Source of the DNA: an uncultured Clostridium sp.
GTDB taxonomy: Bacteria; Bacillota; Clostridia; Clostridiales; Clostridiaceae
DNA length: 64,000 bases
Direction: 5' to 3'
NCBI RefSeq assembly: GCF_947072515.1
Contig: NZ_CAMTIG010000016.1
Location: 1 to 64,000 of the forward strand
Numbering within the stretch: position 1 is the stretch's first letter; each line of letters opens with the position of its first letter. Positions 1-64,000 of this stretch are shown here, piece after piece. Position numbers and translations under genes: made by a program. The notes beneath the pieces were generated by a model. It did not search any database. It was given only the letters and a program-made list of their open reading frames with translations, and was not told the DNA's origin.

Positions 1-30
1 AATATTTATACTTAGATTAGTATAAATATT
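1..30. terminator. Inverted repeat at window edge, possible terminator
   Basis: Two perfect 11-nt arms, AATATTTATAC and GTATAAATATT, flank an 8-nt loop and are followed on the + strand by AGTTTTT. It could end a rightward gene lying left of the window, but no such gene can be seen, and the stem has only two G/C pairs. Confidence 0.35.
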
Positions 31-40
31 AGTTTTTACA

Positions 41-95
41 CAGTCTGCCGGGCAAACGGACTAGCTATTAGCTGTTCCGTGCCACGGGGTTTGGA
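41..95. other. GC-rich block with stacked hairpins, candidate structured RNA
   Basis: In a very AT-rich setting this block is strikingly GC-rich. On the + strand AGTCTG (42-47) can pair with CGGACT (57-62), AGCTATTAGCT forms a small hairpin, CCGTGCCACGG another, and CAAAC (53-57) is complementary to GTTTG (89-93), so a pseudoknot is possible. I compared it by eye with purine, preQ1, TPP, FMN, cobalamin, c-di-GMP, fluoride, ZTP and T-box consensus sequences and found no match. Strand and function are unknown; it may be the edge of an element cut by the window. Confidence 0.3.
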
Positions 96-155
96 TTTTA
101 GTTTTAATTTTTATTTTTTATTTTTGTACCGATTGATTTCCCTTTAAAACTCCAG

Positions 156-1853
156 CTATTTATTGAGGCTTGCATATATTCCACCTTTAATTAATAACTC
201 CCTATGATTTCCTCTTTCTTCAATACCATTTTCCGTTAAAACAATTATTTCATCAGCATTTTTTATAGTTGTTAATCTATGAGCTACTACTATATTAGTT
301 CTATCCTTACTTAGTTCTTCTAAAGAATCCTGTATTTGTTTTTCTGTTATATTATCTAAAGCCGATGTTGCTTCATCTAGTATAATTATTGGAGGATTTT
401 TAAGGAATATTCTTGCTATTGATATTCTTTGTTTTTGACCTCCTGATAATTTAACTCCTCTTTCCCCTATAAATGTTTCATATCCTTCTGATAATTCTTC
501 TATAAATTCATGTATTCTAGCTTTCTTACAAGCTTCTATTACTTCTTCATCTGTAGCATCTGCTTTTCCTACTAATATATTTTCTTTTATAGTTCCTGTA
601 AATAAAAATACATCTTGAGCTACTATTCCTATATTTCTTCTTAAAGAATTTAATGAAACCTTATTTATATCTACACCATCAATTTCTATACTTCCATTAT
701 CATAATCAAAAAATCTAGGTATTAAATTACAAAGAGTAGTTTTTCCACCACCTGATGGTCCTACTAAAGCTACGGTTTTTCCTTTTTCAATAGTTAAACT
801 TAAATCTTTAAAGACTTTCTTTTTATCTTCATAAGTAAAAGAAACATTTTTTATATTTATATGACCTTGGACATTTTTAAGATGTATAGGATTTTCCGCC
901 TCTATCTCCCTTTCTACATCCATTATTTCTAAAAATCTTATAAAACCTGTTCTTCCAAGTTCAAATTGCTCAGTAAAGTTTACAAGCTTTTTAATAGGCT
1001 GAATAAACATTTTTACATATAAAAGATATGCTGCAAAATCTCCTAAGGTTATTCTTCCTATATACGTGAAGTATCCTCCCACTATTAAAACTACAAGTTC
1101 TAAAATATCTATGCCAAAAAGTATTCCTGTGAAAAATTCTGACATAGCTCTAAGAGCTTCATTTCTAGATTTTTTAAATACTCTATTATCCTTTTTAAAT
1201 TTCTCTTTTTCAATCTTATGATTACAAAAAGCCTTTGTTACTCTAACTCCAGATATACTATTTTCTAAGCTTGCATTAACATCTCCTACAGCCACCCTTG
1301 ACTCTAAAAATTTCGCACTCATCTTTTTTCTTTTAAAAATTGCAAAAATAATTACAAGCGGTAATATTGCAAATATTATTAAAGTTAGCTCTACATTAAT
1401 TCCTATTAATATAAAAAATGAACCTATTAAAAGAATAACTGAAATAAATAAATCTTCTGGTCCATGATGTGCAAGCTCTGAAACTTCCATAAGATCATTT
1501 ATAATTCTAGACATTATAACTCCAATCTTATTATCATTAAAATATGAGTTAGGCAACTTTTGAAGATGATCAAAAACTTCCTCTCTCATATCTCCCTGCA
1601 TATTAACCCCTAAAATATGACCATAATATTGCATAAAATAATTAAGCCCTGCTTTTAATATAAAAATACTTAATAATGTTATTCCAAAAACCAAAAGCAT
1701 TCTTCCATCTTTATTCTGCACTACATCATCTATAATATTTCTGCTTATCATTGGATAAATTAAATCACATAATGCAACTACAAATGCTGCTAATAAATCA
1801 AGTATAAACAATTTCTTATAGGGTTTATAATATTTAACAAACCTTCTTAACAT
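156..1853 (-). CDS. ABC transporter, fused permease and ATPase (exporter type)
   Basis: A half-transporter of 565 residues: an N-terminal six-helix membrane domain (about residues 1-300) followed by a nucleotide-binding domain with Walker A GPSGGGKTT, signature LSGGQKQR and Walker B IIILDEATSALD. The family works as dimers that export lipids, drugs or peptides; the substrate cannot be read from the sequence. The ATG at 1853 (MLRRFVKYY) is chosen because GGGGGAAAGGA lies just upstream; the reading frame extends to 1901 but without a better site. It is divergent from the MFS gene at 2029, the two sharing a 175-bp control region. It stands alone, so a homodimer is likely. Confidence 0.9.
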   Translation of the reverse strand: MLRRFVKYYKPYKKLFILDLLAAFVVALCDLIYPMISRNIIDDVVQNKDGRMLLVFGITLLSIFILKAGLNYFMQYYGHILGVNMQGDMREEVFDHLQKLPNSYFNDNKIGVIMSRIINDLMEVSELAHHGPEDLFISVILLIGSFFILIGINVELTLIIFAILPLVIIFAIFKRKKMSAKFLESRVAVGDVNASLENSISGVRVTKAFCNHKIEKEKFKKDNRVFKKSRNEALRAMSEFFTGILFGIDILELVVLIVGGYFTYIGRITLGDFAAYLLYVKMFIQPIKKLVNFTEQFELGRTGFIRFLEIMDVEREIEAENPIHLKNVQGHINIKNVSFTYEDKKKVFKDLSLTIEKGKTVALVGPSGGGKTTLCNLIPRFFDYDNGSIEIDGVDINKVSLNSLRRNIGIVAQDVFLFTGTIKENILVGKADATDEEVIEACKKARIHEFIEELSEGYETFIGERGVKLSGGQKQRISIARIFLKNPPIIILDEATSALDNITEKQIQDSLEELSKDRTNIVVAHRLTTIKNADEIIVLTENGIEERGNHRELLIKGGIYASLNK

Positions 1854-2028
1854 AAGTCCTTTCCCCCTTTTCACCCACATATTAATTACAAATAATACCA
1901 TTTATTCTTTTTATTTTCAACTTCTTTTTTTAATTTATTCCATCTTTGTTAATACTCTATCTCTTGTATATTCTCCAATTATTGCTATAATGCTAAAGTA
2001 TTAATTAAATTCGAGATGAGGTTTTAAA

Positions 2029-3231
2029 ATGGAAACAAAATTAGACAGCAGACAATTAACCTTTATAGTTATTTTATCTGTTGCACTAGGAATTAGAAGT
2101 TTAGGAATGAGTATCGTTGCTCCCTTTATTGCAAACTATACTATAAGCTTAAAATTTGGAACTATTGCTTTAAGTGGAATCGCTTTAGGAGCTTTTAGTT
2201 TAACTCAAGCTTTTTTCCAAGTTCCTTTTGGAAAATGGTGTGATGAACACGGAAATAAAAGAATGATTTTAATAGGCCTTTTTGTTCTTATATTTGGACT
2301 TTTATTATCAGCTTTATCCTCAAATGCTTATATGTTTATCTTTTCTAGATTCCTTCAAGGAACTGGAGCAATAACAGCAGGTGTTTATTCCTGGATTTCT
2401 AAAACTGTAGGCGATGAAAAACGTGCTGATGCAATGGGGCTTAGCTCTCTTATTACATCATCATTTTCAGCAGTTGCCTTAGGTGGCGGACCACTACTTA
2501 TAATGCTTTGGAATGTTCATGAACTTTATGGAATTGCAACGGTTCTAGTTATTATAGTATTTTTCGCTATATTATTTTTATTAAAAGATGATAGAGATAC
2601 AAAAAAAGTTAAGCTTTCTCATGAGGAAGTACAAGAAATTGCTAAGGAATCTAGAGCTTATTTATTCTCTAAATTAAAAAGCCCTAAATTTTTAGGATTC
2701 TGCTTTATTGGATTTTTAACATTATTTATGTTTATGGGAGATTTTATAATTTTACCAGAATATGCAGACAAGCTTGTAGGTGAGGTAAATCTTTGGATGA
2801 TTTTTACTCCTTCAATGCTAATTGGACTTATTACAATGAAACTTTCAGTAAAACTTATAAAAAAATCTTATACAAAAGAAGTTTCACTTTTTGCTGGAGT
2901 ATTATTTATATTAGGAAACTTAATTATATTGATTTCACATAAAAGTTTACCTCTACTTATACTTGCTAGTATTTTCTCATTTACTGCATACTTTGTACTT
3001 GTAAACCTAGTTCCTACTATAACAAATCAAATTGCAAACCCACAATTTAGAGGTTCATTAAATGGAATCGTAAATGCTTTTACATACATAGGTGGTTTCA
3101 TAGGAAGTGCAATTATAGGAATGCTTTGGGGCATAAATCCTTTTTATGCCACAGTCTTAGTAGTAATTCTTTCAATAGTTATTATAGTTTTATCTATAAT
3201 CGCTGTTCCTAGAGTAAAATTTGGACAGTAA
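2029..3231 (+). CDS. MFS transporter, probable drug-type efflux protein
   Basis: A 400-residue integral membrane protein with about 12 hydrophobic helices. The loop after helix 2 carries GKWCDEHGNKR, close to the MFS signature GxxxDrxGrk, and helix 4 has SRFLQGTGAI, typical of drug/H+ antiporters and sugar exporters. The substrate is unknown. A GATGAGG box precedes the ATG. It is divergent from the ABC exporter and ends at a bidirectional terminator shared with the convergent antitoxin-like gene. No regulator is adjacent. Confidence 0.85.
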   Translation: METKLDSRQLTFIVILSVALGIRSLGMSIVAPFIANYTISLKFGTIALSGIALGAFSLTQAFFQVPFGKWCDEHGNKRMILIGLFVLIFGLLLSALSSNAYMFIFSRFLQGTGAITAGVYSWISKTVGDEKRADAMGLSSLITSSFSAVALGGGPLLIMLWNVHELYGIATVLVIIVFFAILFLLKDDRDTKKVKLSHEEVQEIAKESRAYLFSKLKSPKFLGFCFIGFLTLFMFMGDFIILPEYADKLVGEVNLWMIFTPSMLIGLITMKLSVKLIKKSYTKEVSLFAGVLFILGNLIILISHKSLPLLILASIFSFTAYFVLVNLVPTITNQIANPQFRGSLNGIVNAFTYIGGFIGSAIIGMLWGINPFYATVLVVILSIVIIVLSIIAVPRVKFGQ

Positions 3232-3270
3232 AATAACCTTAATTTAAAATATAAAATTTTATAAAAATAA

Positions 3271-3304
3271 AAAGCTATAAGAATCCACAAATTCTTATAG
3301 CTTT
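3271..3304. terminator. Bidirectional terminator
   Basis: AAAGCTATAAGAAT and ATTCTTATAGCTTT form a 14-bp stem with a 6-nt loop, between the convergent MFS gene (ends 3231) and the leftward gene whose stop is at 3305. An A-tract on the left and T-rich sequence on the right suit termination in both directions. Confidence 0.8.
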
Positions 3305-3769
3305 CTATTTATTAGTTAAAATCTTTTCAAAATCTAACTTTATATCATTTATATCAATACTATCTTCTAAAACATATAGAGGATCTACTGTATGATATAT
3401 TTTATAATGAGAATATATTTGCTCTATACCTTCTCTTCCCCAATGCTCACTTATATCTTTTCCATTTAATATAGTTCTATTGCTCCAATCTTGCAAACAA
3501 TATCCAAGCCAATACATTCTTTCCTTTTCGTATTCTTTATCTTCTTCTTTATACTTAACTCTTCTTATATAATTTTCCTCTAAAAATTCTTCCATATAAT
3601 AATAAGGACTTTGAGAATACCATTGTCCTCTATATTCTTCTATACCTATTTTATAATTACTTTCTAAAGCTTTTATTACAAAATCAATAGGCTCTAAATC
3701 ATAGTCAATAGATATTTTGAAAAATCTTCCTAAATGTCTACAAGCTATTACTGAATCCTTCAATTGCAT
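3305..3769 (-). CDS. Probable antitoxin partner of the DUF3990-like protein
   Basis: A 154-residue soluble, Tyr-rich acidic protein. Its C-terminal half (ERMYWLGY, then IYSHYKIYHTVDPLYVLED) resembles the small proteins usually encoded beside DUF3990 genes, which share a YWxGY stretch and a Y..YHT.DP ending. I infer it is the antitoxin or cognate partner. It is the second gene of the pair and overlaps the first by 32 bp, so its ribosome site AAAGGAGG lies inside the toxin reading frame. That site touches the ATG at 3769; a TTG two codons later (3763) has better spacing and may be the true start. It ends at a bidirectional terminator. Confidence 0.55.
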   Translation of the reverse strand: MQLKDSVIACRHLGRFFKISIDYDLEPIDFVIKALESNYKIGIEEYRGQWYSQSPYYYMEEFLEENYIRRVKYKEEDKEYEKERMYWLGYCLQDWSNRTILNGKDISEHWGREGIEQIYSHYKIYHTVDPLYVLEDSIDINDIKLDFEKILTNK

Positions 3770-4388
3770 CCTCCTTTTCTAACTCATCAAAATATTTTCC
3801 TACACTTCCGTACTTTTTTCTAATGAATTTCATTTTTTCTTTCATTATTGTTTTCTTTAATTTTATTTCACTAGAGTAATATTCTTTATCTAACTCTATA
3901 CTTTCAATAAATTTTATAGCTTCAATAGCTTTTTTACTTCTTAAATTATATTGAATATCCAAATCCATAGAGTTTAAAGATTGAATACAATGTTCTATAG
4001 TTATTGTATTTTCAAAAAACATATTCATAGTATCAAACATTCTATCATCCGCTGTAGGCCCTAGTATTACATCATATTTATTTAAATCTTTATATTTTTC
4101 TTCTAAAAATTTCTTAAGCTCTTTATTATCAATAAGACCTCTATTATGAGCAATGAACAGTATCCAATTTATATCTAAATCAAAAGTTAATGATTCTAAT
4201 CCTTCAGTATTCAATATATATTTATTCACTAAAGCCTTCTTATCTATTTTCCTAGTTGACCAACTTTTTGCCATTTCAATATTAGTAGTCGCATAAAAAC
4301 CTATTCCAAAATCACTAAATTTTCTCCCACCATCATATCTTGGATTATCTATCCTCTTATCACTTCCATGATAAATTATTAATTTCAT
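3738..4388 (-). CDS. DUF3990-like protein, candidate ADP-ribosyltransferase toxin
   Basis: A 216-residue protein. The N-terminus reads IIYHGSDKRI with His7, then GGRKFSDFGIGFYATT with Tyr32, and later YDVILGPTADDRMF (105-118). This is the order seen in DUF3990, a family with a PARP-like ADP-ribosyltransferase fold (H-Y motif) often found as the toxin of two-gene modules. The start at 4388 is chosen because AGGTGA sits about 6 nt upstream; a GTG three codons earlier is also open. The toxin-like gene comes first and overlaps its partner, an order less common than antitoxin-first. The target is unknown and activity is inferred only from motifs. Confidence 0.6.
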   Translation of the reverse strand: MKLIIYHGSDKRIDNPRYDGGRKFSDFGIGFYATTNIEMAKSWSTRKIDKKALVNKYILNTEGLESLTFDLDINWILFIAHNRGLIDNKELKKFLEEKYKDLNKYDVILGPTADDRMFDTMNMFFENTITIEHCIQSLNSMDLDIQYNLRSKKAIEAIKFIESIELDKEYYSSEIKLKKTIMKEKMKFIRKKYGSVGKYFDELEKEDAIEGFSNSL

Positions 4389-4469
4389 ACCTCTCACCTA
4401 CTTACTATCTTTATTTAAAATTATACCATAGTTTATATATTTTTATTCTCTAATCTATAGTCCCTTACT

Positions 4470-5387
4470 TTAATCTCTTATTTTATCTTGATTATTAAAA
4501 TAATTCAAAACTTCATTTCTCTTTTGATTTACTTTTTCTAAATTTTCACTATCCCATTTATAGAATCCTTCTCCACTTTTACTTCCTAGCTTTCCTTCTT
4601 CCACTAAATCTTTTAAAGTTTTTGATTCTTCTTTATAATCACACAAATCTTGGAATAAATAGCTTGATACATTTTTAAATATATCGGTTCCACCTAAGTC
4701 ACAACTTTTTAATGTTCCTGTAACTGGAAGCCTTCTCCCTATACTATATTCCACAGCTTTATCTACATTTTCTATAGTTGCATATCCTTGTTCAACTATA
4801 TACATAGCCTCTCTAAGCATTGCAAGCTGAATTCTATTACCTATAAAGCCTTTGCATTCTTTCTCCATTGGAATAGGTTTCTTATTAAGTCTATTTAAAA
4901 CTTCCATAGTCTTCTCTATAGTTTCCTTTGAAGTTCCTTCTCCTGGAACTACCTCTACCAAAGGAATTAAATGAGCCGGATTCCAAAAATGAGCTATAAT
5001 AAATCTTTCTTTATGTTTCATATTTTTTGCTATATCTGTTGGTAAAAGTCCTGATGTAGTTGACGCTAGTACTACCTCATCTCTCATTCTCTCATCTAAT
5101 TCATTGAATATTTTTCTTTTTATTTCTAAATCTTCAGCTAAAGCTTCTATTACAAAATCACAATTCTCTAAGTCTTCAAAAGACTTTACTAACTTTAAAT
5201 TGTTCATTTTTTCTTTTTCATACATTAATTCTTTTTCTATAAACTCTTTTGCCTTATTTAAACTTCCTTCACTTCTTCCATAAATAGTACATTCAAACCC
5301 CATCTTTAAACAAATAGTTCCTATTGTACTTCCCATAGTTCCAGTTCCTAAAACAGCTATATTCTTAAATTCCATTCTTTTACACAT
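4470..5387 (-). CDS. 3-hydroxyacyl-CoA dehydrogenase family protein
   Basis: About 300 residues with an N-terminal Rossmann domain (VLGTGTMGSTIG, the GxGxxG NAD site), the family motif AHFWNPAHLIPLVEVVPG with its catalytic His, and a C-terminal helical domain with GFIGNR. This is the layout of 3-hydroxybutyryl-CoA dehydrogenase and of the related L-gulonate 3-dehydrogenases. It sits alone, away from a crotonase-thiolase-bcd cluster, so it need not be the main butyrate-pathway Hbd. The ATG at 5387 has AGAAGG directly against it; the ATG at codon 5 (MEFKNIAV) is an alternative start. Confidence 0.8.
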   Translation of the reverse strand: MCKRMEFKNIAVLGTGTMGSTIGTICLKMGFECTIYGRSEGSLNKAKEFIEKELMYEKEKMNNLKLVKSFEDLENCDFVIEALAEDLEIKRKIFNELDERMRDEVVLASTTSGLLPTDIAKNMKHKERFIIAHFWNPAHLIPLVEVVPGEGTSKETIEKTMEVLNRLNKKPIPMEKECKGFIGNRIQLAMLREAMYIVEQGYATIENVDKAVEYSIGRRLPVTGTLKSCDLGGTDIFKNVSSYLFQDLCDYKEESKTLKDLVEEGKLGSKSGEGFYKWDSENLEKVNQKRNEVLNYFNNQDKIRD

Positions 5388-5568
5388 CCTTCTACTATCT
5401 TTTATATAATTTAATAAAAACTCATTTTAGCTTATCTCATATATAATTTCTTATATTCTGTACTTTTATTATAACTCTTCATTAGTATTTTCCTATTATA
5501 TATCTCTTACTTTCAAATACATTTAATTACATTTTTTGGTATAATAAAATTGAGAGGTGTGATAATTT

Positions 5569-6372
5569 ATGAGTAACAAAGTTAAAGAGTATTATAATGA
5601 AAATTATGAAAGAGAGTGGGACAGGCTTGCTAATCCTTATAGCAAAGTTGAATTTCTTAGTACACTCTATTTAATAGATAAATATTTCCCTAAAGAAGGT
5701 CATATTGCCGATATCGGATCTGGTCCTGGAAGATATTCTATCCAGTTATTAAAGAAAGGTTATAAAGTCACTCTATTTGAACTTTCAAATAAAGAATTAG
5801 ATTTAGCTAAAGAGACTATAGAAAAAGAAAATTTAAAAGCAGAATCTTATATTTGTGAAAATGCTTTAAATCTTCATATTCTTCCTAGTAATTCTTTCCA
5901 CGCTGTTCTTTTAATGGGTCCTTTATATCATGTTTTAGATAGTTCTTCTAGAGAAAAAATTCTTAATGAAACTTATAGAATATTAAAACCAAATGGAGTT
6001 GCTATTATTGCTTATATTAATTCCTTTGGTATATTAAAGGCAGGCGTTACAGAGTTTAGTAATGAATTTGAAGATATTAATAATATTTACCCTTATTTAA
6101 AATCACAAGAGTTTAGCCATGAAGAAAGTTTTACTGAACTTTACACTACAACTCCTGAAGATGCTTTAAATGAAGTAAAAAAGACTAACTTCAAAGTTTT
6201 ATCTTATGCTGGTGCTGAAGGCTTCTTATCTGGTTTATCCTTAAAAATTAATGAGCTTTTCAGTTCAAATCCTATAGCATATAATAACTTACTTCAAGTT
6301 TCTGCTGAAACTTGTGAATCTCCTCAATATAGAGATGCTACTGAGCACCTACATATTGTAGTTAAAAAATAA
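5569..6372 (+). CDS. Class I SAM-dependent methyltransferase
   Basis: A 267-residue soluble protein with SAM motif I (IADIGSGPGRYS, about residues 46-57), an acidic residue ending the next strand (VTLFELS), and a post-I region ILPSNSFHAVLLMGPLYHVLD typical of Methyltransf_11/25-type enzymes. The small-molecule or macromolecular substrate cannot be told. A clear GAGAGGTG site precedes the ATG. It is a single-gene unit ending at a strong hairpin shared with the convergent DUF2871 gene. Confidence 0.8.
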   Translation: MSNKVKEYYNENYEREWDRLANPYSKVEFLSTLYLIDKYFPKEGHIADIGSGPGRYSIQLLKKGYKVTLFELSNKELDLAKETIEKENLKAESYICENALNLHILPSNSFHAVLLMGPLYHVLDSSSREKILNETYRILKPNGVAIIAYINSFGILKAGVTEFSNEFEDINNIYPYLKSQEFSHEESFTELYTTTPEDALNEVKKTNFKVLSYAGAEGFLSGLSLKINELFSSNPIAYNNLLQVSAETCESPQYRDATEHLHIVVKK

Positions 6373-6390
6373 TATTACAATATAAAAAAT

Positions 6391-6416
6391 AAACCTGTCC
6401 TCAAAATGGACAGGTT
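6391..6416. terminator. Bidirectional terminator
   Basis: AACCTGTCC and GGACAGGTT form a stem with loop TCAAAAT, followed by TTTCTATTTT on the right and an A-rich run on the left, between the convergent methyltransferase and DUF2871 genes. Confidence 0.85.
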
Positions 6417-6423
6417 TTCTATT

Positions 6424-6867
6424 TTATGCTTTTGCTAATTTCTTTTCTTTTTTTATAGAATTTTCATCTTTAAGTATTCTTTCTTTTAACATTAAGAATA
6501 AGAAGACAAATCCTACTGTTATAACGATATGTCCAAGTCCTACAATTCCATTTAATGCTCCTCCTGGTGTAATTCCTTTAACTTGTGCTACACCAATAAC
6601 TAGAAACATTATCATAGACCATAATGCACCTACATTATATACTATAAAGAATTTATTAAACCATTTACTTTCACTTATTTTAAATACTTTTTCAAATAAA
6701 GTAAGCATTAAAAACATTAAGAATCCTAAAACTAGAATGTGAACATGTGCTACCTTTAATTGAGTTTTTCCTGTAAAATCATTAAGTACTGTAAACTCTC
6801 TGTAGAATACACCTGCACAAAGTCCAAAAACTAAGTAAAGCATTGACGCATTGAAAAGTTTTTTCAT
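6424..6867 (-). CDS. DUF2871 family membrane protein
   Basis: A 147-residue protein with about four hydrophobic helices and a Lys-rich C-terminal tail. It has a VAHVHILVLGF segment with two membrane-embedded histidines and a later GLGHIVI, features of DUF2871, a family of unknown function common in Firmicutes. The paired histidines could bind heme or metal, but that is only inference. It is a single-gene unit, with GGGGGAGATAT upstream of the ATG and the shared terminator downstream. Confidence 0.65.
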   Translation of the reverse strand: MKKLFNASMLYLVFGLCAGVFYREFTVLNDFTGKTQLKVAHVHILVLGFLMFLMLTLFEKVFKISESKWFNKFFIVYNVGALWSMIMFLVIGVAQVKGITPGGALNGIVGLGHIVITVGFVFLFLMLKERILKDENSIKKEKKLAKA

Positions 6868-6981
6868 ATTATATCTCCCCCTAAATCAATATATTAACTT
6901 ATATTATTATATAATAATAATTCTTAGAATTCTACATATTATTAAAATTATTTTGAAATTTTATCCTTTCTTGCATATTAA

Positions 6982-7010
6982 AAGAAGTGCTAATAAAATT
7001 AGCACTTCTT
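6982..7010 (-). terminator. Terminator of the DXS-like gene
   Basis: A perfect 13-bp stem, AAGAAGTGCTAAT with ATTAGCACTTCTT and a 3-nt loop, sits 9 bp after the stop of the DXS-like gene. Confidence 0.8.
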
Positions 7011-7018
7011 CATTTCTA

Positions 7019-8779
7019 TTATTTATTTAAAGCTTTTTTAATATCTTCTACTATTAATTCATCAGTTAAGTGATATCTGTTATAAAGTTCTGCAACTGGA
7101 ACTCCATCTGTAAATTCTTTTTCAGCTCCAAAGTTTAATACTTTCATTTCTTTATCACTGTAGAATCTTGAAACTTTTTCTCCAAATCCACCTTCTAAAA
7201 TTCCATCTTCTAATGTTATAACTACTTTATGATTTTTCATTAAGTCTTCTAACATTTCTTTATCTATTCCACTTATGAATCTTGGATTTATAAGTGTAGC
7301 TTTAATATTTAATTCTTTTTCTAATTTTTCTACTAATTTTTCTCCTAGTCCATAGAATGCTCCAAGTCCTAAAACTGCAACCTCTTCACCACTTTGAACC
7401 ATTTGGAATTTATTTAAGTTACTGAAATCAGCTTTAACTTCTATTCCTTTTGATACTACTGGTCCTACTGGAACTTTTATAGCTACTGGGTGTCCATCTT
7501 GTTCTATTCCCCACTCCATCATAGCTAAGAATTCTTCTTTATTAGTTGGTGCTAAGTAAACTATATTTGGGATATTTGAAATTAAAGGTATATCAAATAT
7601 TCCGTGGTGAGTTACGTCAGCTCCTGTTATTCCACCATTATAAACCATTAATAATGCTGAATTATCATTTATAGCTAAGTCATGTGATAATTGGTCATAT
7701 GTTCTTTGAATAAATGTACTTGCAAATGAAGCAACTGGTTTTCCACCTGCAAATGCCATAGCTGATGCAAATGCTACTGCATGTTCTTCTGCTATACCAA
7801 CATCTACATATTGATCTTTAAGTTGTTCTCTAAAAGGAATTAATCCTAAGAATGAAGGAGTTCCTGCTGTTATTGCAACTATTCTACTATCTTTTTTAGC
7901 TTTCTCTAATAAAAGCTTTCCTGCTAATTGTGCATAACTTTCTGGCATTTGCATTTTTGGTTTTCCTGTTTCTACATCAAAAGGCATAGCATAGTGGAAA
8001 GATTCTTTATTCTTTTCAGCTATTTCATATCCCTTACCTTTTGTTGTACTAACATGAAGTACTACTGGTACTTTAGTATCTTTTATTTCTTTAAATGCTT
8101 CTATTAATTCTTGGATGTTATGTCCATCTTTAACGAAGTGATATTCAAATCCTAATGTAGTAAAGAAGTTATTCTCTGCTTTACCTTCTGTATCTCTAAG
8201 AAGTTTTAAGTTCTTATAAAGTCCTCCGTAGTTTTCTGCTATAGACATATTATTATCATTTACAACAATAATAATATTTTTTTCTGAAGCAGCTGCATTG
8301 TTTAAACCTTCATAAGCTTCTCCACCACTTAAAGAACCATCTCCTATAAGTGCAATTATATTTCCTTCTTCTCCTTTTACATCTCTAGCTTTAGCTAAAC
8401 CACAAGCTAAACTAACTGAAGTTGAAGTATGTCCTATTGTAAAGAAATCATGTTCACTTTCATATTGTGAAGTATATCCTTTAATTTCTTTCATTCTATC
8501 TTTATCTATATAATACTCTTTTCTTCCTGTAAGCATTTTATGTACATACGCTTGGTGAGATATATCATAAACTATTTTATCTATTGGTGAATTAAATACA
8601 TAGTGCATAGCAATAGTCATTTCTACTACTCCTAGGTTTGGACCAAAATGTCCACCCTTTGTACTAATTGTATCTATTAATGTTTCTCTAATTTCTTTTG
8701 CTAAAACATTAAGTTCTTCATTATTAAGACCTTTTACATCCTTAGGTCCATTTATTTTATTTAAAACTTGTAAATTCAT
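7019..8779 (-). CDS. DXS-like thiamine-diphosphate enzyme with altered substrate pocket
   Basis: A 586-residue homologue of 1-deoxy-D-xylulose-5-phosphate synthase. Seen: GGHFGPNLG (His44), DISHQAY (His75), thiamine-Mg motif GDGSLSGG (146-153) with VVNDNN, catalytic Glu331 in GIAEEHAV, QRTYDQ (Tyr361), Asp388 and His391/392. In DXS (known from Deinococcus numbering) Arg423 of DRAG and Arg480 of RYPRG hold the phosphate of glyceraldehyde 3-phosphate. Here the matching places read YNGG (Asn381) and VPVG (Val438), so both arginines are missing. It is also somewhat shorter than the usual ~620 residues. I infer a transketolase-like enzyme that still makes the thiamine-bound enamine but uses another acceptor. 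An annotation as dxs may be wrong. Its promoter carries a MerR-type operator. Confidence 0.85.
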   Translation of the reverse strand: MNLQVLNKINGPKDVKGLNNEELNVLAKEIRETLIDTISTKGGHFGPNLGVVEMTIAMHYVFNSPIDKIVYDISHQAYVHKMLTGRKEYYIDKDRMKEIKGYTSQYESEHDFFTIGHTSTSVSLACGLAKARDVKGEEGNIIALIGDGSLSGGEAYEGLNNAAASEKNIIIVVNDNNMSIAENYGGLYKNLKLLRDTEGKAENNFFTTLGFEYHFVKDGHNIQELIEAFKEIKDTKVPVVLHVSTTKGKGYEIAEKNKESFHYAMPFDVETGKPKMQMPESYAQLAGKLLLEKAKKDSRIVAITAGTPSFLGLIPFREQLKDQYVDVGIAEEHAVAFASAMAFAGGKPVASFASTFIQRTYDQLSHDLAINDNSALLMVYNGGITGADVTHHGIFDIPLISNIPNIVYLAPTNKEEFLAMMEWGIEQDGHPVAIKVPVGPVVSKGIEVKADFSNLNKFQMVQSGEEVAVLGLGAFYGLGEKLVEKLEKELNIKATLINPRFISGIDKEMLEDLMKNHKVVITLEDGILEGGFGEKVSRFYSDKEMKVLNFGAEKEFTDGVPVAELYNRYHLTDELIVEDIKKALNK

Positions 8780-8810
8780 AAATCTTCCTCCTTAGTGTGT
8801 TTCTTAATAT

Positions 8811-8841
8811 AGTATACCTCTTAGAGTTAACTCTAAGTCAA
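8811..8841 (-). promoter_or_regulatory. MerR-type promoter of the DXS-like gene
   Basis: Read leftward: -35 TTGACT (8841-8836), a 19-bp spacer, -10 TATACT (8816-8811). The over-long spacer is filled by the perfect 18-bp palindrome CTTAGAGTTAACTCTAAG (8820-8837). This layout is the hallmark of MerR-family activation, and the palindrome resembles operators of the NmlR/AdhR (aldehyde and electrophile-sensing) branch. No merR gene is present in this window. Confidence 0.75.
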
Positions 8842-9011
8842 TGAATAATATTTTTAATATTTTATGACCCTTTGTTCTTATTTTATCTTTCCCTTCTTTT
8901 TATTTTCTAGTACTTCATATAGAAATAAAAGAACTTCTTCAACTCTGAAAAAGCTCTTTTTCCTTAGCTTAAAGCCTGTTGTCAATAAATTTTATATATT
9001 TATAATCCTAT

Positions 9012-11204
9012 TTAATCATGCTTTGTTATTACTCCATATCTATCTTGTCTTAAATTTATTCCATTTATTTTTTTAGTTAAGATATTAACTTTTCCATCAA
9101 TAATATTATTTACTCCAAACTCTCTATCCATCTCTCTTTTTTCCTTTTCTTTTTCCTCATCCCAAATAAATGGTGATTTTTTCATTAACCCACAGGATAA
9201 TCTAACTATATTTACTTTATACTCCATCCCTTCTTTTTCTCTCTTCATTCGCATAAATTCTTCTTCTAGTATTTCTATCTCTTCTTCTAAACTTAATTCT
9301 CTAAATTTTTTATAATATTCCTTTGCCTCTTCCACTTCTTTCTTTTTAGGAAACTTCTCTATTTTCCATTCTAAAACCGTAGCTTCATATGTTTCACAAG
9401 CCACTTTCTTATCTTTAAATTCATCAATTGGTCTATATAACCCACCTAAGTCTACTTTATAATCTCTTCTCACCTTTTCTTTTAAGGATAATGAAGATCT
9501 TCTTCCTATCTTGCTCTCTAACCTTAACCGTTTTAACCTCTCATTTACTATTCCAATTTTACACTTTAATTTTTCTATTTCATAAAGATAATTTCTTATT
9601 TCCTCTGCATTTAAAGATTTTAATACTCTCTTATTTGTAGTTCTTATCTTCTTCAAATCTAAAACTATTATTTCATTTTCCCCATATTTATTTACTTCTT
9701 TTATTATCTTCTCTTTTCTAAAAAGCTTTTTCAATTCCTTTGATAAAATACACCATATAACTTCTGTATTTATATTTCCATTTAAAATTAGGTTATATCC
9801 CCTAAATATATGACTATCTAACTTTAAATTAGTGTTCTTATCCATAACATGTCCTTCTACTTTTACTCTTAGTCCCACATTAAGCTTCTTCTTCCCTATT
9901 TCTATATCTGTTACCTTTCCATATCCTAACTCTGGTCTTATAAATTTATATCTATTTTCAATTAATTCTTTTTTCCTTCCAATCCTATTATATTTATAAC
10001 TATACTCCCATAAAAGTTTTGAACCCTTATCATCCATTATTTTTTTCAGTACTTCTAAAAGGCATATCTTTTCATTCTCAATTTTTTCTATTCTTATCTC
10101 TTGTTTGCCCTTCTTAAACCTCTTACTTTCATCCTCTATTACTTCCTTTAAATCATTCATAGCTCCACCTAATTCTATAAATGAATAACAATTATTTATC
10201 TTATTATAAATTTCTATATCTCCTGTTTGAGATATTAAATATTCTGCCTTTTCTAAGTCTTCATTCATTAAATGATATAAACTTAAGGAGTATAAAAACT
10301 TTTCATAAGCTCTTTCTCCTTCTTTTTTATATCTTTTAGCATTAATTACTTTTTCTTTTATTTTCAGTTCTTCATTAAAAACACATATTATGGCTTCATC
10401 TGCATCATAACTTATCTTTAATTCCCCTTCACTTTCCATACTATAAGTATTCAAACTAAAATATTCTTTATTTTCTATATTCACTTTTAAAAGACTTCTA
10501 TTATTTATCCCTTTTGAAAAGTCCATTGCAGCTTTATAATAATCCTTTATTTTATCTATATGATATATACTTCCTGCTCCAACTTTTCTTATTAATTTTT
10601 TTAAAAATACTCTATCATAATACTGCCCAAATCCAATACTATTAAAATATATATTTTTTTCTCTACATATTTCAGCTAATCCTAATATTCTTTCTTTTTC
10701 TTCTTCTATACTCCACTTAGTAGTTTCAATCCTTCCATCTGTAAATAGTATTATATGATTCTTATTACAGTAAGGAGCAAGTCTTTTTGTTATCTCTATT
10801 GCTGTTTCTAAAGGCTCTGATATTACATTCCCCTTTTGCACTAATATTTCTTCATCTACTCTTTTAAAAACTTCTCCCATCTCATAAGATGCTTTATCGC
10901 ATTTGACTCCATTTAATATCCTTCTCCCTTTGTCATGTCCTGAATAAGTAATTATAGATACATAATTACATCTTCCTCCCTTTAAAGCATTTAAAGTTTC
11001 CTTTACGCCCTTCTTTAACCCTTCTATTTCATTTTCCATACTTAAAGATGTATCTAAAAGTAAAATATGATGATTTATAGTTTTTATATCTTCTTTTTTT
11101 CTTTTTATTAAATAGAAATTACCTTCTCGACTTTCACCATCTACATCCTCTTTTACTTCTCTTTTTCCTAAGTAATAAATCTTGCACTTTTCCAATATTA
11201 TCAC
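9012..11204 (-). CDS. VWA-domain protein of unknown function
   Basis: A 730-residue, highly charged cytoplasmic-looking protein without signal peptide or membrane segments. Residues about 45-230 form a von Willebrand A domain with an intact MIDAS: DTSLSM (Asp51, Ser53, Ser55), a later ITYSGHD and LFTDGRIE. The remaining 500 residues are Lys/Glu-rich, partly coiled-coil-like (about 530-670), and match no family I recognise. The frame opens with GTG at 11204, but AAGGTG spacing favours the TTG three codons later. It lies 230 bp upstream of the DXS-like gene in the same direction, which has its own promoter. VWA proteins often scaffold complexes or pair with AAA+ ATPases; no such partner is adjacent. 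Confidence 0.75.
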   Translation of the reverse strand: MIILEKCKIYYLGKREVKEDVDGESREGNFYLIKRKKEDIKTINHHILLLDTSLSMENEIEGLKKGVKETLNALKGGRCNYVSIITYSGHDKGRRILNGVKCDKASYEMGEVFKRVDEEILVQKGNVISEPLETAIEITKRLAPYCNKNHIILFTDGRIETTKWSIEEEKERILGLAEICREKNIYFNSIGFGQYYDRVFLKKLIRKVGAGSIYHIDKIKDYYKAAMDFSKGINNRSLLKVNIENKEYFSLNTYSMESEGELKISYDADEAIICVFNEELKIKEKVINAKRYKKEGERAYEKFLYSLSLYHLMNEDLEKAEYLISQTGDIEIYNKINNCYSFIELGGAMNDLKEVIEDESKRFKKGKQEIRIEKIENEKICLLEVLKKIMDDKGSKLLWEYSYKYNRIGRKKELIENRYKFIRPELGYGKVTDIEIGKKKLNVGLRVKVEGHVMDKNTNLKLDSHIFRGYNLILNGNINTEVIWCILSKELKKLFRKEKIIKEVNKYGENEIIVLDLKKIRTTNKRVLKSLNAEEIRNYLYEIEKLKCKIGIVNERLKRLRLESKIGRRSSLSLKEKVRRDYKVDLGGLYRPIDEFKDKKVACETYEATVLEWKIEKFPKKKEVEEAKEYYKKFRELSLEEEIEILEEEFMRMKREKEGMEYKVNIVRLSCGLMKKSPFIWDEEKEKEKREMDREFGVNNIIDGKVNILTKKINGINLRQDRYGVITKHD

Positions 11205-11419
11205 CTTATTTATTAATTCATAATAATATATACCAGAATATGCTTTTTATGTATCAATCCCTTTTTTATATCTTCTTTTCCTCCTGAAACCTCTTTATTT
11301 TTCTACATAATATTTATTAGCTAATATCCTTATATTTCTAATTTATTTGATATTCTACCTTCTTAGTAATATAATTTACTCATGTAATTTGTATTCTTTT
11401 AATCTAAGGAGGATTTATT

Positions 11420-12055
11420 ATGAAAAAAATAGTAGTTGCTGGTGAAATTTATAAGGATAAATTTATTGAAATAAACTCTTATGTTATAGATTATAAGGGT
11501 AAATGTTTTATCGTTGATCCTGGATATGAAAAAGAAAAAATTCAAAAATTTGTAGAGGATAATAATTTAGAAGTATTAGGAATTCTATTAACTCATAGTC
11601 ATCTTGATCATATGAGTGCTTTAGACGTTTATAATGTTCCTATATATCTTTCTTCAAAGGAATATCCTTTATTTAAAAATCACTATGAACATATGTATAC
11701 TGAAAGAGGCTTAAAAAGAAACTACTCTTTAGAAGGTAGAGAAATTATTCCTTTAAACGAAGGAGATTCTATTCCTTTTGTAGATAAAAAAATAGAAGTT
11801 TTCTTTACTCCTGGTCATACTATTGGTGGTGTTTGCTATAAATTTGAGAATGATTTATTTACTGGAGATACATTATTTAAAAATTCAGTAGGTAGAACTG
11901 ATTTTAATACAGGAAATGTCCACGATATGAGAAACAGTATTCTTTATCTATTAAATAATTTAGATCCAAATTTAAATGTTCATCCAGATCATATGGATAG
12001 CACTACAATTGGTGAAGAAATTAAATATAACCCTTATTATCAAGCTTGGAAATAA
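11420..12055 (+). CDS. MBL-fold metallohydrolase, glyoxalase II-like
   Basis: A 211-residue metallo-beta-lactamase-fold protein with the metal motif THSHLDHMS (HxHxDH), a second ligand in TPGHTIGG, the bridging aspartate in FTGDTLF, and a C-terminal HPDHMD His. This is the set of hydroxyacylglutathione hydrolase and related thioester hydrolases. The glyoxalase I-like gene is 7 kb away, so a shared pathway is only possible. AAGGAGG stands well placed before the ATG. Single-gene unit ending at a strong terminator. Confidence 0.8.
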   Translation: MKKIVVAGEIYKDKFIEINSYVIDYKGKCFIVDPGYEKEKIQKFVEDNNLEVLGILLTHSHLDHMSALDVYNVPIYLSSKEYPLFKNHYEHMYTERGLKRNYSLEGREIIPLNEGDSIPFVDKKIEVFFTPGHTIGGVCYKFENDLFTGDTLFKNSVGRTDFNTGNVHDMRNSILYLLNNLDPNLNVHPDHMDSTTIGEEIKYNPYYQAWK

Positions 12056-12090
12056 TTTTATTTTCATATAATGTCTTATATTAAAAGGTT

Positions 12091-12113
12091 AATGGCTGCC
12101 TCTAAGCAGCCAT
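12091..12113. terminator. Bidirectional terminator
   Basis: AATGGCTGC and GCAGCCATT with a short loop, followed by TTTTTTAT, lie between the MBL hydrolase and the convergent ABC importer operon. Confidence 0.85.
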
Positions 12114-12116
12114 TTT

Positions 12117-12689
12117 TTATAACTCTATCCAGTTTACATCTTCAAAAAGTTCACCATCTAACTTATCATGTGTTACTATAATAACCTCTTTCCCTTTTAT
12201 TTTCGATTTTAAAAACTCTACTGTTTTCCTTTTATTTTTACTATCTAATCCCTTAAAAGGTTCATCTAAAATAAGCATATCAAAGGGATTTAATAAAGCT
12301 CTTAAAATTGCTACCCGTCTTTTCATTCCTCCACTTAAATCAGATACTTTTATATTCAATGCCTCTTTTAGTCCTAATCTATTTAAACATCTATCCATTT
12401 CACTATCACTTATTTTTTCATTTATTATCCTTATATTCATTTTTACAGTTAAATTTTCGCATAATCTATTTTCCTGAAAAACTACACTAATCCTTTTATC
12501 TTCTATTCCTAAAACTTCACCTGTAAATCCCCTATCTATTCCCATAAGTATTTTTAATAAACTTGTTTTCCCCACTCCAGATTCACCTGTTATACCCGTA
12601 ACTTTCCCTTTCTCTATAGTTAAATCTAAGTTTTTCAAAACTTCCTTTTCCCCAAAATATTTACTTATATTTTTTAATACTATATCCAT
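12117..12689 (-). CDS. ABC transporter ATP-binding protein (NitT/TauT type), compact
   Basis: The ATPase of a three-gene importer. All working motifs are present in 190 residues: Walker A GESGVGKTS, Q-loop VFQEN, signature LSGGMKRR, Walker B MLILDEPFKGLD and switch VTHD. The family is usually 240-260 residues; here the C-terminal part after the switch histidine is lost, without loss of a catalytic motif. It starts directly after the permease stop, so translation is probably coupled. Substrate is not evident. Confidence 0.85.
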   Translation of the reverse strand: MDIVLKNISKYFGEKEVLKNLDLTIEKGKVTGITGESGVGKTSLLKILMGIDRGFTGEVLGIEDKRISVVFQENRLCENLTVKMNIRIINEKISDSEMDRCLNRLGLKEALNIKVSDLSGGMKRRVAILRALLNPFDMLILDEPFKGLDSKNKRKTVEFLKSKIKGKEVIIVTHDKLDGELFEDVNWIEL

Positions 12690-13454
12690 TTATCCATTCT
12701 CCATTTTAAAAAAAGTTAAATTCAATACTTTTAAAAATAGCCTTTGAAATATTACACTTATCAATACTATTACTATTGTCCATGCAAATAAATCTCCAGT
12801 GTATAAATATATCTTTGATTCATATATCTTTTCACCTAAAGACCCATTAGGTATCCCTATAACCTCCGCTGCTATTCCTGCCTTAAAACATAAGCCTAAA
12901 GAAACTGTACAAGCTGAAATTAAGAATGGCTTTACACTTTGAGCATAAATATACTTAACCTTCTTTTCTTTTGATATCTTAAACACATCTGCCATTTCTA
13001 ATAATTCCTTATCTGTATTCTCTATTCCATTTAAGGTATTTCTATAAATAATAGGACACACCATTAGAAATGAAATAAATATAGATAAATTCTTAGAATC
13101 TATCCAAATTAAACTTATTATAATAAATGATGCAACTGGAACTACTTGTATTAATGTGATTAATGGTTCTATTAATATCCTTATAAATTTCTTATTCCAA
13201 GAGAGGATACTTAAAAATATTCCAATTACAAAAGCTAATGTAAATCCTAATGCAATTCTAGAAAAAGAGAAAAATACTGTTCCACAAAAGTCTTTCATAA
13301 CTATTAATTCTAAAAGTCTTTTAAAAGTAGAAATAGGAGATACAAAAAGTATCTCCTCTCCTATTACATAACTAAATAATTCCCAAATAAAAATCCAAAA
13401 TAATATTCCGCCTATTTTCCATTTATTCTTATTTAATAAAGTAAAAATCTTCAT
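12690..13454 (-). CDS. ABC transporter permease (SsuC/TauC-like)
   Basis: A 254-residue membrane protein with about six helices. The loop GNTDKELLEMADVFKISKEKKVKYIYAQ region holds the EAA-type coupling helix of binding-protein-dependent permeases (here ELLEMADVF...). It is the second gene of the operon, overlapping the binding-protein gene by 26 bp and abutting the ATPase gene. Together they form a NitT/TauT/Ssu-type importer for an anion or small organic solute. Confidence 0.85.
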   Translation of the reverse strand: MKIFTLLNKNKWKIGGILFWIFIWELFSYVIGEEILFVSPISTFKRLLELIVMKDFCGTVFFSFSRIALGFTLAFVIGIFLSILSWNKKFIRILIEPLITLIQVVPVASFIIISLIWIDSKNLSIFISFLMVCPIIYRNTLNGIENTDKELLEMADVFKISKEKKVKYIYAQSVKPFLISACTVSLGLCFKAGIAAEVIGIPNGSLGEKIYESKIYLYTGDLFAWTIVIVLISVIFQRLFLKVLNLTFFKMENG

Positions 13455-14379
13455 TTGGTAATTTTCCTCCTATTGACTTAGGATTTTTATCATTTAATAT
13501 CTCTAAATAACTAGATAATTTCTCCTTCATTTCATCCCCAGTAATACATACTATATTACAATTTTCTATCCCTTTAACTGCTATTTCTTTCTTTACTATA
13601 TTATTTTTTTCTATCAATATAGCTGCTTCTTCCACATTATTATTTGTAAAATCTACTGAAGCTTTATATTCATCTATTAAATTTAAAACCTCTTCTTTTC
13701 GTTCTTCTAATACTCCTTTTTTCCCTACTAAAACTCCAGTTATAAGTGCGTTTCCATTTGAAATTTTCTTCCACTCTTCATTTATATCTAATACAACATT
13801 TATATTTTTATTTTGTAATCTTGCTCCTGTTACAAAAGGTTCAGGTAACATAGCTATTCCATCTTTATTCTTTAATATAGCACTTAAACATTCTGTATGT
13901 TCTGATTTATACTCTATATTCACCTTATCTTTTAAATTATTTTTTTCTAAAATATAATCTAATACATACTCTGGTGTAGCTCCCTTTCCACTTGAATAGA
14001 TAGTTTTCCCTTCTAAATCTTTAATCCCCTTTACAGCGTCACCATTATTAACTAAATATAGAACCCCTAAGGTATTAATAGCTAGAACTTCTATTTCTCC
14101 ATTTGTCTTATTATATAAATTAGCTCCTAAATTTGCTGGAATTGATGCTATTTCTATATCTCCCTTTATAATCTTTGGCATTATTTCATCTGGCGAACCT
14201 AAAATTTCTATATCATATTTATCTTCCTCTATAAGCTTTACCATTCCCATAGCTGTTGGTCCTTTTAAAGCTGCAATTTTCAATTTACTTCCTTCTTTCT
14301 CTTTTGTATTTCCACACCCTACAAAACTACTTACTATAATTATTAGTATAAATACTAGACTAAATATCTTTTTTTTCAT
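13429..14379 (-). CDS. ABC substrate-binding lipoprotein (NMT1/THI5-like)
   Basis: A 316-residue precursor. The N-terminus is a lipoprotein signal (MKKKIFSLVFILIIIVSSF) ending in the lipobox VGCGN, so the mature protein is anchored to the outer face of the membrane. The body (AALKGPTAMGMVKLIEE, later YSSGKGATPEYVLDYIL) is like NMT1/SsuA binding proteins. First gene of the importer operon. ATG at 14379 is chosen because GAGGGG lies just upstream; the frame opens four codons earlier. I looked upstream for a thiamine riboswitch and found none, so a thiamine-precursor role has no support here. Confidence 0.8.
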   Translation of the reverse strand: MKKKIFSLVFILIIIVSSFVGCGNTKEKEGSKLKIAALKGPTAMGMVKLIEEDKYDIEILGSPDEIMPKIIKGDIEIASIPANLGANLYNKTNGEIEVLAINTLGVLYLVNNGDAVKGIKDLEGKTIYSSGKGATPEYVLDYILEKNNLKDKVNIEYKSEHTECLSAILKNKDGIAMLPEPFVTGARLQNKNINVVLDINEEWKKISNGNALITGVLVGKKGVLEERKEEVLNLIDEYKASVDFTNNNVEEAAILIEKNNIVKKEIAVKGIENCNIVCITGDEMKEKLSSYLEILNDKNPKSIGGKLPNEDFYFIK

Positions 14380-14533
14380 ATTTCCCCTCATTTTAATCTT
14401 TTCTATTTATACTATTAGTTTTATTTATCTAATATTCCAATCCTTTTTTTCAAATAACTCAACGTACCATTATTTAGCTAACTAGTAAAAACTTAAACCT
14501 ATTACAATAAAATTTTTATTAACATGCAAAAAA

Positions 14534-14555
14534 GGAACTGCTAAAAAGCAGTCCC
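14534..14555 (-). terminator. Terminator of the NlpC/P60 gene
   Basis: Leftward GGGACTGC pairs with GCAGTTCC (one G-U pair) around a 6-nt loop, followed by a run of six T residues on the minus strand. Confidence 0.75.
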
Positions 14556-14577
14556 TCTATTTTTATATTAATTTTTA

Positions 14578-15879
14578 TTATAATACTCTTCTAGCATTAG
14601 TGTATGGATATAAATTCATAACTGTTACATATGCTCCTGTATGAGGTGCAACTAGAATTTGTCCATTACCAATGTATACAGCAACGTGGTAAGCTGGTTC
14701 TCCCCAGAATACTAAATCTCCTGGTTGTAAGTTTCCTTTTGCAACTGGTGTTCCACATTCTTGTTGAGCTTCTGATGTTCTTGGAAGACTTACTCCGTTA
14801 TGTCCAAAGATATATTGCATTAATCCTGAACAGTCAAATCCACTTGGACTTTCTCCTCCCCAAACATAAGGAACTCCTATAAATTGTTCTCCATAAGAAA
14901 TTATAGCTTGTGCACTTCCACTAGCTTGTGAATTGTTTGGTACATATTGTGTATTTCCAACACTTTCTTGTTCATTTCCATTTGCAGTTGTAACTGTCAT
15001 AGTTTGAGATGAATTTGAACTTGATTTTGAACTTGAGTTCGAGCTAGTATTTGATGATGAACTTGTGCTTGCTTTTGCTGGTGCACTAGTGCTTGTACTT
15101 GCTTTTGCTGCTGAATTTGAACTTGCTTCTGCTTTTGCTTCTGCAGCAGCTTTACTTGCAGCTGCAGCTTTTGCAGCAGCTTCTGCTTTTGCTTGGTCAG
15201 CTTTTAAAGCAGCTTGTACTTGTGCTTGTTGTATTTGTATTTCTTGTTGTGATAACTTCGCAACTTGGTTTTGAGCTTGGCTTAATATTCCTTGCTCTTT
15301 ATTTTTAGCATCATTTTGATCATTTAAGTTTTTAGCTACTGCTGTTTTTGAATTTTCTAATGTTTGAACATTACTTTGTAAACTAGCTTGTTCACTTTTT
15401 AATTGATCTTCTTGTGCTTTTATTTGATTTAATGTTTTTTGGTTTGATTGATTTATGCTATAAACATCTTCTAAATTAGTTACAATTTGTGAAAAACTAT
15501 TTCCTGAGAAAAGTGCATTTAAATATGCTAATAATCCATTATTTGCATATCCTGATTTATAAAGTCCTGCAATCTCTTGGTCCATTTTAACTTTACTTTG
15601 CTCTAATTTAGTTTGTGTTTGTGATATCTGATCTTGATATGATTTAATATTTGCATTTGCTTCATTTATTTTTCCATCTAATTGATTCGCTTGAATCATT
15701 GAGTTCTGAATTTGGTTATCTAATTTCTCTAATTGCTGTTGAGCTTGCTGTGCTTGTTGCTCTTGTTGTGCTTTACTTGCTTGCACTTGGCTCATTGTGT
15801 CTGCAAATGCACTAATTGTAAACATAGGTGTAATCGTTGTTATAGTAAATATAACTACTGCTAATAACTTTTTTTTCAT
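14578..15879 (-). CDS. Secreted NlpC/P60 peptidoglycan hydrolase with coiled-coil domain
   Basis: A 433-residue secreted protein. A signal peptide (cleavage near AFADT, residue 27) is followed by a Gln-rich coiled coil (about 30-225), as in PcsB-like wall hydrolases, an Ala/Lys then Ser/Thr-rich linker (about 225-300), and a C-terminal NlpC/P60 domain (about 325-433) with catalytic Cys in FDCSGL, His in AYHVAVYIG and a third polar residue in APHTG. It likely cleaves stem peptides during cell separation; the coiled coil may hold it inactive, as in relatives. Own promoter and terminator. Confidence 0.9.
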   Translation of the reverse strand: MKKKLLAVVIFTITTITPMFTISAFADTMSQVQASKAQQEQQAQQAQQQLEKLDNQIQNSMIQANQLDGKINEANANIKSYQDQISQTQTKLEQSKVKMDQEIAGLYKSGYANNGLLAYLNALFSGNSFSQIVTNLEDVYSINQSNQKTLNQIKAQEDQLKSEQASLQSNVQTLENSKTAVAKNLNDQNDAKNKEQGILSQAQNQVAKLSQQEIQIQQAQVQAALKADQAKAEAAAKAAAASKAAAEAKAEASSNSAAKASTSTSAPAKASTSSSSNTSSNSSSKSSSNSSQTMTVTTANGNEQESVGNTQYVPNNSQASGSAQAIISYGEQFIGVPYVWGGESPSGFDCSGLMQYIFGHNGVSLPRTSEAQQECGTPVAKGNLQPGDLVFWGEPAYHVAVYIGNGQILVAPHTGAYVTVMNLYPYTNARRVL

Positions 15880-16233
15880 AATTAAAAACTCCCCTAATCT
15901 ATCTATAGCCTTTTTATCAAAGTACTATTTTTTATTAACTAAAAATATAGTGTTTTCCAACATTACATTTTTCTATATTCCTTACATATGTTACTATAAT
16001 ACACCTAAATTATCCTATTTTTTATACTTTTCTACATTTTTAAACATTTGTTAATATATTTATAATATTATTCATTTTTAATTTCTTAAATTAAAATTAC
16101 ATTCCATCTTTCAGCAAAATATGAGGGTTTTTATCTTATAAATACAAGCAAGCTATTAACACTCCGTTTTTATCTATTTATTTTTTTATCTATTTATTAG
16201 ATATATCTTTAAATACTACCTATCTTCTAATTT
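15880..16233. other. 354-bp intergenic region
   Basis: It separates two leftward genes and must hold the promoter of the NlpC/P60 gene and the end of the GGDEF/HD-GYP transcript. It is extremely AT-rich. Two tandem copies of TTTTTATCTATTTA-like sequence lie at about 16167-16198. I see no convincing gene, terminator hairpin or known regulatory motif. Confidence 0.5.
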
Positions 16234-18522
16234 TCAACTTAATTTTTTCCTTTTAATATCTAAAGATTGTAATTTTTTCTCTTTTTCTAATATCTCAATA
16301 AATATTTTTGCTATTCTCGGATCAAACTGTGTTCCCATACATCTTTTTATTTCTTCTATAGCTACATCTAAAGTTGCTGCCTTTTTATATGGACGTTCGT
16401 TTATTATTACATCAAAGGTATCTACTAAAGCTACAATCCTACATTCTAATGGTATTTCTTTTCCCTTTATTCCTAATGGATATCCGTTTCCATCAAATCT
16501 TTCATGATGCTTTAATATAAAGTCACTTATAGTTTCTAGTAATGATGAATTTCTAGCTATTCTATATCCTATTTCAGAATGTTGTTTTACTATATTAAAT
16601 TCTTCAAATGTAAGTTTTCCAGGTTTAAATAAGATATTATTTTCAATTGCTATCTTTCCTATATCATGGAATTTACACAATAGTTTTAATCTATCCTTTC
16701 TCCTACTACTTAAATTTAATTTTTCTGCAATTAACAATGCATACTCTTCCATTCTTGTTCCATGATTCAACATCCCATAATCTTTTGTCTCTAATGCTTT
16801 TTCGAATCCTTTAACTATCTCATCTATTACACATCTATTATTTTTCACTTTTTCCCTATACATATTTACATCTGCTTCTCTTAATAATTCATTTATTCCT
16901 TTGCTTTCCCCATATGCTATTCCTATAGATGCGCTTATATATTTCTCTTCTCCATATTCATTTGCTAAACTTATTTTATTTCTAATATCCTCACTAATCT
17001 CTATAATTTTTTCTTTAGTTACTCCCTTTATAATGATAATAAACTCATCTCCGCCAAACCTATATACCAATGTTTCTTCGTTATCATAATCTTTTAATAT
17101 TCTAGCAAACTTTCTTATTACTTCATCTCCAAAATCATGACCTAAAGAATCATTTATAAATTTTAATCCATCTATATCACTTATAACTATTCCTATATTT
17201 CCTATTCCTTTTTCGCCTATTTCTGCAATATCTTCAATATACTTATTTCTATTATATAAATTAGTTAATTTGTCTTTATAACCAAGCTCTCTTAATTCTT
17301 TTTCTGCATTTTTTCTTTCAGTTACATCAAATAAAGTTATTACATATTGATTTATATTAGTTAATTTTTTTATTGTTACTACAATATTCTTTTCTTTTCC
17401 ATTTACTAAAACTGTAAATTCCTTATTATTACTACTTTCTAAATCAATTTCTTCTATGTACTTATCTATCAGTGTCCCATTTATATTTTCTTCTATCTCA
17501 AGGAATTCAGCTAACTCATTATTATATATAATTATTTTTCTCCACTCATTTACTATAATTGTTGGCTTCACTGTCGCATCAAAAATAGTATTATATTTTT
17601 GAGTTATTTCTTCACTATCTTTATATTTATAATTACTCTCCATTATTTTCGAAATAACATTAACAAAACTCATAAGAGTTTCTACTTCATTTTCATTCCA
17701 AATTGATTCTTCTAATACATTATCAATTCCTATAAATCCATATAATTGATCAAATACTTTAAGTGGAATAACAATTGCAGATTTTATTTCTTGATTTTCT
17801 AGTATTTTTTGTTCATTTATAGCTTCTTCCGGCATTTTTTCTACATCTGGTATAAATATATGCTCATCTTTAAGAAGCTTGTCCATCCACCATGGAATAC
17901 TACTACATGGAATACATTTCAAATTTTCTATTTGTGGTGTTACATCTTTTGCACACCATTCATAAACATTACTTATATAATCTTGAAATAAATCAATATT
18001 AAAAATATATACCCTTGATGCTCCTGTATATTCACCAATTAAATATAAAACTTTCTCTACTAATTTTGTAAAGTCTACACCTTTTTCAAAATCATTTAAA
18101 ATATCTTCTAATGCATTTTCATAATTAATTACTCTACTTAAATCCAAGTTAATAACCTCTTCACTTAAGCTACTTGCAATTTCTAAGCGTACTCTTCTAC
18201 CATCAAACCAATCTATCATTTTATCTTTAAGTTTAAATTTTTTATTTAATTTTTCATTATAAAATTCTGACTCATAAAAATTACCTGATATATCATCTTT
18301 TATTTTTTCATTTGTACAAAAATAACAAAGTTTATCTAAATTTTGAAATACTTTGTGGCATTTTTCCCCTATTAGTTTCTGCTCTTTAAACATCTCTTCT
18401 ATATTATTATTTACATAAATAATCTCATGTGTTTCAACATCACTAATATATATTAAATCTGAATTATTATTTAAGAATAAATCTAATATTTCATATTTAT
18501 TTTTAGTTTTTGTTTCCTCCAT
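16234..18522 (-). CDS. PAS-GAF-PAS-GGDEF-HD-GYP cyclic-di-GMP protein
   Basis: A 762-residue soluble sensor. Order: PAS-like (about 10-130), GAF (about 145-300), second PAS (about 310-405), GGDEF (about 420-575) and HD-GYP (about 580-755). The cyclase motif YRFGGDEF is intact. The residues where the inhibitory RxxD site would be read NEET, so product inhibition is probably absent. The phosphodiesterase part has FHDIGKIA and HHERFDGNGYP, both intact. So it may make and degrade c-di-GMP, with balance set by the sensory domains. Cysteines in the first PAS region (CYFCTNEK) might sense redox or metal (inference). Single-gene unit. Confidence 0.88.
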   Translation of the reverse strand: MEETKTKNKYEILDLFLNNNSDLIYISDVETHEIIYVNNNIEEMFKEQKLIGEKCHKVFQNLDKLCYFCTNEKIKDDISGNFYESEFYNEKLNKKFKLKDKMIDWFDGRRVRLEIASSLSEEVINLDLSRVINYENALEDILNDFEKGVDFTKLVEKVLYLIGEYTGASRVYIFNIDLFQDYISNVYEWCAKDVTPQIENLKCIPCSSIPWWMDKLLKDEHIFIPDVEKMPEEAINEQKILENQEIKSAIVIPLKVFDQLYGFIGIDNVLEESIWNENEVETLMSFVNVISKIMESNYKYKDSEEITQKYNTIFDATVKPTIIVNEWRKIIIYNNELAEFLEIEENINGTLIDKYIEEIDLESSNNKEFTVLVNGKEKNIVVTIKKLTNINQYVITLFDVTERKNAEKELRELGYKDKLTNLYNRNKYIEDIAEIGEKGIGNIGIVISDIDGLKFINDSLGHDFGDEVIRKFARILKDYDNEETLVYRFGGDEFIIIIKGVTKEKIIEISEDIRNKISLANEYGEEKYISASIGIAYGESKGINELLREADVNMYREKVKNNRCVIDEIVKGFEKALETKDYGMLNHGTRMEEYALLIAEKLNLSSRRKDRLKLLCKFHDIGKIAIENNILFKPGKLTFEEFNIVKQHSEIGYRIARNSSLLETISDFILKHHERFDGNGYPLGIKGKEIPLECRIVALVDTFDVIINERPYKKAATLDVAIEEIKRCMGTQFDPRIAKIFIEILEKEKKLQSLDIKRKKLS

Positions 18523-18602
18523 ATGCTCTCATTCCTTTTCTTTTTATTACACTTCTATTATATCCCAAATTACCCTTTTATTAAATATTAAGAGAATTAA
18601 AA

Positions 18603-18627
18603 AAAGAACTGAATAAATCAGTTCTTT
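18603..18627 (-). terminator. Terminator of gloA
   Basis: AAAGAACTGA and TCAGTTCTTT form a perfect 10-bp stem with a 5-nt loop directly after the glyoxalase stop at 18628, with an A-run on the left giving a minus-strand T-tract. Confidence 0.8.
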
Positions 18628-19008
18628 CTAACATCTAATTACTTCCACCTTATATCCATCTGGATCAGTTACAAAATAATACTTTGGCTTTTCTCCTGGT
18701 AATCCTTTTAAATCAGTTACTTCATATCCTAAAGCTATATGTTTTTCTCTAAATCCTTCTAAATCTTCTATCCCAATCGCTATATGGCTATATCCATTTC
18801 CTAGCTCATATGGTTTTTCTATATCATAATTATAAGTTAATTCTATTTCATATCCACCTTGTACATTAGATAAATATACTAATGTGAATTTATAATCTGG
18901 AAAATCTTTTCTACTTGTTTCAACTAACCCTAATCCATCTTTATAGAATTTTAACGATGCTTCTAAATCTTTTACTCTTATGCATGTGTGTAACATTTTA
19001 ACTGTCAT
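18628..19008 (-). CDS. gloA: Lactoylglutathione lyase (glyoxalase I)
   Basis: A 126-residue VOC-fold protein with the four metal ligands of glyoxalase I: His in MLHTCIRV, Glu in YEIELTYN, His in YSHIAIG and Glu in YKVEVIRC. The family converts the hemithioacetal of methylglyoxal and a thiol to a lactoyl thioester; clostridia often lack glutathione, so the thiol may differ. GGAGG is well placed before the ATG. It is divergent from the quinone reductase gene, whose MarR-type palindromes lie between the two. Confidence 0.85.
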   Translation of the reverse strand: MTVKMLHTCIRVKDLEASLKFYKDGLGLVETSRKDFPDYKFTLVYLSNVQGGYEIELTYNYDIEKPYELGNGYSHIAIGIEDLEGFREKHIALGYEVTDLKGLPGEKPKYYFVTDPDGYKVEVIRC

Positions 19009-19108
19009 AAAAATTCCTCCTTAATTATTTATATATATATTATTATAATACATTATTTTATAGTCGTCTTCACTTTTAAAAATATTTCCCATTAATTCCC
19101 TTTATATT

Positions 19109-19171
19109 TATACTTGCATATGCAAGTATAATGTTGTATACTAATCTCATAAACAACTTGCATGTGCAAGT
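19109..19171. promoter_or_regulatory. Paired MarR-type operators around the quinone reductase promoter
   Basis: A perfect 22-bp palindrome at 19109-19130 with core ACTTGCATATGCAAGT, and a near-identical ACTTGCATGTGCAAGT at 19156-19171. Their centres are 44 bp apart, about four helical turns. TATAAT (19127-19132) and TATACT (19137-19142) lie in or between them, so binding would block the promoter. The likely regulator is the MarR gene at 19750-20184. The second gene controlled could be gloA, 100 bp to the left. Confidence 0.75.
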
Positions 19172-19199
19172 ATTAATATAAATTATAGGGGGATTTACA

Positions 19200-19715
19200 A
19201 TGAAAACATTAGTAATTATAGCTCATCCAGATATGAGCAATTCAAAGGTAAATAAAATATGGGGAGAAACATTATCTAAAAATGATAATATTACAATCCA
19301 TGAACTTTATAAAGTTTCTAAAGATGGAAAGTTCAATATTGAAGAAGAACAGGCTTTATTATTAGCCCATGACAGAATTGTTTATCAATTTCCTTTTCTC
19401 TGGTATGCAGCACCTTCTCTTTTAAAAGAATGGCAAGATAATGTTTTATCTTTTGGTTTTTCACATGGGCCAAATGGTACTAAACTTAATGGAAAAGAAT
19501 TTATGCTTGCAATTTCTGCCGGTGGTAAAGATTCTGCATATAGAGCTGGAGGATATCAAAACTTTTCTATTGATGAATTAACTAGACCATATCAAGCTAT
19601 GGCAAACTTTACTGGTATGAAATTCTTACCAACTTATGTCTTATATGAAACTCATGCTTTAAGTGAAGATACTATACATAATAGTGCTAAAGAACTCTCT
19701 CAAATCTTAGCTTAA
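19200..19715 (+). CDS. NAD(P)H dehydrogenase (quinone), flavodoxin-fold
   Basis: A 171-residue protein of the KefF/YwrO/DT-diaphorase-like family: flavodoxin fold start TLVIIAHPDMSNSKVNK, the PFLWYAAPSLLKEWQDNVLS motif at the active site, and the AISAGGKDSAYRAGGYQNFS glycine-rich loop. These FMN enzymes reduce quinones or related electrophiles by two electrons. A GGGGGAT box precedes the ATG. The promoter carries two MarR-type palindromes, and a MarR gene follows in convergent orientation, suggesting an electrophile-responsive unit. Confidence 0.85.
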   Translation: MKTLVIIAHPDMSNSKVNKIWGETLSKNDNITIHELYKVSKDGKFNIEEEQALLLAHDRIVYQFPFLWYAAPSLLKEWQDNVLSFGFSHGPNGTKLNGKEFMLAISAGGKDSAYRAGGYQNFSIDELTRPYQAMANFTGMKFLPTYVLYETHALSEDTIHNSAKELSQILA

Positions 19716-19719
19716 TTTA

Positions 19720-19755
19720 AAATAAAGAGATTGCAATCATGCAATTTCTTTATTT
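19720..19755. terminator. Bidirectional terminator
   Basis: A 16-bp stem with one G-T pair (AAATAAAGAGATTGCA with TGCAATTTCTTTATTT, loop ATCA) lies between the quinone reductase and the convergent MarR gene, whose stop codon is inside the right arm. Confidence 0.8.
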
Positions 19756-20184
19756 TTCACTTAAATTTATTCTCAATTTATTTAAGAAATTCATTCCCTC
19801 ATTCATTTCTTCACTTGTAACATCTTTAACTGCATCATTAAAAGATTCCTTTACAACACTTTTTACAGTATCTTTTATCTCTTCTCCTTTTGCTGTTAGC
19901 TTTATATTTTTTACTCTCTTATCTTTTTCTGATGTTTCCCTTACTATAAGTTCATTTTTTATTAATGTATTAATTAATCTTGATGTACTAGCTTGATCTC
20001 TATTAGTAAGTTCTGCTAAATTATATTGGCATAAATTTTCATTATCCCAAAGCATTGTAAGTATTGTATATTGTTCAAAAGTAATATTTATTCCTTTTTC
20101 TTTTATTTTTCTATTAAAAGTATTTATCATTAATTTATCTATTACATTCATTAAAAGTCCTAAACCTTCATCCATTTTAAACAT
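19750..20184 (-). CDS. MarR-family transcriptional regulator
   Basis: A 144-residue winged-helix protein with the MarR core: TFEQYTILTMLW, helix-turn-helix NLAELTNRDQASTSRLINTLIKNELIVRETSEKDKRVKNIKLTAKGEE (wing with DKR), and a C-terminal dimer helix. It most likely binds the paired palindromes upstream of the adjacent quinone reductase. I found no copy of that palindrome in front of this gene, so autoregulation is not evident. AAGGTGATGAG gives the ribosome site. Confidence 0.85.
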   Translation of the reverse strand: MFKMDEGLGLLMNVIDKLMINTFNRKIKEKGINITFEQYTILTMLWDNENLCQYNLAELTNRDQASTSRLINTLIKNELIVRETSEKDKRVKNIKLTAKGEEIKDTVKSVVKESFNDAVKDVTSEEMNEGMNFLNKLRINLSEK

Positions 20185-20261
20185 AACTCATCACCTTTTT
20201 CTTTAAATTATATATCTCCATCCTATACATAATTTTTTTTTATGTCAATATATAGACTAAA

Positions 20262-20283
20262 AAGGATGCAAAACTGCATCCTT
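20262..20283 (-). terminator. Terminator of the nitrate reductase operon
   Basis: AAGGATGCA and TGCATCCTT form a 9-bp stem with loop AAAC just after the last gene of the operon. Confidence 0.8.
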
Positions 20284-20287
20284 AATT

Positions 20288-21520
20288 TTAGTAAGTATAT
20301 TCAAAGTTTTCTGATACATTAAAGAAATCTGAATAATCTATTTCAAACAATGGTTTCTTGACTTTTGAAATATCTATTCTTTCTTTGATTAATTGAGTTA
20401 ATACTCCAGCATAAGAAAGATCTCCTTGAATTAACGCTCCATAAATCTTTCCATCTTTATGAAGTATCTTTCTATATCCATTTTCATCTGTTTCTTCTTC
20501 AATTTCATACTCATCTTTATTTTCATCATTTAAATTTACTGTTCCTAAAGATAAAGTTGCTAACCCTACAAAATTCATTGTATTTTTGCTTCCAAAGAAA
20601 TCAGTCATTTCTTTTTCTATTCCAAGCATATTAGATGCTGCAATTATTCCTTCTTTAACTGCTGTTGGCCAAATTGGATTTCTTCCTGTTACATCTCCAG
20701 CACCATATATATCTTTTACATTTGTTTTTCCCTTTGGTGAAATAATAAGTCCAAACTTATCGCACTCTACTCCACTTCCCTCTAAGAAACTTACATTTGA
20801 TCTAACTCCTGTTGCAACTACTACTAACTCACAAGGAACCTCTTCTCCTGTATTTAATAGTAATCCTTTTGGATTATTATTTTCATCAACTATTAACTTT
20901 TGAGCAGCTACTCCAAGCTTTAAGTTAACACCTTTTTTTGCAAATCTTTCTTCATATTGACTTGCTGCATACTTATCTAATTGAAGAGGAAGTATTCTAT
21001 CTCCCATTTCAACTAAACTTAACTCTAAATCGTAATCCATAAGTCCTGAAACTGCATCTATTCCAACAAGTCCTGCACCTAAAACTACAGCACTTTGTGC
21101 AACTTTCCCTCTATTTACGATTTCTTCAGCATCCTCTAAATTTCTAAGGCCTACAACGTGATTTGCAGTTCTTAAATTCTCTACTGGAGGAATAAATGAT
21201 GAAGCACCACTTGCTATTAAAACTTTATCATAAGATAGATTTTCACCATTACTTAATTCTAAAACTTTATTTTCTGAATCTAGTTTTAAAACATGGATCC
21301 CTTTCATCCAGTTTATATCATATTTTTCCATGAAATTATCTTCTGAAAAATCTAATTGCTTAACATTTCTTATTCCCTCTATATAGTGATGAAGAATACA
21401 TCTTGAATATACATTTTCATCTTTAGAAATTAAAACTATTTCTGCATTTTCATCTAATTCTCTTAATGTTTTTGCTCCACTTATTCCTGCTGCTGAAGCT
21501 CCTATTACAACATATCTCAT
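20288..21520 (-). CDS. NAD(P)/FAD oxidoreductase of the nitrate reductase operon
   Basis: A 410-residue pyridine-nucleotide-disulfide-type reductase: FAD site VVIGASAAGISGA at the N-terminus, a redox-type Cys in VYSRCILHHY, NAD site VVLGAGLVGIDA near residue 150, and the second FAD site IYGAGDVTG near 270. It probably supplies electrons from NAD(P)H or a ferredoxin to nitrate reductase, like the third gene of clostridial nar loci. The start at 21520 is chosen because its ATG overlaps the previous stop (TAATG) and follows GGGGAGG; the open frame extends 18 codons further upstream. Confidence 0.82.
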   Translation of the reverse strand: MRYVVIGASAAGISGAKTLRELDENAEIVLISKDENVYSRCILHHYIEGIRNVKQLDFSEDNFMEKYDINWMKGIHVLKLDSENKVLELSNGENLSYDKVLIASGASSFIPPVENLRTANHVVGLRNLEDAEEIVNRGKVAQSAVVLGAGLVGIDAVSGLMDYDLELSLVEMGDRILPLQLDKYAASQYEERFAKKGVNLKLGVAAQKLIVDENNNPKGLLLNTGEEVPCELVVVATGVRSNVSFLEGSGVECDKFGLIISPKGKTNVKDIYGAGDVTGRNPIWPTAVKEGIIAASNMLGIEKEMTDFFGSKNTMNFVGLATLSLGTVNLNDENKDEYEIEEETDENGYRKILHKDGKIYGALIQGDLSYAGVLTQLIKERIDISKVKKPLFEIDYSDFFNVSENFEYTY

Positions 21521-21933
21521 TATTCTTCTACCTCCCCAAGTGTTATTGCTTGCATTGGACATTTTGCTACACATTGAGGTGTATTTTCTTTAGTTGAAAC
21601 ACACATATCGCATTTCATTATTTCTTTTTTGCTTCTATCATCTGCTTTTAAAACGCCGTATGGACAAGCCATTATACACATATAACAACTAGCACATCTC
21701 TTGCTATCATAAAGAACATATCCAGTTTCTTTATCTTTATGCATTGCACCTGTCATACAAGTAAATACACATTCTGGCTTTTCACAATGTCTGCAAAATA
21801 TTGGTGCATATTTCCCTTCACTATCTATAACTACTCTACTTCTTGTTTCTTCTGAATCATGTGAAACAATACAAGCTGATGTACAAGTTAAACATCCTAT
21901 ACACTTATTTCTATCTATTTTAATTCTTTTCAT
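21520..21933 (-). CDS. Four-cluster 4Fe-4S ferredoxin subunit
   Basis: A 137-residue electron-transfer subunit with 16 cysteines in four groups: CIGCLTCTSAC, CRHCEKPECVFTC, CASCYMCIMAC and CDMCVSTKENTPQCVAKC, the DmsB/NarH-like pattern for four cubane clusters. No signal or membrane helix, so a cytoplasmic enzyme. It sits between the molybdenum subunit and the flavoprotein, with 50 bp to the first and a TAATG overlap with the second. Confidence 0.88.
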   Translation of the reverse strand: MKRIKIDRNKCIGCLTCTSACIVSHDSEETRSRVVIDSEGKYAPIFCRHCEKPECVFTCMTGAMHKDKETGYVLYDSKRCASCYMCIMACPYGVLKADDRSKKEIMKCDMCVSTKENTPQCVAKCPMQAITLGEVEE

Positions 21934-21983
21934 AATCTTATCCCCAATCTTTAAAATTTAATTGTACGTATAAACTAGAAATC

Positions 21984-24056
21984 TTATTTTATAACTTCTA
22001 TATTAACTGCACATGTCTTATATGATGGTTCTTTTGAATACGTATCAAATACTGATGGAGTTAATTTATTTGTTTCTATATAGTGAAGTGGTGCATATAA
22101 TTCACCCTTCTTAACATCCTTTGTTACTTTAACTAAGAATTTTGATTTTTCTCCATTTATTGATTTTAGATTTACATAATCATTAGTTTTTATTCCTAAA
22201 ATGCTTGCATCATCATTATTGATATAAACATAAGCTTCATCTTCTACAACATGATTTGTAAATGCTATTTCTCTAGTTCTAGTTTGAGTATGCCATTGCC
22301 CAACTGTTCCTCTTCCTGTATTTAAAGTAAATGGATACTCTTTTGTAGTTTCTACTGGGTTTTCTGCTACTTCTTCAAATAGCATTTTTGCTTTTTTATT
22401 CTGTGTAAAGAAGTTTCCATCTTCATAAAGTCTTCTTTCATTTGACTCTAATTTTTCTCCTTCTTTAAATGGCCATTGAATTCCCTTTGAAGTCATTAAA
22501 TCTTCGTAATTAACTCCAGTAAACTCACAAGGTAATCCTTTAGTACATGCTTTTAAAACATTAAATGCACTTTCTTTAGTTTCCCATACCTCTAAAGTAT
22601 TTCCCATTCCTAATGCTTTTCCTACACCTAAGAAAATATCATAGTCATCTCTTTCATTTTCTAACTTTTTAAGGACTGGTTGAAGACCTGTTAATCTTCT
22701 TTCAGTATTTATTAAAAACCCTTCTTTTTTAAGAGTTGATGTAGAAGGTAACATTATATCTGCATAAACTGCACTGTCTGTATCATCATATATATCTTGA
22801 ACTATAAATAAATCTAAGTTTTCTACAGCCTTTTTAAATGTTTCATTGTTAGTCCATGAATGAATTGGGTTTGTTGCAACTATCCAAAGAGCCTTAATTT
22901 CTCCCTTTATTGCCTTTTCAATTATTACATTGTAAGGAATAGTTGGTTTAGTAGGAAGCATTTCTTTATCTATTCTTAAAGCATTAGCAACCTTTTCTCT
23001 TTCTGCTTCATTAGTGTAGTCTCCTCCACCATAAAGTCCTGTTGTATTACTAAATAATCTTGAACCCATTGCATTACATTGACCTGTAATAGAATTTGCT
23101 CCTGTTCCTGGTTTTCCTATGTTTCCTGTTATAAGTGCTAAATTTATTATAGCTTGAGCTGTTCTAACTGCTTGATAACTTTGGTTTACTCCCATAGTCC
23201 ACCAGAAAGAAACCTTTTTCCCATTATGTATTAAGTCTACTAGTTCTAAAACTCGTTCCTTACTTATTCCTGTTTCTTCAAAAACATTATCTAATGTAAA
23301 CTTCTTAACAAACTCTTTGAAATCTTCGAATCCATCTACATGTTCTTTTATAAATTCTTTATCTATATAATCTTTTTCTATTATCGTGTTTGCTATTGTA
23401 TAAAGAAGAGTTAAATCAGCTTTTGGTTTTATATCTACCCAAATATCTGCATTCTTTGCTGTTTCAGATTTTCTTGGATCTACAACAATAACTTTTGCTT
23501 CTTTATTATCTTTTATTTTTCCCCATATAATAGGATGTGCTACTACTGGATTTGCTCCAATTAAAAATATTGTATCTGAAAGTTCTAAATCCTTTAATGC
23601 ATATGGTGGTGCATCAAACCCAAAACTTTGCTTATGTGCAACTACTGATGTAGCCATACAAAGTCTAGTATTTCCATCTCCATTTCCACCTAAATAAGTT
23701 CTACCAATATGCCCTATAAGAGCCATTTCTGTAGTATCAAGCTGTCCTGTACTTATAAAGGCAAAACTTTCTTTTCCATACTTCTCTTGAACGTCTTTAA
23801 TTCTCTTAGCTGTTTCATCAAAAGCAGTATCCCAAGAAACAGTTTCCATCATTCCATCTTTATTCTTAATTTGAGGTCCATGTGTTTTAAATAAAGTATT
23901 TTGTTTATCTAAACTTAATCCTTTAATACAACTAAATCCATTATTTATAGGATGTTCTTTAGTTGGAATTATTTTAACTACCTTTTCATCCTCAACATAA
24001 AAATCTAAATTACATGCAATAGAGCAATAATTACAAGTTGACTGTACTTTCTTCAT
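21984..24056 (-). CDS. Molybdopterin nitrate reductase catalytic subunit
   Basis: A 690-residue cytoplasmic molybdopterin oxidoreductase. Cys8, Cys11, Cys15 and Cys43 bind an N-terminal 4Fe-4S cluster, GNTRLCMATS holds the likely Mo-ligand Cys133 as in Nap/Nas-type enzymes, and the C-terminal MoCo-binding part has TGRGTVGQWHTQTRT. No Tat signal. With the ferredoxin and flavoprotein it matches the soluble nitrate reductase described in C. perfringens, used as an electron sink in fermentation. The start at 24056 follows AGTAGG with good spacing; the frame opens six codons earlier. First gene of the operon, below a CRP/FNR-like site. Formate dehydrogenase-type relatives are the alternative. Confidence 0.83.
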   Translation of the reverse strand: MKKVQSTCNYCSIACNLDFYVEDEKVVKIIPTKEHPINNGFSCIKGLSLDKQNTLFKTHGPQIKNKDGMMETVSWDTAFDETAKRIKDVQEKYGKESFAFISTGQLDTTEMALIGHIGRTYLGGNGDGNTRLCMATSVVAHKQSFGFDAPPYALKDLELSDTIFLIGANPVVAHPIIWGKIKDNKEAKVIVVDPRKSETAKNADIWVDIKPKADLTLLYTIANTIIEKDYIDKEFIKEHVDGFEDFKEFVKKFTLDNVFEETGISKERVLELVDLIHNGKKVSFWWTMGVNQSYQAVRTAQAIINLALITGNIGKPGTGANSITGQCNAMGSRLFSNTTGLYGGGDYTNEAEREKVANALRIDKEMLPTKPTIPYNVIIEKAIKGEIKALWIVATNPIHSWTNNETFKKAVENLDLFIVQDIYDDTDSAVYADIMLPSTSTLKKEGFLINTERRLTGLQPVLKKLENERDDYDIFLGVGKALGMGNTLEVWETKESAFNVLKACTKGLPCEFTGVNYEDLMTSKGIQWPFKEGEKLESNERRLYEDGNFFTQNKKAKMLFEEVAENPVETTKEYPFTLNTGRGTVGQWHTQTRTREIAFTNHVVEDEAYVYINNDDASILGIKTNDYVNLKSINGEKSKFLVKVTKDVKKGELYAPLHYIETNKLTPSVFDTYSKEPSYKTCAVNIEVIK

Positions 24057-24111
24057 ACGAATACCTACTTTCATTTAATAAATCTTTGATAAATTTTTAT
24101 CTATCTCTATA

Positions 24112-24159
24112 ATTATACGATATCTAATTCCCCAAAAATTAACTGTGATTTTCATCACA
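24112..24159 (-). promoter_or_regulatory. Nitrate reductase promoter with CRP/FNR-family site
   Basis: TGTGATTTTCATCACA (24144-24159) is a perfect TGTGA-N6-TCACA palindrome. Read leftward, a TATAAT (24117-24112) follows 26 bp later and no good -35 is present, as expected for an activator-dependent promoter. The site centre would lie near -46; an overlapping weak TATCGT would place it at -41.5. The gene start is 56 bp below. Confidence 0.7.
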
Positions 24160-24268
24160 CTTTTCTTTTTTTCATTAACTAATCTTTAATTATTTATCTT
24201 ATTTCTATTTAGTGTCTCTATTTTTCCCAATATTTATTTAAAAAATTTATTTTTCTATAAAATCTAAG

Positions 24269-24290
24269 GAACTCGCCTAAAGACGAGTTC
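24269..24290 (-). terminator. Terminator after the 49-residue gene
   Basis: GAACTCG and CGAGTTC form a 7-bp GC-rich stem, extended by adjacent A/T pairs, downstream of the small gene at 24315-24464; the T-tract is weak. Confidence 0.6.
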
Positions 24291-24314
24291 TTAAATTTAT
24301 TTTTCAAATACTAA

Positions 24315-24464
24315 TTATTCTAATTCTATTTGTGCATTTAATGCTTCTATTTCTCTATTAATATGAGATATTTCCTCGCTTCCAGCCCCTTCTTCCACAA
24401 GTAATAACACCTTTAAGTAAAGTTTTTCTCTTTCTTCTATAAGCTTTCTTAATCTTTTCCCCAT
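24315..24464 (-). CDS. Small helical protein, possibly Spo0E-like
   Basis: A 49-residue reading frame starting MGKRLRKLIEEREKLYLKV and ending in EIEALNAQIELE. GGAGATGATGAG lies upstream of the ATG and a hairpin terminator downstream, so it looks like a real gene. Two amphipathic helices joined by a Gly/Ser turn (EEGAGSEEIS) are predicted by eye. Size and layout fit Spo0E-like aspartyl-phosphate phosphatases, which dephosphorylate Spo0A in sporulation control, but the usual S-Q-x-L-D motif is replaced by SHINREIEAL. A different small coiled protein is equally possible. Confidence 0.55.
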   Translation of the reverse strand: MGKRLRKLIEEREKLYLKVLLLVEEGAGSEEISHINREIEALNAQIELE

Positions 24465-24541
24465 AACTCATCATCTCCATAAAAAATTTATGTAATCCTT
24501 TACTTAGATTATAATACTTTTTATTTCAAATTTTAATATTC

Positions 24542-25054
24542 TTATACTTTATTTACTAAATATTCATCTTTCAGCTTTTGTAACACTACCCACTCTCTAA
24601 AAACCCATCCCTCATTTCCTACTTCATTTATAACTATCTCATTTCTTTCAATAGCTTCGTCTATATCTATTTCAATTGCTTCAAAACCTAATCTTTTTTC
24701 ATATTCATCTAACTTTTGCAGCTTTTTTTCCTCTTTAACTTCACATAAATAATATGTTGATACCATTTTAAATATTTTTTCTTTTTCATATTTATCAAAA
24801 TGTTGCTCCGTTACTGTCCCCATTTTTTCAATTATTCTTTCAACATCATATCCTGCCTCTTCTCTAACCTCTCTTATTAAAGTCTCTTCATCACTTTCTC
24901 CCTTTTCTTTACCTCCACCAGGGAACTTTATATCACCTCTATTGGTCTTTATCATTAATAGCTTGTCTCCTTTTATAATAACTGCCCTTATTGCTTCTCT
25001 AAGATTGACATCATAGAATCCTTCTATTTTTTCTCCAAAAACTTCACTAAACAT
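24542..25054 (-). CDS. Nudix hydrolase
   Basis: A 170-residue protein with a full Nudix box, GGKEKGE then REVREEAGYD (GX5EX7REUXEEXGU), at about residues 47-69, preceded by KFPGG. It hydrolyses a nucleoside diphosphate linked to another group; the substrate is not evident. The ATG at 25054 (MFSEVFGEK) is chosen because AGGTGGAG lies 6-7 nt upstream; the frame is open 11 codons further. Divergent from the HD gene. Confidence 0.85.
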   Translation of the reverse strand: MFSEVFGEKIEGFYDVNLREAIRAVIIKGDKLLMIKTNRGDIKFPGGGKEKGESDEETLIREVREEAGYDVERIIEKMGTVTEQHFDKYEKEKIFKMVSTYYLCEVKEEKKLQKLDEYEKRLGFEAIEIDIDEAIERNEIVINEVGNEGWVFREWVVLQKLKDEYLVNKV

Positions 25055-25218
25055 TTTAGCTCCACCTTTCTTTTTAATTCCTTTCATTAATAATCTCTCT
25101 ATTCTATCTTACTCCTATTTCCATATAATCTATATATTTTAAAATTTGAAATTTATTTTAACTTTTCTATTGGATTATAACTGCTAAATTTACTAATACT
25201 ATATTATATATATTTATT

Positions 25219-25331
25219 AGGAGGTGCATTTAGTGAGAATATATACCTTAATGTGAATTATCCATTTATCTAAATATAAAATATAATTTTCACTAGCTCA
25301 TACTATACTTTCTCACTAAAAATTATTTATG
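25219..25331 (+). promoter_or_regulatory. 5' leader with long hairpin between ribosome site and start codon
   Basis: AGGAGG (25219-25224) lies 104 nt before the ATG of the HD gene, and no ribosome site is seen nearer. The 11-bp arms TTTAGTGAGAA (25229-25239) and TTCTCACTAAA (25310-25320) are perfect inverted repeats enclosing 70 nt, with a second imperfect inner stem (GTGAATTAT with ATAATTTTCAC). Folding would leave only 4 nt plus 8 nt between AGGAGG and ATG. A 7-codon frame (GTG at 25233 to TGA) also uses the same ribosome site. Whether it is a regulatory leader or a small inserted element is not known. Confidence 0.5.
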
Positions 25332-26003
25332 GATAAAGACTTATTTAAAGATATTAATACTCATTTATTAGAAGATACTAAACCATCTATCTATTTAAAA
25401 AGTATTCTTAATGATTTAAAAAATACGCCCTTAAAAATACTTACTAAATTAGAAAAAATTGAACAAAGCCCTGTCCATCACCCTGAAGGAAATGTCTTAA
25501 ACCATACCCTTCTCGTTGTTGATAGTGCTGCTTTAGTTAGAGAATCCGCTATAGATAAAGAAGTTCTTATGTGGAGTGCCTTATTACATGATATAGGTAA
25601 AATTCGAGCTACTAGATTGAAAAATGGTAGGATTGTTGCTTATAATCATGATACTTATGGAAAAGAAGAAGCCGAAAAGATTTTAAACTCTACTAAATTT
25701 TTTAATGAAACCACTAAACAAAATATAATCCACTTTGTCTCTTTTCATATGCATAGTTTATATATCTCTAAAAGATTGCCTTTTGGAAACTTATCTAAAT
25801 TAATGGATACAGTAGATTTAAACCAAATCATTCTATTATTTTTCTCTGATAGACTTGGTCGTGGTGATTTTTCTAAAGAAGCTATTTTAGATGTATTTTC
25901 AGAAATTGATCTTATATTAGATACTATTTCTGAAAAATATAATATAGATGCAACTTTCAAATTTTGGTCTAATGCTAAAGCTAACCTTCTTTCAAAATAC
26001 TAA
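25329..26003 (+). CDS. HD-domain phosphohydrolase
   Basis: A 224-residue soluble protein with an HDIG-type domain: HHPEGNVLNHTLLV, LLHDIGKI and the later FHMHSLY and DRLGRG segments supply the metal ligands. It resembles the HD part of tRNA nucleotidyltransferases and related phosphohydrolases; substrate unknown. Its ATG lacks a near ribosome site (see the leader at 25219). Its stop codon touches the 3' end of the group II intron at 26003: without the intron the gene would run straight into the terminator it shared with xpt. Confidence 0.75.
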   Translation: MDKDLFKDINTHLLEDTKPSIYLKSILNDLKNTPLKILTKLEKIEQSPVHHPEGNVLNHTLLVVDSAALVRESAIDKEVLMWSALLHDIGKIRATRLKNGRIVAYNHDTYGKEEAEKILNSTKFFNETTKQNIIHFVSFHMHSLYISKRLPFGNLSKLMDTVDLNQIILLFFSDRLGRGDFSKEAILDVFSEIDLILDTISEKYNIDATFKFWSNAKANLLSKY

Positions 26004-27922
26004 TCGAGTAGGAGCTAAATAATTATTTTATTTAGCGTCCTCTCACACCACCGTACGTACCGTTCGGTATACGGCGGTTCATTAGAATTTAATATTTCAT
26101 TTGATATGTTTGTGTTAGACTAACAAATCCTAATGATTCTAGATATTTATTATCTAGAGATTTGTTTAAGATAGGGCTGTTGGAAATTCTCCAGTAGCCT
26201 TTTCTTGTATTTGCATATTCCCGTGATTTGTATCTGTTAACTCCTAGTTTTACTAGGTTTCTGTATTTAGTACTAATTTTCTTCCACTGTTTCCATATGC
26301 AAGCTCTTAGTCTTCTTCTAATCCATTGGTCTAGTCTCCTTAGCTTCGCCGACGCGTTAGCTATTCTATAATAGTTAATCCATCCTATTATTATTTGATT
26401 TAATTTCTTCAATCTATATTCCATGCTAATTCCTTTATTCCTATTAGTATAAAATTTGATTTTGTCTTTAAATCTCTTAATTGATTTTTCATGGATTCTT
26501 ATTTCTGCTCCACTTTTCGCAAAGTAAAACGAAAATCCCAAGAATTTTCTCTTAGATACAATATCTACTGCACTTTTATTCTTATTTACCTTAAGCTTTA
26601 GCTTATTCTCTATAAGATTTGTCATAGATTTCATTATTCTTATGCCTGCTCTCTGACTTTTAACATATACATTATTATCATCTGCATATCTACAGAATTT
26701 GTGTCCTCTCTTATCAAGCTCCTTATCAAGTTCATCAAGCATTATATTAGCTAATAACGGACTTAAAGGGCCACCTTGTGGCGTTCCCTCCTCACTTGTT
26801 ACAGAGATACCATTAATAAAAATTCCACTTTTTAAGTATTTTCTTATTAGTGATAATAATCGTTTATCTTTAATCTTCTTTTCCAGTTTTCCCATAAGAA
26901 TATCATGGTTAACTTTATCGAAGAATTTCTCTAAATCCATATCTATAACCCATCTATTTCTTTCATTTATATATTGCTTTGATTTAATTATTGCATCCTT
27001 TGCCCCTCTACCAGGTCGGAAACCAAAGCTATTTTCTGAAAATGATGGTTCATAGATTTTAGTTAAAACTTGAGCAATTGCTTGTTGTATTAATCTATCT
27101 TGTACAGTTGGTATCCCTAATAGTCTAACACCACCATCAGATTTGGGTATTTCTACTCTTCTTACTGGTGATGGATTGTATTTAGTTTCTAGTATTTTAG
27201 CTTTTATTGTACCCCAGTGTTTTCGAATATGCTCTCGAAGTTCATCGGTCTTCATTCCGTCAACTCCATGACTACCTTTATTGCTAGTTACTCTTTTAAG
27301 TGCTAAAAGCATATTATTCCTTTCTAGAACTTCTTCAAGTAACATACTATTATCAAATGCTTCATCGTTTACGCTTTCCCTATTTAGTAAAACCCTAGAA
27401 TTACTCGGCGCCTTTGATTTACCTTGAAGTTCCACTTCTACTTCCATCATTTGGTCTCTATATTGAGTTTTCTGCTTTCTTTGTAATTTCTTTGATTTAT
27501 CCAAAGTTGTAAACCTCCTAACGTTCAGTCCTTCCTCCGCTAACGCGTTTAGCGAAGTACTATGACATCTGCTGACTTCTGATAGTTCAGTTATATATCA
27601 CTATATAGGTTATCTTATAGAATTTAATCTAGATTAAGATGTATCTATCAGACCTCCCCAGGTAAGAACACGTACTTTCACCTCATATATCTGCCACATT
27701 TACTTCCTCTATTTCGGATAGTTTAGGGCTTCACTTTGTATTGCAAGTTCACCCATAGAGCTAAGCCTCAAATGTGATTCGTGTACCTCAGACCAAGGTT
27801 TTGCTGCCGACTTCCTTCAGATTCCACCTCGCGATGGACACCCTTGTCTTAAGCTAACGGTTGGCACTATCAACCCCCATATCGGACTTTCACCGACTAG
27901 TACGTGCCCATGCTGGGCACAC
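26003..27922 (-). mobile_element. Group II intron (IIC-like), full length
   Basis: On the minus strand the element starts GTGTGCCCAGCATGGGCAC (27922 leftward), a typical group II 5' end, runs through a structured RNA of about 400 nt, then the maturase gene, then domain V (about 26080-26045, ACCGCCGTA pairing with TACGGTGGT) and domain VI (GCTAAATAAA / TTATTTAGC with loop), ending CTCGAT at 26003. About 1.92 kb, with no terminal inverted repeats. The 5' exon is the xpt terminator hairpin plus ATTATT, the target type of group IIC introns. Exact 3' end could shift by a base. Confidence 0.85.
26089..27504 (-). CDS. ltrA: Group II intron reverse transcriptase/maturase
   Basis: A 471-residue intron-encoded protein: RT domains with IPTVQDRLIQQAI, FGFRPGRGAKDAI, DMDLEKFFDKVNHD, TPQGGPLSPLLANI and the catalytic CRYADD, followed by the maturase (X/GIIM) region with RRRLRACIWKQWKK and ANTRKGYWRI. 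No HNH endonuclease domain follows, as in IIC introns, and the sequence closely resembles the Geobacillus GsI-IIC maturase. Start is TTG at 27504, eight nt after AGGAGG. No frameshift is seen, so the intron could be active. Confidence 0.93.
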   Translation of the reverse strand: MDKSKKLQRKQKTQYRDQMMEVEVELQGKSKAPSNSRVLLNRESVNDEAFDNSMLLEEVLERNNMLLALKRVTSNKGSHGVDGMKTDELREHIRKHWGTIKAKILETKYNPSPVRRVEIPKSDGGVRLLGIPTVQDRLIQQAIAQVLTKIYEPSFSENSFGFRPGRGAKDAIIKSKQYINERNRWVIDMDLEKFFDKVNHDILMGKLEKKIKDKRLLSLIRKYLKSGIFINGISVTSEEGTPQGGPLSPLLANIMLDELDKELDKRGHKFCRYADDNNVYVKSQRAGIRIMKSMTNLIENKLKLKVNKNKSAVDIVSKRKFLGFSFYFAKSGAEIRIHEKSIKRFKDKIKFYTNRNKGISMEYRLKKLNQIIIGWINYYRIANASAKLRRLDQWIRRRLRACIWKQWKKISTKYRNLVKLGVNRYKSREYANTRKGYWRISNSPILNKSLDNKYLESLGFVSLTQTYQMKY

Positions 27923-27928
27923 AATAAT

Positions 27929-27957
27929 AAAGCGTGAAACTTTCTGTCTCACGCTTT
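27929..27957. terminator. Terminator of xpt and intron target site
   Basis: AAAGCGTGA and TCACGCTTT form a perfect 9-bp stem with an 11-nt loop, followed leftward by ATTATT and then the intron. Before insertion it would also have ended the convergent HD gene. Confidence 0.85.
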
Positions 27958-27973
27958 CTTTGCTATATATCTT

Positions 27974-28543
27974 TTAAAGAAATTCTATTTCCCCTTCTGC
28001 AAGTCTTTTAATTCTTGCTAAAGAATAAACTTCATATCCTTTTTCTTCTAATAATTTTCTTCCTGGTTGGAATGATTTCTCTATAACAATCCCAATTCCT
28101 GAAACTTCGGCTCCTGCTTCTTCTACTACTCTAATTGCGCCTAATGCTGCTTCTCCATTGGCTAAGAAATCATCTATTATTAAAATTTTATCATCCTTAT
28201 TTATAAACTTCTTAGATAAAGTTAATTCATAATCTAAATCCTTTGTAAATGAATGTACTGTAGTTTGATAAACTTCTTCATTTAATATTTTAGATGTTTG
28301 TTTTTTTAAAGTTACCATAGGCAAGTCCATTAAAAGTGCTGTCATAACAGTCGGTGCTATCCCTGAGCTTTCTATAGTAAATATCTTTGTTATTCCCTTA
28401 TCTTCAAAATACTCTTTAAAAGTTTCTCCAATTTCATACATTAACTTTGGATCTACTCCGTGATTTAAGAAAGAATCTACTTTTAATACATTTTCATTAA
28501 TAGCTCTTCCTTCTTCTAATATTTTACGCTGTAATTTTTTCAT
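27974..28543 (-). CDS. xpt: Xanthine phosphoribosyltransferase
   Basis: A 189-residue type I phosphoribosyltransferase beginning [12 protein letters not shown] and [12 protein letters not shown], very close to Bacillus Xpt. The PRPP loop reads [16 protein letters not shown], with the acidic pair and small residues expected. It makes XMP from xanthine and PRPP in purine salvage. The ATG at 28543 follows GAGGTG with 7-nt spacing; the frame opens two codons earlier with GTG. The gene is preceded by a guanine riboswitch with terminator and by the tail of a deleted purine permease that overlaps its start by 20 bp. Confidence 0.92.
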
Positions 28544-28640
28544 CTTCACACACCTCTATCTCTTTTTTCTCTTCTTTAAGTACTTTATTTAATATTAAAG
28601 CACCTATAGTTCCTGTTGAAATTCCTGTTGAAAATATCAT
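28524..28640 (-). pseudogene. C-terminal remnant of a xanthine/uracil-family permease
   Basis: A 38-codon frame reading MIFSTGISTGTIGALILNKV then a charged tail, ending in TAA inside the start of xpt. GIxTGxxxALxLNxVL is the last membrane helix of PbuX-type purine permeases, which usually end in a charged tail. Directly upstream the frame is closed by TAG, TAA and TGA, so the other ~400 residues are gone. The fragment has probably lost function. The leader riboswitch once controlled permease and xpt together (inference). Confidence 0.65.
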
Positions 28641-28760
28641 TATTATTCATTACTACTTATCTCCCATTTCAAAAAATTAAAACGAGTAAGTTTATTTAGT
28701 ATATTTTTAGTTATCTAACTAGTCCCTCTTAATTAAATAACTAAAAATTTCTTATAAATC

Positions 28761-28793
28761 AAAAAAAAGCGCCTCAAAATAAATTTGAGGCGC
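28761..28793 (-). terminator. Riboswitch-controlled terminator upstream of xpt
   Basis: GCGCCTCAAA and TTTGAGGCGC form a perfect 10-bp stem with a 5-nt loop, followed leftward by eight T residues. It is the expression platform of the guanine riboswitch. Confidence 0.9.
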
Positions 28794-28830
28794 ATTGCTT
28801 ACAAGTAATTTTATACATAAAACAAGCTTA

Positions 28831-28898
28831 CCTCGTAGTCTGCTAATTTACGGCTAGCAGGTAGAAACTTTCGGACCTTATCTCCGATTTTATACGAG
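28831..28898 (-). ncRNA. Guanine riboswitch (purine class)
   Basis: On the minus strand: P1 arm ACTCGTATAA, the P2 stem and loop GATAAGGTCCG, the conserved junction GTTTCTACC, the P3 stem (CTGCTAGCCGTAAATTAGCAG-type hairpin) and the closing GACTACGAG. The residue that pairs with the ligand is C in GACTAC, which specifies guanine, hypoxanthine or xanthine-type purines rather than adenine. With the downstream terminator it is an OFF switch for xpt. Confidence 0.93.
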
Positions 28899-28986
28899 TT
28901 TCTATATGATATCTTGGATTATATCATCATTATTAACTTTTGTACACATTTTTGTAACTTTTTATAATTTTTATCTTAAAATTATA

Positions 28987-29013
28987 AAGAGATCACCTTT
29001 AAAGTGACCTCTT
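28987..29013 (-). terminator. Terminator of the capsule operon
   Basis: AAGAGATCAC and GTGACCTCTT pair (one G-T pair on the minus strand) directly after the last gene of the polysaccharide locus. Confidence 0.75.
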
Positions 29014-29017
29014 CATT

Positions 29018-30328
29018 TTATTCTTCTTTCAATTTTTTCTTTCTCTTATCTAAAAGATTTAATGAATAGCTAAATCCTAATCCTAAGAAATAAATCATTA
29101 GGAATCTATATTGAATGGCAGTTACTGCAAATATAATATAAATTAAAATATATGCAAATATAACATTTAAATTTCGTTTTTTAATACCATAAAGCATAGC
29201 TAAGATAAATGGTATTAAATAAACCATAAATAACATTAATCCACCTTCTGGAAGAACCTTCATAAGGCCTGAGCTTCCTCCAATATCGTTTCCTCTACCA
29301 ATAAAATTCATATTAGCTTGAACATATTGATATTGGTTAAATCCACAACCAATTATTTTATTTTTCTTCCATGTTTCATAACCAACCTTAAAATCATCTT
29401 TTCTTACTGAATATGACCCATATTGATTATCTGCACTATTTTTCACTTTATTCTTTAAGAAGAATCCACCAACCATTATACCAACAGTAGCAAAAACAAT
29501 TAATAGAACTATTCCAATTGCTATTTTTATCTTAGATTTTCTTCTAATACTGCTTACAATAAAACTTAAAATTCTAAGTGGTATTGCTGCTGCCATTATT
29601 CCAATAGCTGTAGTAGATAAAGTTGTCATTATAGTTACTACTAAAATTACAGTACTCACTATAATAATAACTTTATTTAACCATCCTTTAGTTTTTCTAA
29701 AGAATAATTCTGCTATTAATGCAATACTTAATGGGAAAGCATACATAGGTCCTTCTGTAAATATCCCTGTATTTCTAGCAAATATATGGTTTCCTATATC
29801 TATATACTGAGTTATATAATATAGATTATTATAATTAGGAATTTCTCTTGCTCCCCCCCAAGTAAATACTATCTCACTTGTAGGTTTCATATCTTTCAAT
29901 ATAATTACTTTTACATAATAATATAATGATATAAGGGCTAAAATAACCATAACATTTGATACTTTTAAAATTAAACTATATCGTTTCTTTTTATTTATTC
30001 TACCAGATGTATATAAAATAACTCCTAATAATAATCCTAGAAATCCAATAATAAAATCCCCTTTATCCATTCCATTAACCATAATAAATATAGAATTATA
30101 AAGAGTTACTGAAATTAATACAATTCCAAGAATAAAAAGTCTTTTTTTATTCTTACAAATCTCTTTAATTGATAATATTACAAGAACCCATAAAACTATT
30201 AATGTATAGATCCATAAATTTTGGCTTACATTTAAATTCATAAAATTCCATATAGTATTTGCATTTATAATAATACAAATAGCCAAAAGATATTCTAAAA
30301 TACTTATTATTTTTTCTCTAATCTCCAT
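29018..30328 (-). CDS. O-antigen ligase/polymerase-like membrane protein
   Basis: About 436 residues with 10-12 membrane helices and a large loop between late helices containing YGSYSVRKDDFKVGYETWKKNKIIGCGFNQY, the G-x-G-x-N/Q-type motif of the Wzy_C/WaaL (O-antigen ligase) family. It could polymerise repeat units or attach the chain to a carrier. A second, EpsG-type polymerase lies in the same locus, so their roles must differ. The start at 30328 (MEIREKIIS) follows GGAGGG and overlaps the previous gene by 22 bp; the open frame extends 16 codons further. Last gene of the locus. Confidence 0.7.
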   Translation of the reverse strand: MEIREKIISILEYLLAICIIINANTIWNFMNLNVSQNLWIYTLIVLWVLVILSIKEICKNKKRLFILGIVLISVTLYNSIFIMVNGMDKGDFIIGFLGLLLGVILYTSGRINKKKRYSLILKVSNVMVILALISLYYYVKVIILKDMKPTSEIVFTWGGAREIPNYNNLYYITQYIDIGNHIFARNTGIFTEGPMYAFPLSIALIAELFFRKTKGWLNKVIIIVSTVILVVTIMTTLSTTAIGIMAAAIPLRILSFIVSSIRRKSKIKIAIGIVLLIVFATVGIMVGGFFLKNKVKNSADNQYGSYSVRKDDFKVGYETWKKNKIIGCGFNQYQYVQANMNFIGRGNDIGGSSGLMKVLPEGGLMLFMVYLIPFILAMLYGIKKRNLNVIFAYILIYIIFAVTAIQYRFLMIYFLGLGFSYSLNLLDKRKKKLKEE

Positions 30329-30870
30329 TTGCCCTCCATAATCATAACTATACCTAAGCCAATAGCTAAACCACAAACTGCAAAAATTAAAACATCAAGT
30401 CTTTTATCTATTCTTATGTCATCTTCACTAACTGTTATTTGTTTCTTTAAATAGACCATTTTTGTAGGTACATACTCTCCATTTTGTTTAATTATAGAAT
30501 TTCCAATTGCTTCAACAACCTTTATTCCATTATCTAAGTTTTTTGCTTTATAAGTTATATTTATTTGTCTTGAAATAACTGATGGTTCTATTGTTACATT
30601 TTTTATTTCTCCATTAACACCTGCATCATTTAATGCATTACTTATAAATCCTTCTTCTTTTTCTTTAGTATTAGTTAAATTTATTATATTCTCATACCTT
30701 TGACTTATAGAATTCCAATCATATTTAGTATGTAGATTAAACATTAAATTCATTTTAACTGAATATTTTTGTTTATAAATAAATTTACAATACCCACAAG
30801 AAATAGCTGTACAGATTACTACACTTAATAAAACTATTATACTTCTGTTTACTACTTTATTTTTTAACAT
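30307..30870 (-). CDS. Wzz/CapA-like chain-length protein, short
   Basis: A 187-residue protein with an N-terminal helix (about 10-28), an extracellular region and a C-terminal helix (about 155-178), the two-helix Wzz layout. It is smaller and more diverged than the CpsC-type protein at the head of the operon, which makes it the second chain-length-like protein of the locus. It overlaps the ligase-like gene and is separated from wzx by a hairpin. Confidence 0.6.
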   Translation of the reverse strand: MLKNKVVNRSIIVLLSVVICTAISCGYCKFIYKQKYSVKMNLMFNLHTKYDWNSISQRYENIINLTNTKEKEEGFISNALNDAGVNGEIKNVTIEPSVISRQINITYKAKNLDNGIKVVEAIGNSIIKQNGEYVPTKMVYLKKQITVSEDDIRIDKRLDVLIFAVCGLAIGLGIVMIMEGKWRLEKK

Positions 30871-30891
30871 TTCATTACTCCTAATGTTAAA

Positions 30892-30915
30892 GCCTTAAAG
30901 CAAAAGCTTTAAGGC
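30892..30915. terminator. Intra-operon hairpin between wzx and the last two genes
   Basis: GCCTTAAAGC and GCTTTAAGGC form a perfect 10-bp stem with a 4-nt loop. On the minus strand the following sequence, TTTAACATT, is a weak T-tract, so it may be a partial terminator that lowers expression of the two downstream genes, or an RNA-processing hairpin. Confidence 0.55.
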
Positions 30916-30973
30916 AATTTTTCTTTATAAAATAATTATATAACTTTTTTCTATATTAATTGTAATATATTTA

Positions 30974-32425
30974 TTAATTCTTAGATTTTTCTATTTTCTC
31001 TTTTATAAATTTAAAAACTATTTTGTTAGTTTCATCTTTAATAATAATTAATGCTCCAAAATAAATTATTACTCCTACTACACACTGTATTAAAGTTGTT
31101 ATGATTTTAGGTTTCATAAATCTTCCAATAACAATTACAATTACTGTCATTATTATTCCTGCAATTGTATATTTGATAATTGCCTTTATTAATGGTCTTA
31201 ATTCAATTTCTTTATATATAAATATATATTGAACTAATGTTACACTAAATTCAGCAATAACAGTTGCTATACAAGATCCAAAGGCATCATACTTTGGAAT
31301 CAATAGAAAATTTAATATTACATTTACTATAGCTCCTACTGTAACTGAAATAGTAAATTCTCTATTTCTATTAGTTGGCAATAAATATTGTACTCCTAAT
31401 ACATTACTTAAAGCTATAAAAAATACTATTGAAACTGATATCATTAATAAATATTTTACCTCACCAAATCCTCTACCAAAAAACCAAGGTACAAAGCTTT
31501 CTGAAATACTTGCTAATCCAAAAGCCATAGGTATTGCAATATATGAAACACCAATTAAACTTTTATTTAAATGTTTTTTGAGCTTATCATTATCTCCATT
31601 AGCAAATATATTGCTCATTCTGGGAAGCATAACTACACCTAATGACGTAACTAACCCTAAAACCAATTTAACTATACTTTGTGACTGTTGGTACAATCCA
31701 ACTTGTGTTGTATTAGATAACATCCCCAACATAGATTTATCCAATACTGCATATATTTGAATTGCAATTTGTGGAATAAACAATACTAATGCTGGCTTTA
31801 TATGGCATGTAATATCACTTATACTTATTTTCACTTTTGTAACTGTATTTTTTAAATATGGCCACATTGATAAGTTTCCTAATAAAGCTGTTCCAACATT
31901 TATAAATACATATAATGCTACATCTTCTACATTTTTTACCAATGTAAATATTAAAATTACACCTATTACTCTAACAATCAAGTTTCTTGTTACTGTCTTC
32001 TTAAAATCTTCTAAGCCCATAAATAACCAAGATATATCAAAAGTTGCTACTAAAATATTAATTCCTTGAATTAGAAATACTTCTCTATAATTTGCTTCTC
32101 TTCCGAATACAATAATATAAACAACTAAAGCAATTAATGTAGTTATTGTCTTTAATATAGTTATAGCCCAAAATGTAGTCGATAATTTTTTTTTATCATC
32201 TCTTACATATGCAATTTGTCTATTCCCATATAAACTAATTCCTATAGTTCCTAATATAACAAAATATTGTGCCAATGAATTAGTATAGCTAGATATCCCT
32301 ATTCCACTAGCACCTAATACTCTAGATATATATGGGACTGTAATTAATGGCATTAGTAATGTCACTATTTGATATACAACATTATATACAAGATTTTTTT
32401 TCACACTTATATTTTTTTCATTCAT
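30974..32425 (-). CDS. Polysaccharide repeat-unit flippase (Wzx family)
   Basis: A 483-residue protein with about 12-14 membrane helices, starting with the family pattern KKNLVYNVVYQIVTLLMPLITVPYISRVLGASGIG. It belongs to the Wzx/MurJ-like superfamily and would move lipid-linked repeat units across the membrane. It sits downstream of the glycosyltransferase block, 80 bp after the previous gene, consistent with a Wzx/Wzy-type pathway. Confidence 0.9.
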   Translation of the reverse strand: MNEKNISVKKNLVYNVVYQIVTLLMPLITVPYISRVLGASGIGISSYTNSLAQYFVILGTIGISLYGNRQIAYVRDDKKKLSTTFWAITILKTITTLIALVVYIIVFGREANYREVFLIQGINILVATFDISWLFMGLEDFKKTVTRNLIVRVIGVILIFTLVKNVEDVALYVFINVGTALLGNLSMWPYLKNTVTKVKISISDITCHIKPALVLFIPQIAIQIYAVLDKSMLGMLSNTTQVGLYQQSQSIVKLVLGLVTSLGVVMLPRMSNIFANGDNDKLKKHLNKSLIGVSYIAIPMAFGLASISESFVPWFFGRGFGEVKYLLMISVSIVFFIALSNVLGVQYLLPTNRNREFTISVTVGAIVNVILNFLLIPKYDAFGSCIATVIAEFSVTLVQYIFIYKEIELRPLIKAIIKYTIAGIIMTVIVIVIGRFMKPKIITTLIQCVVGVIIYFGALIIIKDETNKIVFKFIKEKIEKSKN

Positions 32426-32507
32426 TTTTTTGTCCTTTAATAAGTTTTAAGTATTAATCACTCTTTGGTTCACTCAATATTTAATGTATCTTCCATATTG
32501 AATAAAA

Positions 32508-33533
32508 TTATTTAACTTTTTCTTCATCATATTGAATTGCCTTTTCTATACTCTCTTTTATATACTCGCCATTCAAAACTTTTCTTTGTATCTCTTTACA
32601 ATTCATAATATATTCATCATACTTACATTCATTTTTTTCTATCTTCTCATTTATTTCATTTAAATTCCCAATGGAAAATCCAATCTTTTCTTTTTTTACA
32701 AATTCTGCTATAGCTGACTCATCCCATACTATTACAGGCATCCCCGCTGCCATATATAATGACAATTTATGAGGGTTGTTATACTTTAAATACTCTCCTG
32801 TATCTCCTTCACAGGATTCTATCGATTCTCCATCCCATATAAGCCCATACTTTCCTTTTAATTCACCTGGAAGTTTTTCTGGTTCAAATTTTCCTAGATA
32901 ATTTATATTTTGTTCTAATTTATTTTTATTTAAATTAGCTCCATATAAATTTAAATTAATATCATTTAATTTATATATGAATCCGCTTTTATTTTCTGAT
33001 AAATTCCCAGCGAAAACAATATTTTCACTCATTTTTTTAATTTGCTTTTGTTCATCTACTAAATAGTCAAACAAATTCAAATTAATACACTGAGATTTAA
33101 CTCCATTCTCTTTTATCCATTTTCCCATAAATCTATTGTGACAAATAATCACATCAAAAATATTAAATAATTCAATTTCTTTATACTTTTTTTCTTCCAA
33201 ATCACGATATCTCAATGTATCTATATCATGAATAATTGCAATTGTTTTACATTTTTTTTGTGCTAATACTTTTAATACTTTTTTGGTTATAAATCGCCCT
33301 TGGAATGGATATTGTATTGCTACAACAGAATTCTCCTCAATCCTATTTAACTCTTTTCCTATTTTAACAGATTGTACAACTTTTTTTAATTTTTCTTCTG
33401 ATATATTTAAAATAATACTCTCAAAATCTATTTGTTCTAATATCTTTATAATATCATTCCTTGCCTTAGACCCCGCATTGAATCTTGTTTCCTCTTCATA
33501 ATTATTTCTACATTCTAATAAATATTTTTTCAT
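32508..33533 (-). CDS. Glycosyltransferase, galactofuranosyltransferase-like
   Basis: A 341-residue GT-B-like protein with GLIWDGESIESCEGDTGEYLKYNNPHKLSLYMAAGMPVIVW, the signature stretch of the Gtf3-like/beta-1,6-galactofuranosyltransferase group common in low-GC Gram-positives. It is encoded directly after glf, whose product makes the UDP-galactofuranose donor, so a galactofuranosyl link in the polymer is likely (inference). Confidence 0.72.
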   Translation of the reverse strand: MKKYLLECRNNYEEETRFNAGSKARNDIIKILEQIDFESIILNISEEKLKKVVQSVKIGKELNRIEENSVVAIQYPFQGRFITKKVLKVLAQKKCKTIAIIHDIDTLRYRDLEEKKYKEIELFNIFDVIICHNRFMGKWIKENGVKSQCINLNLFDYLVDEQKQIKKMSENIVFAGNLSENKSGFIYKLNDINLNLYGANLNKNKLEQNINYLGKFEPEKLPGELKGKYGLIWDGESIESCEGDTGEYLKYNNPHKLSLYMAAGMPVIVWDESAIAEFVKKEKIGFSIGNLNEINEKIEKNECKYDEYIMNCKEIQRKVLNGEYIKESIEKAIQYDEEKVK

Positions 33534-33542
33534 AATATCCCC

Positions 33543-34652
33543 TTATTTTTTACTTTCTTCCTCTTGTACACAATTTAATGCAGATTCTATTACATTGTGC
33601 ATATCAAAGTATTTATACTGTCCAAGTCTTCCACCAAATATAATATTCTCTTCGCTTTCTCCAAGCTCTTTATATTTAGCATAAAGATTATTGTTCTTAT
33701 CATTATTTATTGGATAGTATGGCTCATCACCTTTTTCCCAAGTTGCTGGATATTCTTTAGTTATAACAGTTTTTTCTGAATTACAATCTTCAAAATGCTT
33801 ATGTTCAATTATTCTTGTATATGGAATCTCATACTCTGTATAATTTACAACTGCATTTCCTTGATGATTTTCTTCATCTAAGATTTCATCTTCAAATCTT
33901 AAGCTTCTATATTCTAAAGTTCCAAATTTATAATCATAGTATTCATCTATCATCCCTGTAAATACTACTTTGTCTGCTATACTTTCAAGTTCTTCCTTAT
34001 TAGCAAAGAAATCTAGATTTAATTTTACTTCTATTCCCTCTAACATTTTTTCTACTATTTTATTGTATCCATCTATTGGTATTCCTTGATATTTATCATT
34101 AAAATAATTGTTATCAAATGTAAATCTTACTGGAAGTCTTTTTATTATAAAGCTTGGAAGTTCTGTAGCTTTTTGTCCCCATTGCTTCTCTGTATATCCT
34201 TTTATAAGTTTTTCATAAATATCTTTTCCTACTAAACTTATAGCTTGTTCTTCTAAATTCTTTGGATTCTCTATGCCAGCTTCTTTCTTTTGCTCTTCAA
34301 TTTTAGCTTTTGCTTCAGCTGGTGTTTTAACTTTCCATAATCCATAAAATGTATTCATATTAAATGGAAGGTTGTAAAGTTCACCTTTATAGTTTGCTAC
34401 TGGTGAGTTTGTATATCTATTAAATTCTACAAAGCTATTTACATAATCCCATACTTCTTTATTGCTTGTATGGAATATATGAGCTCCATATTTATGAACA
34501 TTTATTCCATGAACATTTTCGCAATATACATTTCCACCTATATGAGATTTCTTATCTATAACAAGACATGTTTTACCTTTTTTATTCATTTCATAAGCAA
34601 AAGTAGCACCAAAAAGTCCTGCTCCTACTACTAAGTAATCATATTTCTTCAT
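33543..34652 (-). CDS. glf: UDP-galactopyranose mutase
   Basis: A 369-residue flavoprotein with FAD site YLVVGAGLFGATFAYE, IGGNVY and the HKYGAHIFHTSNKEVWDYVN motif of UDP-galactopyranose mutases; GGRLGQYKYFDMHNVI near the C-terminus binds flavin and substrate. It converts UDP-galactopyranose to UDP-galactofuranose, so the polymer probably contains galactofuranose. It is 9 bp from the galU stop and 9 bp from the next transferase. Confidence 0.95.
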   Translation of the reverse strand: MKKYDYLVVGAGLFGATFAYEMNKKGKTCLVIDKKSHIGGNVYCENVHGINVHKYGAHIFHTSNKEVWDYVNSFVEFNRYTNSPVANYKGELYNLPFNMNTFYGLWKVKTPAEAKAKIEEQKKEAGIENPKNLEEQAISLVGKDIYEKLIKGYTEKQWGQKATELPSFIIKRLPVRFTFDNNYFNDKYQGIPIDGYNKIVEKMLEGIEVKLNLDFFANKEELESIADKVVFTGMIDEYYDYKFGTLEYRSLRFEDEILDEENHQGNAVVNYTEYEIPYTRIIEHKHFEDCNSEKTVITKEYPATWEKGDEPYYPINNDKNNNLYAKYKELGESEENIIFGGRLGQYKYFDMHNVIESALNCVQEEESKK

Positions 34653-34661
34653 ACTGTTCTC

Positions 34662-35567
34662 CTATTCTTCTTCCTTATCTTCTTTTCTATTTTCAATATT
34701 TAATATACCCTTTAAGTATTCTGTAAATCCATCTTTTAATTCATCTCTTCTTAAAGCATACTCCACAGTTGCTTCTAAAAATCCAAGCTTATCTCCAACA
34801 TCATATCTTCTTCCTTGAAAGTCATATGCGTACATGGCCTCCCTTTTTATAAGTTCTAAAAGTGCATCTGTAAGTTGGATTTCATTTCCTTTACCTGGTT
34901 GTGTCTCAGCTAATATTTCAAATATTCTAGGAGTTACTATATATCTTCCAAGAATAGCAACATTTGATGGCGCTTCATCTACATTTGGCTTTTCAACTAA
35001 GCCCTTAACTTTCATTACTCTATCTTCTATTTCTATTCCTTCAACTATTCCATACTTATCTACTTTGTTATGAGGTACAGTTTGAACACCTAATACAGAA
35101 GTATGATATTCGTTATAACAATCAATCAATTGTTTTAAACATGGCTTTTCATCATTATAAACAATATCATCTCCTAAAAGTATTGCAAATGGTTCTTCTC
35201 CTACAAAAGCTTTGGCACAATTTATTGCATGACCAAGCCCTCTTGGTTCTTTTTGTCTAATAAAATGTATGTCCACCATATTTGAAATATCTTGAACCAT
35301 ATGAAGCATATTCTCTTTTCCTGCATTTTCAAGTTCAAGTTCCAATTCTATACTTCTATCAAAGTGATCCTCTATACATTTTTTACTTCTTCCTGTAATA
35401 ATAAGGATTTCTTCAATCCCTGATGCTATAGCCTCTTCAATAATATACTGTATAGTTGGTTTATCAACTATTGGAAGCATCTCTTTAGGTTGCGCTTTAG
35501 TTGCAGGTAAAAATCTTGTTCCAAGACCTGCTGCAGGTATTATTGCTTTTCTTATCTTTTTATACAT
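34662..35567 (-). CDS. galU: UTP-glucose-1-phosphate uridylyltransferase
   Basis: A 301-residue nucleotidyltransferase with the classic start KAIIPAAGLGTRFLPATKAQPKEMLPIVDKP, a GDDIVYN metal site and VEKPNVDEAPSN. It makes UDP-glucose, the precursor of UDP-galactose used by Glf. The ATG at 35567 has AAAGGA at proper distance; an ATG three codons earlier lies against it. Confidence 0.93.
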   Translation of the reverse strand: MYKKIRKAIIPAAGLGTRFLPATKAQPKEMLPIVDKPTIQYIIEEAIASGIEEILIITGRSKKCIEDHFDRSIELELELENAGKENMLHMVQDISNMVDIHFIRQKEPRGLGHAINCAKAFVGEEPFAILLGDDIVYNDEKPCLKQLIDCYNEYHTSVLGVQTVPHNKVDKYGIVEGIEIEDRVMKVKGLVEKPNVDEAPSNVAILGRYIVTPRIFEILAETQPGKGNEIQLTDALLELIKREAMYAYDFQGRRYDVGDKLGFLEATVEYALRRDELKDGFTEYLKGILNIENRKEDKEEE

Positions 35568-35620
35568 CTTAATCATTCCTTTTCATTTTGCATTAATTTT
35601 TCTCACAATTAACTTTTAAT

Positions 35621-36493
35621 CTATTCTTCTTTAATCTTTTTTACTAATAAGTTCACTATTTCAATATCTACTTCCTCATCAAATTTTCTTGCAAATATAT
35701 TCTCACTAGATTTTAATAGTTCAAAATCATTTGATCTATATATATATGGTTTTCCTCTTTGCCAGTCAATTTCTCTAAGTGAATTAGAAATCTCTCCTTC
35801 TCCATATTTATTATAAATTTTCACTTCTATTTTTTTAGTGAAAATTATACTTTGTAAAAAATGCTCATCCGGACACAGCGTATTCTTAAAAGTTTTGTAT
35901 ATCCACACTCTCTCTTGAACAATTCTTCTTGCTAATTTATCTGTTATGCTGAACCAATTAGATCCCTTCTTAATCACCACATTGTTATTTCTACTATATC
36001 CAAAAATATTTTGTATTTTTATACTTACTTTATTAAAAATTTTATTAAAATTTCTAAATCCTCCTCTTAATTTTTTTGTATAATAAAATTTTTGACACCT
36101 CTTGCTATACTCTTCATTTTCTTTCTCATCACAAAAATGGATAAATTCAAACCCATTGTTCTCTACAAAAAAATTATTGATTTCCTCATTTGATTTGATA
36201 CTTATATCGACTCCCGATATAAGATGATAATAATCTGCCTTACCTTTTATTGCTAGCTCTAATAAATCTAACTCACATTCTACTTGTGATATATCTCCCC
36301 ACAGTATTTTTTTTCTATCAATGAATGTTATTTTTCCTAGCTTCACTTTATTTTCAATTTCATTTTTAGGAAACTCTTTACTATTGTAGTCAATATGAAT
36401 ATAAAAGCTAGTATCTTTTCCATCTAATATTTCAATATTTTTCTTCAATATTTCATAATTATTATGTGCTATTATCAAATATGCATGTTTCAT
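35621..36493 (-). CDS. Core-2/I-branching-type glycosyltransferase (GT14)
   Basis: A 290-residue protein starting MKHAYLIIAHNNYEILKKNIEIL, with DYYHLISGVDISIKSNEEINNFF and FIHF, the features of the bacterial GT14 'beta-1,6-N-acetylglucosaminyltransferase-like' family. It would add a side branch or linkage to the repeat unit. The start at 36493 follows AGGAG; a longer frame would overlap the preceding gene. Confidence 0.78.
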   Translation of the reverse strand: MKHAYLIIAHNNYEILKKNIEILDGKDTSFYIHIDYNSKEFPKNEIENKVKLGKITFIDRKKILWGDISQVECELDLLELAIKGKADYYHLISGVDISIKSNEEINNFFVENNGFEFIHFCDEKENEEYSKRCQKFYYTKKLRGGFRNFNKIFNKVSIKIQNIFGYSRNNNVVIKKGSNWFSITDKLARRIVQERVWIYKTFKNTLCPDEHFLQSIIFTKKIEVKIYNKYGEGEISNSLREIDWQRGKPYIYRSNDFELLKSSENIFARKFDEEVDIEIVNLLVKKIKEE

Positions 36494-36512
36494 TCTCCGC
36501 TCCTCACTAAAC

Positions 36513-37487
36513 TTATTTTTTATACTCAATCCAAACCTTTCTAAATGTCTTTTTACCCAACATCAATACTAAGATAGCTATCTTATCTCTTTTATTTGCT
36601 TTTTTATCTAATACTACATATTTTGAATTCGCTTTTATTTTCTTTATAAGCTCATCTTCAATTTTTTCATATTTTCCATTACACATTAAAACTTGCCTTA
36701 GCATATTAAAATTCGAAATATTACCTCTTCTTCTTGCTGCTTTTTTTAAATTTGGATAATTCATATCAATAAATTCTATCATTCTATCAGTATACTCTAT
36801 TAAATCCATTTTTCTTATATTAAAGCTCTCATTCATTATTGATGATTTTCTAATTAAATAAAAATACTTTCTTTCTGGCCCAAATACTATTTTTTTTGCC
36901 TCATTTAAAATTTCATACATAATAGCAATATCTTCATATAATTTTCCTTTTGGAAATCGTCTTTCTTTGAATAATTCTTTATTATACATTTTTCCCCATG
37001 CAGAATGATCAAATAATTTCTGATACAATATAGTTTCTATAGCTTCTTCATCATTTAATAACCTTATTGGCTCATTTTCATTTGCACTTCCTATAGGTTT
37101 TTTTTCTCCATTTTCAAAATACTCATAAAAACTACAAACTGAAATTTTAGCGTTATGTTCTTTCACCATTTCATATAGATATTCAATATAATCATTACTA
37201 ACAAAATCATCACTATCAATAAAAACTAAATATTCACCTTTTGCTACATCAATTCCATAATTCCTTGCATCCGATAGGCCTCCATTTTTTTTATCTACTA
37301 TCTTTATTCTTTTATCACTTTTTTCATATTTTTCACAAATTTCTAATCCTGAATCTGTTGATCCATCGTTCACTAATATTATCTCTATATTTTCATATGT
37401 TTGGCTTATTATACTTTCTATACATTTACCTAAATAATTTTCTACATTATATATAGGTACTATAATACTAATTAACTCTTTATTCAT
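36513..37487 (-). CDS. Family 2 glycosyltransferase
   Basis: A 324-residue GT-A enzyme: ISIIVPIYNVENYLGKCIESIISQTYENIEIILVNDGSTDSG, then the DxD-type LVFIDSDD. It transfers a sugar from a nucleotide donor to the lipid-linked repeat unit; the sugar is not predictable. Part of the tightly packed capsule operon. Confidence 0.9.
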   Translation of the reverse strand: MNKELISIIVPIYNVENYLGKCIESIISQTYENIEIILVNDGSTDSGLEICEKYEKSDKRIKIVDKKNGGLSDARNYGIDVAKGEYLVFIDSDDFVSNDYIEYLYEMVKEHNAKISVCSFYEYFENGEKKPIGSANENEPIRLLNDEEAIETILYQKLFDHSAWGKMYNKELFKERRFPKGKLYEDIAIMYEILNEAKKIVFGPERKYFYLIRKSSIMNESFNIRKMDLIEYTDRMIEFIDMNYPNLKKAARRRGNISNFNMLRQVLMCNGKYEKIEDELIKKIKANSKYVVLDKKANKRDKIAILVLMLGKKTFRKVWIEYKK

Positions 37488-37497
37488 TATTCACTCC

Positions 37498-38568
37498 TTA
37501 CCCAAATATACTATGATATGGTAGTACTTGTTGATATCCTTTTATAACAATTGTGTGTATTAAATAGAATCCATATAATCCAACTACTACGAGTTTCAAA
37601 AGATTTCTTATCATCTTACTTTCTATTTTACTTAATAAAAAAGGAATAAATAAAATTTGAGTAAATGTAAAACATAAAATTGCTCTAGATATTAAAGGAA
37701 TTACCGCTGAAAATAATAATAATTCTACTGTTATAAACTGTAAATTAAGCATTACCATATATTTCCTATCATTTTTCAGTTTTTTATAAAATGCATATCC
37801 AAATAAAAGAATCCCTAAATTAATTATAAATGACCAATAATCAAATACTCCTTTATTAAATGCAGTATGAAAATATCCTATATATTTAGTAAAACTTAGT
37901 ATATATATAAATATATCGTAGATAAACGGCATACATAAAATTGATATTATACTAACTATTATGTGAGTTTTTATCTTTTTATTAAATAAGAAATAAATAG
38001 GAAAATATATAAAAGCAGACATGTGTATCAATGCTGCTATTAATATAAATATAAAATATTTCTTTATATCTCTATTTATTGCATATTTTAAAGCATATAA
38101 AAATATTGCTACGGCCACACTCTGCCTTACAACATTCATTGAAATAAAATATGTTGTTGTTATTACAAATAAAATAATACTTAAAAGTATATACTCTGAT
38201 TGTTCATATATCGCTAAATATATAAAACCACATATAAGTACTGATGTTAATACAAATAACCATTGATAATTTGAAGTACATATTGCCACAATTTTATTTA
38301 TTAGATAAAATCCAATTTCATATCCTCCATTATGTCCTGACTCTACCGATAAAAAGCCTGGTACATATCTATAAAAATAATCTGTTCCTAAACCATATCT
38401 AACAGCTGAAACTAAAAATAGTGGTAAAAATGAACATACTGCTAAAAACTTATATACAATAGTATTAATTATTTTTGCATTTCCTACATTCCCCTCTACT
38501 CTTTTTGCTGTAATTGCTAAAAATGCAAATACCAAAGATATTAATAGGGCGCTTATATAAATTTCCAT
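37498..38568 (-). CDS. EpsG-family polysaccharide polymerase (Wzy-like)
   Basis: A 356-residue protein with about 10 membrane helices and the EpsG pattern FLVSAVRYGLGTDYFYRYVPGF after the second helix. This family acts as the Wzy-type polymerase joining repeat units outside the cell membrane. It lies between two glycosyltransferase genes, 9-10 bp from each neighbour. Confidence 0.85.
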   Translation of the reverse strand: MEIYISALLISLVFAFLAITAKRVEGNVGNAKIINTIVYKFLAVCSFLPLFLVSAVRYGLGTDYFYRYVPGFLSVESGHNGGYEIGFYLINKIVAICTSNYQWLFVLTSVLICGFIYLAIYEQSEYILLSIILFVITTTYFISMNVVRQSVAVAIFLYALKYAINRDIKKYFIFILIAALIHMSAFIYFPIYFLFNKKIKTHIIVSIISILCMPFIYDIFIYILSFTKYIGYFHTAFNKGVFDYWSFIINLGILLFGYAFYKKLKNDRKYMVMLNLQFITVELLLFSAVIPLISRAILCFTFTQILFIPFLLSKIESKMIRNLLKLVVVGLYGFYLIHTIVIKGYQQVLPYHSIFG

Positions 38569-38577
38569 TCCACCCTC

Positions 38578-39627
38578 CTATTTTTTTCCTTCTTTTATTT
38601 TTTCTATCAGCTCATTCCATTTTGGCATAATATTTTCAATTTTAAATTCATTTGCTTTTAACTTAGCTTCTATAGCCATTTTTTTTATTTTTTCTTTATC
38701 TTCTATTAGACAATTAATTTTTTCTGCTAATTTTTCTACATTGTTTGCCTCAACTAAAAAGCCATTTTTTCCATCTATAATTAACTGACGTGGTCCTGTC
38801 TCGCAATCAAAACTTACACAAGGTAATCCAAATTCCATAGCTTCTATCAATACCATCGGTAATCCTTCCCACCTAGAACTAAGCACAAAAAAATCTGCTG
38901 ATTTATATATTTTATCGATAGTTTTTGTAGGTGGTATAATCTCAATCGAATTGTCCAAACTTAATTCAGATATTTTCTTGTTAAAGCTTCCTTTTAATTC
39001 ACCTTCACCAACTATTTTCAGTTTCCAATTTTTCCTATCAATTAGTTTCCATGCATCAATCAGCATATCTTGACCCTTCTGTTCAGTTAACCGTCCAATA
39101 TTTAATATAATATTATTTTCATGACTACTTTCTATATCACTCTTAAAGCTACACGGATTATTAATCTGAATACAGTTCTTTACCCATGGTTTAATTATAT
39201 CTCTATCCTTTATTGTTAATGTCACTACACATTCAAAGTTTTTATAAAAAATTCTTTTCATTCCTCTAAGTAATTTAGGTGTTGTAAAATAGTCACAATG
39301 TTCTGTTGCTATTATTTTACTTTTTGTATTAATACTAGCAATACCAACAAATAAATTTAATAACCTCATTGATAATGTAATGTAAATTTTTTCTTCATTT
39401 ACTTTTAAAATTCTATGTAACTTTTTCAACATGTCTATTTTTCCATTACTTCTCAATGGAATTTTTTTTATTCTCTTATCAAGTTCATAAAATGACTCTT
39501 CACAATTATCTAAAATTAAAATTTCAACTCTATTTTCTTGAACAAATTCATTTGCTAATAATGAAATAACTCTCTCTCTTCCCCCACTTCCTTTAATACT
39601 ATCAATAATAAAACATATTTCTTTCAT
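38578..39627 (-). CDS. Family 4 glycosyltransferase
   Basis: A 349-residue GT-B enzyme. The C-terminal domain has NIGRLTEQKGQDMLIDAW, IVGEGELK and SSRWEGLPMVLIEAMEFGLPCVSFDCETGPRQLI, the EX7E donor-binding region. N-terminal ICFIIDSIKGSGGRERV is the family's acceptor-domain start. The ATG at 39627 is favoured by GGAG 8 nt upstream. Confidence 0.9.
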   Translation of the reverse strand: MKEICFIIDSIKGSGGRERVISLLANEFVQENRVEILILDNCEESFYELDKRIKKIPLRSNGKIDMLKKLHRILKVNEEKIYITLSMRLLNLFVGIASINTKSKIIATEHCDYFTTPKLLRGMKRIFYKNFECVVTLTIKDRDIIKPWVKNCIQINNPCSFKSDIESSHENNIILNIGRLTEQKGQDMLIDAWKLIDRKNWKLKIVGEGELKGSFNKKISELSLDNSIEIIPPTKTIDKIYKSADFFVLSSRWEGLPMVLIEAMEFGLPCVSFDCETGPRQLIIDGKNGFLVEANNVEKLAEKINCLIEDKEKIKKMAIEAKLKANEFKIENIMPKWNELIEKIKEGKK

Positions 39628-39645
39628 CAATTTCACTCCACATCT

Positions 39646-40524
39646 TTACTTTTTACTTTTACTTTTTTTCACCTTGAAATTTTTTTCAAAAAATATGTAA
39701 TTCCACATCCTGTTTCCATATTTAAAAATTTTATCTGATTTCACACTCTTTTTTTCATATTGTTCTATTTCTGTCGGCCCATCTCCTATAAAAGCAACTG
39801 GTAATTCTTTAACTTTCAAATTATTTTTCAATATATATATATTTATTAATCTTTCTGATAAAAAGCCAAATACTCTAGCTTGTTGCTTATCATCCGGTAT
39901 TTTTATTCTATTCTCTAGTTCAAATAATACATTAAATATAAAATTCATCATTTTAATATATTGTTCTTTATTTAAAATAAACATATTATACAACCAACTC
40001 TTATTTTGATTTAAATATTTCTTTGCTATCTCACTATATTCTGGATACTTTCGTGATATTATTTCAAAAGTATCTACTAAATGCTCCTTAATATGCATAG
40101 TCGCATATTGCGCTTTTATACTTATAGGATATACTCTTTTTCTAGGTAAAATCACATCATACTTCTTTAGTATATCTAAAAAATATTCTTCTGATTTTTT
40201 ATCTATTTCCATAAACTTTTCTATATTCATTCGAACTATAGCTGAGTTTTTAAACTCAGCTATATCTGGTAAAAAATATCTTCTATAATGATTTAATCCT
40301 ATAAAATCAACATTGTCATTTCTATTTTTCAAATACCAATATAAACCTGTTAGTTCACAATAATTGTCATTTTTATCTGATATATGATTTCCTGTATGAT
40401 CTCCTAAATAACCTATATCAGCCTTACCATATCTTCCAACATGTATCGGTAAATATATATCATTATTAGGCATAATTGCCTTCTTATGAGCTGCTATTAG
40501 TATTTCTATTTTTTGATTTGACAT
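39646..40524 (-). CDS. DUF4422 glycosyltransferase
   Basis: A 292-residue protein with IEILIAAHKKAIMPNNDIYLPIHVG, then ELTGLYWYLKNRNDNVDFIGLNHYRRYF, the diagnostic stretch of the DUF4422 family found in capsule loci and thought to be glycosyltransferases. A basic C-terminal tail may attach it to the membrane. Its place right after the priming enzyme suggests it adds the second sugar (inference). Confidence 0.82.
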   Translation of the reverse strand: MSNQKIEILIAAHKKAIMPNNDIYLPIHVGRYGKADIGYLGDHTGNHISDKNDNYCELTGLYWYLKNRNDNVDFIGLNHYRRYFLPDIAEFKNSAIVRMNIEKFMEIDKKSEEYFLDILKKYDVILPRKRVYPISIKAQYATMHIKEHLVDTFEIISRKYPEYSEIAKKYLNQNKSWLYNMFILNKEQYIKMMNFIFNVLFELENRIKIPDDKQQARVFGFLSERLINIYILKNNLKVKELPVAFIGDGPTEIEQYEKKSVKSDKIFKYGNRMWNYIFFEKNFKVKKSKSKK

Positions 40525-40558
40525 TGCCCTAACTCCTTTATTAATCCTTAAATTCTTT

Positions 40559-41206
40559 TTATATAGCTCCCTCTTTTTTTATTACTGAAATTATTGTTTT
40601 AAATAAAATTTTAACATCTAATATAATAGATGCGTGATCTATATAATACATATCCATTTCTATTCTTTCATCATAACTTGTATGACTTCTTCCATTTGCT
40701 TGCCAATACCCAGTTAAGCCTGGTGTTACACTAAATAATTTTTTAGCATATTTTCCATACTTCTCTACTTCTTTTTTTACTATTGGTCTTGGACCAATTA
40801 CCGACATATCCCCTTTTAATATATTAAAAAGTTGTGGTAACTCATCTAAACTTGTTCTTCTTAAAAAATCTCCTACTTTTGTTATTCTAGGATCATTATC
40901 AAGTTTAAAATTCGTATAATATTCTTTCTTTTGTTCTTCTGTAAAGTTGTTAAAAACCTCCTCAGAGTTAACTACCATACTTCTAAATTTATAGATACCT
41001 ATTGTTTTTCCGTTTTTTTCAATTCTATTATGTTTGAAAAAAGCATTTCCTCCATCTCTTTTTACTAATACCACTAATACTATAAATATTGGACTAAATA
41101 TAATTATTGCTATTAGAGATGAGATAATATCAAATGTTCTTTTTATAGCTAAATATAATAGACTTATATGTTTATTTGCTTCTACATAATATTTGCTATT
41201 TTCCAT
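40559..41206 (-). CDS. Undecaprenyl-phosphate sugar phosphotransferase
   Basis: A 215-residue bacterial sugar transferase with one N-terminal membrane helix (about 28-50) and the catalytic part FKHNRIEKNGKTIGIYKFRSM, RRTSLDELPQLFNILKGDMSVIGPRP and TPGLTGYWQANGRS. It starts repeat-unit synthesis by moving a sugar-1-phosphate onto undecaprenyl phosphate at the inner membrane face. Confidence 0.93.
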   Translation of the reverse strand: MENSKYYVEANKHISLLYLAIKRTFDIISSLIAIIIFSPIFIVLVVLVKRDGGNAFFKHNRIEKNGKTIGIYKFRSMVVNSEEVFNNFTEEQKKEYYTNFKLDNDPRITKVGDFLRRTSLDELPQLFNILKGDMSVIGPRPIVKKEVEKYGKYAKKLFSVTPGLTGYWQANGRSHTSYDERIEMDMYYIDHASIILDVKILFKTIISVIKKEGAI

Positions 41207-41225
41207 TTATCTCTCCCCCTTTTAT

Positions 41226-41990
41226 TTAAAAGATAATAAATCTTTTCTTTTTCTTTTGTTGAAATCTTTCACCTAAAAATTCTATTTTTTCATTTTTTAA
41301 AAGTTTTTTTGAATTTTCACTTACATTTTCTATAAAAATATTATTTATTTTTTTTATTTTCTCTATTCCATCCTTAATTTTAGTAGTTCTCTTCTCCATA
41401 TTATGAGCATCTGAGCCTATAAAGCTATAAACATTATTTTTCAATAATTCTTCCGCTGCTATCTTTGCTTTTTCTCCATGCTTCCCTAGAATACTTCCTA
41501 TATTAAGTTGGAAAAGACACCCTTCATCTATAAATCGATTTACCATTCTTAAATGATTTTGAAAGTAGGAGTATCTTTCTGGATGGGCAATTATTGTAGT
41601 GATTCCTTGTAATTTTAGTTCATATATATCATCTAAAACACTTTCTTGACTTTCTTTCATATTAAGTTCTAATAATAAGTAATTACTATCATTTATTGTT
41701 CCTATTGCACCATTTTCAAAATCATCTAAAAGATTTTCTGAGTAATATACTTCTTGTCCATAGTGGATTTTTATATTTAAATTTCTCTTTTTAATTTCTT
41801 CTCTTAATGCTTCTACTCTCTTTTTGACACTTTCATACTTTTCTTCGCCATAGCCTCTACAGTAGTGAGGTGTTGCCACAATTGCTTTTGTGCCATCCTT
41901 CTCTGCCATTTCTATCATTTTAATAGATTCATCCAATGTTTTTGCTCCATCATCGATTCCAGGCAATATATGTGAATGTAAATCTAACAT
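41226..41990 (-). CDS. CpsB/CapC-type tyrosine-protein phosphatase (PHP family)
   Basis: A 254-residue PHP-domain protein: DLHSHILPGIDDGAKTLDES, VATPHY, IIAHPERY and FIGSDAHNME give the metal-binding His/Asp set of CpsB-type phosphatases. It dephosphorylates the Tyr-rich tail of the adjacent kinase and so controls chain length and amount. The ATG at 41990 follows GAGGTG; the frame is open a further 16 codons into the kinase gene. Confidence 0.9.
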   Translation of the reverse strand: MLDLHSHILPGIDDGAKTLDESIKMIEMAEKDGTKAIVATPHYCRGYGEEKYESVKKRVEALREEIKKRNLNIKIHYGQEVYYSENLLDDFENGAIGTINDSNYLLLELNMKESQESVLDDIYELKLQGITTIIAHPERYSYFQNHLRMVNRFIDEGCLFQLNIGSILGKHGEKAKIAAEELLKNNVYSFIGSDAHNMEKRTTKIKDGIEKIKKINNIFIENVSENSKKLLKNEKIEFLGERFQQKKKKRFIIF

Positions 41991-42003
41991 AAAAAACACC
42001 TCT

Positions 42004-42651
42004 TTATCCATAATAGTAATAATATTTTCCTTTAGCATCTTGGACTCTATTTAATGCAATCCCTATAATCTTTCCTCCAACTTTCTCAAGTTCTTTCTTG
42101 GTTTCCTTAACACTTTCCTTTTTAGCAAATCCTGTTCTTACTACTAAAACTACACCATCTACTAATCTTGAAAGGATTTGAGCATCTGTAACTGCCTTTA
42201 CTGGTGGACTATCTATAATTATCACATCATATTTTCCTTCTAATTCTATTAACAGATTTTCCATAGCTTTTGAACTTAACATTTCTGAAGGATTTGGAGG
42301 CACTACTCCTGCTGGAAGTATATCTAAATATTCATTATGTTTAACAATAAACATTTCATTATGCCCCTTGCTTAATAAAGCATCTGTTAAGCCTTTCCTA
42401 TTTGAAATATTAAAAACCTTGTGTACATTAGATTTTCTTAAATCACAATCTATAAGGATTACCTTTTTTTCTTCTTGTGCAAAGGCTAATGCAACATTGC
42501 TTGCTGTTGTACTTTTTCCTTCTCCTGGAATAGAGCTTGTAAAAAGTACTTTTTTTACCTCTTTATCAAAGGAAGAATATTTTATATTAGTTCTTAACAT
42601 TCTATAACTTTCTGCAGCTACTGATTTGGGATCTTTTTCTACTATTAACAT
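42004..42651 (-). CDS. Capsular tyrosine kinase (CpsD/CapB)
   Basis: A 215-residue BY-kinase with Walker A SSIPGEGKSTTASN, Walker A' VILIDCDLRKSNVHK and Walker B VIIIDSPP, ending in the autophosphorylation cluster YYYYYG. It works with the membrane modulator encoded just before it (TAATG overlap) and is reset by the PHP phosphatase after it. Confidence 0.94.
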   Translation of the reverse strand: MLIVEKDPKSVAAESYRMLRTNIKYSSFDKEVKKVLFTSSIPGEGKSTTASNVALAFAQEEKKVILIDCDLRKSNVHKVFNISNRKGLTDALLSKGHNEMFIVKHNEYLDILPAGVVPPNPSEMLSSKAMENLLIELEGKYDVIIIDSPPVKAVTDAQILSRLVDGVVLVVRTGFAKKESVKETKKELEKVGGKIIGIALNRVQDAKGKYYYYYG

Positions 42652-43382
42652 TATTTTTTTCTCCTTCCTCTAGTAATCGCTCTACTAGAATGCTTTTCCT
42701 TTTGATCACCTTCACTATAATCAATAATCATTCCAATTACAGGGATATCTAAATCTTTTTCTAAATTTTCTTTACTTCTATATGTGTTATCTAAAGCTTC
42801 TTGAACAAATATAATAGCTAATCCAACTAATATTCCCAATATTATTCCTAATAATACATATAATGTTTTATTTGGACTTACTGCTTTTTGAGGATATGAT
42901 GCTTTTTCTAATATTTGAACATTTGAATTTGGTATAAGAATTTTTGATCTTTGAATAAATGAATTTGTAATATTATTTATTACGCTTACTGCTCTCCCTG
43001 GATTTGTATCTCTATAATCAATTTCCATGATTTGAGTATTTGCTTTTGGTGTAACTTGTAAATTTTTCAAAACTTTTTGAGGAGTTAAATCAATTCCTCC
43101 TTGATTTAAGGCTTGTTGAACTAAATCATTAGTTGTAATTACATCTGAATAGGTACTTAATAGATTTTGATACATTTGGACTTCATTATTATCATAACCA
43201 CTATTTATTTTTGTTTCTGATTTTCCTATAAATAGTTTTACACTTGTTTCATACTTTGGCGTTATTATAAAGAAACTTATTATTAAAGAAATAATTAAGC
43301 CTATAACAGTTGTTATTGCTATGATTTTATATCTCTTCTTAATTATTTCTGCAATATCCAAAATATTTATATTTTCTTCCAT
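42651..43382 (-). CDS. Capsular chain-length/kinase modulator (CpsC/Wzz family)
   Basis: A 243-residue protein with an N-terminal helix (about 18-42), an extracellular Wzz domain, the Pro-rich ASYPQKAVSPNKTLY stretch and a second helix (about 170-192), then a basic cytoplasmic tail that activates the kinase. It is the first gene of the leftward polysaccharide operon; the promoter must lie in the 620-bp region to its right. Confidence 0.9.
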   Translation of the reverse strand: MEENINILDIAEIIKKRYKIIAITTVIGLIISLIISFFIITPKYETSVKLFIGKSETKINSGYDNNEVQMYQNLLSTYSDVITTNDLVQQALNQGGIDLTPQKVLKNLQVTPKANTQIMEIDYRDTNPGRAVSVINNITNSFIQRSKILIPNSNVQILEKASYPQKAVSPNKTLYVLLGIILGILVGLAIIFVQEALDNTYRSKENLEKDLDIPVIGMIIDYSEGDQKEKHSSRAITRGRRKK

Positions 43383-43826
43383 TGGACACCATCCTTTTTC
43401 TTCATTTTATAATTTCGTTAAGATTATATCATAATTTTGGAATTTAAAAACTTTTACTCCTATTCTTGCTAATAAGAGAACTTTACTCTATACATTGATT
43501 TTACTCGCTTAAAAGCAAATATTTTGCAGTATTGCACATTTTTTTGATTATTTTAGTCTTAACTATTTTTTAGTAACATTTTCCTATTTTTTTGTGTTTT
43601 TTTTAACCATTCTATTAGTCATTTATTAATTAGACTTCTAAATAGTGAAATTTTTTCAGTTTTTTGTTTTATTCTTCTATTTTTTCTAGTACTTTATTGC
43701 TTTTTTTATTTTTTCCTTTTCAAAAATTTTATTATCTTGAATAATTGCACTTTTTTCTTAACTCATGTTAATAATTTTATTCTTGAATTTAAAAATTTTA
43801 AGCTATATAATTATTCTATAACTTAA
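43383..43826. other. Upstream region of the capsule operon
   Basis: About 440 bp with no gene, extremely T-rich on the + strand, between the divergent capsule operon and the preQ1 riboswitch. It must hold the capsule promoter; candidate -10 boxes (ATTATA on the + strand near 43424-43435) exist but no convincing -35 partner. No antiterminator box or repeat family was recognised. The long spacing allows a long untranslated leader. Confidence 0.5.
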
Positions 43827-43866
43827 CAGACAGTTCGTAACCATCCTGTCTATAAATAAAACTAGG
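43827..43866 (+). ncRNA. preQ1-I riboswitch
   Basis: AGACAG (43828-43833) pairs with CTGTCT (43846-43851) around the loop TTCGTAACCATC, followed by the A-rich tail ATAAATAAAACTAGG that folds back to form the compact H-type pseudoknot. The loop and tail closely match the type 2/3 preQ1-I aptamer. It precedes the complete preQ1 synthesis operon and a terminator. Confidence 0.88.
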
Positions 43867-43915
43867 ATTTAATTTAGATATATCTATATATCTTTATTTT
43901 GTTATGATTTTATTT

Positions 43916-43945
43916 AAGGTGGTATTTATGCTACCTTTTTTTATA
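43916..43945 (+). terminator. preQ1 riboswitch expression-platform terminator
   Basis: AAGGTGGTA pairs with TGCTACCTT (two G-T pairs) around a TTTA loop, followed by TTTTTTT, 70 bp before queD. Ligand binding upstream would favour this stem and stop transcription. Confidence 0.85.
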
Positions 43946-44008
43946 TTCATAACTTTTTAACTAGTCTTATATTTGGTTTAATTTAATCAAAACTAAGGAG
44001 ATAGTAAT

Positions 44009-44476
44009 ATGAGTTATTTATTAGAATGTGAGGAAAGCTTTGATTCAAGCCATTTTTTAAAAGGACACAATGGTAAGTGTAGAAATCTTCATGGTCACAG
44101 ATGGAGAATAAAATATGGACTTAAAGCCCAAGATTTAATTAAAGAAGGTAGTTCTGAAGGTATGATAATAGATTTTTCTGATATAAAGTCTATCATTAAA
44201 GATTATTTCAATACTTTTGATCATGCTTTAATTTTAACTAATATAAATGAAGCTACTGACGAAAAAGAAAAAAATTTTATAAGAGCATGTGAAGACATGA
44301 ATTTTAAAATTATCAGAGTACCTTTTAGAAGTACTGCTGAAAATATGTCTAAATACTTTTTTGAAGAAATAGAAAATCTTTTAGCTGCCAAAGTAAAAGA
44401 TAAGAATTTTACTGTTCACTATGTAACAGTATTTGAAACACCAAATAATTCTGCAACTTTTGGAGGACATATATAA
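44009..44476 (+). CDS. queD: 6-carboxytetrahydropterin synthase
   Basis: A 155-residue PTPS-family protein. Zinc ligands His15 (FDSSHF) and His28/His30 (NLHGH) and catalytic Cys24 are all present, with FDHALIL carrying the second catalytic His. It makes 6-carboxytetrahydropterin from the GTP cyclohydrolase product. First gene of the operon; AAGGAG lies before the ATG. Confidence 0.94.
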   Translation: MSYLLECEESFDSSHFLKGHNGKCRNLHGHRWRIKYGLKAQDLIKEGSSEGMIIDFSDIKSIIKDYFNTFDHALILTNINEATDEKEKNFIRACEDMNFKIIRVPFRSTAENMSKYFFEEIENLLAAKVKDKNFTVHYVTVFETPNNSATFGGHI

Positions 44477-45132
44477 TGAAGGTAGTGGAAATTTTTCAAA
44501 GTATAGATGGTGAGGCTAATCGTTGTGGTTACTTAACTAACTTTATTCGCCTTGCAGGTTGCAATTTAAGATGTTCTTACTGCGATACTGAATATGCTTT
44601 AAATAAAACTGATGGCATAGATATGTCTATTGAAGAAATCATAAATAAATTAGATAAAGATATTAAAAATGTAACATTAACTGGTGGAGAACCTCTTTGG
44701 AACTTTGAAAATGCTTCTCTTCTTTTAAATACATTATTAAAAGAAGGTTTTAATATAAGTATTGAAACTAATGGAGCTATAGATTTAACAAAATATATAG
44801 AGCTTTTTCCTTCTGTTTCATTTGTTGTGGATTATAAATCACCTTCAAGTAATATGGAAAGCTTTATGAATATAAACAACTTTAATATTTTAAGAGATAT
44901 TGATTGTGTCAAATTTGTAGTTGGTAGTATTTCTGATTTAGAAAAAATGGTCCAACTCTATAATAGTACTAACTTAAAAAATAATACTACTGAAATTTTT
45001 GTTAGTCCTATTTTTGGTAAAATAGATCCAAAGGAAATTGTAGAATTTTTACTTAAAAATAAATTACAAAACATTAGACTTCAAATTCAAATTCATAAAG
45101 TAATTTGGGATCCAATGATGAAAGGAGTATAA
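44476..45132 (+). CDS. queE: 7-carboxy-7-deazaguanine synthase (radical SAM)
   Basis: A 218-residue radical-SAM enzyme with the C-x3-C-x2-C cluster motif AGCNLRCSYCDTEYA and the TLTGGEPLW glycine motif. It contracts the pterin ring to 7-carboxy-7-deazaguanine. Its ATG overlaps the queD stop (TAATG), indicating coupled translation. Confidence 0.94.
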   Translation: MKVVEIFQSIDGEANRCGYLTNFIRLAGCNLRCSYCDTEYALNKTDGIDMSIEEIINKLDKDIKNVTLTGGEPLWNFENASLLLNTLLKEGFNISIETNGAIDLTKYIELFPSVSFVVDYKSPSSNMESFMNINNFNILRDIDCVKFVVGSISDLEKMVQLYNSTNLKNNTTEIFVSPIFGKIDPKEIVEFLLKNKLQNIRLQIQIHKVIWDPMMKGV

Positions 45133-45136
45133 TCTT

Positions 45137-45733
45137 ATGAATATTTGGAATTCTAAAGAAAAAGAAGAACGAGCTGAAGAGCTTATATATGAACTCTTAG
45201 AGCTTATAGGAGAAGATCCTAATCGTGAAGGCCTTAAAGAGACTCCTAAGAGAGCTGTTAAAATGATAAAGGAAGTTCTAGAAGGAACTACTCTATCTAA
45301 TGAAGAAATTGCAAAACTTCACGGAAAATGTTTTGAGGAAGATTATGTTCAAAGAGATAGTAACGAAATGGTTATCGTAAGTGATATTCCAATCTTTAGT
45401 TTTTGTGAACATCATTTAGCTCTTATGTATAATATGACTGTTACTGTTGCCTATATCCCTAATGGAAAAGTTATAGGTCTTAGTAAAATTGCAAGAATAG
45501 CTGAAACTGTTTCTAAGAGACTTCAACTTCAAGAAAGAATCTCTAAAGATATTTCTGACGTTATAAGACTTGCTACTGATAGTTCAGATGTCGCGGTTAT
45601 TATTAAAGGTGAGCACGCTTGCATGACAACTCGTGGAATAAAAAAACCTGGTACCTTTACAAAAACAAATTATTTCACTGGTAAATTTAAAGAAGATTTT
45701 AATCTAAGACAAGAGTTATTACTTAGCTTATAA
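45137..45733 (+). CDS. folE: GTP cyclohydrolase I
   Basis: A 198-residue type I enzyme with zinc ligands in FCEHHLALMYN and EHACMTTRGIKKPG. It opens the GTP ring to dihydroneopterin triphosphate. Its place between queE and queC shows that it feeds queuosine precursor synthesis, though it may also serve folate. Confidence 0.94.
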   Translation: MNIWNSKEKEERAEELIYELLELIGEDPNREGLKETPKRAVKMIKEVLEGTTLSNEEIAKLHGKCFEEDYVQRDSNEMVIVSDIPIFSFCEHHLALMYNMTVTVAYIPNGKVIGLSKIARIAETVSKRLQLQERISKDISDVIRLATDSSDVAVIIKGEHACMTTRGIKKPGTFTKTNYFTGKFKEDFNLRQELLLSL

Positions 45734-45814
45734 TTTAGAACTTAATAAAACTTTGGATAAATTTTATAATTAATATAGTTATAATTCTATCCTATATATA
45801 AAGGAGACTTATTT

Positions 45815-46474
45815 ATGAAAAATGATAAAGCAGTAGTTGTTTTTAGCGGTGGGCAAGATAGTACAACTTGTCTTTTCTGGGCAAAAGAAAGATTTAAAGA
45901 AGTTATTGCAGTTTCTTTTGACTACGGACAAAAACATAAAAAAGAATTAGAATGTGCAAAAGAAATTTGTAAAGCTCATGGTGTTGAACATCATATTTTA
46001 GATTTGACACTTTTAAATCAATTGGCTCCAAACTCTCTTACTAGAGTTGATATAGCTGTTGATAAAGAAAAGCCTGATGATAGCCTTCCTAACAGTTTTG
46101 TTGATGGAAGAAATCTTTTATTCTTAAGCTTTGTTGCTGTTTTTGCAAAGCAAAGAGGAACCGGAAACATTATAACTGGAGTATCTCAAAGTGATTTTAG
46201 TGGTTATCCTGATTGTAGAGATGTATTTATAAAATCATTAAATGTAACTTTAAATCTTTCTATGGATTATGAGTTTGACATCATGACTCCACTAATGTGG
46301 ATAGATAAGGCAGACACATGGAAACTTGCTGATGATTTAGGCGTTTTAGATTTAGTTAAAAATGAAACTTTAACTTGCTATAACGGTATTATTGGTGATG
46401 GATGTGGTGAATGTCCATCTTGCAAATTAAGAAATGATGGATTTAAAGAATTCTTAAATAGATATAAAAAATAA
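45815..46474 (+). CDS. queC: 7-cyano-7-deazaguanine synthase
   Basis: A 219-residue PP-loop ATPase: [11 protein letters not shown] at the N-terminus and a C-terminal zinc site of four cysteines in [19 protein letters not shown]. It converts the carboxylate to the nitrile preQ0. It follows folE after 81 bp, with AAAGGAG upstream of the ATG. Confidence 0.94.
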
Positions 46475-46496
46475 TTATTTGAAAGAAGGTATAGAA

Positions 46497-46997
46497 ATGT
46501 CAACTGGAAGAAATAAAGAGGAACTACAAGATATCACATTACTTGGAAATCAAGGAACTAAATATAAATATTCATATGACCCTGATGTTTTAGAATCTTT
46601 TGATAATAAACATCCAGATAATGATTACTTTGTTAAATTCAACTTCCCTGAATTTACAAGTCTTTGTCCTATAACTGGGCAACCTGATTTTGCAACTATT
46701 TATATTTCATATGTTCCAAGCATAAAAATGGTTGAAAGTAAATCATTAAAATTATATCTTTTTAGCTTCAGAAATCATGGAGATTTCCATGAAGACTGTA
46801 TGAATATTATAATGAAAGACTTAATTAAACTTATGGACCCTAAATATATTGAAGTATGGGGTAAATTTACACCAAGAGGTGGAATTTCTATAGATCCTTA
46901 CTGTAATTACGGAAAGAAAGAAACTATGTGGGAAAAGGTTGCTTTTGATAGATTAGTTAATCATGATCTTTATCCTGAAAAAATAGATAATAGATAA
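46497..46997 (+). CDS. queF: preQ0 reductase (NADPH-dependent 7-cyano-7-deazaguanine reductase)
   Basis: A 166-residue unimodular QueF with the active-site Cys in [10 protein letters not shown] and the family motif [22 protein letters not shown]. It reduces preQ0 to preQ1, the ligand of the riboswitch at the operon head, so the pathway end product feeds back on transcription. The ATG at 46497 follows GAAGG; an upstream TTG in frame is less likely. Last gene of the operon. Confidence 0.94.
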
Positions 46998-47023
46998 TTG
47001 CTCAATTTTATTTAATTCACACT

Positions 47024-47062
47024 AAAAAAGTGCTATCACAAAAATTATGATAGCACTTTTTT
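47024..47062. terminator. Bidirectional terminator
   Basis: AAAAAAGTGCTATCA and TGATAGCACTTTTTT form a 15-bp stem with a 9-nt loop between queF and the convergent DUF454 gene. Confidence 0.9.
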
Positions 47063-47073
47063 AATTTCTATAA

Positions 47074-47478
47074 TTATTCTATATTTGTATATTCTACTCT
47101 CTTATCTATTTTTATAGTCTTTATTCTAAATATAAAATAATAAAACTTAAATATAATTACCCCTATTAAAAACAACCTTAAATGCATACTATTTATTAAA
47201 ATTATTGGAATCATAATCATAGTATCTGCAATACCTAGTATAACTACTTTTTGCTTTAAAGTCATAGCCTTCTCTTTTACAAAACTTTCTAAATGCTTCT
47301 TATAAATTTTTGTATTTAAAAACCATGTGTTAAATCGTTCTGATCCTCTAGCAAAACAATATCCTGATAATAAAAGAAATGGAGTTGTTGGTAAAACAGG
47401 TAATATTACACCTATAGCTCCTACTATAAATGAAAGTAAACCTATTCCAACATAAATATATTTTTTTATTTGTTTCAT
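47074..47478 (-). CDS. DUF454 (YbaN-like) membrane protein
   Basis: A 134-residue protein with two N-terminal hydrophobic helices around GAIGVILPVLPTTPFLLLSGYCFARGSERFNTWF, the DUF454 hallmark, and two further helices near the C-terminus. Function unknown. It follows the Fur-box ABC pair by 40 bp with its own ribosome site and is probably co-transcribed, so it is likely iron-responsive here (inference). Confidence 0.82.
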   Translation of the reverse strand: MKQIKKYIYVGIGLLSFIVGAIGVILPVLPTTPFLLLSGYCFARGSERFNTWFLNTKIYKKHLESFVKEKAMTLKQKVVILGIADTMIMIPIILINSMHLRLFLIGVIIFKFYYFIFRIKTIKIDKRVEYTNIE

Positions 47479-47518
47479 AAAATCCTCCTAATTTTCTTAT
47501 TTAAAACTTCATATTTTT

Positions 47519-49183
47519 CTACACTATTCTCTTGTTTTTTAATCTTATTTCTTTTTCGCATATTGCTGTTGTAGATTTTCTATGTGATATAAGAATTATT
47601 GTTTTATCATCACTATTTTCTTTTATAGATTTTAATATTAAACTTTCATTTAATGTATCTAAATTACTAGTAGGCTCATCTAAAATTAATATATCTCCAT
47701 TATTTAAAAATGCTCTAGCAAGCCCAATCCTCTGCTTTTCACCTGAAGATATATTTCCTCCAAGTTCTCCAACCTTCGTGTCATATCCCTTTGGTAATTT
47801 CATAATAAAATGATGTATTGATGCCTTCTTAGCTGCACTTATAACTTCTTCTTTAGCTGCATTTAATTTCCCAATTCGTATATTATCTAGTATTGATTCA
47901 TTAAATAAATATGTTTCCTGACTAACTAAAGTCTGGGTATTCCTAAGATTCTCTGTTTTTATCCTTTTTATATCTTCTTTTCCTAATCTTATTTCTCCTG
48001 AATCTACATCCCAAAATCTCATTATTAATTTAGCAAATGTACTCTTCCCTATTCCACTTTCACCTATTAATGCTACCTTTTCACCTTTTCTAATTTTTAT
48101 TCCAGCATTCTCTAATATGCTTTCTTTTCTTTTCTCATATTTAAAAGAAACTTTTTCATATTCTATAGAACTTTCCTTTACATTATCCCCATCCATATTT
48201 TCAACTACTTTTGGTGTTTCATCTAATACTGTAAATAATCTTTGTGCACAGGCAAATGTTTGAAGCAATGTATTTGATAAATTGCTTAATGCTACTACCG
48301 GTCCAAAGGAAGATGCTATAATAATTACACCTAGCACTACTGAAATAATATTAATATGTCCTAGGTTATACTCATATATTCCTACTCCTAGTAACGATAA
48401 TATCCCTACCATAATAGTTAAATCAGTTGTAGCTCTTATTATTCCCTCATGCTTCTTTATTCCATCTAGACTTTCATTTATTTTATTTGACTTATTATTT
48501 ATCTCATCTAATCTTTTTTTACCATTTTCAAATAGAACTATCTCATTTAATCCTCTCAAAGAGTCTAATATATAATTATTGCATTCTGAAAACATTTCTC
48601 GATACTCTACTCCTGATTTCTCTCCTAGTGCTGATGAAAAATATGGTATTACAACTCCTATAATTAAAAAGAAGATTAATCCTACTAGGCCAAACCATGG
48701 ATTTATTTTATAAAGTATTACTGTCACTATTGAATTTGTTATTAATGCTATAAAAATTGGTGCTATAGTATGTGCATAAAATACTTCTAAAAGTTCTATA
48801 TCTGATGTTATTAAAGATATTAAGTTTCCTTTTTCTGCTCCCTCAAGTTTAGCTGGTGCTAATTCTCTAAGCTTTTTAAATACTTTATCTCTCATTACAT
48901 ATAAAATTTTAAATGCTATATAATGTCCTGATAATTGCTCTCCATATCGAAGAAGTCCTCTTAATATAGCACATATAATCATTAAAATAATTACTGTTTT
49001 AAATCCTATTCCACTTATTTCTCCTAATAATATTCCAAGTCCTACTCCTGCAAATACTGATATCCCTATAGCTGCTAAAAATCCTATTACACCTAAAGAT
49101 ACAGTTATCCCCATTATAGGTGCCAATGGTTTTAGTTCAACTATCAGTCGCTTCATTATTTTAAAACCTGATTGTCTCTCCAT
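47519..49183 (-). CDS. ABC transporter half, permease-ATPase fusion (second of pair)
   Basis: A 554-residue half-transporter: six membrane helices (about 15-300), then Walker A GESGIGKST, signature NISSGEKQR (with Ser-Ser-Gly rather than Leu-Ser-Gly) and Walker B ILILDEPTSNLD. It probably forms a heterodimer with the upstream half. CydC-like in general shape, but the Fur box argues for an iron, siderophore or heme role like YbtPQ/IrtAB. Start at 49183, 3 bp after the upstream stop. Confidence 0.85.
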   Translation of the reverse strand: MERQSGFKIMKRLIVELKPLAPIMGITVSLGVIGFLAAIGISVFAGVGLGILLGEISGIGFKTVIILMIICAILRGLLRYGEQLSGHYIAFKILYVMRDKVFKKLRELAPAKLEGAEKGNLISLITSDIELLEVFYAHTIAPIFIALITNSIVTVILYKINPWFGLVGLIFFLIIGVVIPYFSSALGEKSGVEYREMFSECNNYILDSLRGLNEIVLFENGKKRLDEINNKSNKINESLDGIKKHEGIIRATTDLTIMVGILSLLGVGIYEYNLGHINIISVVLGVIIIASSFGPVVALSNLSNTLLQTFACAQRLFTVLDETPKVVENMDGDNVKESSIEYEKVSFKYEKRKESILENAGIKIRKGEKVALIGESGIGKSTFAKLIMRFWDVDSGEIRLGKEDIKRIKTENLRNTQTLVSQETYLFNESILDNIRIGKLNAAKEEVISAAKKASIHHFIMKLPKGYDTKVGELGGNISSGEKQRIGLARAFLNNGDILILDEPTSNLDTLNESLILKSIKENSDDKTIILISHRKSTTAICEKEIRLKNKRIV

Positions 49184-49185
49184 TT

Positions 49186-50958
49186 TTAGCACACCGCCCT
49201 TATCTCTTCTAAATTCTCTTGTACATTAACCATCTTGAAGTAAAGATTTTCTTTATTCATCAAACTTAAATGTGTTCCCTTTTCTTCAACTTCCCCTTTA
49301 TTTAAAACATAAATTTCTTTTGCATTTTTTATATTTGCCAGTCTATGTGAAATTACAAGAACACTTTTCTCTTCTGCAAGCTCATAGATTGCTTCCCATA
49401 TTTTCTCTTCACTCTCTATATCTATATTTGAAGTTGCTTCATCAAATATTATCATTTTTCTATCTGCTAAAATAGCTCTTGCAAGAGCCAATCTTTGTTT
49501 CTGTCCTCCTGATAGTGAACTTCCTGCTTGTCCTACATCAGTTAAAAGACCATCTTTTAAACTATTAACAAACTCATCTAATTTTGCTTTTCTTAATGCT
49601 TCCATAATTTCAGCTTCACTTGCATCTTCTTTTCCTATTTTCAAGTTATCTAATATTGTTCCATTAAAGATATAACTATTTGTGCGCACTACTGATAAAT
49701 TTCTATATAAACTTTCTCTATTAATCCAATTTATATTTTTATTATTTATTAGAACTTCTCCTGTTGTTGCCTTATACTTATTTAAAATAAGAGAAGCAAT
49801 TGTACTTTTTCCTGAACCACTTTCTCCAACAATTGCAGTTATTCCTCTATTAGCAATGGATAAATCTATATTTTTTAATACTGTTCTTTCACCATCATAG
49901 CTAAAGCTTACATCTTTTAATTTCACTAGAATTTCTTCTGCTTCCATATCCTCTTTTAATAATTCACTTTCTTCTTCTGCATCTAATATTTTAAATATTC
50001 TATCACTTGCTGCCATTCCATTCATTGCAATATGAAAATATGATCCTAGAAGTCTTAATGGAATAAAAAACTCTGATGATAAAAGAAGTATTATTAAAAA
50101 ACTTCCAATTTGGATTTCTCCATTTTTAAATCCAAATAAAGCTACAACTACACCTATTGCAGCACCTCCAAATGCAACTAAATCCATAATAGTTATTGAA
50201 TTCAACTGCATACTTAAAACTTTCATTGTTATTTTTCTAAAATTTTCTGCTTCCTTATTCATTTTTTCATGTCTATATTTATCTATATTAAAAACTTTTA
50301 AAGTTGTTAATCCTTGAAGATTTTCTAAAAAGGTTCCTCCTAAGTCTGAATAAGATTTCCAATAATCTTTTAAAATCCTTTTTGCAATCTTCATTATTGC
50401 AATAATTGAAATTGGAATTAATGGTACTGATAATATAAATACCACTGCCGCTTTTAAAGAAATAAAGCTCATAAAAATAAATAATGTTATTGGAACTAAT
50501 AAAGAATATATTAATTGCGGTACATATTTACCAAAGTAAATCTCTAATTGTTCTACTCCTTCTACAGAAACTTGAACTATTGCAGAAGTACTTTCAACAG
50601 AACTATACCTATTACCTAATTTAAGAAGTTTTTTATAGATTGCATCTCTAAGCTTTACTCTTGCTTTAGAAGATGCAATATTTGAAAATTTTAAACACAA
50701 AATATTTGATAAATATTTTAAAGTTAATAAAGCACCTATTATCAAAGTGCATTGAAGTAATGTAAAACTATTAAACACCCTTATTTCCTTCAAAATATTT
50801 TCACTACCTGATATTGTTACTAAGCTATTTACTACTCCCCCTATTAAAATGACTATAAATATATTACAAATTGCAGAAATCCAATTTGCAAAAACAGTTA
50901 GACAGATAAATTTATTAGATTCACTACATAAATCTAATAATCTTTTATTTATCATCAT
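49186..50958 (-). CDS. ABC transporter half, permease-ATPase fusion (first of pair)
   Basis: A 590-residue half-transporter with six helices in the first 310 residues and a full ATPase: Walker A GESGSGKST, signature SLSGGQKQR, Walker B MIIFDEATSNID. First gene of a three-gene leftward operon. Upstream lies a 17/19 match to the Fur box, so it is expected to be induced by iron starvation. The partner and DUF454 genes follow closely. Confidence 0.87.
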   Translation of the reverse strand: MMINKRLLDLCSESNKFICLTVFANWISAICNIFIVILIGGVVNSLVTISGSENILKEIRVFNSFTLLQCTLIIGALLTLKYLSNILCLKFSNIASSKARVKLRDAIYKKLLKLGNRYSSVESTSAIVQVSVEGVEQLEIYFGKYVPQLIYSLLVPITLFIFMSFISLKAAVVFILSVPLIPISIIAIMKIAKRILKDYWKSYSDLGGTFLENLQGLTTLKVFNIDKYRHEKMNKEAENFRKITMKVLSMQLNSITIMDLVAFGGAAIGVVVALFGFKNGEIQIGSFLIILLLSSEFFIPLRLLGSYFHIAMNGMAASDRIFKILDAEEESELLKEDMEAEEILVKLKDVSFSYDGERTVLKNIDLSIANRGITAIVGESGSGKSTIASLILNKYKATTGEVLINNKNINWINRESLYRNLSVVRTNSYIFNGTILDNLKIGKEDASEAEIMEALRKAKLDEFVNSLKDGLLTDVGQAGSSLSGGQKQRLALARAILADRKMIIFDEATSNIDIESEEKIWEAIYELAEEKSVLVISHRLANIKNAKEIYVLNKGEVEEKGTHLSLMNKENLYFKMVNVQENLEEIRAVC

Positions 50959-51005
50959 AAAATCCCCCTTGATATTATTAAATTTTCTTTTACGGTTATT
51001 ATAAT

Positions 51006-51024
51006 GCTAATGATAATCATTTTC
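51006..51024. promoter_or_regulatory. Fur box
   Basis: GCTAATGATAATCATTTTC matches the 19-bp consensus GATAATGATAATCATTATC at 17 positions and is palindromic around TGATAATCA. It lies 48 bp upstream of the first ABC gene, overlapping the expected promoter (a TTATTATAA stretch adjoins it). The terminator of the PHP gene adjoins on the other side. Confidence 0.8.
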
Positions 51025-51040
51025 AAGTGTTATTTTAAAA

Positions 51041-51073
51041 AAATGTCCATACGATGAAAAGTATGGACATTTT
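51041..51073 (-). terminator. Terminator of the PHP phosphatase gene
   Basis: AAATGTCCATAC and GTATGGACATTT form a 12-bp stem with an 8-nt loop directly after the stop at 51075. Confidence 0.85.
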
Positions 51074-51074
51074 T

Positions 51075-51851
51075 TTAGAAATCTAATTTTTCTATAACCT
51101 CTAAGTCTAGAGATTTAGCAAATTCTAATCCTTTATTAAAATCTTCTAAATCTTTAGGATTATGGGCATCTACACCAATAATTCTTTTTACATTATACTC
51201 TTTTGATAACTCCCAAAACTCTTTAACTGGATATGGATATCTATCTCCATTTTTTGTTTTTATTTTAGATTTTTTATAGCCATTTATATTTATTTCTAAT
51301 GGCATGTTCATTTTTTCTGCTGCTTCTAAAATCTTTCTTGAAGCTTTTATAGAATACTCATTCCATTCTTTATAAATTATAAAGAAAAGATCTGGATGAG
51401 CTAAATATGTAAAGTATCCTGTTTCCATTGATTGGACTACAAAATCTGAATATTCTTCTAACATTTTTTCATCTAATCCCCAACCAACATATAGCCACTC
51501 TTCATTATGTTTAAAGAAATGAGCACCTAAAATTAAATAATCTACTCTATACTCTTTCTCTAATTCTTCATAAAGCCATTCTATCCCTGGAAAATACTCG
51601 CATTCAAGTCCTCTTTTTATAGATATTTTATCTCCATACTTCTCAATAGCTTCATTTACTTCTCTAAAATATCCTGGAAGTTCTTCATAATACATTCTAG
51701 ATTTATTGTCTAAATCCATTCCTGGATGACACATATGATCTGACAACCCTATTTCATCATAACCTTCTTCTATTGCCTTTTTAACATAATCTTCTGCATT
51801 TCCACTAGCATGTTTGCATCTAAAATTATGAGTATGATAATTAGTTTTCAT
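51075..51851 (-). CDS. PHP-domain phosphatase (histidinol-phosphatase-like)
   Basis: A 258-residue PHP protein: NYHTHNFRCKHASG, GLSDHM, GLECEYFPG, LGAHFF, YLAHPDLF and IGVDAHNPKDL give the trinuclear metal site of the HisK/HisJ-type histidinol-phosphate phosphatases. No his genes are near, so another phosphoester could be the substrate. Single-gene unit. Confidence 0.8.
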   Translation of the reverse strand: MKTNYHTHNFRCKHASGNAEDYVKKAIEEGYDEIGLSDHMCHPGMDLDNKSRMYYEELPGYFREVNEAIEKYGDKISIKRGLECEYFPGIEWLYEELEKEYRVDYLILGAHFFKHNEEWLYVGWGLDEKMLEEYSDFVVQSMETGYFTYLAHPDLFFIIYKEWNEYSIKASRKILEAAEKMNMPLEININGYKKSKIKTKNGDRYPYPVKEFWELSKEYNVKRIIGVDAHNPKDLEDFNKGLEFAKSLDLEVIEKLDF

Positions 51852-51983
51852 TCTACCACTCCTTCTTCATATGTTAATTATATATTTTAGTATATCATTA
51901 TTTTTATATTTTTTTGTTAACTTACACATCTTTTCAAACAATAAATTTTATACTACTTTTATTTTTCCACTATATTTTTTTTA

Positions 51984-52015
51984 AATATACCACTTTCAAA
52001 TGAAAATGGTATATT
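51984..52015. repeat. Imperfect hairpin downstream of the hydrolase lipoprotein gene
   Basis: AATATACCA and TGGTATATT pair, and the stem continues inward with one mismatch almost to the loop. On the minus strand no T-tract follows, so it is a poor classical terminator although its place after the stop at 52025 suggests that role. Confidence 0.45.
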
Positions 52016-52024
52016 AAATTTATT

Positions 52025-53635
52025 TTATTTCAATTGTATTTTACTTATATCAATGGAACCTTGTTCTTCTCTATCAAAAATTAATGAAATTTCCTCAATC
52101 TTCTCTAAATTTATTCCATCAAAATCTTTTAAAGGAATTCTCAATTCAGTTATTGGAGTTATTTTACTCCAATTTTTATACTCTCCATATCCCTCTAATG
52201 TTAAATCTTCTAGTTTTCCATCTATATATTTTAAAGCTGAAACTTCATTATTTAATTCTACACTAGCTTTTCTTCCTGCTTTATCCTTAATTTGAACTTT
52301 AAATATTTTATTCTCTTTTTTCTTATTTAATTCATCTGATGGATCTTGAACTATATTAAATGAAATACTTTTATATTCCTTAAAATTTTCTATATTAGGC
52401 GTAAAAGATACTTTTCCATTTAATTCTTCCCATTTTATAGTTAGTAACTCTCGTATTTCTACTCCTTTAGTTCCTCCTACTACGCTATTTAATCTACTCT
52501 TATCATCTTTAAAAAATATTGCATCTTGTGTATTTAATACTTCTACTTTCTCTCCCTTTATTTTATCTAAATCTTTTATATTCAAAAGTTCTTCTGTTCT
52601 TTCATCAGTATATAAAGTTTTAACATCACATCCATACATTTTTGTTACTGATACTTTTTCAGTATCATAAATTGTATTTTCTTTTACTTCTCTAATTGTT
52701 GCATCTAAAAAATCTACAATATAACTTTTTAAAAAGTTTTGTTGTGTTTCTTTTGATAATTGATTTTTAGATATTTCTCCTAATAGTTCTGCATCATTTC
52801 TCGTTAATTTACTATTAAAATAATTATGATTTGCCTTTTCTAAATAAGTAAGCTGAACTAAATTTTTTCTTTCCTTACTAGTTAATATATCAAAAATTTC
52901 AATTCCAGATAAATCTATAACATCTCCATCATATTCTGGTACAACTATCCCTGTATTCACATCAGTATTTAAATAAGATTTATCTAAAACTATTGCTGTT
53001 GGTGCTACTGCTATTAATGATTTTATTTCTTGTCCTTCTTTTTTAAAATTATCTGCTATATTAAAGATAGTTTCCCCACCTCTAGAATGTCCTATTAATC
53101 CTATATTTTCAAAATCTATTTTGTCTTTTAAATCTATTTCATATTTATTATTTTTACCATCATTAGCTTCCTTTAATTTCTTCAAATGCATGTCTACTAT
53201 TGCGGTTACTTTTTCATTATCATCATTATCTCCATACTTCCAAACATATGCATTTTGGACATCTAAAGTAATTGCAATATATCCATTTTCCGCTAAATAA
53301 TCTGCTATATATTTAAACCCTGTATCAAACCTTACTCCTGTATTTTCATTATCATGTGAACCATGAATCATAAATACTAAAGGCGATTTACCTTCTATCT
53401 TTGGCATAGAGATTGTTCCTCTAATCTCATAAGGCATTTCCTTATTTCCCTTTGATTTATATACTTCTTTCCCTAAATTGAATTCTTTACTTTCAAACCC
53501 ATTTGTTTTTTGCATTCTTTTTTCTATAGTAGTGGTCTCTATCTCTTTTATCTGTTCTTCTATATTTTTATTTCCACAACTTACAAATAAAAATGCTCCA
53601 CATATTATTATTCCTAATATTTTTCTTCTCCTCAT
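52025..53635 (-). CDS. Alpha/beta-hydrolase lipoprotein
   Basis: A 536-residue surface lipoprotein: signal MRRRKILGIIICGAFLFVSC with the lipid-modified Cys20. Residues about 70-330 form an alpha/beta-hydrolase with oxyanion-side MIHGSHDN and nucleophile elbow GHSRGG; LEKANHNYF may hold the catalytic His. The C-terminal ~150 residues look like a beta-rich, carbohydrate-binding-like domain (inference). It may be an esterase or lipase acting on the wall or on external esters. No partner gene nearby. Confidence 0.78.
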   Translation of the reverse strand: MRRRKILGIIICGAFLFVSCGNKNIEEQIKEIETTTIEKRMQKTNGFESKEFNLGKEVYKSKGNKEMPYEIRGTISMPKIEGKSPLVFMIHGSHDNENTGVRFDTGFKYIADYLAENGYIAITLDVQNAYVWKYGDNDDNEKVTAIVDMHLKKLKEANDGKNNKYEIDLKDKIDFENIGLIGHSRGGETIFNIADNFKKEGQEIKSLIAVAPTAIVLDKSYLNTDVNTGIVVPEYDGDVIDLSGIEIFDILTSKERKNLVQLTYLEKANHNYFNSKLTRNDAELLGEISKNQLSKETQQNFLKSYIVDFLDATIREVKENTIYDTEKVSVTKMYGCDVKTLYTDERTEELLNIKDLDKIKGEKVEVLNTQDAIFFKDDKSRLNSVVGGTKGVEIRELLTIKWEELNGKVSFTPNIENFKEYKSISFNIVQDPSDELNKKKENKIFKVQIKDKAGRKASVELNNEVSALKYIDGKLEDLTLEGYGEYKNWSKITPITELRIPLKDFDGINLEKIEEISLIFDREEQGSIDISKIQLK

Positions 53636-53833
53636 TCTCTTCCCCTTTACATTCCATTTTTAATAAAATAAAACTAAGGATGCTTTTAGCTACCTTAATC
53701 TTATTATACTTTATCTTGAACTATTTTAATAATTTTTTGTGAACTCATGTAATATTTATTCTTTTTCCACTCTCCTTATGTTAAAATATTTTATATTAAC
53801 AAATAATTATTATTAACTAAGGAGGAATTTTAA

Positions 53834-54238
53834 ATGGAAACTATTGTAATACCATTAATTATAATAATGCTTGTATCTCTTGTTTTATATACTATTTCAG
53901 TTTTTAATATGCAAAGCAAATCTTTAGCAAGTAGAATGAACGTTGGTCTTGTACATCTTTCACTTGTATTATTTATCATAGGTCTTTTTTACATGAGCGG
54001 GGTTTCTCATAATCTCCCTTACAATAATGTTAGCTATGCTATGATGGATGTACACCAAGGTGTTGGATTTATATCCCTTATAGTTTTAATTATTCATTCG
54101 ATTTTCACACCAATTTTAAAAAGAAAAAAGATAAAACTTGCTAGTAAAGCTAAGGTTTTTAATATAATTCTTTGGATTATTTATTTAGTTACTTTTGTAA
54201 TTGCTATATATATCGGAATTTTAGCATCTATAAAGTAA
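53834..54238 (+). CDS. Four-helix membrane protein of unknown function
   Basis: A 134-residue protein with four hydrophobic helices (about 4-24, 38-57, 75-94, 108-130). Single histidines lie in or near helices 2 and 3 (LVHLSLVL, MMDVHQGVGF, IIHSIF), which could allow heme binding, but no family is recognised. AAGGAGG stands before the ATG and a strong hairpin follows, so it is a real single-gene unit. Confidence 0.7.
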   Translation: METIVIPLIIIMLVSLVLYTISVFNMQSKSLASRMNVGLVHLSLVLFIIGLFYMSGVSHNLPYNNVSYAMMDVHQGVGFISLIVLIIHSIFTPILKRKKIKLASKAKVFNIILWIIYLVTFVIAIYIGILASIK

Positions 54239-54255
54239 TATATTTTAACTTTCAC

Positions 54256-54279
54256 TAAGAGATTGATTTCAATCTCTTA
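54256..54279 (+). terminator. Terminator
   Basis: TAAGAGATTG and CAATCTCTTA form a 10-bp stem with a 4-nt loop followed by TTTTTTT, ending the small membrane protein gene. Confidence 0.88.
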
Positions 54280-54329
54280 TTTTTTTATGTTTAATTACCC
54301 TATTCTTAGTAGTTAACCTTTTATTTAAA

Positions 54330-54386
54330 AACAGTTAGATTTCTAACTGTTAGACTATTGACTTTATTTTTTTCTAGTGCTATTCT
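54330..54386 (+). promoter_or_regulatory. Promoter and operator of the MarR gene
   Basis: A palindrome AACAGTTAGA-TT-TCTAACTGTT (54330-54351) lies just upstream of -35 TTGACT (54358-54363), a 17-bp spacer and -10 TATTCT (54381-54386). Its core GTTAGA resembles the signature bound by MepR in staphylococci. Confidence 0.75.
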
Positions 54387-54409
54387 TATACTCAAGGATG
54401 TGATTATTC

Positions 54410-54847
54410 ATGGATAGAAAAACTGATTTTCAAAATGCAGAGTCTTTAAGATTAATTCGTATTATTGGTCTTAAGTTAAAATTAAAAGCTGATCAAGATA
54501 TAAAAAAACTTGGTTTAAATTCCATTCAAGGGAGTACTTTAGATTATATTTCTACTCATCAACATGAAGGATTAATCCAAAGAGATATAGCTGAAGCTTT
54601 TAATAAAAAAAGTGCTACTATAACTAGTATGCTTCAGGGCTTAGAAAAAAAAGGTTATATAGAACGTTTTATTCCTAAAGATAATGAAAGACAAAAGAAT
54701 ATTTATCTTACTCCACAGGGGGAACAAGTAATCTTTGAAGCAAAAGAAATACTTCAAAATCTTGAAACTGACTTTTATGATATTCTTACTGATGAAGAGC
54801 TTTCTACTCTCACTAAAATATTAGTAAAAATAAATAATAATATTTAA
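54410..54847 (+). CDS. MarR-family regulator of the MATE transporter (MepR-like)
   Basis: A 145-residue MarR protein: NSIQGSTLDYISTHQ, helix-turn-helix GLIQRDIAEAFNKKSATITSMLQGLEKKGYIER, and wing KDNERQKNIYLTPQGE. It is encoded directly upstream of a MATE pump, and near-identical palindromes precede both genes, so it probably represses both until a drug-like ligand binds. A small AAGATAG/CTATCTT hairpin lies between the two genes. Confidence 0.85.
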   Translation: MDRKTDFQNAESLRLIRIIGLKLKLKADQDIKKLGLNSIQGSTLDYISTHQHEGLIQRDIAEAFNKKSATITSMLQGLEKKGYIERFIPKDNERQKNIYLTPQGEQVIFEAKEILQNLETDFYDILTDEELSTLTKILVKINNNI

Positions 54848-54889
54848 ATACATTTAATTCACAAGATAGCTATGTCTATCTTTTACCTA

Positions 54890-54911
54890 AATAGTTAGAA
54901 TTCTAACTATT
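54890..54911 (+). promoter_or_regulatory. Operator of the MATE gene
   Basis: A perfect 22-bp palindrome with core AGTTAGAATTCTAACT, matching the MarR-gene operator in its GTTAGA half-sites. TATAAA follows at once, so binding would cover the promoter. Confidence 0.75.
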
Positions 54912-54951
54912 ATAAATCAAACTATTTTGTTTCAAACAAAGGAGAATATTT

Positions 54952-56343
54952 ATGGAAAATACTCAACCACAAGATTCAAATGAATATTTATTAAAGGATG
55001 CACCTATTAGCAAAGCTATACGTCGTCTATCACTCCCAATGATTATAGGATTATCTATTGGAACAGTTTATACCGTAATCAATATTTATTTTATTGGACT
55101 TTTAAAAAATGTCCCTATGCTAACAGCCCTTACTCTAGGTTTACCTGTCTTTTTAGTTTTAATGACTATAGGTAATATGTTTGGTGTTGGTTCATCTACT
55201 TACATAACTCGATTAATTGCTAAAAATGAAAAAGATAAAGCTAAATCTATTGCTTCTTATGCTGTATATTCTAGCTTTTTGTTTAGCATTCTTATTTCAA
55301 TTATTGCTATAATTTTTATTAATCCAATTGCTCATATTTTAGGTGCTAATGGAGCCACTCTCATTGTTACTAAAAATTATTGTATTGCTAGTTTAGCTTT
55401 AGGTTTTTGCGTAGTTTTAAACTTCACACTTGAACAAATTGTAAGAAGTACAGGTGCTACAAAAGAATCTATGTATGGTATGGCTATAAGTGCTTTAGTT
55501 AACTTAATTTTAGATCCATTATTAATATTAGTATTTCATTTTGATTTAGTTGGTGCTGCTGTTGCTATGTCTTTAGCAAACTTAGTTTCTGCTATGTACT
55601 ATATGTATTACTTACATTTTAAAAGTATTCAATTACATAAATTCTTTAAAATCACAAAAATTTCTTTTAAAGATAGAATTGAAATTTTTAAAATTGGATT
55701 TCCTGAAGTTATCCAAATGTCATTTATGTTAGTATCTACATTACTTTTAAATAATTTCTGTATGGAATATGGTGCTACTGTTGAAGCTGGTATTGGAATT
55801 AGTTTACGTATTGTCCAAGTTCCTGAATTTATAAGTATGGGAATATTCTTAGGTTTAATTCCACTTCTAGCACACAGTTATTCTAGTAAAAACTTCAAAA
55901 GATTTAATGCTGCTATTAAAGGTGGTTTTAAGTATATTTTATTAGTATCTTTCTGTTTTTGTATAATTGGATTTATATTTAAAACTCCTATTTTAAAACT
56001 ATTTACTAATAATCTAGATGTTATAAAGGTAGGTTCATTTCTTCTAGCTATTATGCTTTTAGCTTCACTATTCAATGGTATTTCCGGCTTATTTGTTGGA
56101 GTATTTCAAGCTACTGGTAAAGGAACTCCTACTGCTATTATTACTATTACTCAAGGAATTTTATCAATTCCTGCTGTTATAGTTCTTCATTACTTCTTTG
56201 GACTTACTGGAGTAATGATTGCAATGCCATCAACAGAATTTGTTGCATTTATCTTAGGCGCTTGCATGTATATCTTTTTCCGAAAAGAATTTTCTGGAAA
56301 GCATCCACATAAAATTTCGGAAGTAAGTGAAGTTTCATCTTAA
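54952..56343 (+). CDS. MATE multidrug efflux transporter (MepA-like)
   Basis: A 463-residue protein with 12 predicted helices and the MATE repeat structure: the N-terminal half starts APISKAIRRLSLPMIIGLSIGTVYTVINIYFIG and contains EQIVRSTGATKESMYGMAISALVNLILDPLLI, the second half starts KIGFPEVIQMSF. Family members expel cationic drugs using Na+ or H+ gradients. Controlled by the upstream MarR gene through a shared palindrome, the same layout as mepR-mepA. Confidence 0.88.
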   Translation: MENTQPQDSNEYLLKDAPISKAIRRLSLPMIIGLSIGTVYTVINIYFIGLLKNVPMLTALTLGLPVFLVLMTIGNMFGVGSSTYITRLIAKNEKDKAKSIASYAVYSSFLFSILISIIAIIFINPIAHILGANGATLIVTKNYCIASLALGFCVVLNFTLEQIVRSTGATKESMYGMAISALVNLILDPLLILVFHFDLVGAAVAMSLANLVSAMYYMYYLHFKSIQLHKFFKITKISFKDRIEIFKIGFPEVIQMSFMLVSTLLLNNFCMEYGATVEAGIGISLRIVQVPEFISMGIFLGLIPLLAHSYSSKNFKRFNAAIKGGFKYILLVSFCFCIIGFIFKTPILKLFTNNLDVIKVGSFLLAIMLLASLFNGISGLFVGVFQATGKGTPTAIITITQGILSIPAVIVLHYFFGLTGVMIAMPSTEFVAFILGACMYIFFRKEFSGKHPHKISEVSEVSS

Positions 56344-56344
56344 A

Positions 56345-56384
56345 AAAATCACCTTAGTTAAAAATTTACTAAGGTGATTTTTTT
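56345..56384. terminator. Bidirectional terminator
   Basis: AAAATCACCTTAGT and ACTAAGGTGATTTT form a 14-bp stem between the MATE gene and the convergent dus gene, with a T-run on the right and an A-run on the left. Confidence 0.9.
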
Positions 56385-56391
56385 AATTTTA

Positions 56392-57351
56392 TTATCTATT
56401 GAAACCAGATCCTTTTAATATCTCTTTTTCTCTAAATATAGCTTTTACAGCTTCATTATAATCTCTGACTTTTTGTGATTTTTTTATAGCTTTCAAATAT
56501 TTTTTATCTTCTTCAAAGGAGAAATTTAAGTATCCCCATAATTCCTTCATTCTAAATAGAGTATTTCTTTCATCTTTCAATACATCTAAATATGTATTTA
56601 AAATTTCATCATGAAATTTTTTCAAGGTCTCTTTATTCATATATTCTTCTTTTTCGATTTCATTTATTAATCCTGGGTTTGCTAAAATCCCTCTACCTAA
56701 CATTATTCTATCTATATTCTTAAATCTTTTCGTAAACTCTTTATAATCATCTACTGTAAATATATCTCCATTGTAGCAAATAGGATTAGTGCTCAATTTT
56801 ATTCCATCTTCAAAAATTTCTAAATTTGGTGTATTACCATAAAAGTCCTTTTGTGTCCTTGGATGAATAATTAACTCTTCTAACTTATATTTATTAAATA
56901 TCTCTATTAACTCATAAAATTCATTTCCATCTTCTTTTCCAATTCTTGTTTTAATAGATATTTTCATATCTTTTACTTCTGTAAAAACCTTCTCTAAAAA
57001 TAAATCTAACTCTTCTCTAAATGCTAGAAATCCCGAACCTCGTCCCTTTGCTACAACAGTTCCTGATGGACATCCTAAATTTAAATTTATTTCATCATAT
57101 CCCATTTCTTTTAATTTATATGCAGTGTTTATAAATCCTTCTGCATCATTTGTAAGAATTTGAGGTATTACTTTTACATCTTTATTATTTTCTGGTAATA
57201 CATCTCTAAGTTCTTTTGTTTTAAGCTTTTTACTACTAGTAGGTACAATAAATGGGGTAAAATATTTATCTATATTTCCAAAGTATTTATTATGTGCATT
57301 TCTATATATAAAGCCTGTAAGACCTTCCATTGGTGCTAAGTAATATTTCAT
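56392..57351 (-). CDS. dus: tRNA-dihydrouridine synthase
   Basis: A 319-residue FMN enzyme with YYLAPMEGLTGFIYR at the flavin site, the catalytic Cys in NLNLGCPSGTVVAKGRGSGFL, KTRIG, IHPRTQKDFY and MLGRGILANPGL. It reduces uridines in the tRNA D-loop. GGAG precedes the ATG. Single-gene unit that shares its terminator with the MATE gene. Confidence 0.9.
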   Translation of the reverse strand: MKYYLAPMEGLTGFIYRNAHNKYFGNIDKYFTPFIVPTSSKKLKTKELRDVLPENNKDVKVIPQILTNDAEGFINTAYKLKEMGYDEINLNLGCPSGTVVAKGRGSGFLAFREELDLFLEKVFTEVKDMKISIKTRIGKEDGNEFYELIEIFNKYKLEELIIHPRTQKDFYGNTPNLEIFEDGIKLSTNPICYNGDIFTVDDYKEFTKRFKNIDRIMLGRGILANPGLINEIEKEEYMNKETLKKFHDEILNTYLDVLKDERNTLFRMKELWGYLNFSFEEDKKYLKAIKKSQKVRDYNEAVKAIFREKEILKGSGFNR

Positions 57352-57448
57352 CTATTAACTCCTTTAATTTATAACTTTCCTAAAAATTATATCAAGGCTT
57401 CTTATAATTTTCTAGTCTTCTTATAATTTTTTCATTTAAACTTAAATA

Positions 57449-57471
57449 GAGCAGAGTTTAAAACTCTGCTC
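57449..57471 (-). terminator. Terminator of the heme oxygenase gene
   Basis: GAGCAGAGTTT and AAACTCTGCTC form a perfect 11-bp stem around a single base, opening in practice to a larger loop, 46 bp after the stop. Confidence 0.75.
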
Positions 57472-57517
57472 CATTTTGTTATGTCTTGATTTATATATTT
57501 ACTTAGGAATTTACTTT

Positions 57518-58225
57518 TTAATTATGAGGATGTCCACCTGGATGTCCTCCTGGGTGTCCACTATGAGCTGGATGTCCTTTACTTTCTGAATCTTTCATAA
57601 ATAACTTTGCATCTAATTCTGTTGAAATACCTACATTATACACATATGAATTACTTACTTCATTTATAAAATATTCTACTTCTTCATCAGTTAATGCTAA
57701 TGCACCAAGTTTCTTATGGTATCCCATAACATATGGCATTATTTCTCCGATTCCATCCATTTTATAATAGTTTAGTCCACCTTCGCCTATATTATAATGA
57801 TTTTTTATCAAATCAGCAAAAAGTCTTCCACCAAAAAGATCTGCTAGGAATCTTGTATATGCATGTGCAACAACTCCTAATGGATTACTTTTTCCTATTT
57901 CATTAATTCTATTTACATATGCTTTAGTTGATTCTAATTCTTTAAGTTCTTTTACTTTATCCCCTAAAATAAATTCTATATCTTTTTTCATCAATTCTGA
58001 TTTATAAAGTTCTTTTGTTACAAGTGGCGCTAATCTTGCATCACCTTTTAATGCATCTAGATTTTTTTCTATTGCTACATAAACTGGTAATAGACTATAT
58101 AAAAATTCTCCATAACTTTCTTTAGTGGCATTTCCATCTAATAATCTTTTATTAAATCCTGTAACCTCTGTAGCTTTATGAATATCCTTTGTTCTACTTC
58201 TTAATTCATCTGAAAAATTTCTCAT
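57518..58225 (-). CDS. Heme oxygenase with His-rich tail
   Basis: A 235-residue biliverdin-type heme oxygenase. The N-terminal RTKDIHKATE places the proximal heme ligand at His16, and AYTRFLADLFGGRLFADLI gives the distal-helix glycines. Known activity is O2-dependent ring opening of heme to release iron. The last residues end in GHPGGHPGGHPHN, a Gly/His/Pro repeat able to bind metal, absent from typical short HemO proteins. The ATG at 58225 follows GGTGG with 5-6 nt; a TTG four codons earlier is open. I found no Fur box in the 165-bp region upstream. In an anaerobe the enzyme may serve iron release or oxygen scavenging. Confidence 0.87.
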   Translation of the reverse strand: MRNFSDELRSRTKDIHKATEVTGFNKRLLDGNATKESYGEFLYSLLPVYVAIEKNLDALKGDARLAPLVTKELYKSELMKKDIEFILGDKVKELKELESTKAYVNRINEIGKSNPLGVVAHAYTRFLADLFGGRLFADLIKNHYNIGEGGLNYYKMDGIGEIMPYVMGYHKKLGALALTDEEVEYFINEVSNSYVYNVGISTELDAKLFMKDSESKGHPAHSGHPGGHPGGHPHN

Positions 58226-58402
58226 TTTTTCCACCAACCTTTAATTTATTTTATACTTATATTATATCAATCCTTACTATTCTTATCAACTTTAAATGGT
58301 TTAATTAATATTTTGTTCAAATTTAACATTTTTAAAACAGCACCTCATAATTTATGGTATAATTTCATTAATTTATAAAACTAAAGAAAGGATGGACTAT
58401 TT

Positions 58403-58843
58403 ATGAATAATCCTAGCTTATATATTTATCTTATGACATTCCCAATACTATTTTTATTTATATTATTTGGTATTAACATAAATAAGCATAGTAATGAGGA
58501 GGATTTATTTTTAGCTTTTAATACAAAAGCTTCTAAATCCTCTGTGGAGTCCTATAAATATGCAAATAAAAAACTTGGAACTGCTTTAATTCTAATTGCT
58601 ATAATTTCTCTTATTTTTGCAAGTTGTGGCTTTTTCTTTAAACAACCAATCCAAAATAGTATTTTTATTTTTGCACCATTTATACCAATATTTCTTTTAC
58701 TTTTAAGAATGATAACTTTAGAGTTAAATATAAAAAAGAAATTCAATTTAAATTTTAAAAGTACATCAAAATTTGCTTTAGCTATAGTATTTGCTGTAAT
58801 TTCATTTTTATTGCCTTTATTATTAGTTTTAGCTACTCTATAA
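58403..58843 (+). CDS. Small membrane protein, possibly SdpI-like
   Basis: A 146-residue protein with about four hydrophobic helices. Between helices 1 and 2, NTKASKSSVESYKYANKKLGTALIL resembles the W.yAN...G stretch of the SdpI/YfhL immunity-protein family. That family protects against the SDP toxin in Bacillus, but many members have unknown roles, and no toxin gene is adjacent. AAAGGA precedes the ATG; a strong terminator follows. Confidence 0.6.
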   Translation: MNNPSLYIYLMTFPILFLFILFGININKHSNEEDLFLAFNTKASKSSVESYKYANKKLGTALILIAIISLIFASCGFFFKQPIQNSIFIFAPFIPIFLLLLRMITLELNIKKKFNLNFKSTSKFALAIVFAVISFLLPLLLVLATL

Positions 58844-58845
58844 GA

Positions 58846-58872
58846 AAATGCGAGATTAATTATCTCGCATTT
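58846..58872. terminator. Bidirectional terminator
   Basis: AAATGCGAGAT and ATCTCGCATTT form an 11-bp stem with a 5-nt loop and a T-run on the right, between the small membrane protein and the convergent helicase gene. Confidence 0.88.
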
Positions 58873-58922
58873 TTTTATTCAGCTATTAAATTCTCTACTT
58901 TTTTTCATTCATCTTTTCCTTC

Positions 58923-61799
58923 CTATATCTTAAGTTCATTATAAATTTTAACTGGCACTTTATTTCTAAGTTTTAAATGGACTATTATAGGTTTTTCTCC
59001 TTCATAGTAAACAGTATCTGCCATCCCCATATAAATATAAGGCTCAATAACTCCATCTATCTCTCTATACTTTCTTATAAATAAATGCATATTAATATTA
59101 TATTTTTTATTATTAATAAGTTCTTGTCCTGCTTGTGAATCTATTGTTGTTGTATTTCGACTTTCCCATATAAAAGTTTCTCTATCTATAAAAATATTTT
59201 TATGTTTCATACTGGCCTTCATATCCTCTTCTTTTTCCATTCCAACAAACATATACCATTCATTTCCATTAGTTTTAAGGCCGCCCATACCATATCCACT
59301 AAATTTCTTTTTAGCATTAGACATTCTAACTACATCATCTCTACTATATTGACTATATAGTTTTAAAAATGGCATTCCATAATTTTCAGCTTCAAACTCT
59401 CTCTCATAAGTTAAAAGTCCATAATTTATGCAATCATCTATATATAATCTAAATTTTTCTTCCTCTATAACATCCTTAATCTCGTCTGCTAATTCTATCT
59501 CTTTTCCATTCTTAATAAAATTAAAATTACTTTCTTTTTTACTATGATAATCCCCTCTTAAACATTCAATAGTATATTCAAAAGTTTCTTTATCTAACTC
59601 TTTAATATATTTCTCTATTTCCTCTTTTAACTCTTCTCTTGTAGCTTTTTTATTTTTTATTAAGTATCTTAATATAATAAACTCATAGGGTCTTTTCAAA
59701 GGTAATTTAGCTGTTATATCTTTTAAAACTAATTTAAATTTTTCATTTTTCAAAAGTTTAACATCCTCAAAGGTTCCTTCTACTTTTTCTAAAAATCCAA
59801 GATAACTTTTACTCGGCGTAGCTCTTATAAATTTAATTGGATTTACCCCACCTTCATAAGCAAAGTATGTGGTCAATAAATTCACAACATTCCCACCTGT
59901 AATTTTTTTAAATTCATTATACTCTTCTTTTAAATACTTCATTGTAGTAAAGTTTTCTCTATCTATTTGTTCTAATATTCTTTCCTTTGCTATTTCATCC
60001 ATTTGAATATTAGTACAACCAGGTATATTTAAAAAGTCTGTCCTTATAGATGTTTTTAAACTTTCTTTATCATAATAATTCCCACCATTTAAAGCTATTG
60101 CTATTTGAAAAGCTTTATTATAATTTCCTATAAAATCTAAAACCGTTAAGAATTCTTTATCTTTATATTTTCTAAGCCCTCTTCCAAGTTGCTGTATAAA
60201 AATTATTGATGAATTTGTAGGTCTAAGCATTAAAGCTAAATTTATTCCTGGAATGTCTATTCCTTCATTAAATAAATCTACAGTAAAAATAACTTCTAAC
60301 TCATCACTCTCATTCTCTAATCTTTCTACAGATTTTCTTCTTTCCTCCATAGAGCTTTTTCCAGTTAAATAAGTACTTCTTATTCCTCTTTTATTAAATT
60401 CTTCTGCCATATATATTGCATGATCTATATTTGCACAAAATCCAACACACTTTCTCTTATCTCCATCAAACCCATAAAAGCCCATCTTTCCAATTATAAA
60501 ATCTACTCTTTCATTTATTTGAAGAAGTTTTGAAACCTTTGCTGTATCATTAATATTTATTCCTGTATAATCTACTAAATCTATATCTGTTATTCCAAAG
60601 TAATGAAAAGGCACTACTAGATTCTTTTCTAAGGCTTCATTTAATCTTACTTCTAATGCAATGTTATCATTGAATATAGAAAATATCTCTAACCCTTCTG
60701 TTCTTTCAGGAGTTGCAGTCATTCCAAGTAAAAACTTAGGTTTAAAATACTCTATAACTTTTTTATAACTTTCTGATGCACTATGATGGGCTTCATCAAT
60801 TATAATATAATCAAAATAGTCTTTTTCAAATTCTTCATAATAACTAGACATACTTTGTATAGTTGCAAAAATATAATCTTTATCTCGCTCCTTCATATTC
60901 CCTGTAAATAATCCAAAGTCTTTATCTTTAATTACTTTACTATAATCCATCATAGCTTTTCTAAGAATATCTTCTCTATGTACAATAAAAAGCATCTTCT
61001 TAGGTTTTAAATGTTTTACATCAAAAGCAGACATAAAAGTCTTTCCCGTCCCTGTAGCTGCTATTACAAGACTCTTATCCTCTCCACTTTCTCTTAATCT
61101 ATTTAAATTTTCTATTGCTTTTACTTGCATAGAGTTTGGTCTTATCTTCTCATATTTTAAAATCATATTTCTTGTAGATTCTTGCACATTAGCTTTTTTT
61201 ATTTCTTTTAAAAATTCTTCATAATCATTTATAAATTCTTCAGTTACATAACATGATTCATCTAATAATCTATTATATGCTTTCATAATATCATCTAAAA
61301 ATACATTATCCTTTTTAGTTATTACTCTAACATTCCATTCCTCATTACTTTTCAATGCACTTTGAGTTAAATTTGATGAACCAATATATATTTTAAATTC
61401 TTCTTCATATTCAAATATATATGCCTTGGTATGAAATCCCCTCAGTCTCTCATCTGTTATAAATATTTTTAAATCTATATTAGAGAACTCTCTTAATTTC
61501 TTTAAAGCATTTGCACCAGTAAAATTTAAGTAAGTGGATGTTATTATTTTTCCCTGTATCCCCTTACTTTCCATCTCTTTTAAATTATCTAAAATCAGTT
61601 GTAGTCCTGAAAAATTTATAAATGCTATACTAAAATAAAAACTCTTACAATTTTTAAAAGCCTCTTTTAACTCTAAAAGAAAATTAGTCTCTTCCCCATT
61701 AGTTATAAGTTTATTTTCTATAAAACTCTCTTTATCATCTATTATCTTATCTTTTATATTTTCTAATTCTTTTAAATCTAATTCTGTTTGAATATACAT
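58923..61799 (-). CDS. PLD nuclease-SF2 helicase-DUF3427-type protein
   Basis: A 958-residue protein. Residues about 35-190 are a phospholipase D-like nuclease domain with one HxK motif (GFHTKAYIF) followed by IGSSNLTQSAL. Residues about 215-570 form an SF2 helicase with Walker A AATGTGKTF, DEAHH, TATPERTEG and motif VI QQLGRGLRKY. The C-terminal ~350 residues, ending in a beta-rich part (YSRDDVVRMSN, GMGGLKTNGNEWYMFV), match the DUF3427 layout. Such fusions resemble restriction or DNA-repair machines and recur near defence genes, but there is no methyltransferase here. It follows the Cof-type phosphatase gene by 16 bp. Confidence 0.82.
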   Translation of the reverse strand: MYIQTELDLKELENIKDKIIDDKESFIENKLITNGEETNFLLELKEAFKNCKSFYFSIAFINFSGLQLILDNLKEMESKGIQGKIITSTYLNFTGANALKKLREFSNIDLKIFITDERLRGFHTKAYIFEYEEEFKIYIGSSNLTQSALKSNEEWNVRVITKKDNVFLDDIMKAYNRLLDESCYVTEEFINDYEEFLKEIKKANVQESTRNMILKYEKIRPNSMQVKAIENLNRLRESGEDKSLVIAATGTGKTFMSAFDVKHLKPKKMLFIVHREDILRKAMMDYSKVIKDKDFGLFTGNMKERDKDYIFATIQSMSSYYEEFEKDYFDYIIIDEAHHSASESYKKVIEYFKPKFLLGMTATPERTEGLEIFSIFNDNIALEVRLNEALEKNLVVPFHYFGITDIDLVDYTGININDTAKVSKLLQINERVDFIIGKMGFYGFDGDKRKCVGFCANIDHAIYMAEEFNKRGIRSTYLTGKSSMEERRKSVERLENESDELEVIFTVDLFNEGIDIPGINLALMLRPTNSSIIFIQQLGRGLRKYKDKEFLTVLDFIGNYNKAFQIAIALNGGNYYDKESLKTSIRTDFLNIPGCTNIQMDEIAKERILEQIDRENFTTMKYLKEEYNEFKKITGGNVVNLLTTYFAYEGGVNPIKFIRATPSKSYLGFLEKVEGTFEDVKLLKNEKFKLVLKDITAKLPLKRPYEFIILRYLIKNKKATREELKEEIEKYIKELDKETFEYTIECLRGDYHSKKESNFNFIKNGKEIELADEIKDVIEEEKFRLYIDDCINYGLLTYEREFEAENYGMPFLKLYSQYSRDDVVRMSNAKKKFSGYGMGGLKTNGNEWYMFVGMEKEEDMKASMKHKNIFIDRETFIWESRNTTTIDSQAGQELINNKKYNINMHLFIRKYREIDGVIEPYIYMGMADTVYYEGEKPIIVHLKLRNKVPVKIYNELKI

Positions 61800-61815
61800 A
61801 TGTGTCCTTTCTTTT

Positions 61816-62619
61816 TTAATTATGCACTAAATTCTTTTGTAAAAATTCTATAATATAAGTAATTGGATCATTATTATTGTTTGTTCCTACATATTTTGCT
61901 TCTTTTAATAGTTCTTTATTAGCATTTTCCATAACAAATCCAAAATCTGCTCCAAGTATCATTTCTCTATCATTTAAATCATCACCAACAGTAACTAATT
62001 TATAATCTTCCATTCCTTCAACTTTCATAGCTTCTCTTATTCCCGTTAGCTTAGATACTCCATCAGGTAAAACTTCTAAAAAGCATTTTCCACTTCTAAT
62101 TGCTCGTCCCACTCCATACTTTGAAAAATTCTTTTCCACTTCATCTATATATTCTTTATCACCAGTTAACAGTATTTTATTCCAGTTTCTCTCTATAAAA
62201 TCTTCTGGTACATTAAATTCTACTGTACAAGGCTTTAATGCAGGTCTATCTGTAAGTTCTGTTTCCTTTACTATATACACTATTTCATCAGCATAAACTT
62301 CTATTCCTACATTAAGCTTGTCCTCTAAAATTTTATTAAGAACTTCTTTTTTTTCTCTACTTAAAGTTCTTTCACTTAAAGATTTTTCATTTCTATAATC
62401 AAAAACTTTTCCTCCATTATAGACTATAACAGGAAAATTTATAGTTATTTTTTCTACATATTCTCTTGCAGAATCTACTATTCTACCTGTTGCAATAGTA
62501 AACTTGCCTCCATTTTTTTCAAAAAACTCTATACTTTCCATATCTTTTTTAGATATTTCCTTTTTGTCATTTAAAAGACTTCCATCCATATCTGTTACTA
62601 ATAATATTCCTTCAAACAT
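61816..62619 (-). CDS. Cof-type HAD phosphatase
   Basis: A 267-residue haloacid-dehalogenase-fold protein with the nucleophile motif LLVTDMDGSLLND at the N-terminus, FTIATGR (motif II), and the C-terminal VGDDLNDREMI metal motif. The cap between is of the Cof/IIB type. These act on sugar phosphates, nucleotides or PLP. It is the first gene of a two-gene unit with the helicase, 16 bp apart. Confidence 0.87.
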   Translation of the reverse strand: MFEGILLVTDMDGSLLNDKKEISKKDMESIEFFEKNGGKFTIATGRIVDSAREYVEKITINFPVIVYNGGKVFDYRNEKSLSERTLSREKKEVLNKILEDKLNVGIEVYADEIVYIVKETELTDRPALKPCTVEFNVPEDFIERNWNKILLTGDKEYIDEVEKNFSKYGVGRAIRSGKCFLEVLPDGVSKLTGIREAMKVEGMEDYKLVTVGDDLNDREMILGADFGFVMENANKELLKEAKYVGTNNNNDPITYIIEFLQKNLVHN

Positions 62620-62679
62620 ATCTATTCACTTTCCTCTCTTTATTTAGTTTCTCTACCTTCTATTATACTTTTTAAAAGT

Positions 62680-62714
62680 AAATACTCAAATGAACTCCCT
62701 TCATTTGAGTATTT
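62680..62714 (-). terminator. Terminator of the P-type ATPase gene
   Basis: AAATACTCAAATGAA and TTCATTTGAGTATTT form a perfect 15-bp stem with loop CTCCC. Confidence 0.9.
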
Positions 62715-62752
62715 ATTAAAATATATTTCATATCTCTCTTTTATTTATTTTC

Positions 62753-64000
62753 TTAATTATTCTTCTTCATTTTATTTTTTATCCATTTAACTACTTCATA
62801 CCACATGATTGAAATTATTGAAATTCCTATCACTAATACTATCTGCTCAAAATTTAATGCTGTTAAATTTAATATTTTAGATAAAGGAGTATATAATATT
62901 AATCCTAACCCTAAGATACTTCCAATAATTACACTCCACATAACCTTATCTTTTTTAAGCTTCTTAAAGCTCTTATATGCATATTCTTCATTTGAACTAT
63001 TTACTTGAACTAGTAAAAGGTTTGAAACTATTATTATAGAAAGGCCCATTGAACGTGCAATAGCAGTTTCTACTCCACTATTTAACATCATATAATAAGT
63101 TCCAAAAGACGCTATAAATAATACTATCCCTTGAATAATACTCTTTATTAATGTTTTAGAGGTTAATATATTTTCTTTAGGATTCCTAGGATTCCTCTTC
63201 ATAATATCATCTTCTGCTGGTCCTCTTTCCAAAACTATAGAACAAGTTGGATCTATAACAAGTTCTAATAAAACTACATGAATAGGCAATAATAAAAGCG
63301 CACTTGAACCAATGTGTAAAAGCGGACCTAAAAGAGATGCAAAAGCTATAGGTATATGAATAGTAAATACATATCCAATGGCTTTTCTTATATTATCATA
63401 AATTCTTCTTCCATCTTCTATAGTTTGAACTATAGTTGAAAAATTATCATCTAATAATATTAAATCAGCAGCTTCCTTAGAAACCTCCGAACCTCTTTTT
63501 CCCATTGCTATTCCTATATCTGCATACTTTAAAGCTGGAGCATCGTTTACTCCATCCCCTGTCATGGCAACTACTTCTCCACTTTCTTTAAATGCTTTTA
63601 TTATTCTCATCTTATGTGCTGGAATTACTCTTGAAAATATATTTACAGTTTTTATCTTTTCTCCTAATTCCTCATCGCTCATTTTATTTAACATATCTCC
63701 TGTAATGATACAGTCTACACACTTTAATCCAATTTGGTTTCCTATAGCTTTAGCTGTTACTCCATTATCTCCCGTAATCATAACTACTCTAATCCCTGCT
63801 TTTATGCAGTTTTCAATATCTTTCTTAACACTTTCTCTAGGTGGATCTTGAAGACCTATAAGCCCTAAAAATTCTAAACTATAATCTTCTATTTCTTTCT
63901 TTATTTCATCTTTTTCTTTTATTTTAAAAGTTCCTACTCCTATTACCCTTAAACCTTGTTCCGCCATTTTATTTCCTTTAATAGTTATCTCTTCTTTCTC
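62753..64000 (-). CDS. P-type cation-transporting ATPase, C-terminal part (cut by window end)
   Basis: The visible ~415 residues are the C-terminal half of a P-type ATPase of the calcium-pump-like (IIA/IIB) group: KMAEQGLRVIGVG, MITGDNGVTAKAIG, MTGDGVNDAPALKYADIGIAMG and then about six membrane helices with DPTCSIVLERGPAEDDIMKRNPR. The frame stays open to position 64000 without a stop, so an ATG at 63967 is internal, and the phosphorylated DKTGT motif lies outside the window. It probably exports Ca2+ or another divalent cation. Confidence 0.87.
   Translation of the reverse strand, partial: EKEEITIKGNKMAEQGLRVIGVGTFKIKEKDEIKKEIEDYSLEFLGLIGLQDPPRESVKKDIENCIKAGIRVVMITGDNGVTAKAIGNQIGLKCVDCIITGDMLNKMSDEELGEKIKTVNIFSRVIPAHKMRIIKAFKESGEVVAMTGDGVNDAPALKYADIGIAMGKRGSEVSKEAADLILLDDNFSTIVQTIEDGRRIYDNIRKAIGYVFTIHIPIAFASLLGPLLHIGSSALLLLPIHVVLLELVIDPTCSIVLERGPAEDDIMKRNPRNPKENILTSKTLIKSIIQGIVLFIASFGTYYMMLNSGVETAIARSMGLSIIIVSNLLLVQVNSSNEEYAYKSFKKLKKDKVMWSVIIGSILGLGLILYTPLSKILNLTALNFEQIVLVIGISIISIMWYEVVKWIKNKMKKNN

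Follow-up and report, generated by a model that had tools for sequence, protein, structure and literature searches.

The window, a 64,000-nt stretch of DNA from an uncultured Clostridium sp., encodes a ThDP-dependent enzyme of the DXS fold that belongs to the DXPS-like subfamily (NF008968 / 9KPQ), a separate, ancient branch of DXS relatives. The site that grips glyceraldehyde 3-phosphate (GAP) in DXS has been lost and the gene stands behind an aldehyde-type promoter, and the enzyme therefore probably joins pyruvate to a different small aldehyde. It is proposed to be an aldehyde-induced pyruvate-aldehyde ligase with a small unphosphorylated acceptor, a reading whose chance of being right we put at about even. 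The proposal is made because the acceptor pocket and gate are lost with catalysis kept, the subfamily forms its own clade, and an operator, a regulon in the same genome and dxr-less hosts all point in this direction.

For this enzyme type a fold, an NCBIfam model and a solved relative (9KPQ) are on record, while titles and abstract openings in the literature yielded no account of a DXS relative that has lost the entire GAP network, of its aldehyde-type operator or of its split phyletic pattern. This pattern runs two ways, with an aldehyde-type operator in clostridia and one streptococcus, and a tight link to dxr in the family of B. asteroides. It raises the questions of which residues set the aldehyde acceptor in ThDP enzymes, and whether the DXS arginines are needed for DXP synthesis.

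The gene and its protein family

The first-pass annotation had assigned positions 7019..8841 to a DXS-like enzyme lacking both phosphate-binding arginines; the gene is present, but its ORF covers 7019-8779, and the promoter lies within the rest of that span (Table 1). The protein matches NF008968 with 896.7 bits (residues 5-584, cut-off 510) and the general DXS model NF003933 with 654.3 bits, and contains the Pfam domains DXP_synthase_N, Transket_pyr and Transketolase_C. It also passes the cut-off of the TIGR00204 'dxs' equivalog (531.6 against 465.95 bits), and NF008968 is itself named DXS, bearing out the expectation that such genes would be misannotated as dxs. With this cut-off passed, enzymes that may not be DXS would be entered as such in pathway calls, MEP models and drug-target lists. 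The NF008968 cut-off does not split the two groups, many classical DXS exceeding 510 bits when pieces are summed (to a maximum of about 608 in the family sample), and the classical dxs of the same genome scores 544.6 bits against this model. The closest solved structure is PDB 9KPQ ('A ThDP-dependent enzyme belonging to the DXPS-like subfamily', released 2025-08-20), which has the same fold; among titles and abstract openings, no paper on 9KPQ or on the DXPS-like subfamily was found.

Table 1. Features of the window, with coordinates, strand and basis.
Feature	Position	Strand	Basis or remark
DXPS-like ThDP enzyme, 586 aa, Arg-less acceptor pocket (N381, V438, A353, D94)	7019..8779	-	ATG start
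MerR-type promoter: -35 TTGACT (8841-8836), 19-nt spacer, -10 TATACT (8816-8811)	8811..8841	-	Sequence; layout shared by related loci
18-bp perfect palindrome CTTAGAGTTAACTCTAAG, likely MerR (NmlR/AdhR-like) operator	8820..8837	.	Enriched upstream of subfamily genes
Hairpin, 13-bp stem, possible terminator, just past the stop of the DXS-like gene	6982..7010	.	Consensus scan, which calls a terminator on the + strand only (T-run of the - strand too short for its rule)
730-aa VWA-domain protein, directly upstream of the DXS-like gene	9012-11204	-	No NCBIfam match
Group II intron reverse transcriptase/maturase	26089-27504	-	Pfam RVT_1, GIIM
Exopolysaccharide/capsule cluster: flippase-like protein, UDP-galactopyranose mutase, glycosyltransferases, EpsG, CpsB/CapC	30307-43382	-	Pfam, eight ORFs searched
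958-aa PLD-like + ResIII/helicase + DUF3427 protein	58923-61799	-

A broken or decayed gene was ruled out: the ORF is open, and the catalytic residues of the subfamily are retained, with H80, H299, E370, R398 and H431 (E. coli numbering) in 80/80 proteins and H49 in 79/80. In-frame stops were flagged in two relatives (L020, L023), where they sit at the C-terminal end of the match.

A quick tree of 93 rows contains a branch of length 1.31 and SH-aLRT 100 that splits 65 subfamily rows from classical DXS, several long rows being flagged in it. Alignment and tree, which had been suggested as a check, thus place the window gene in an Arg-less clade apart from classical DXS. The rows included 12 of the 20 Gastranaerophilales sequences, 21 of the fetched classical sequences and E. 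coli DXS, and excluded sub_L170 (two partial copies in one ORF), L082, L075, oth_L111, oth_L116 and oth_L185, the near-copies L147, L150, L158, L159 and L168, and gas_L250 (half of a split transketolase).

Acceptor pocket and catalytic residues

Residues were mapped onto E. coli DXS (sequence from NC_000913). In DXS, R99, Y392, R420 and R478 surround the GAP site, as described in the consulted part of a study of the enzyme (PMC11019550). Both phosphate-binding arginines are absent from the window protein, as the first-pass annotation had claimed: the alignment places N381 in the R420 column and V438 in the R478 column, with no basic residue at either. The 57-residue spacing by which V438 had been located is the same as that between R423 and R480 of D. 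radiodurans in the same source (PMC11019550, consulted part). Further losses in pocket and gate are R99 to D94, D419 to Y380, Y392 to A353 and D427 to a gap. Because R99, Y392, R420 and R478 are all lost, pocket and gate have changed in concert.

Most of the residues listed earlier as kept do align with their counterparts, H44, H75, E331, Y361 and H391 falling on H49, H80, E370, Y400 and H431. D388 does not: the loop is one residue shorter than in E. coli, D427 corresponds to a gap, and D388 aligns with G428. Y361 is a different tyrosine from Y392, the conserved one of the GAP pocket. With classical DXS (TIGR00204; E. coli Dxs) the window protein thus shares the fold and H49, H80, H299, E370, R398 and H431, but it lacks R420, R478, R99, Y392 and D427 and belongs to a separate clade.

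At the 420 column, R or K occurs in 0/80 subfamily proteins, compared with R in 106/106 classical DXS rows; at the 478 column, R or K is found in one of the 80 (L082, a partial sequence of 514 residues) and in all 106 classical rows (97 R, 9 K). These counts, which include the classical dxs of the same genome twice (L171, L182) and exclude sub_L170, gas_L250, oth_L185 and the intermediate dxs_L172, show that the loss of the arginines is not due to chance. The R99 column holds 104 R and 2 K among the 106 classical rows and mostly E, D or A in the subfamily, and Y392, D419 and D427 are near-invariant in classical DXS and lost in the subfamily. The former arginine columns vary even among close relatives, the 420 column being A, L and Y in L145, L146 and L148, which argues against a fixed phosphate acceptor at this place. 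No arginine was found to reach the pocket through an alternative alignment, the alignments over several sets giving the same columns.

The segment corresponding to E. coli 183-240 has 26 residues in the window protein, compared with 58 in classical DXS. This shortening by about 32 residues was rejected as a sole diagnostic of the subfamily, L111 and L116 having both arginines together with a short segment.

Promoter and operator

A palindrome in a 19-nt spacer between -35 and -10 elements is the layout of MerR-activated promoters, and this layout recurs in the subfamily. An operator score of at least 14/16 was obtained at 15/44 subfamily loci, compared with 1/545 other ORFs of the same loci (Fisher p 1.5e-17, with related loci treated as independent; L066 and L082 were excluded as having too little upstream DNA), and in 0/880 mononucleotide shuffles. 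The best score at 33 classical-dxs loci, scanned whole, was 12. The other 29 of the 44 subfamily loci have no strong operator, and among 35 further loci from Gastranaerophilales and the B. asteroides family, one scores 14 and one scores 12.

Nineteen sites were inspected, chosen for a score of at least 13 or for a clear palindrome at a lower score. TTGACT or TTGACC, a 19-nt spacer and a -10-like hexamer were present at 16 of them, three of these hexamers matching at only 4/6 positions, and the fitting sites include those of Streptococcus sobrinus and of a MAG labelled alphaproteobacterial. At L166 and L167 the promoter appears to face a MerR gene that is divergently oriented, and L157 conforms once the reading is shifted by one base.

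A candidate regulon in the same genome

Up to two mismatches allowed, the operator pattern occurs at 7 places in the Clostridium genome, against 1 for a reversed control (each read on both strands). Exact copies precede the window gene and a gene for a 383-aa iron alcohol dehydrogenase, the latter with TTGACT-19-TATAAT. The best NCBIfam model of this dehydrogenase is PRK15138 (551 bits, below the cut-off of 645), which we take to be the YqhD model, making the protein a YqhD-like alcohol dehydrogenase. A site with one mismatch precedes a second iron alcohol dehydrogenase (contig C25; best model lactaldehyde reductase, below cut-off), whose gene is divergent from a MerR gene; the -35 is present here, with no clear -10 at 19 nt. 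Two mismatches are found at four places: a ferredoxin/nitroreductase-like ORF, so called from its sequence and lacking any NCBIfam match, follows CTTAAAGTAAACTTTAAG with TTGACT-19-TAGAAT; a HAD-like ORF, likewise named by sequence, follows another; and the remaining two fall within ORFs.

The genome encodes a 125-aa MerR protein with Cys53, whose best NCBIfam model is NmlR and whose gene lies on contig C25 beside the iron alcohol dehydrogenase gene, not adjoining the window gene. Across the subfamily, a MerR-like BLAST cluster lies within seven genes of the DXS-like gene at 17/46 loci (of its 19 members, about a dozen were examined), and no other neighbor cluster recurs at more than 8/46 loci or in more than 5/17 further stretches. 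A Cys at the sensor position is present in 10/11 MerR proteins examined, the Clostridium one included, and 9/10 of the relatives' MerR genes, which were picked by motif, adjoin the DXS-like gene.

According to the part consulted of a review of these regulators, the NmlR clade, which includes homologs from Clostridium and Lactobacillus, has a conserved Cys at position 52-54 and is thought to sense carbonyl or oxidative stress, and, in B. subtilis, AdhR responds to methylglyoxal or formaldehyde by raising adhA, yraC and yraA (PMC4776306). The system described here resembles the NmlR/AdhR carbonyl-stress regulons in the palindrome within a 19-nt spacer, the co-regulated alcohol dehydrogenases and the Cys at the sensor position. 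It differs in that the regulator scores below the NmlR cut-off (97.8 against 175 bits), and in that the consulted part of the review names no DXS-like gene (PMC4776306).

Distribution and the link to DXP

Elsewhere in the genome lie a classical dxs in which both arginines are present (G000:C15:49625-51469, 793 bits), a dxr and a split transketolase-like pair. The first-pass annotation had asked whether a second dxs was present, and had named as contrary evidence the case of a sole DXS of the genome; the window gene is not that sole DXS. In a sample of its family, Clostridiaceae, 18/96 genomes have a full-length or near full-length subfamily gene above 800 bits, with a classical dxs listed in 18/18, and in a sample of the phylum, a full-length gene above 800 bits is listed in 5/398 genomes, the present one (G000) included. 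In the host phylum, the subfamily gene is thus a patchy accessory gene, a second DXS-type gene beside classical dxs.

In a set of 19 genomes, dxr is missing from seven that carry the subfamily gene: G294, G495, G496 (E. pallens), G498 (S. sobrinus), G500 (L. plantarum), G503 (a small genome) and G504. Six others of the same set (G492, G493, G494, G497, G501, which is an Olsenella, and G505, from the family of B. asteroides) have dxr and no classical dxs. DXP is used by ThiG and PdxJ besides dxr. None of the seven dxr-less carriers gave a full ThiG match, three (G294, G496, G498) having partial matches above the Pfam cut-off. Among 11 genomes, the only full ThiG match is that of G501 (325 bits), the others being partial at 18-32 bits; the partial matches exceed the Pfam cut-off of 23 in G000, G294 and G498, and in G496 and G505 only with the pieces summed. 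These partial matches are attributed to other TIM barrels because control matches occur in 14/14 genomes, archaea included.

The family of B. asteroides shows a different pattern. Among its 41 genomes, those with dxr have the Arg-less gene only in 15 cases, both types in 2, the classical gene only in 2 and neither in 2, while those without dxr have the Arg-less gene in 1 case, the classical gene in 1 and neither in 18; the dxr/Arg-less link has a Fisher p of about 5e-7, with the relatedness of the genomes ignored. The Arg-less state was read from sequence in 16 carriers, and for G509 and G525 the second DXS-type gene was typed from match shape only. The protein of the single dxr-less carrier (G510) groups in another clade, and the dxr-linked proteins fall into at least 2 lineages of the tree (L213 and L216; L207-L210 with L212-L221 and L083). 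These counts are good evidence that the MEP pathway is supplied by Arg-less members in some cases. Since 15 genomes have dxr and only an Arg-less gene, the missing arginines alone cannot exclude DXP synthesis, and either re-tuning of the pocket has happened repeatedly or GAP falls within a broad acceptor range of the enzyme.

The family of G492 (Melainabacteria/Gastranaerophilales) gives a less clear picture, with dxr in 30/30 genomes, classical dxs in 0/30, the Arg-less gene in 21/30 and neither DXS type in 9/30. The DXP source in these nine genomes may lie elsewhere, or the MAGs may be incomplete; with nine dxr-positive genomes having neither type, Gastranaerophilales are weakened as proof of a DXP-making subfamily.

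The non-GAP acceptor proposed in the first-pass annotation therefore stands in part: it is consistent with the lost GAP pocket, the MerR-type operator and the hosts without dxr or a full ThiG match, while the 15 B. asteroides-family genomes speak against it as a family-wide rule.

Proposed function and alternative readings

In the proposed mechanism, a reactive aldehyde that builds up in the cell would, in the lineage of the window, cause an NmlR/AdhR-like regulator to switch on the window gene, which is probably transcribed alone. The enzyme would form hydroxyethyl-ThDP from pyruvate as in DXS, decarboxylation proceeding without waiting for GAP, and would transfer the acetyl unit to a small unphosphorylated aldehyde, for which methylglyoxal, formaldehyde, glycolaldehyde and acetaldehyde are candidates. 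The product would be a less reactive hydroxyketone, which the co-regulated dehydrogenases may reduce further. Weighing against this ligase are the 15 dxr-positive B. asteroides-family genomes, which make DXP synthesis without the arginines plausible, the 29/44 loci without a strong operator, the rarity of the site (1/35) in Gastranaerophilales and the B. asteroides family, a regulator that is below its model cut-off and not adjacent to the gene, and the two operator-like sites inside ORFs. A wider claim, that the subfamily is a widespread, mislabelled aldehyde-trapping C-C ligase, induced by NmlR/AdhR-like regulators and feeding YqhD-like reductases, with the same scaffold serving as an Arg-less DXP synthase in some actinobacteria, is put forward tentatively, as a possibility that we would not expect to hold in full.

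The protein could instead be a DXP synthase isozyme, a stress-induced spare in which the GAP phosphate is held by other residues or a high Km is tolerated. The dxr link in the B. asteroides family, spread over at least two lineages, speaks for this, as do the genomes with dxr and an Arg-less gene in which classical dxs is missing (Olsenella, and G492, G493, G494 and G497, all titled Melainabacteria or Gastranaerophilales), and E. coli R478A DXPS has a GAP Km of 1400 uM, the consulted part of the source not describing it as dead (PMC11019550). We nevertheless consider an isozyme rather unlikely for the window protein: its genome already has a classical dxs, no conserved basic residue substitutes at the 420 and 478 columns, the gene persists under the operator in hosts, such as S. 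sobrinus, that have neither dxr nor a full ThiG match, and nine dxr-positive genomes of the G492 family lack both DXS types.

An ungated pyruvate decarboxylase or acyloin former, releasing acetaldehyde or acetoin/acetolactate with no dedicated aldehyde acceptor, would agree with the loss of R99, in DXS part of a network that hinders lactyl-ThDP decarboxylation when no acceptor is present (PMC11019550, consulted part), and with W and F, both bulky, in the 420 and 478 columns of many Gastranaerophilales members. It is improbable, an acetaldehyde producer being odd under an aldehyde-type operator, and the pocket differing between clades. The loss of the arginines and the dxr link would both be explained if the enzyme made unphosphorylated 1-deoxy-D-xylulose from pyruvate and D-glyceraldehyde, for conversion to DXP by xylulokinase. 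E. coli XylB phosphorylates 1-deoxyxylulose, and a sugar-kinase-like ORF, read from its start, adjoins the gene at one locus (L081). This route seems very improbable, no recurrent kinase having been noticed among the neighbor clusters, few of which were annotated, and D-glyceraldehyde being, to our knowledge, not a main metabolite.

Unusual relatives

Several relatives depart from both groups or from the usual gene content. A 592-aa protein (L172, G106:C11) belongs to a third kind of DXS-like enzyme: the 420 column holds R and the 478 column Y, the 183-240 segment is short, and in the tree the protein forms a long branch that is neither classical nor subfamily. Five classical DXS of the B. asteroides family (L202-L206), from small genomes or MAGs of 0.7-1.1 Mb, have Lys in place of R478. 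One genome (G434) has two full-length subfamily genes about 19 kb apart (G434:C15:475546-477285 and 496498-498237) in addition to a separate classical dxs, and an ORF of 820-852 aa in another (L170, G367:C2) carries the subfamily gene twice, as partial copies that overlap, perhaps the result of a duplication or of an assembly error.
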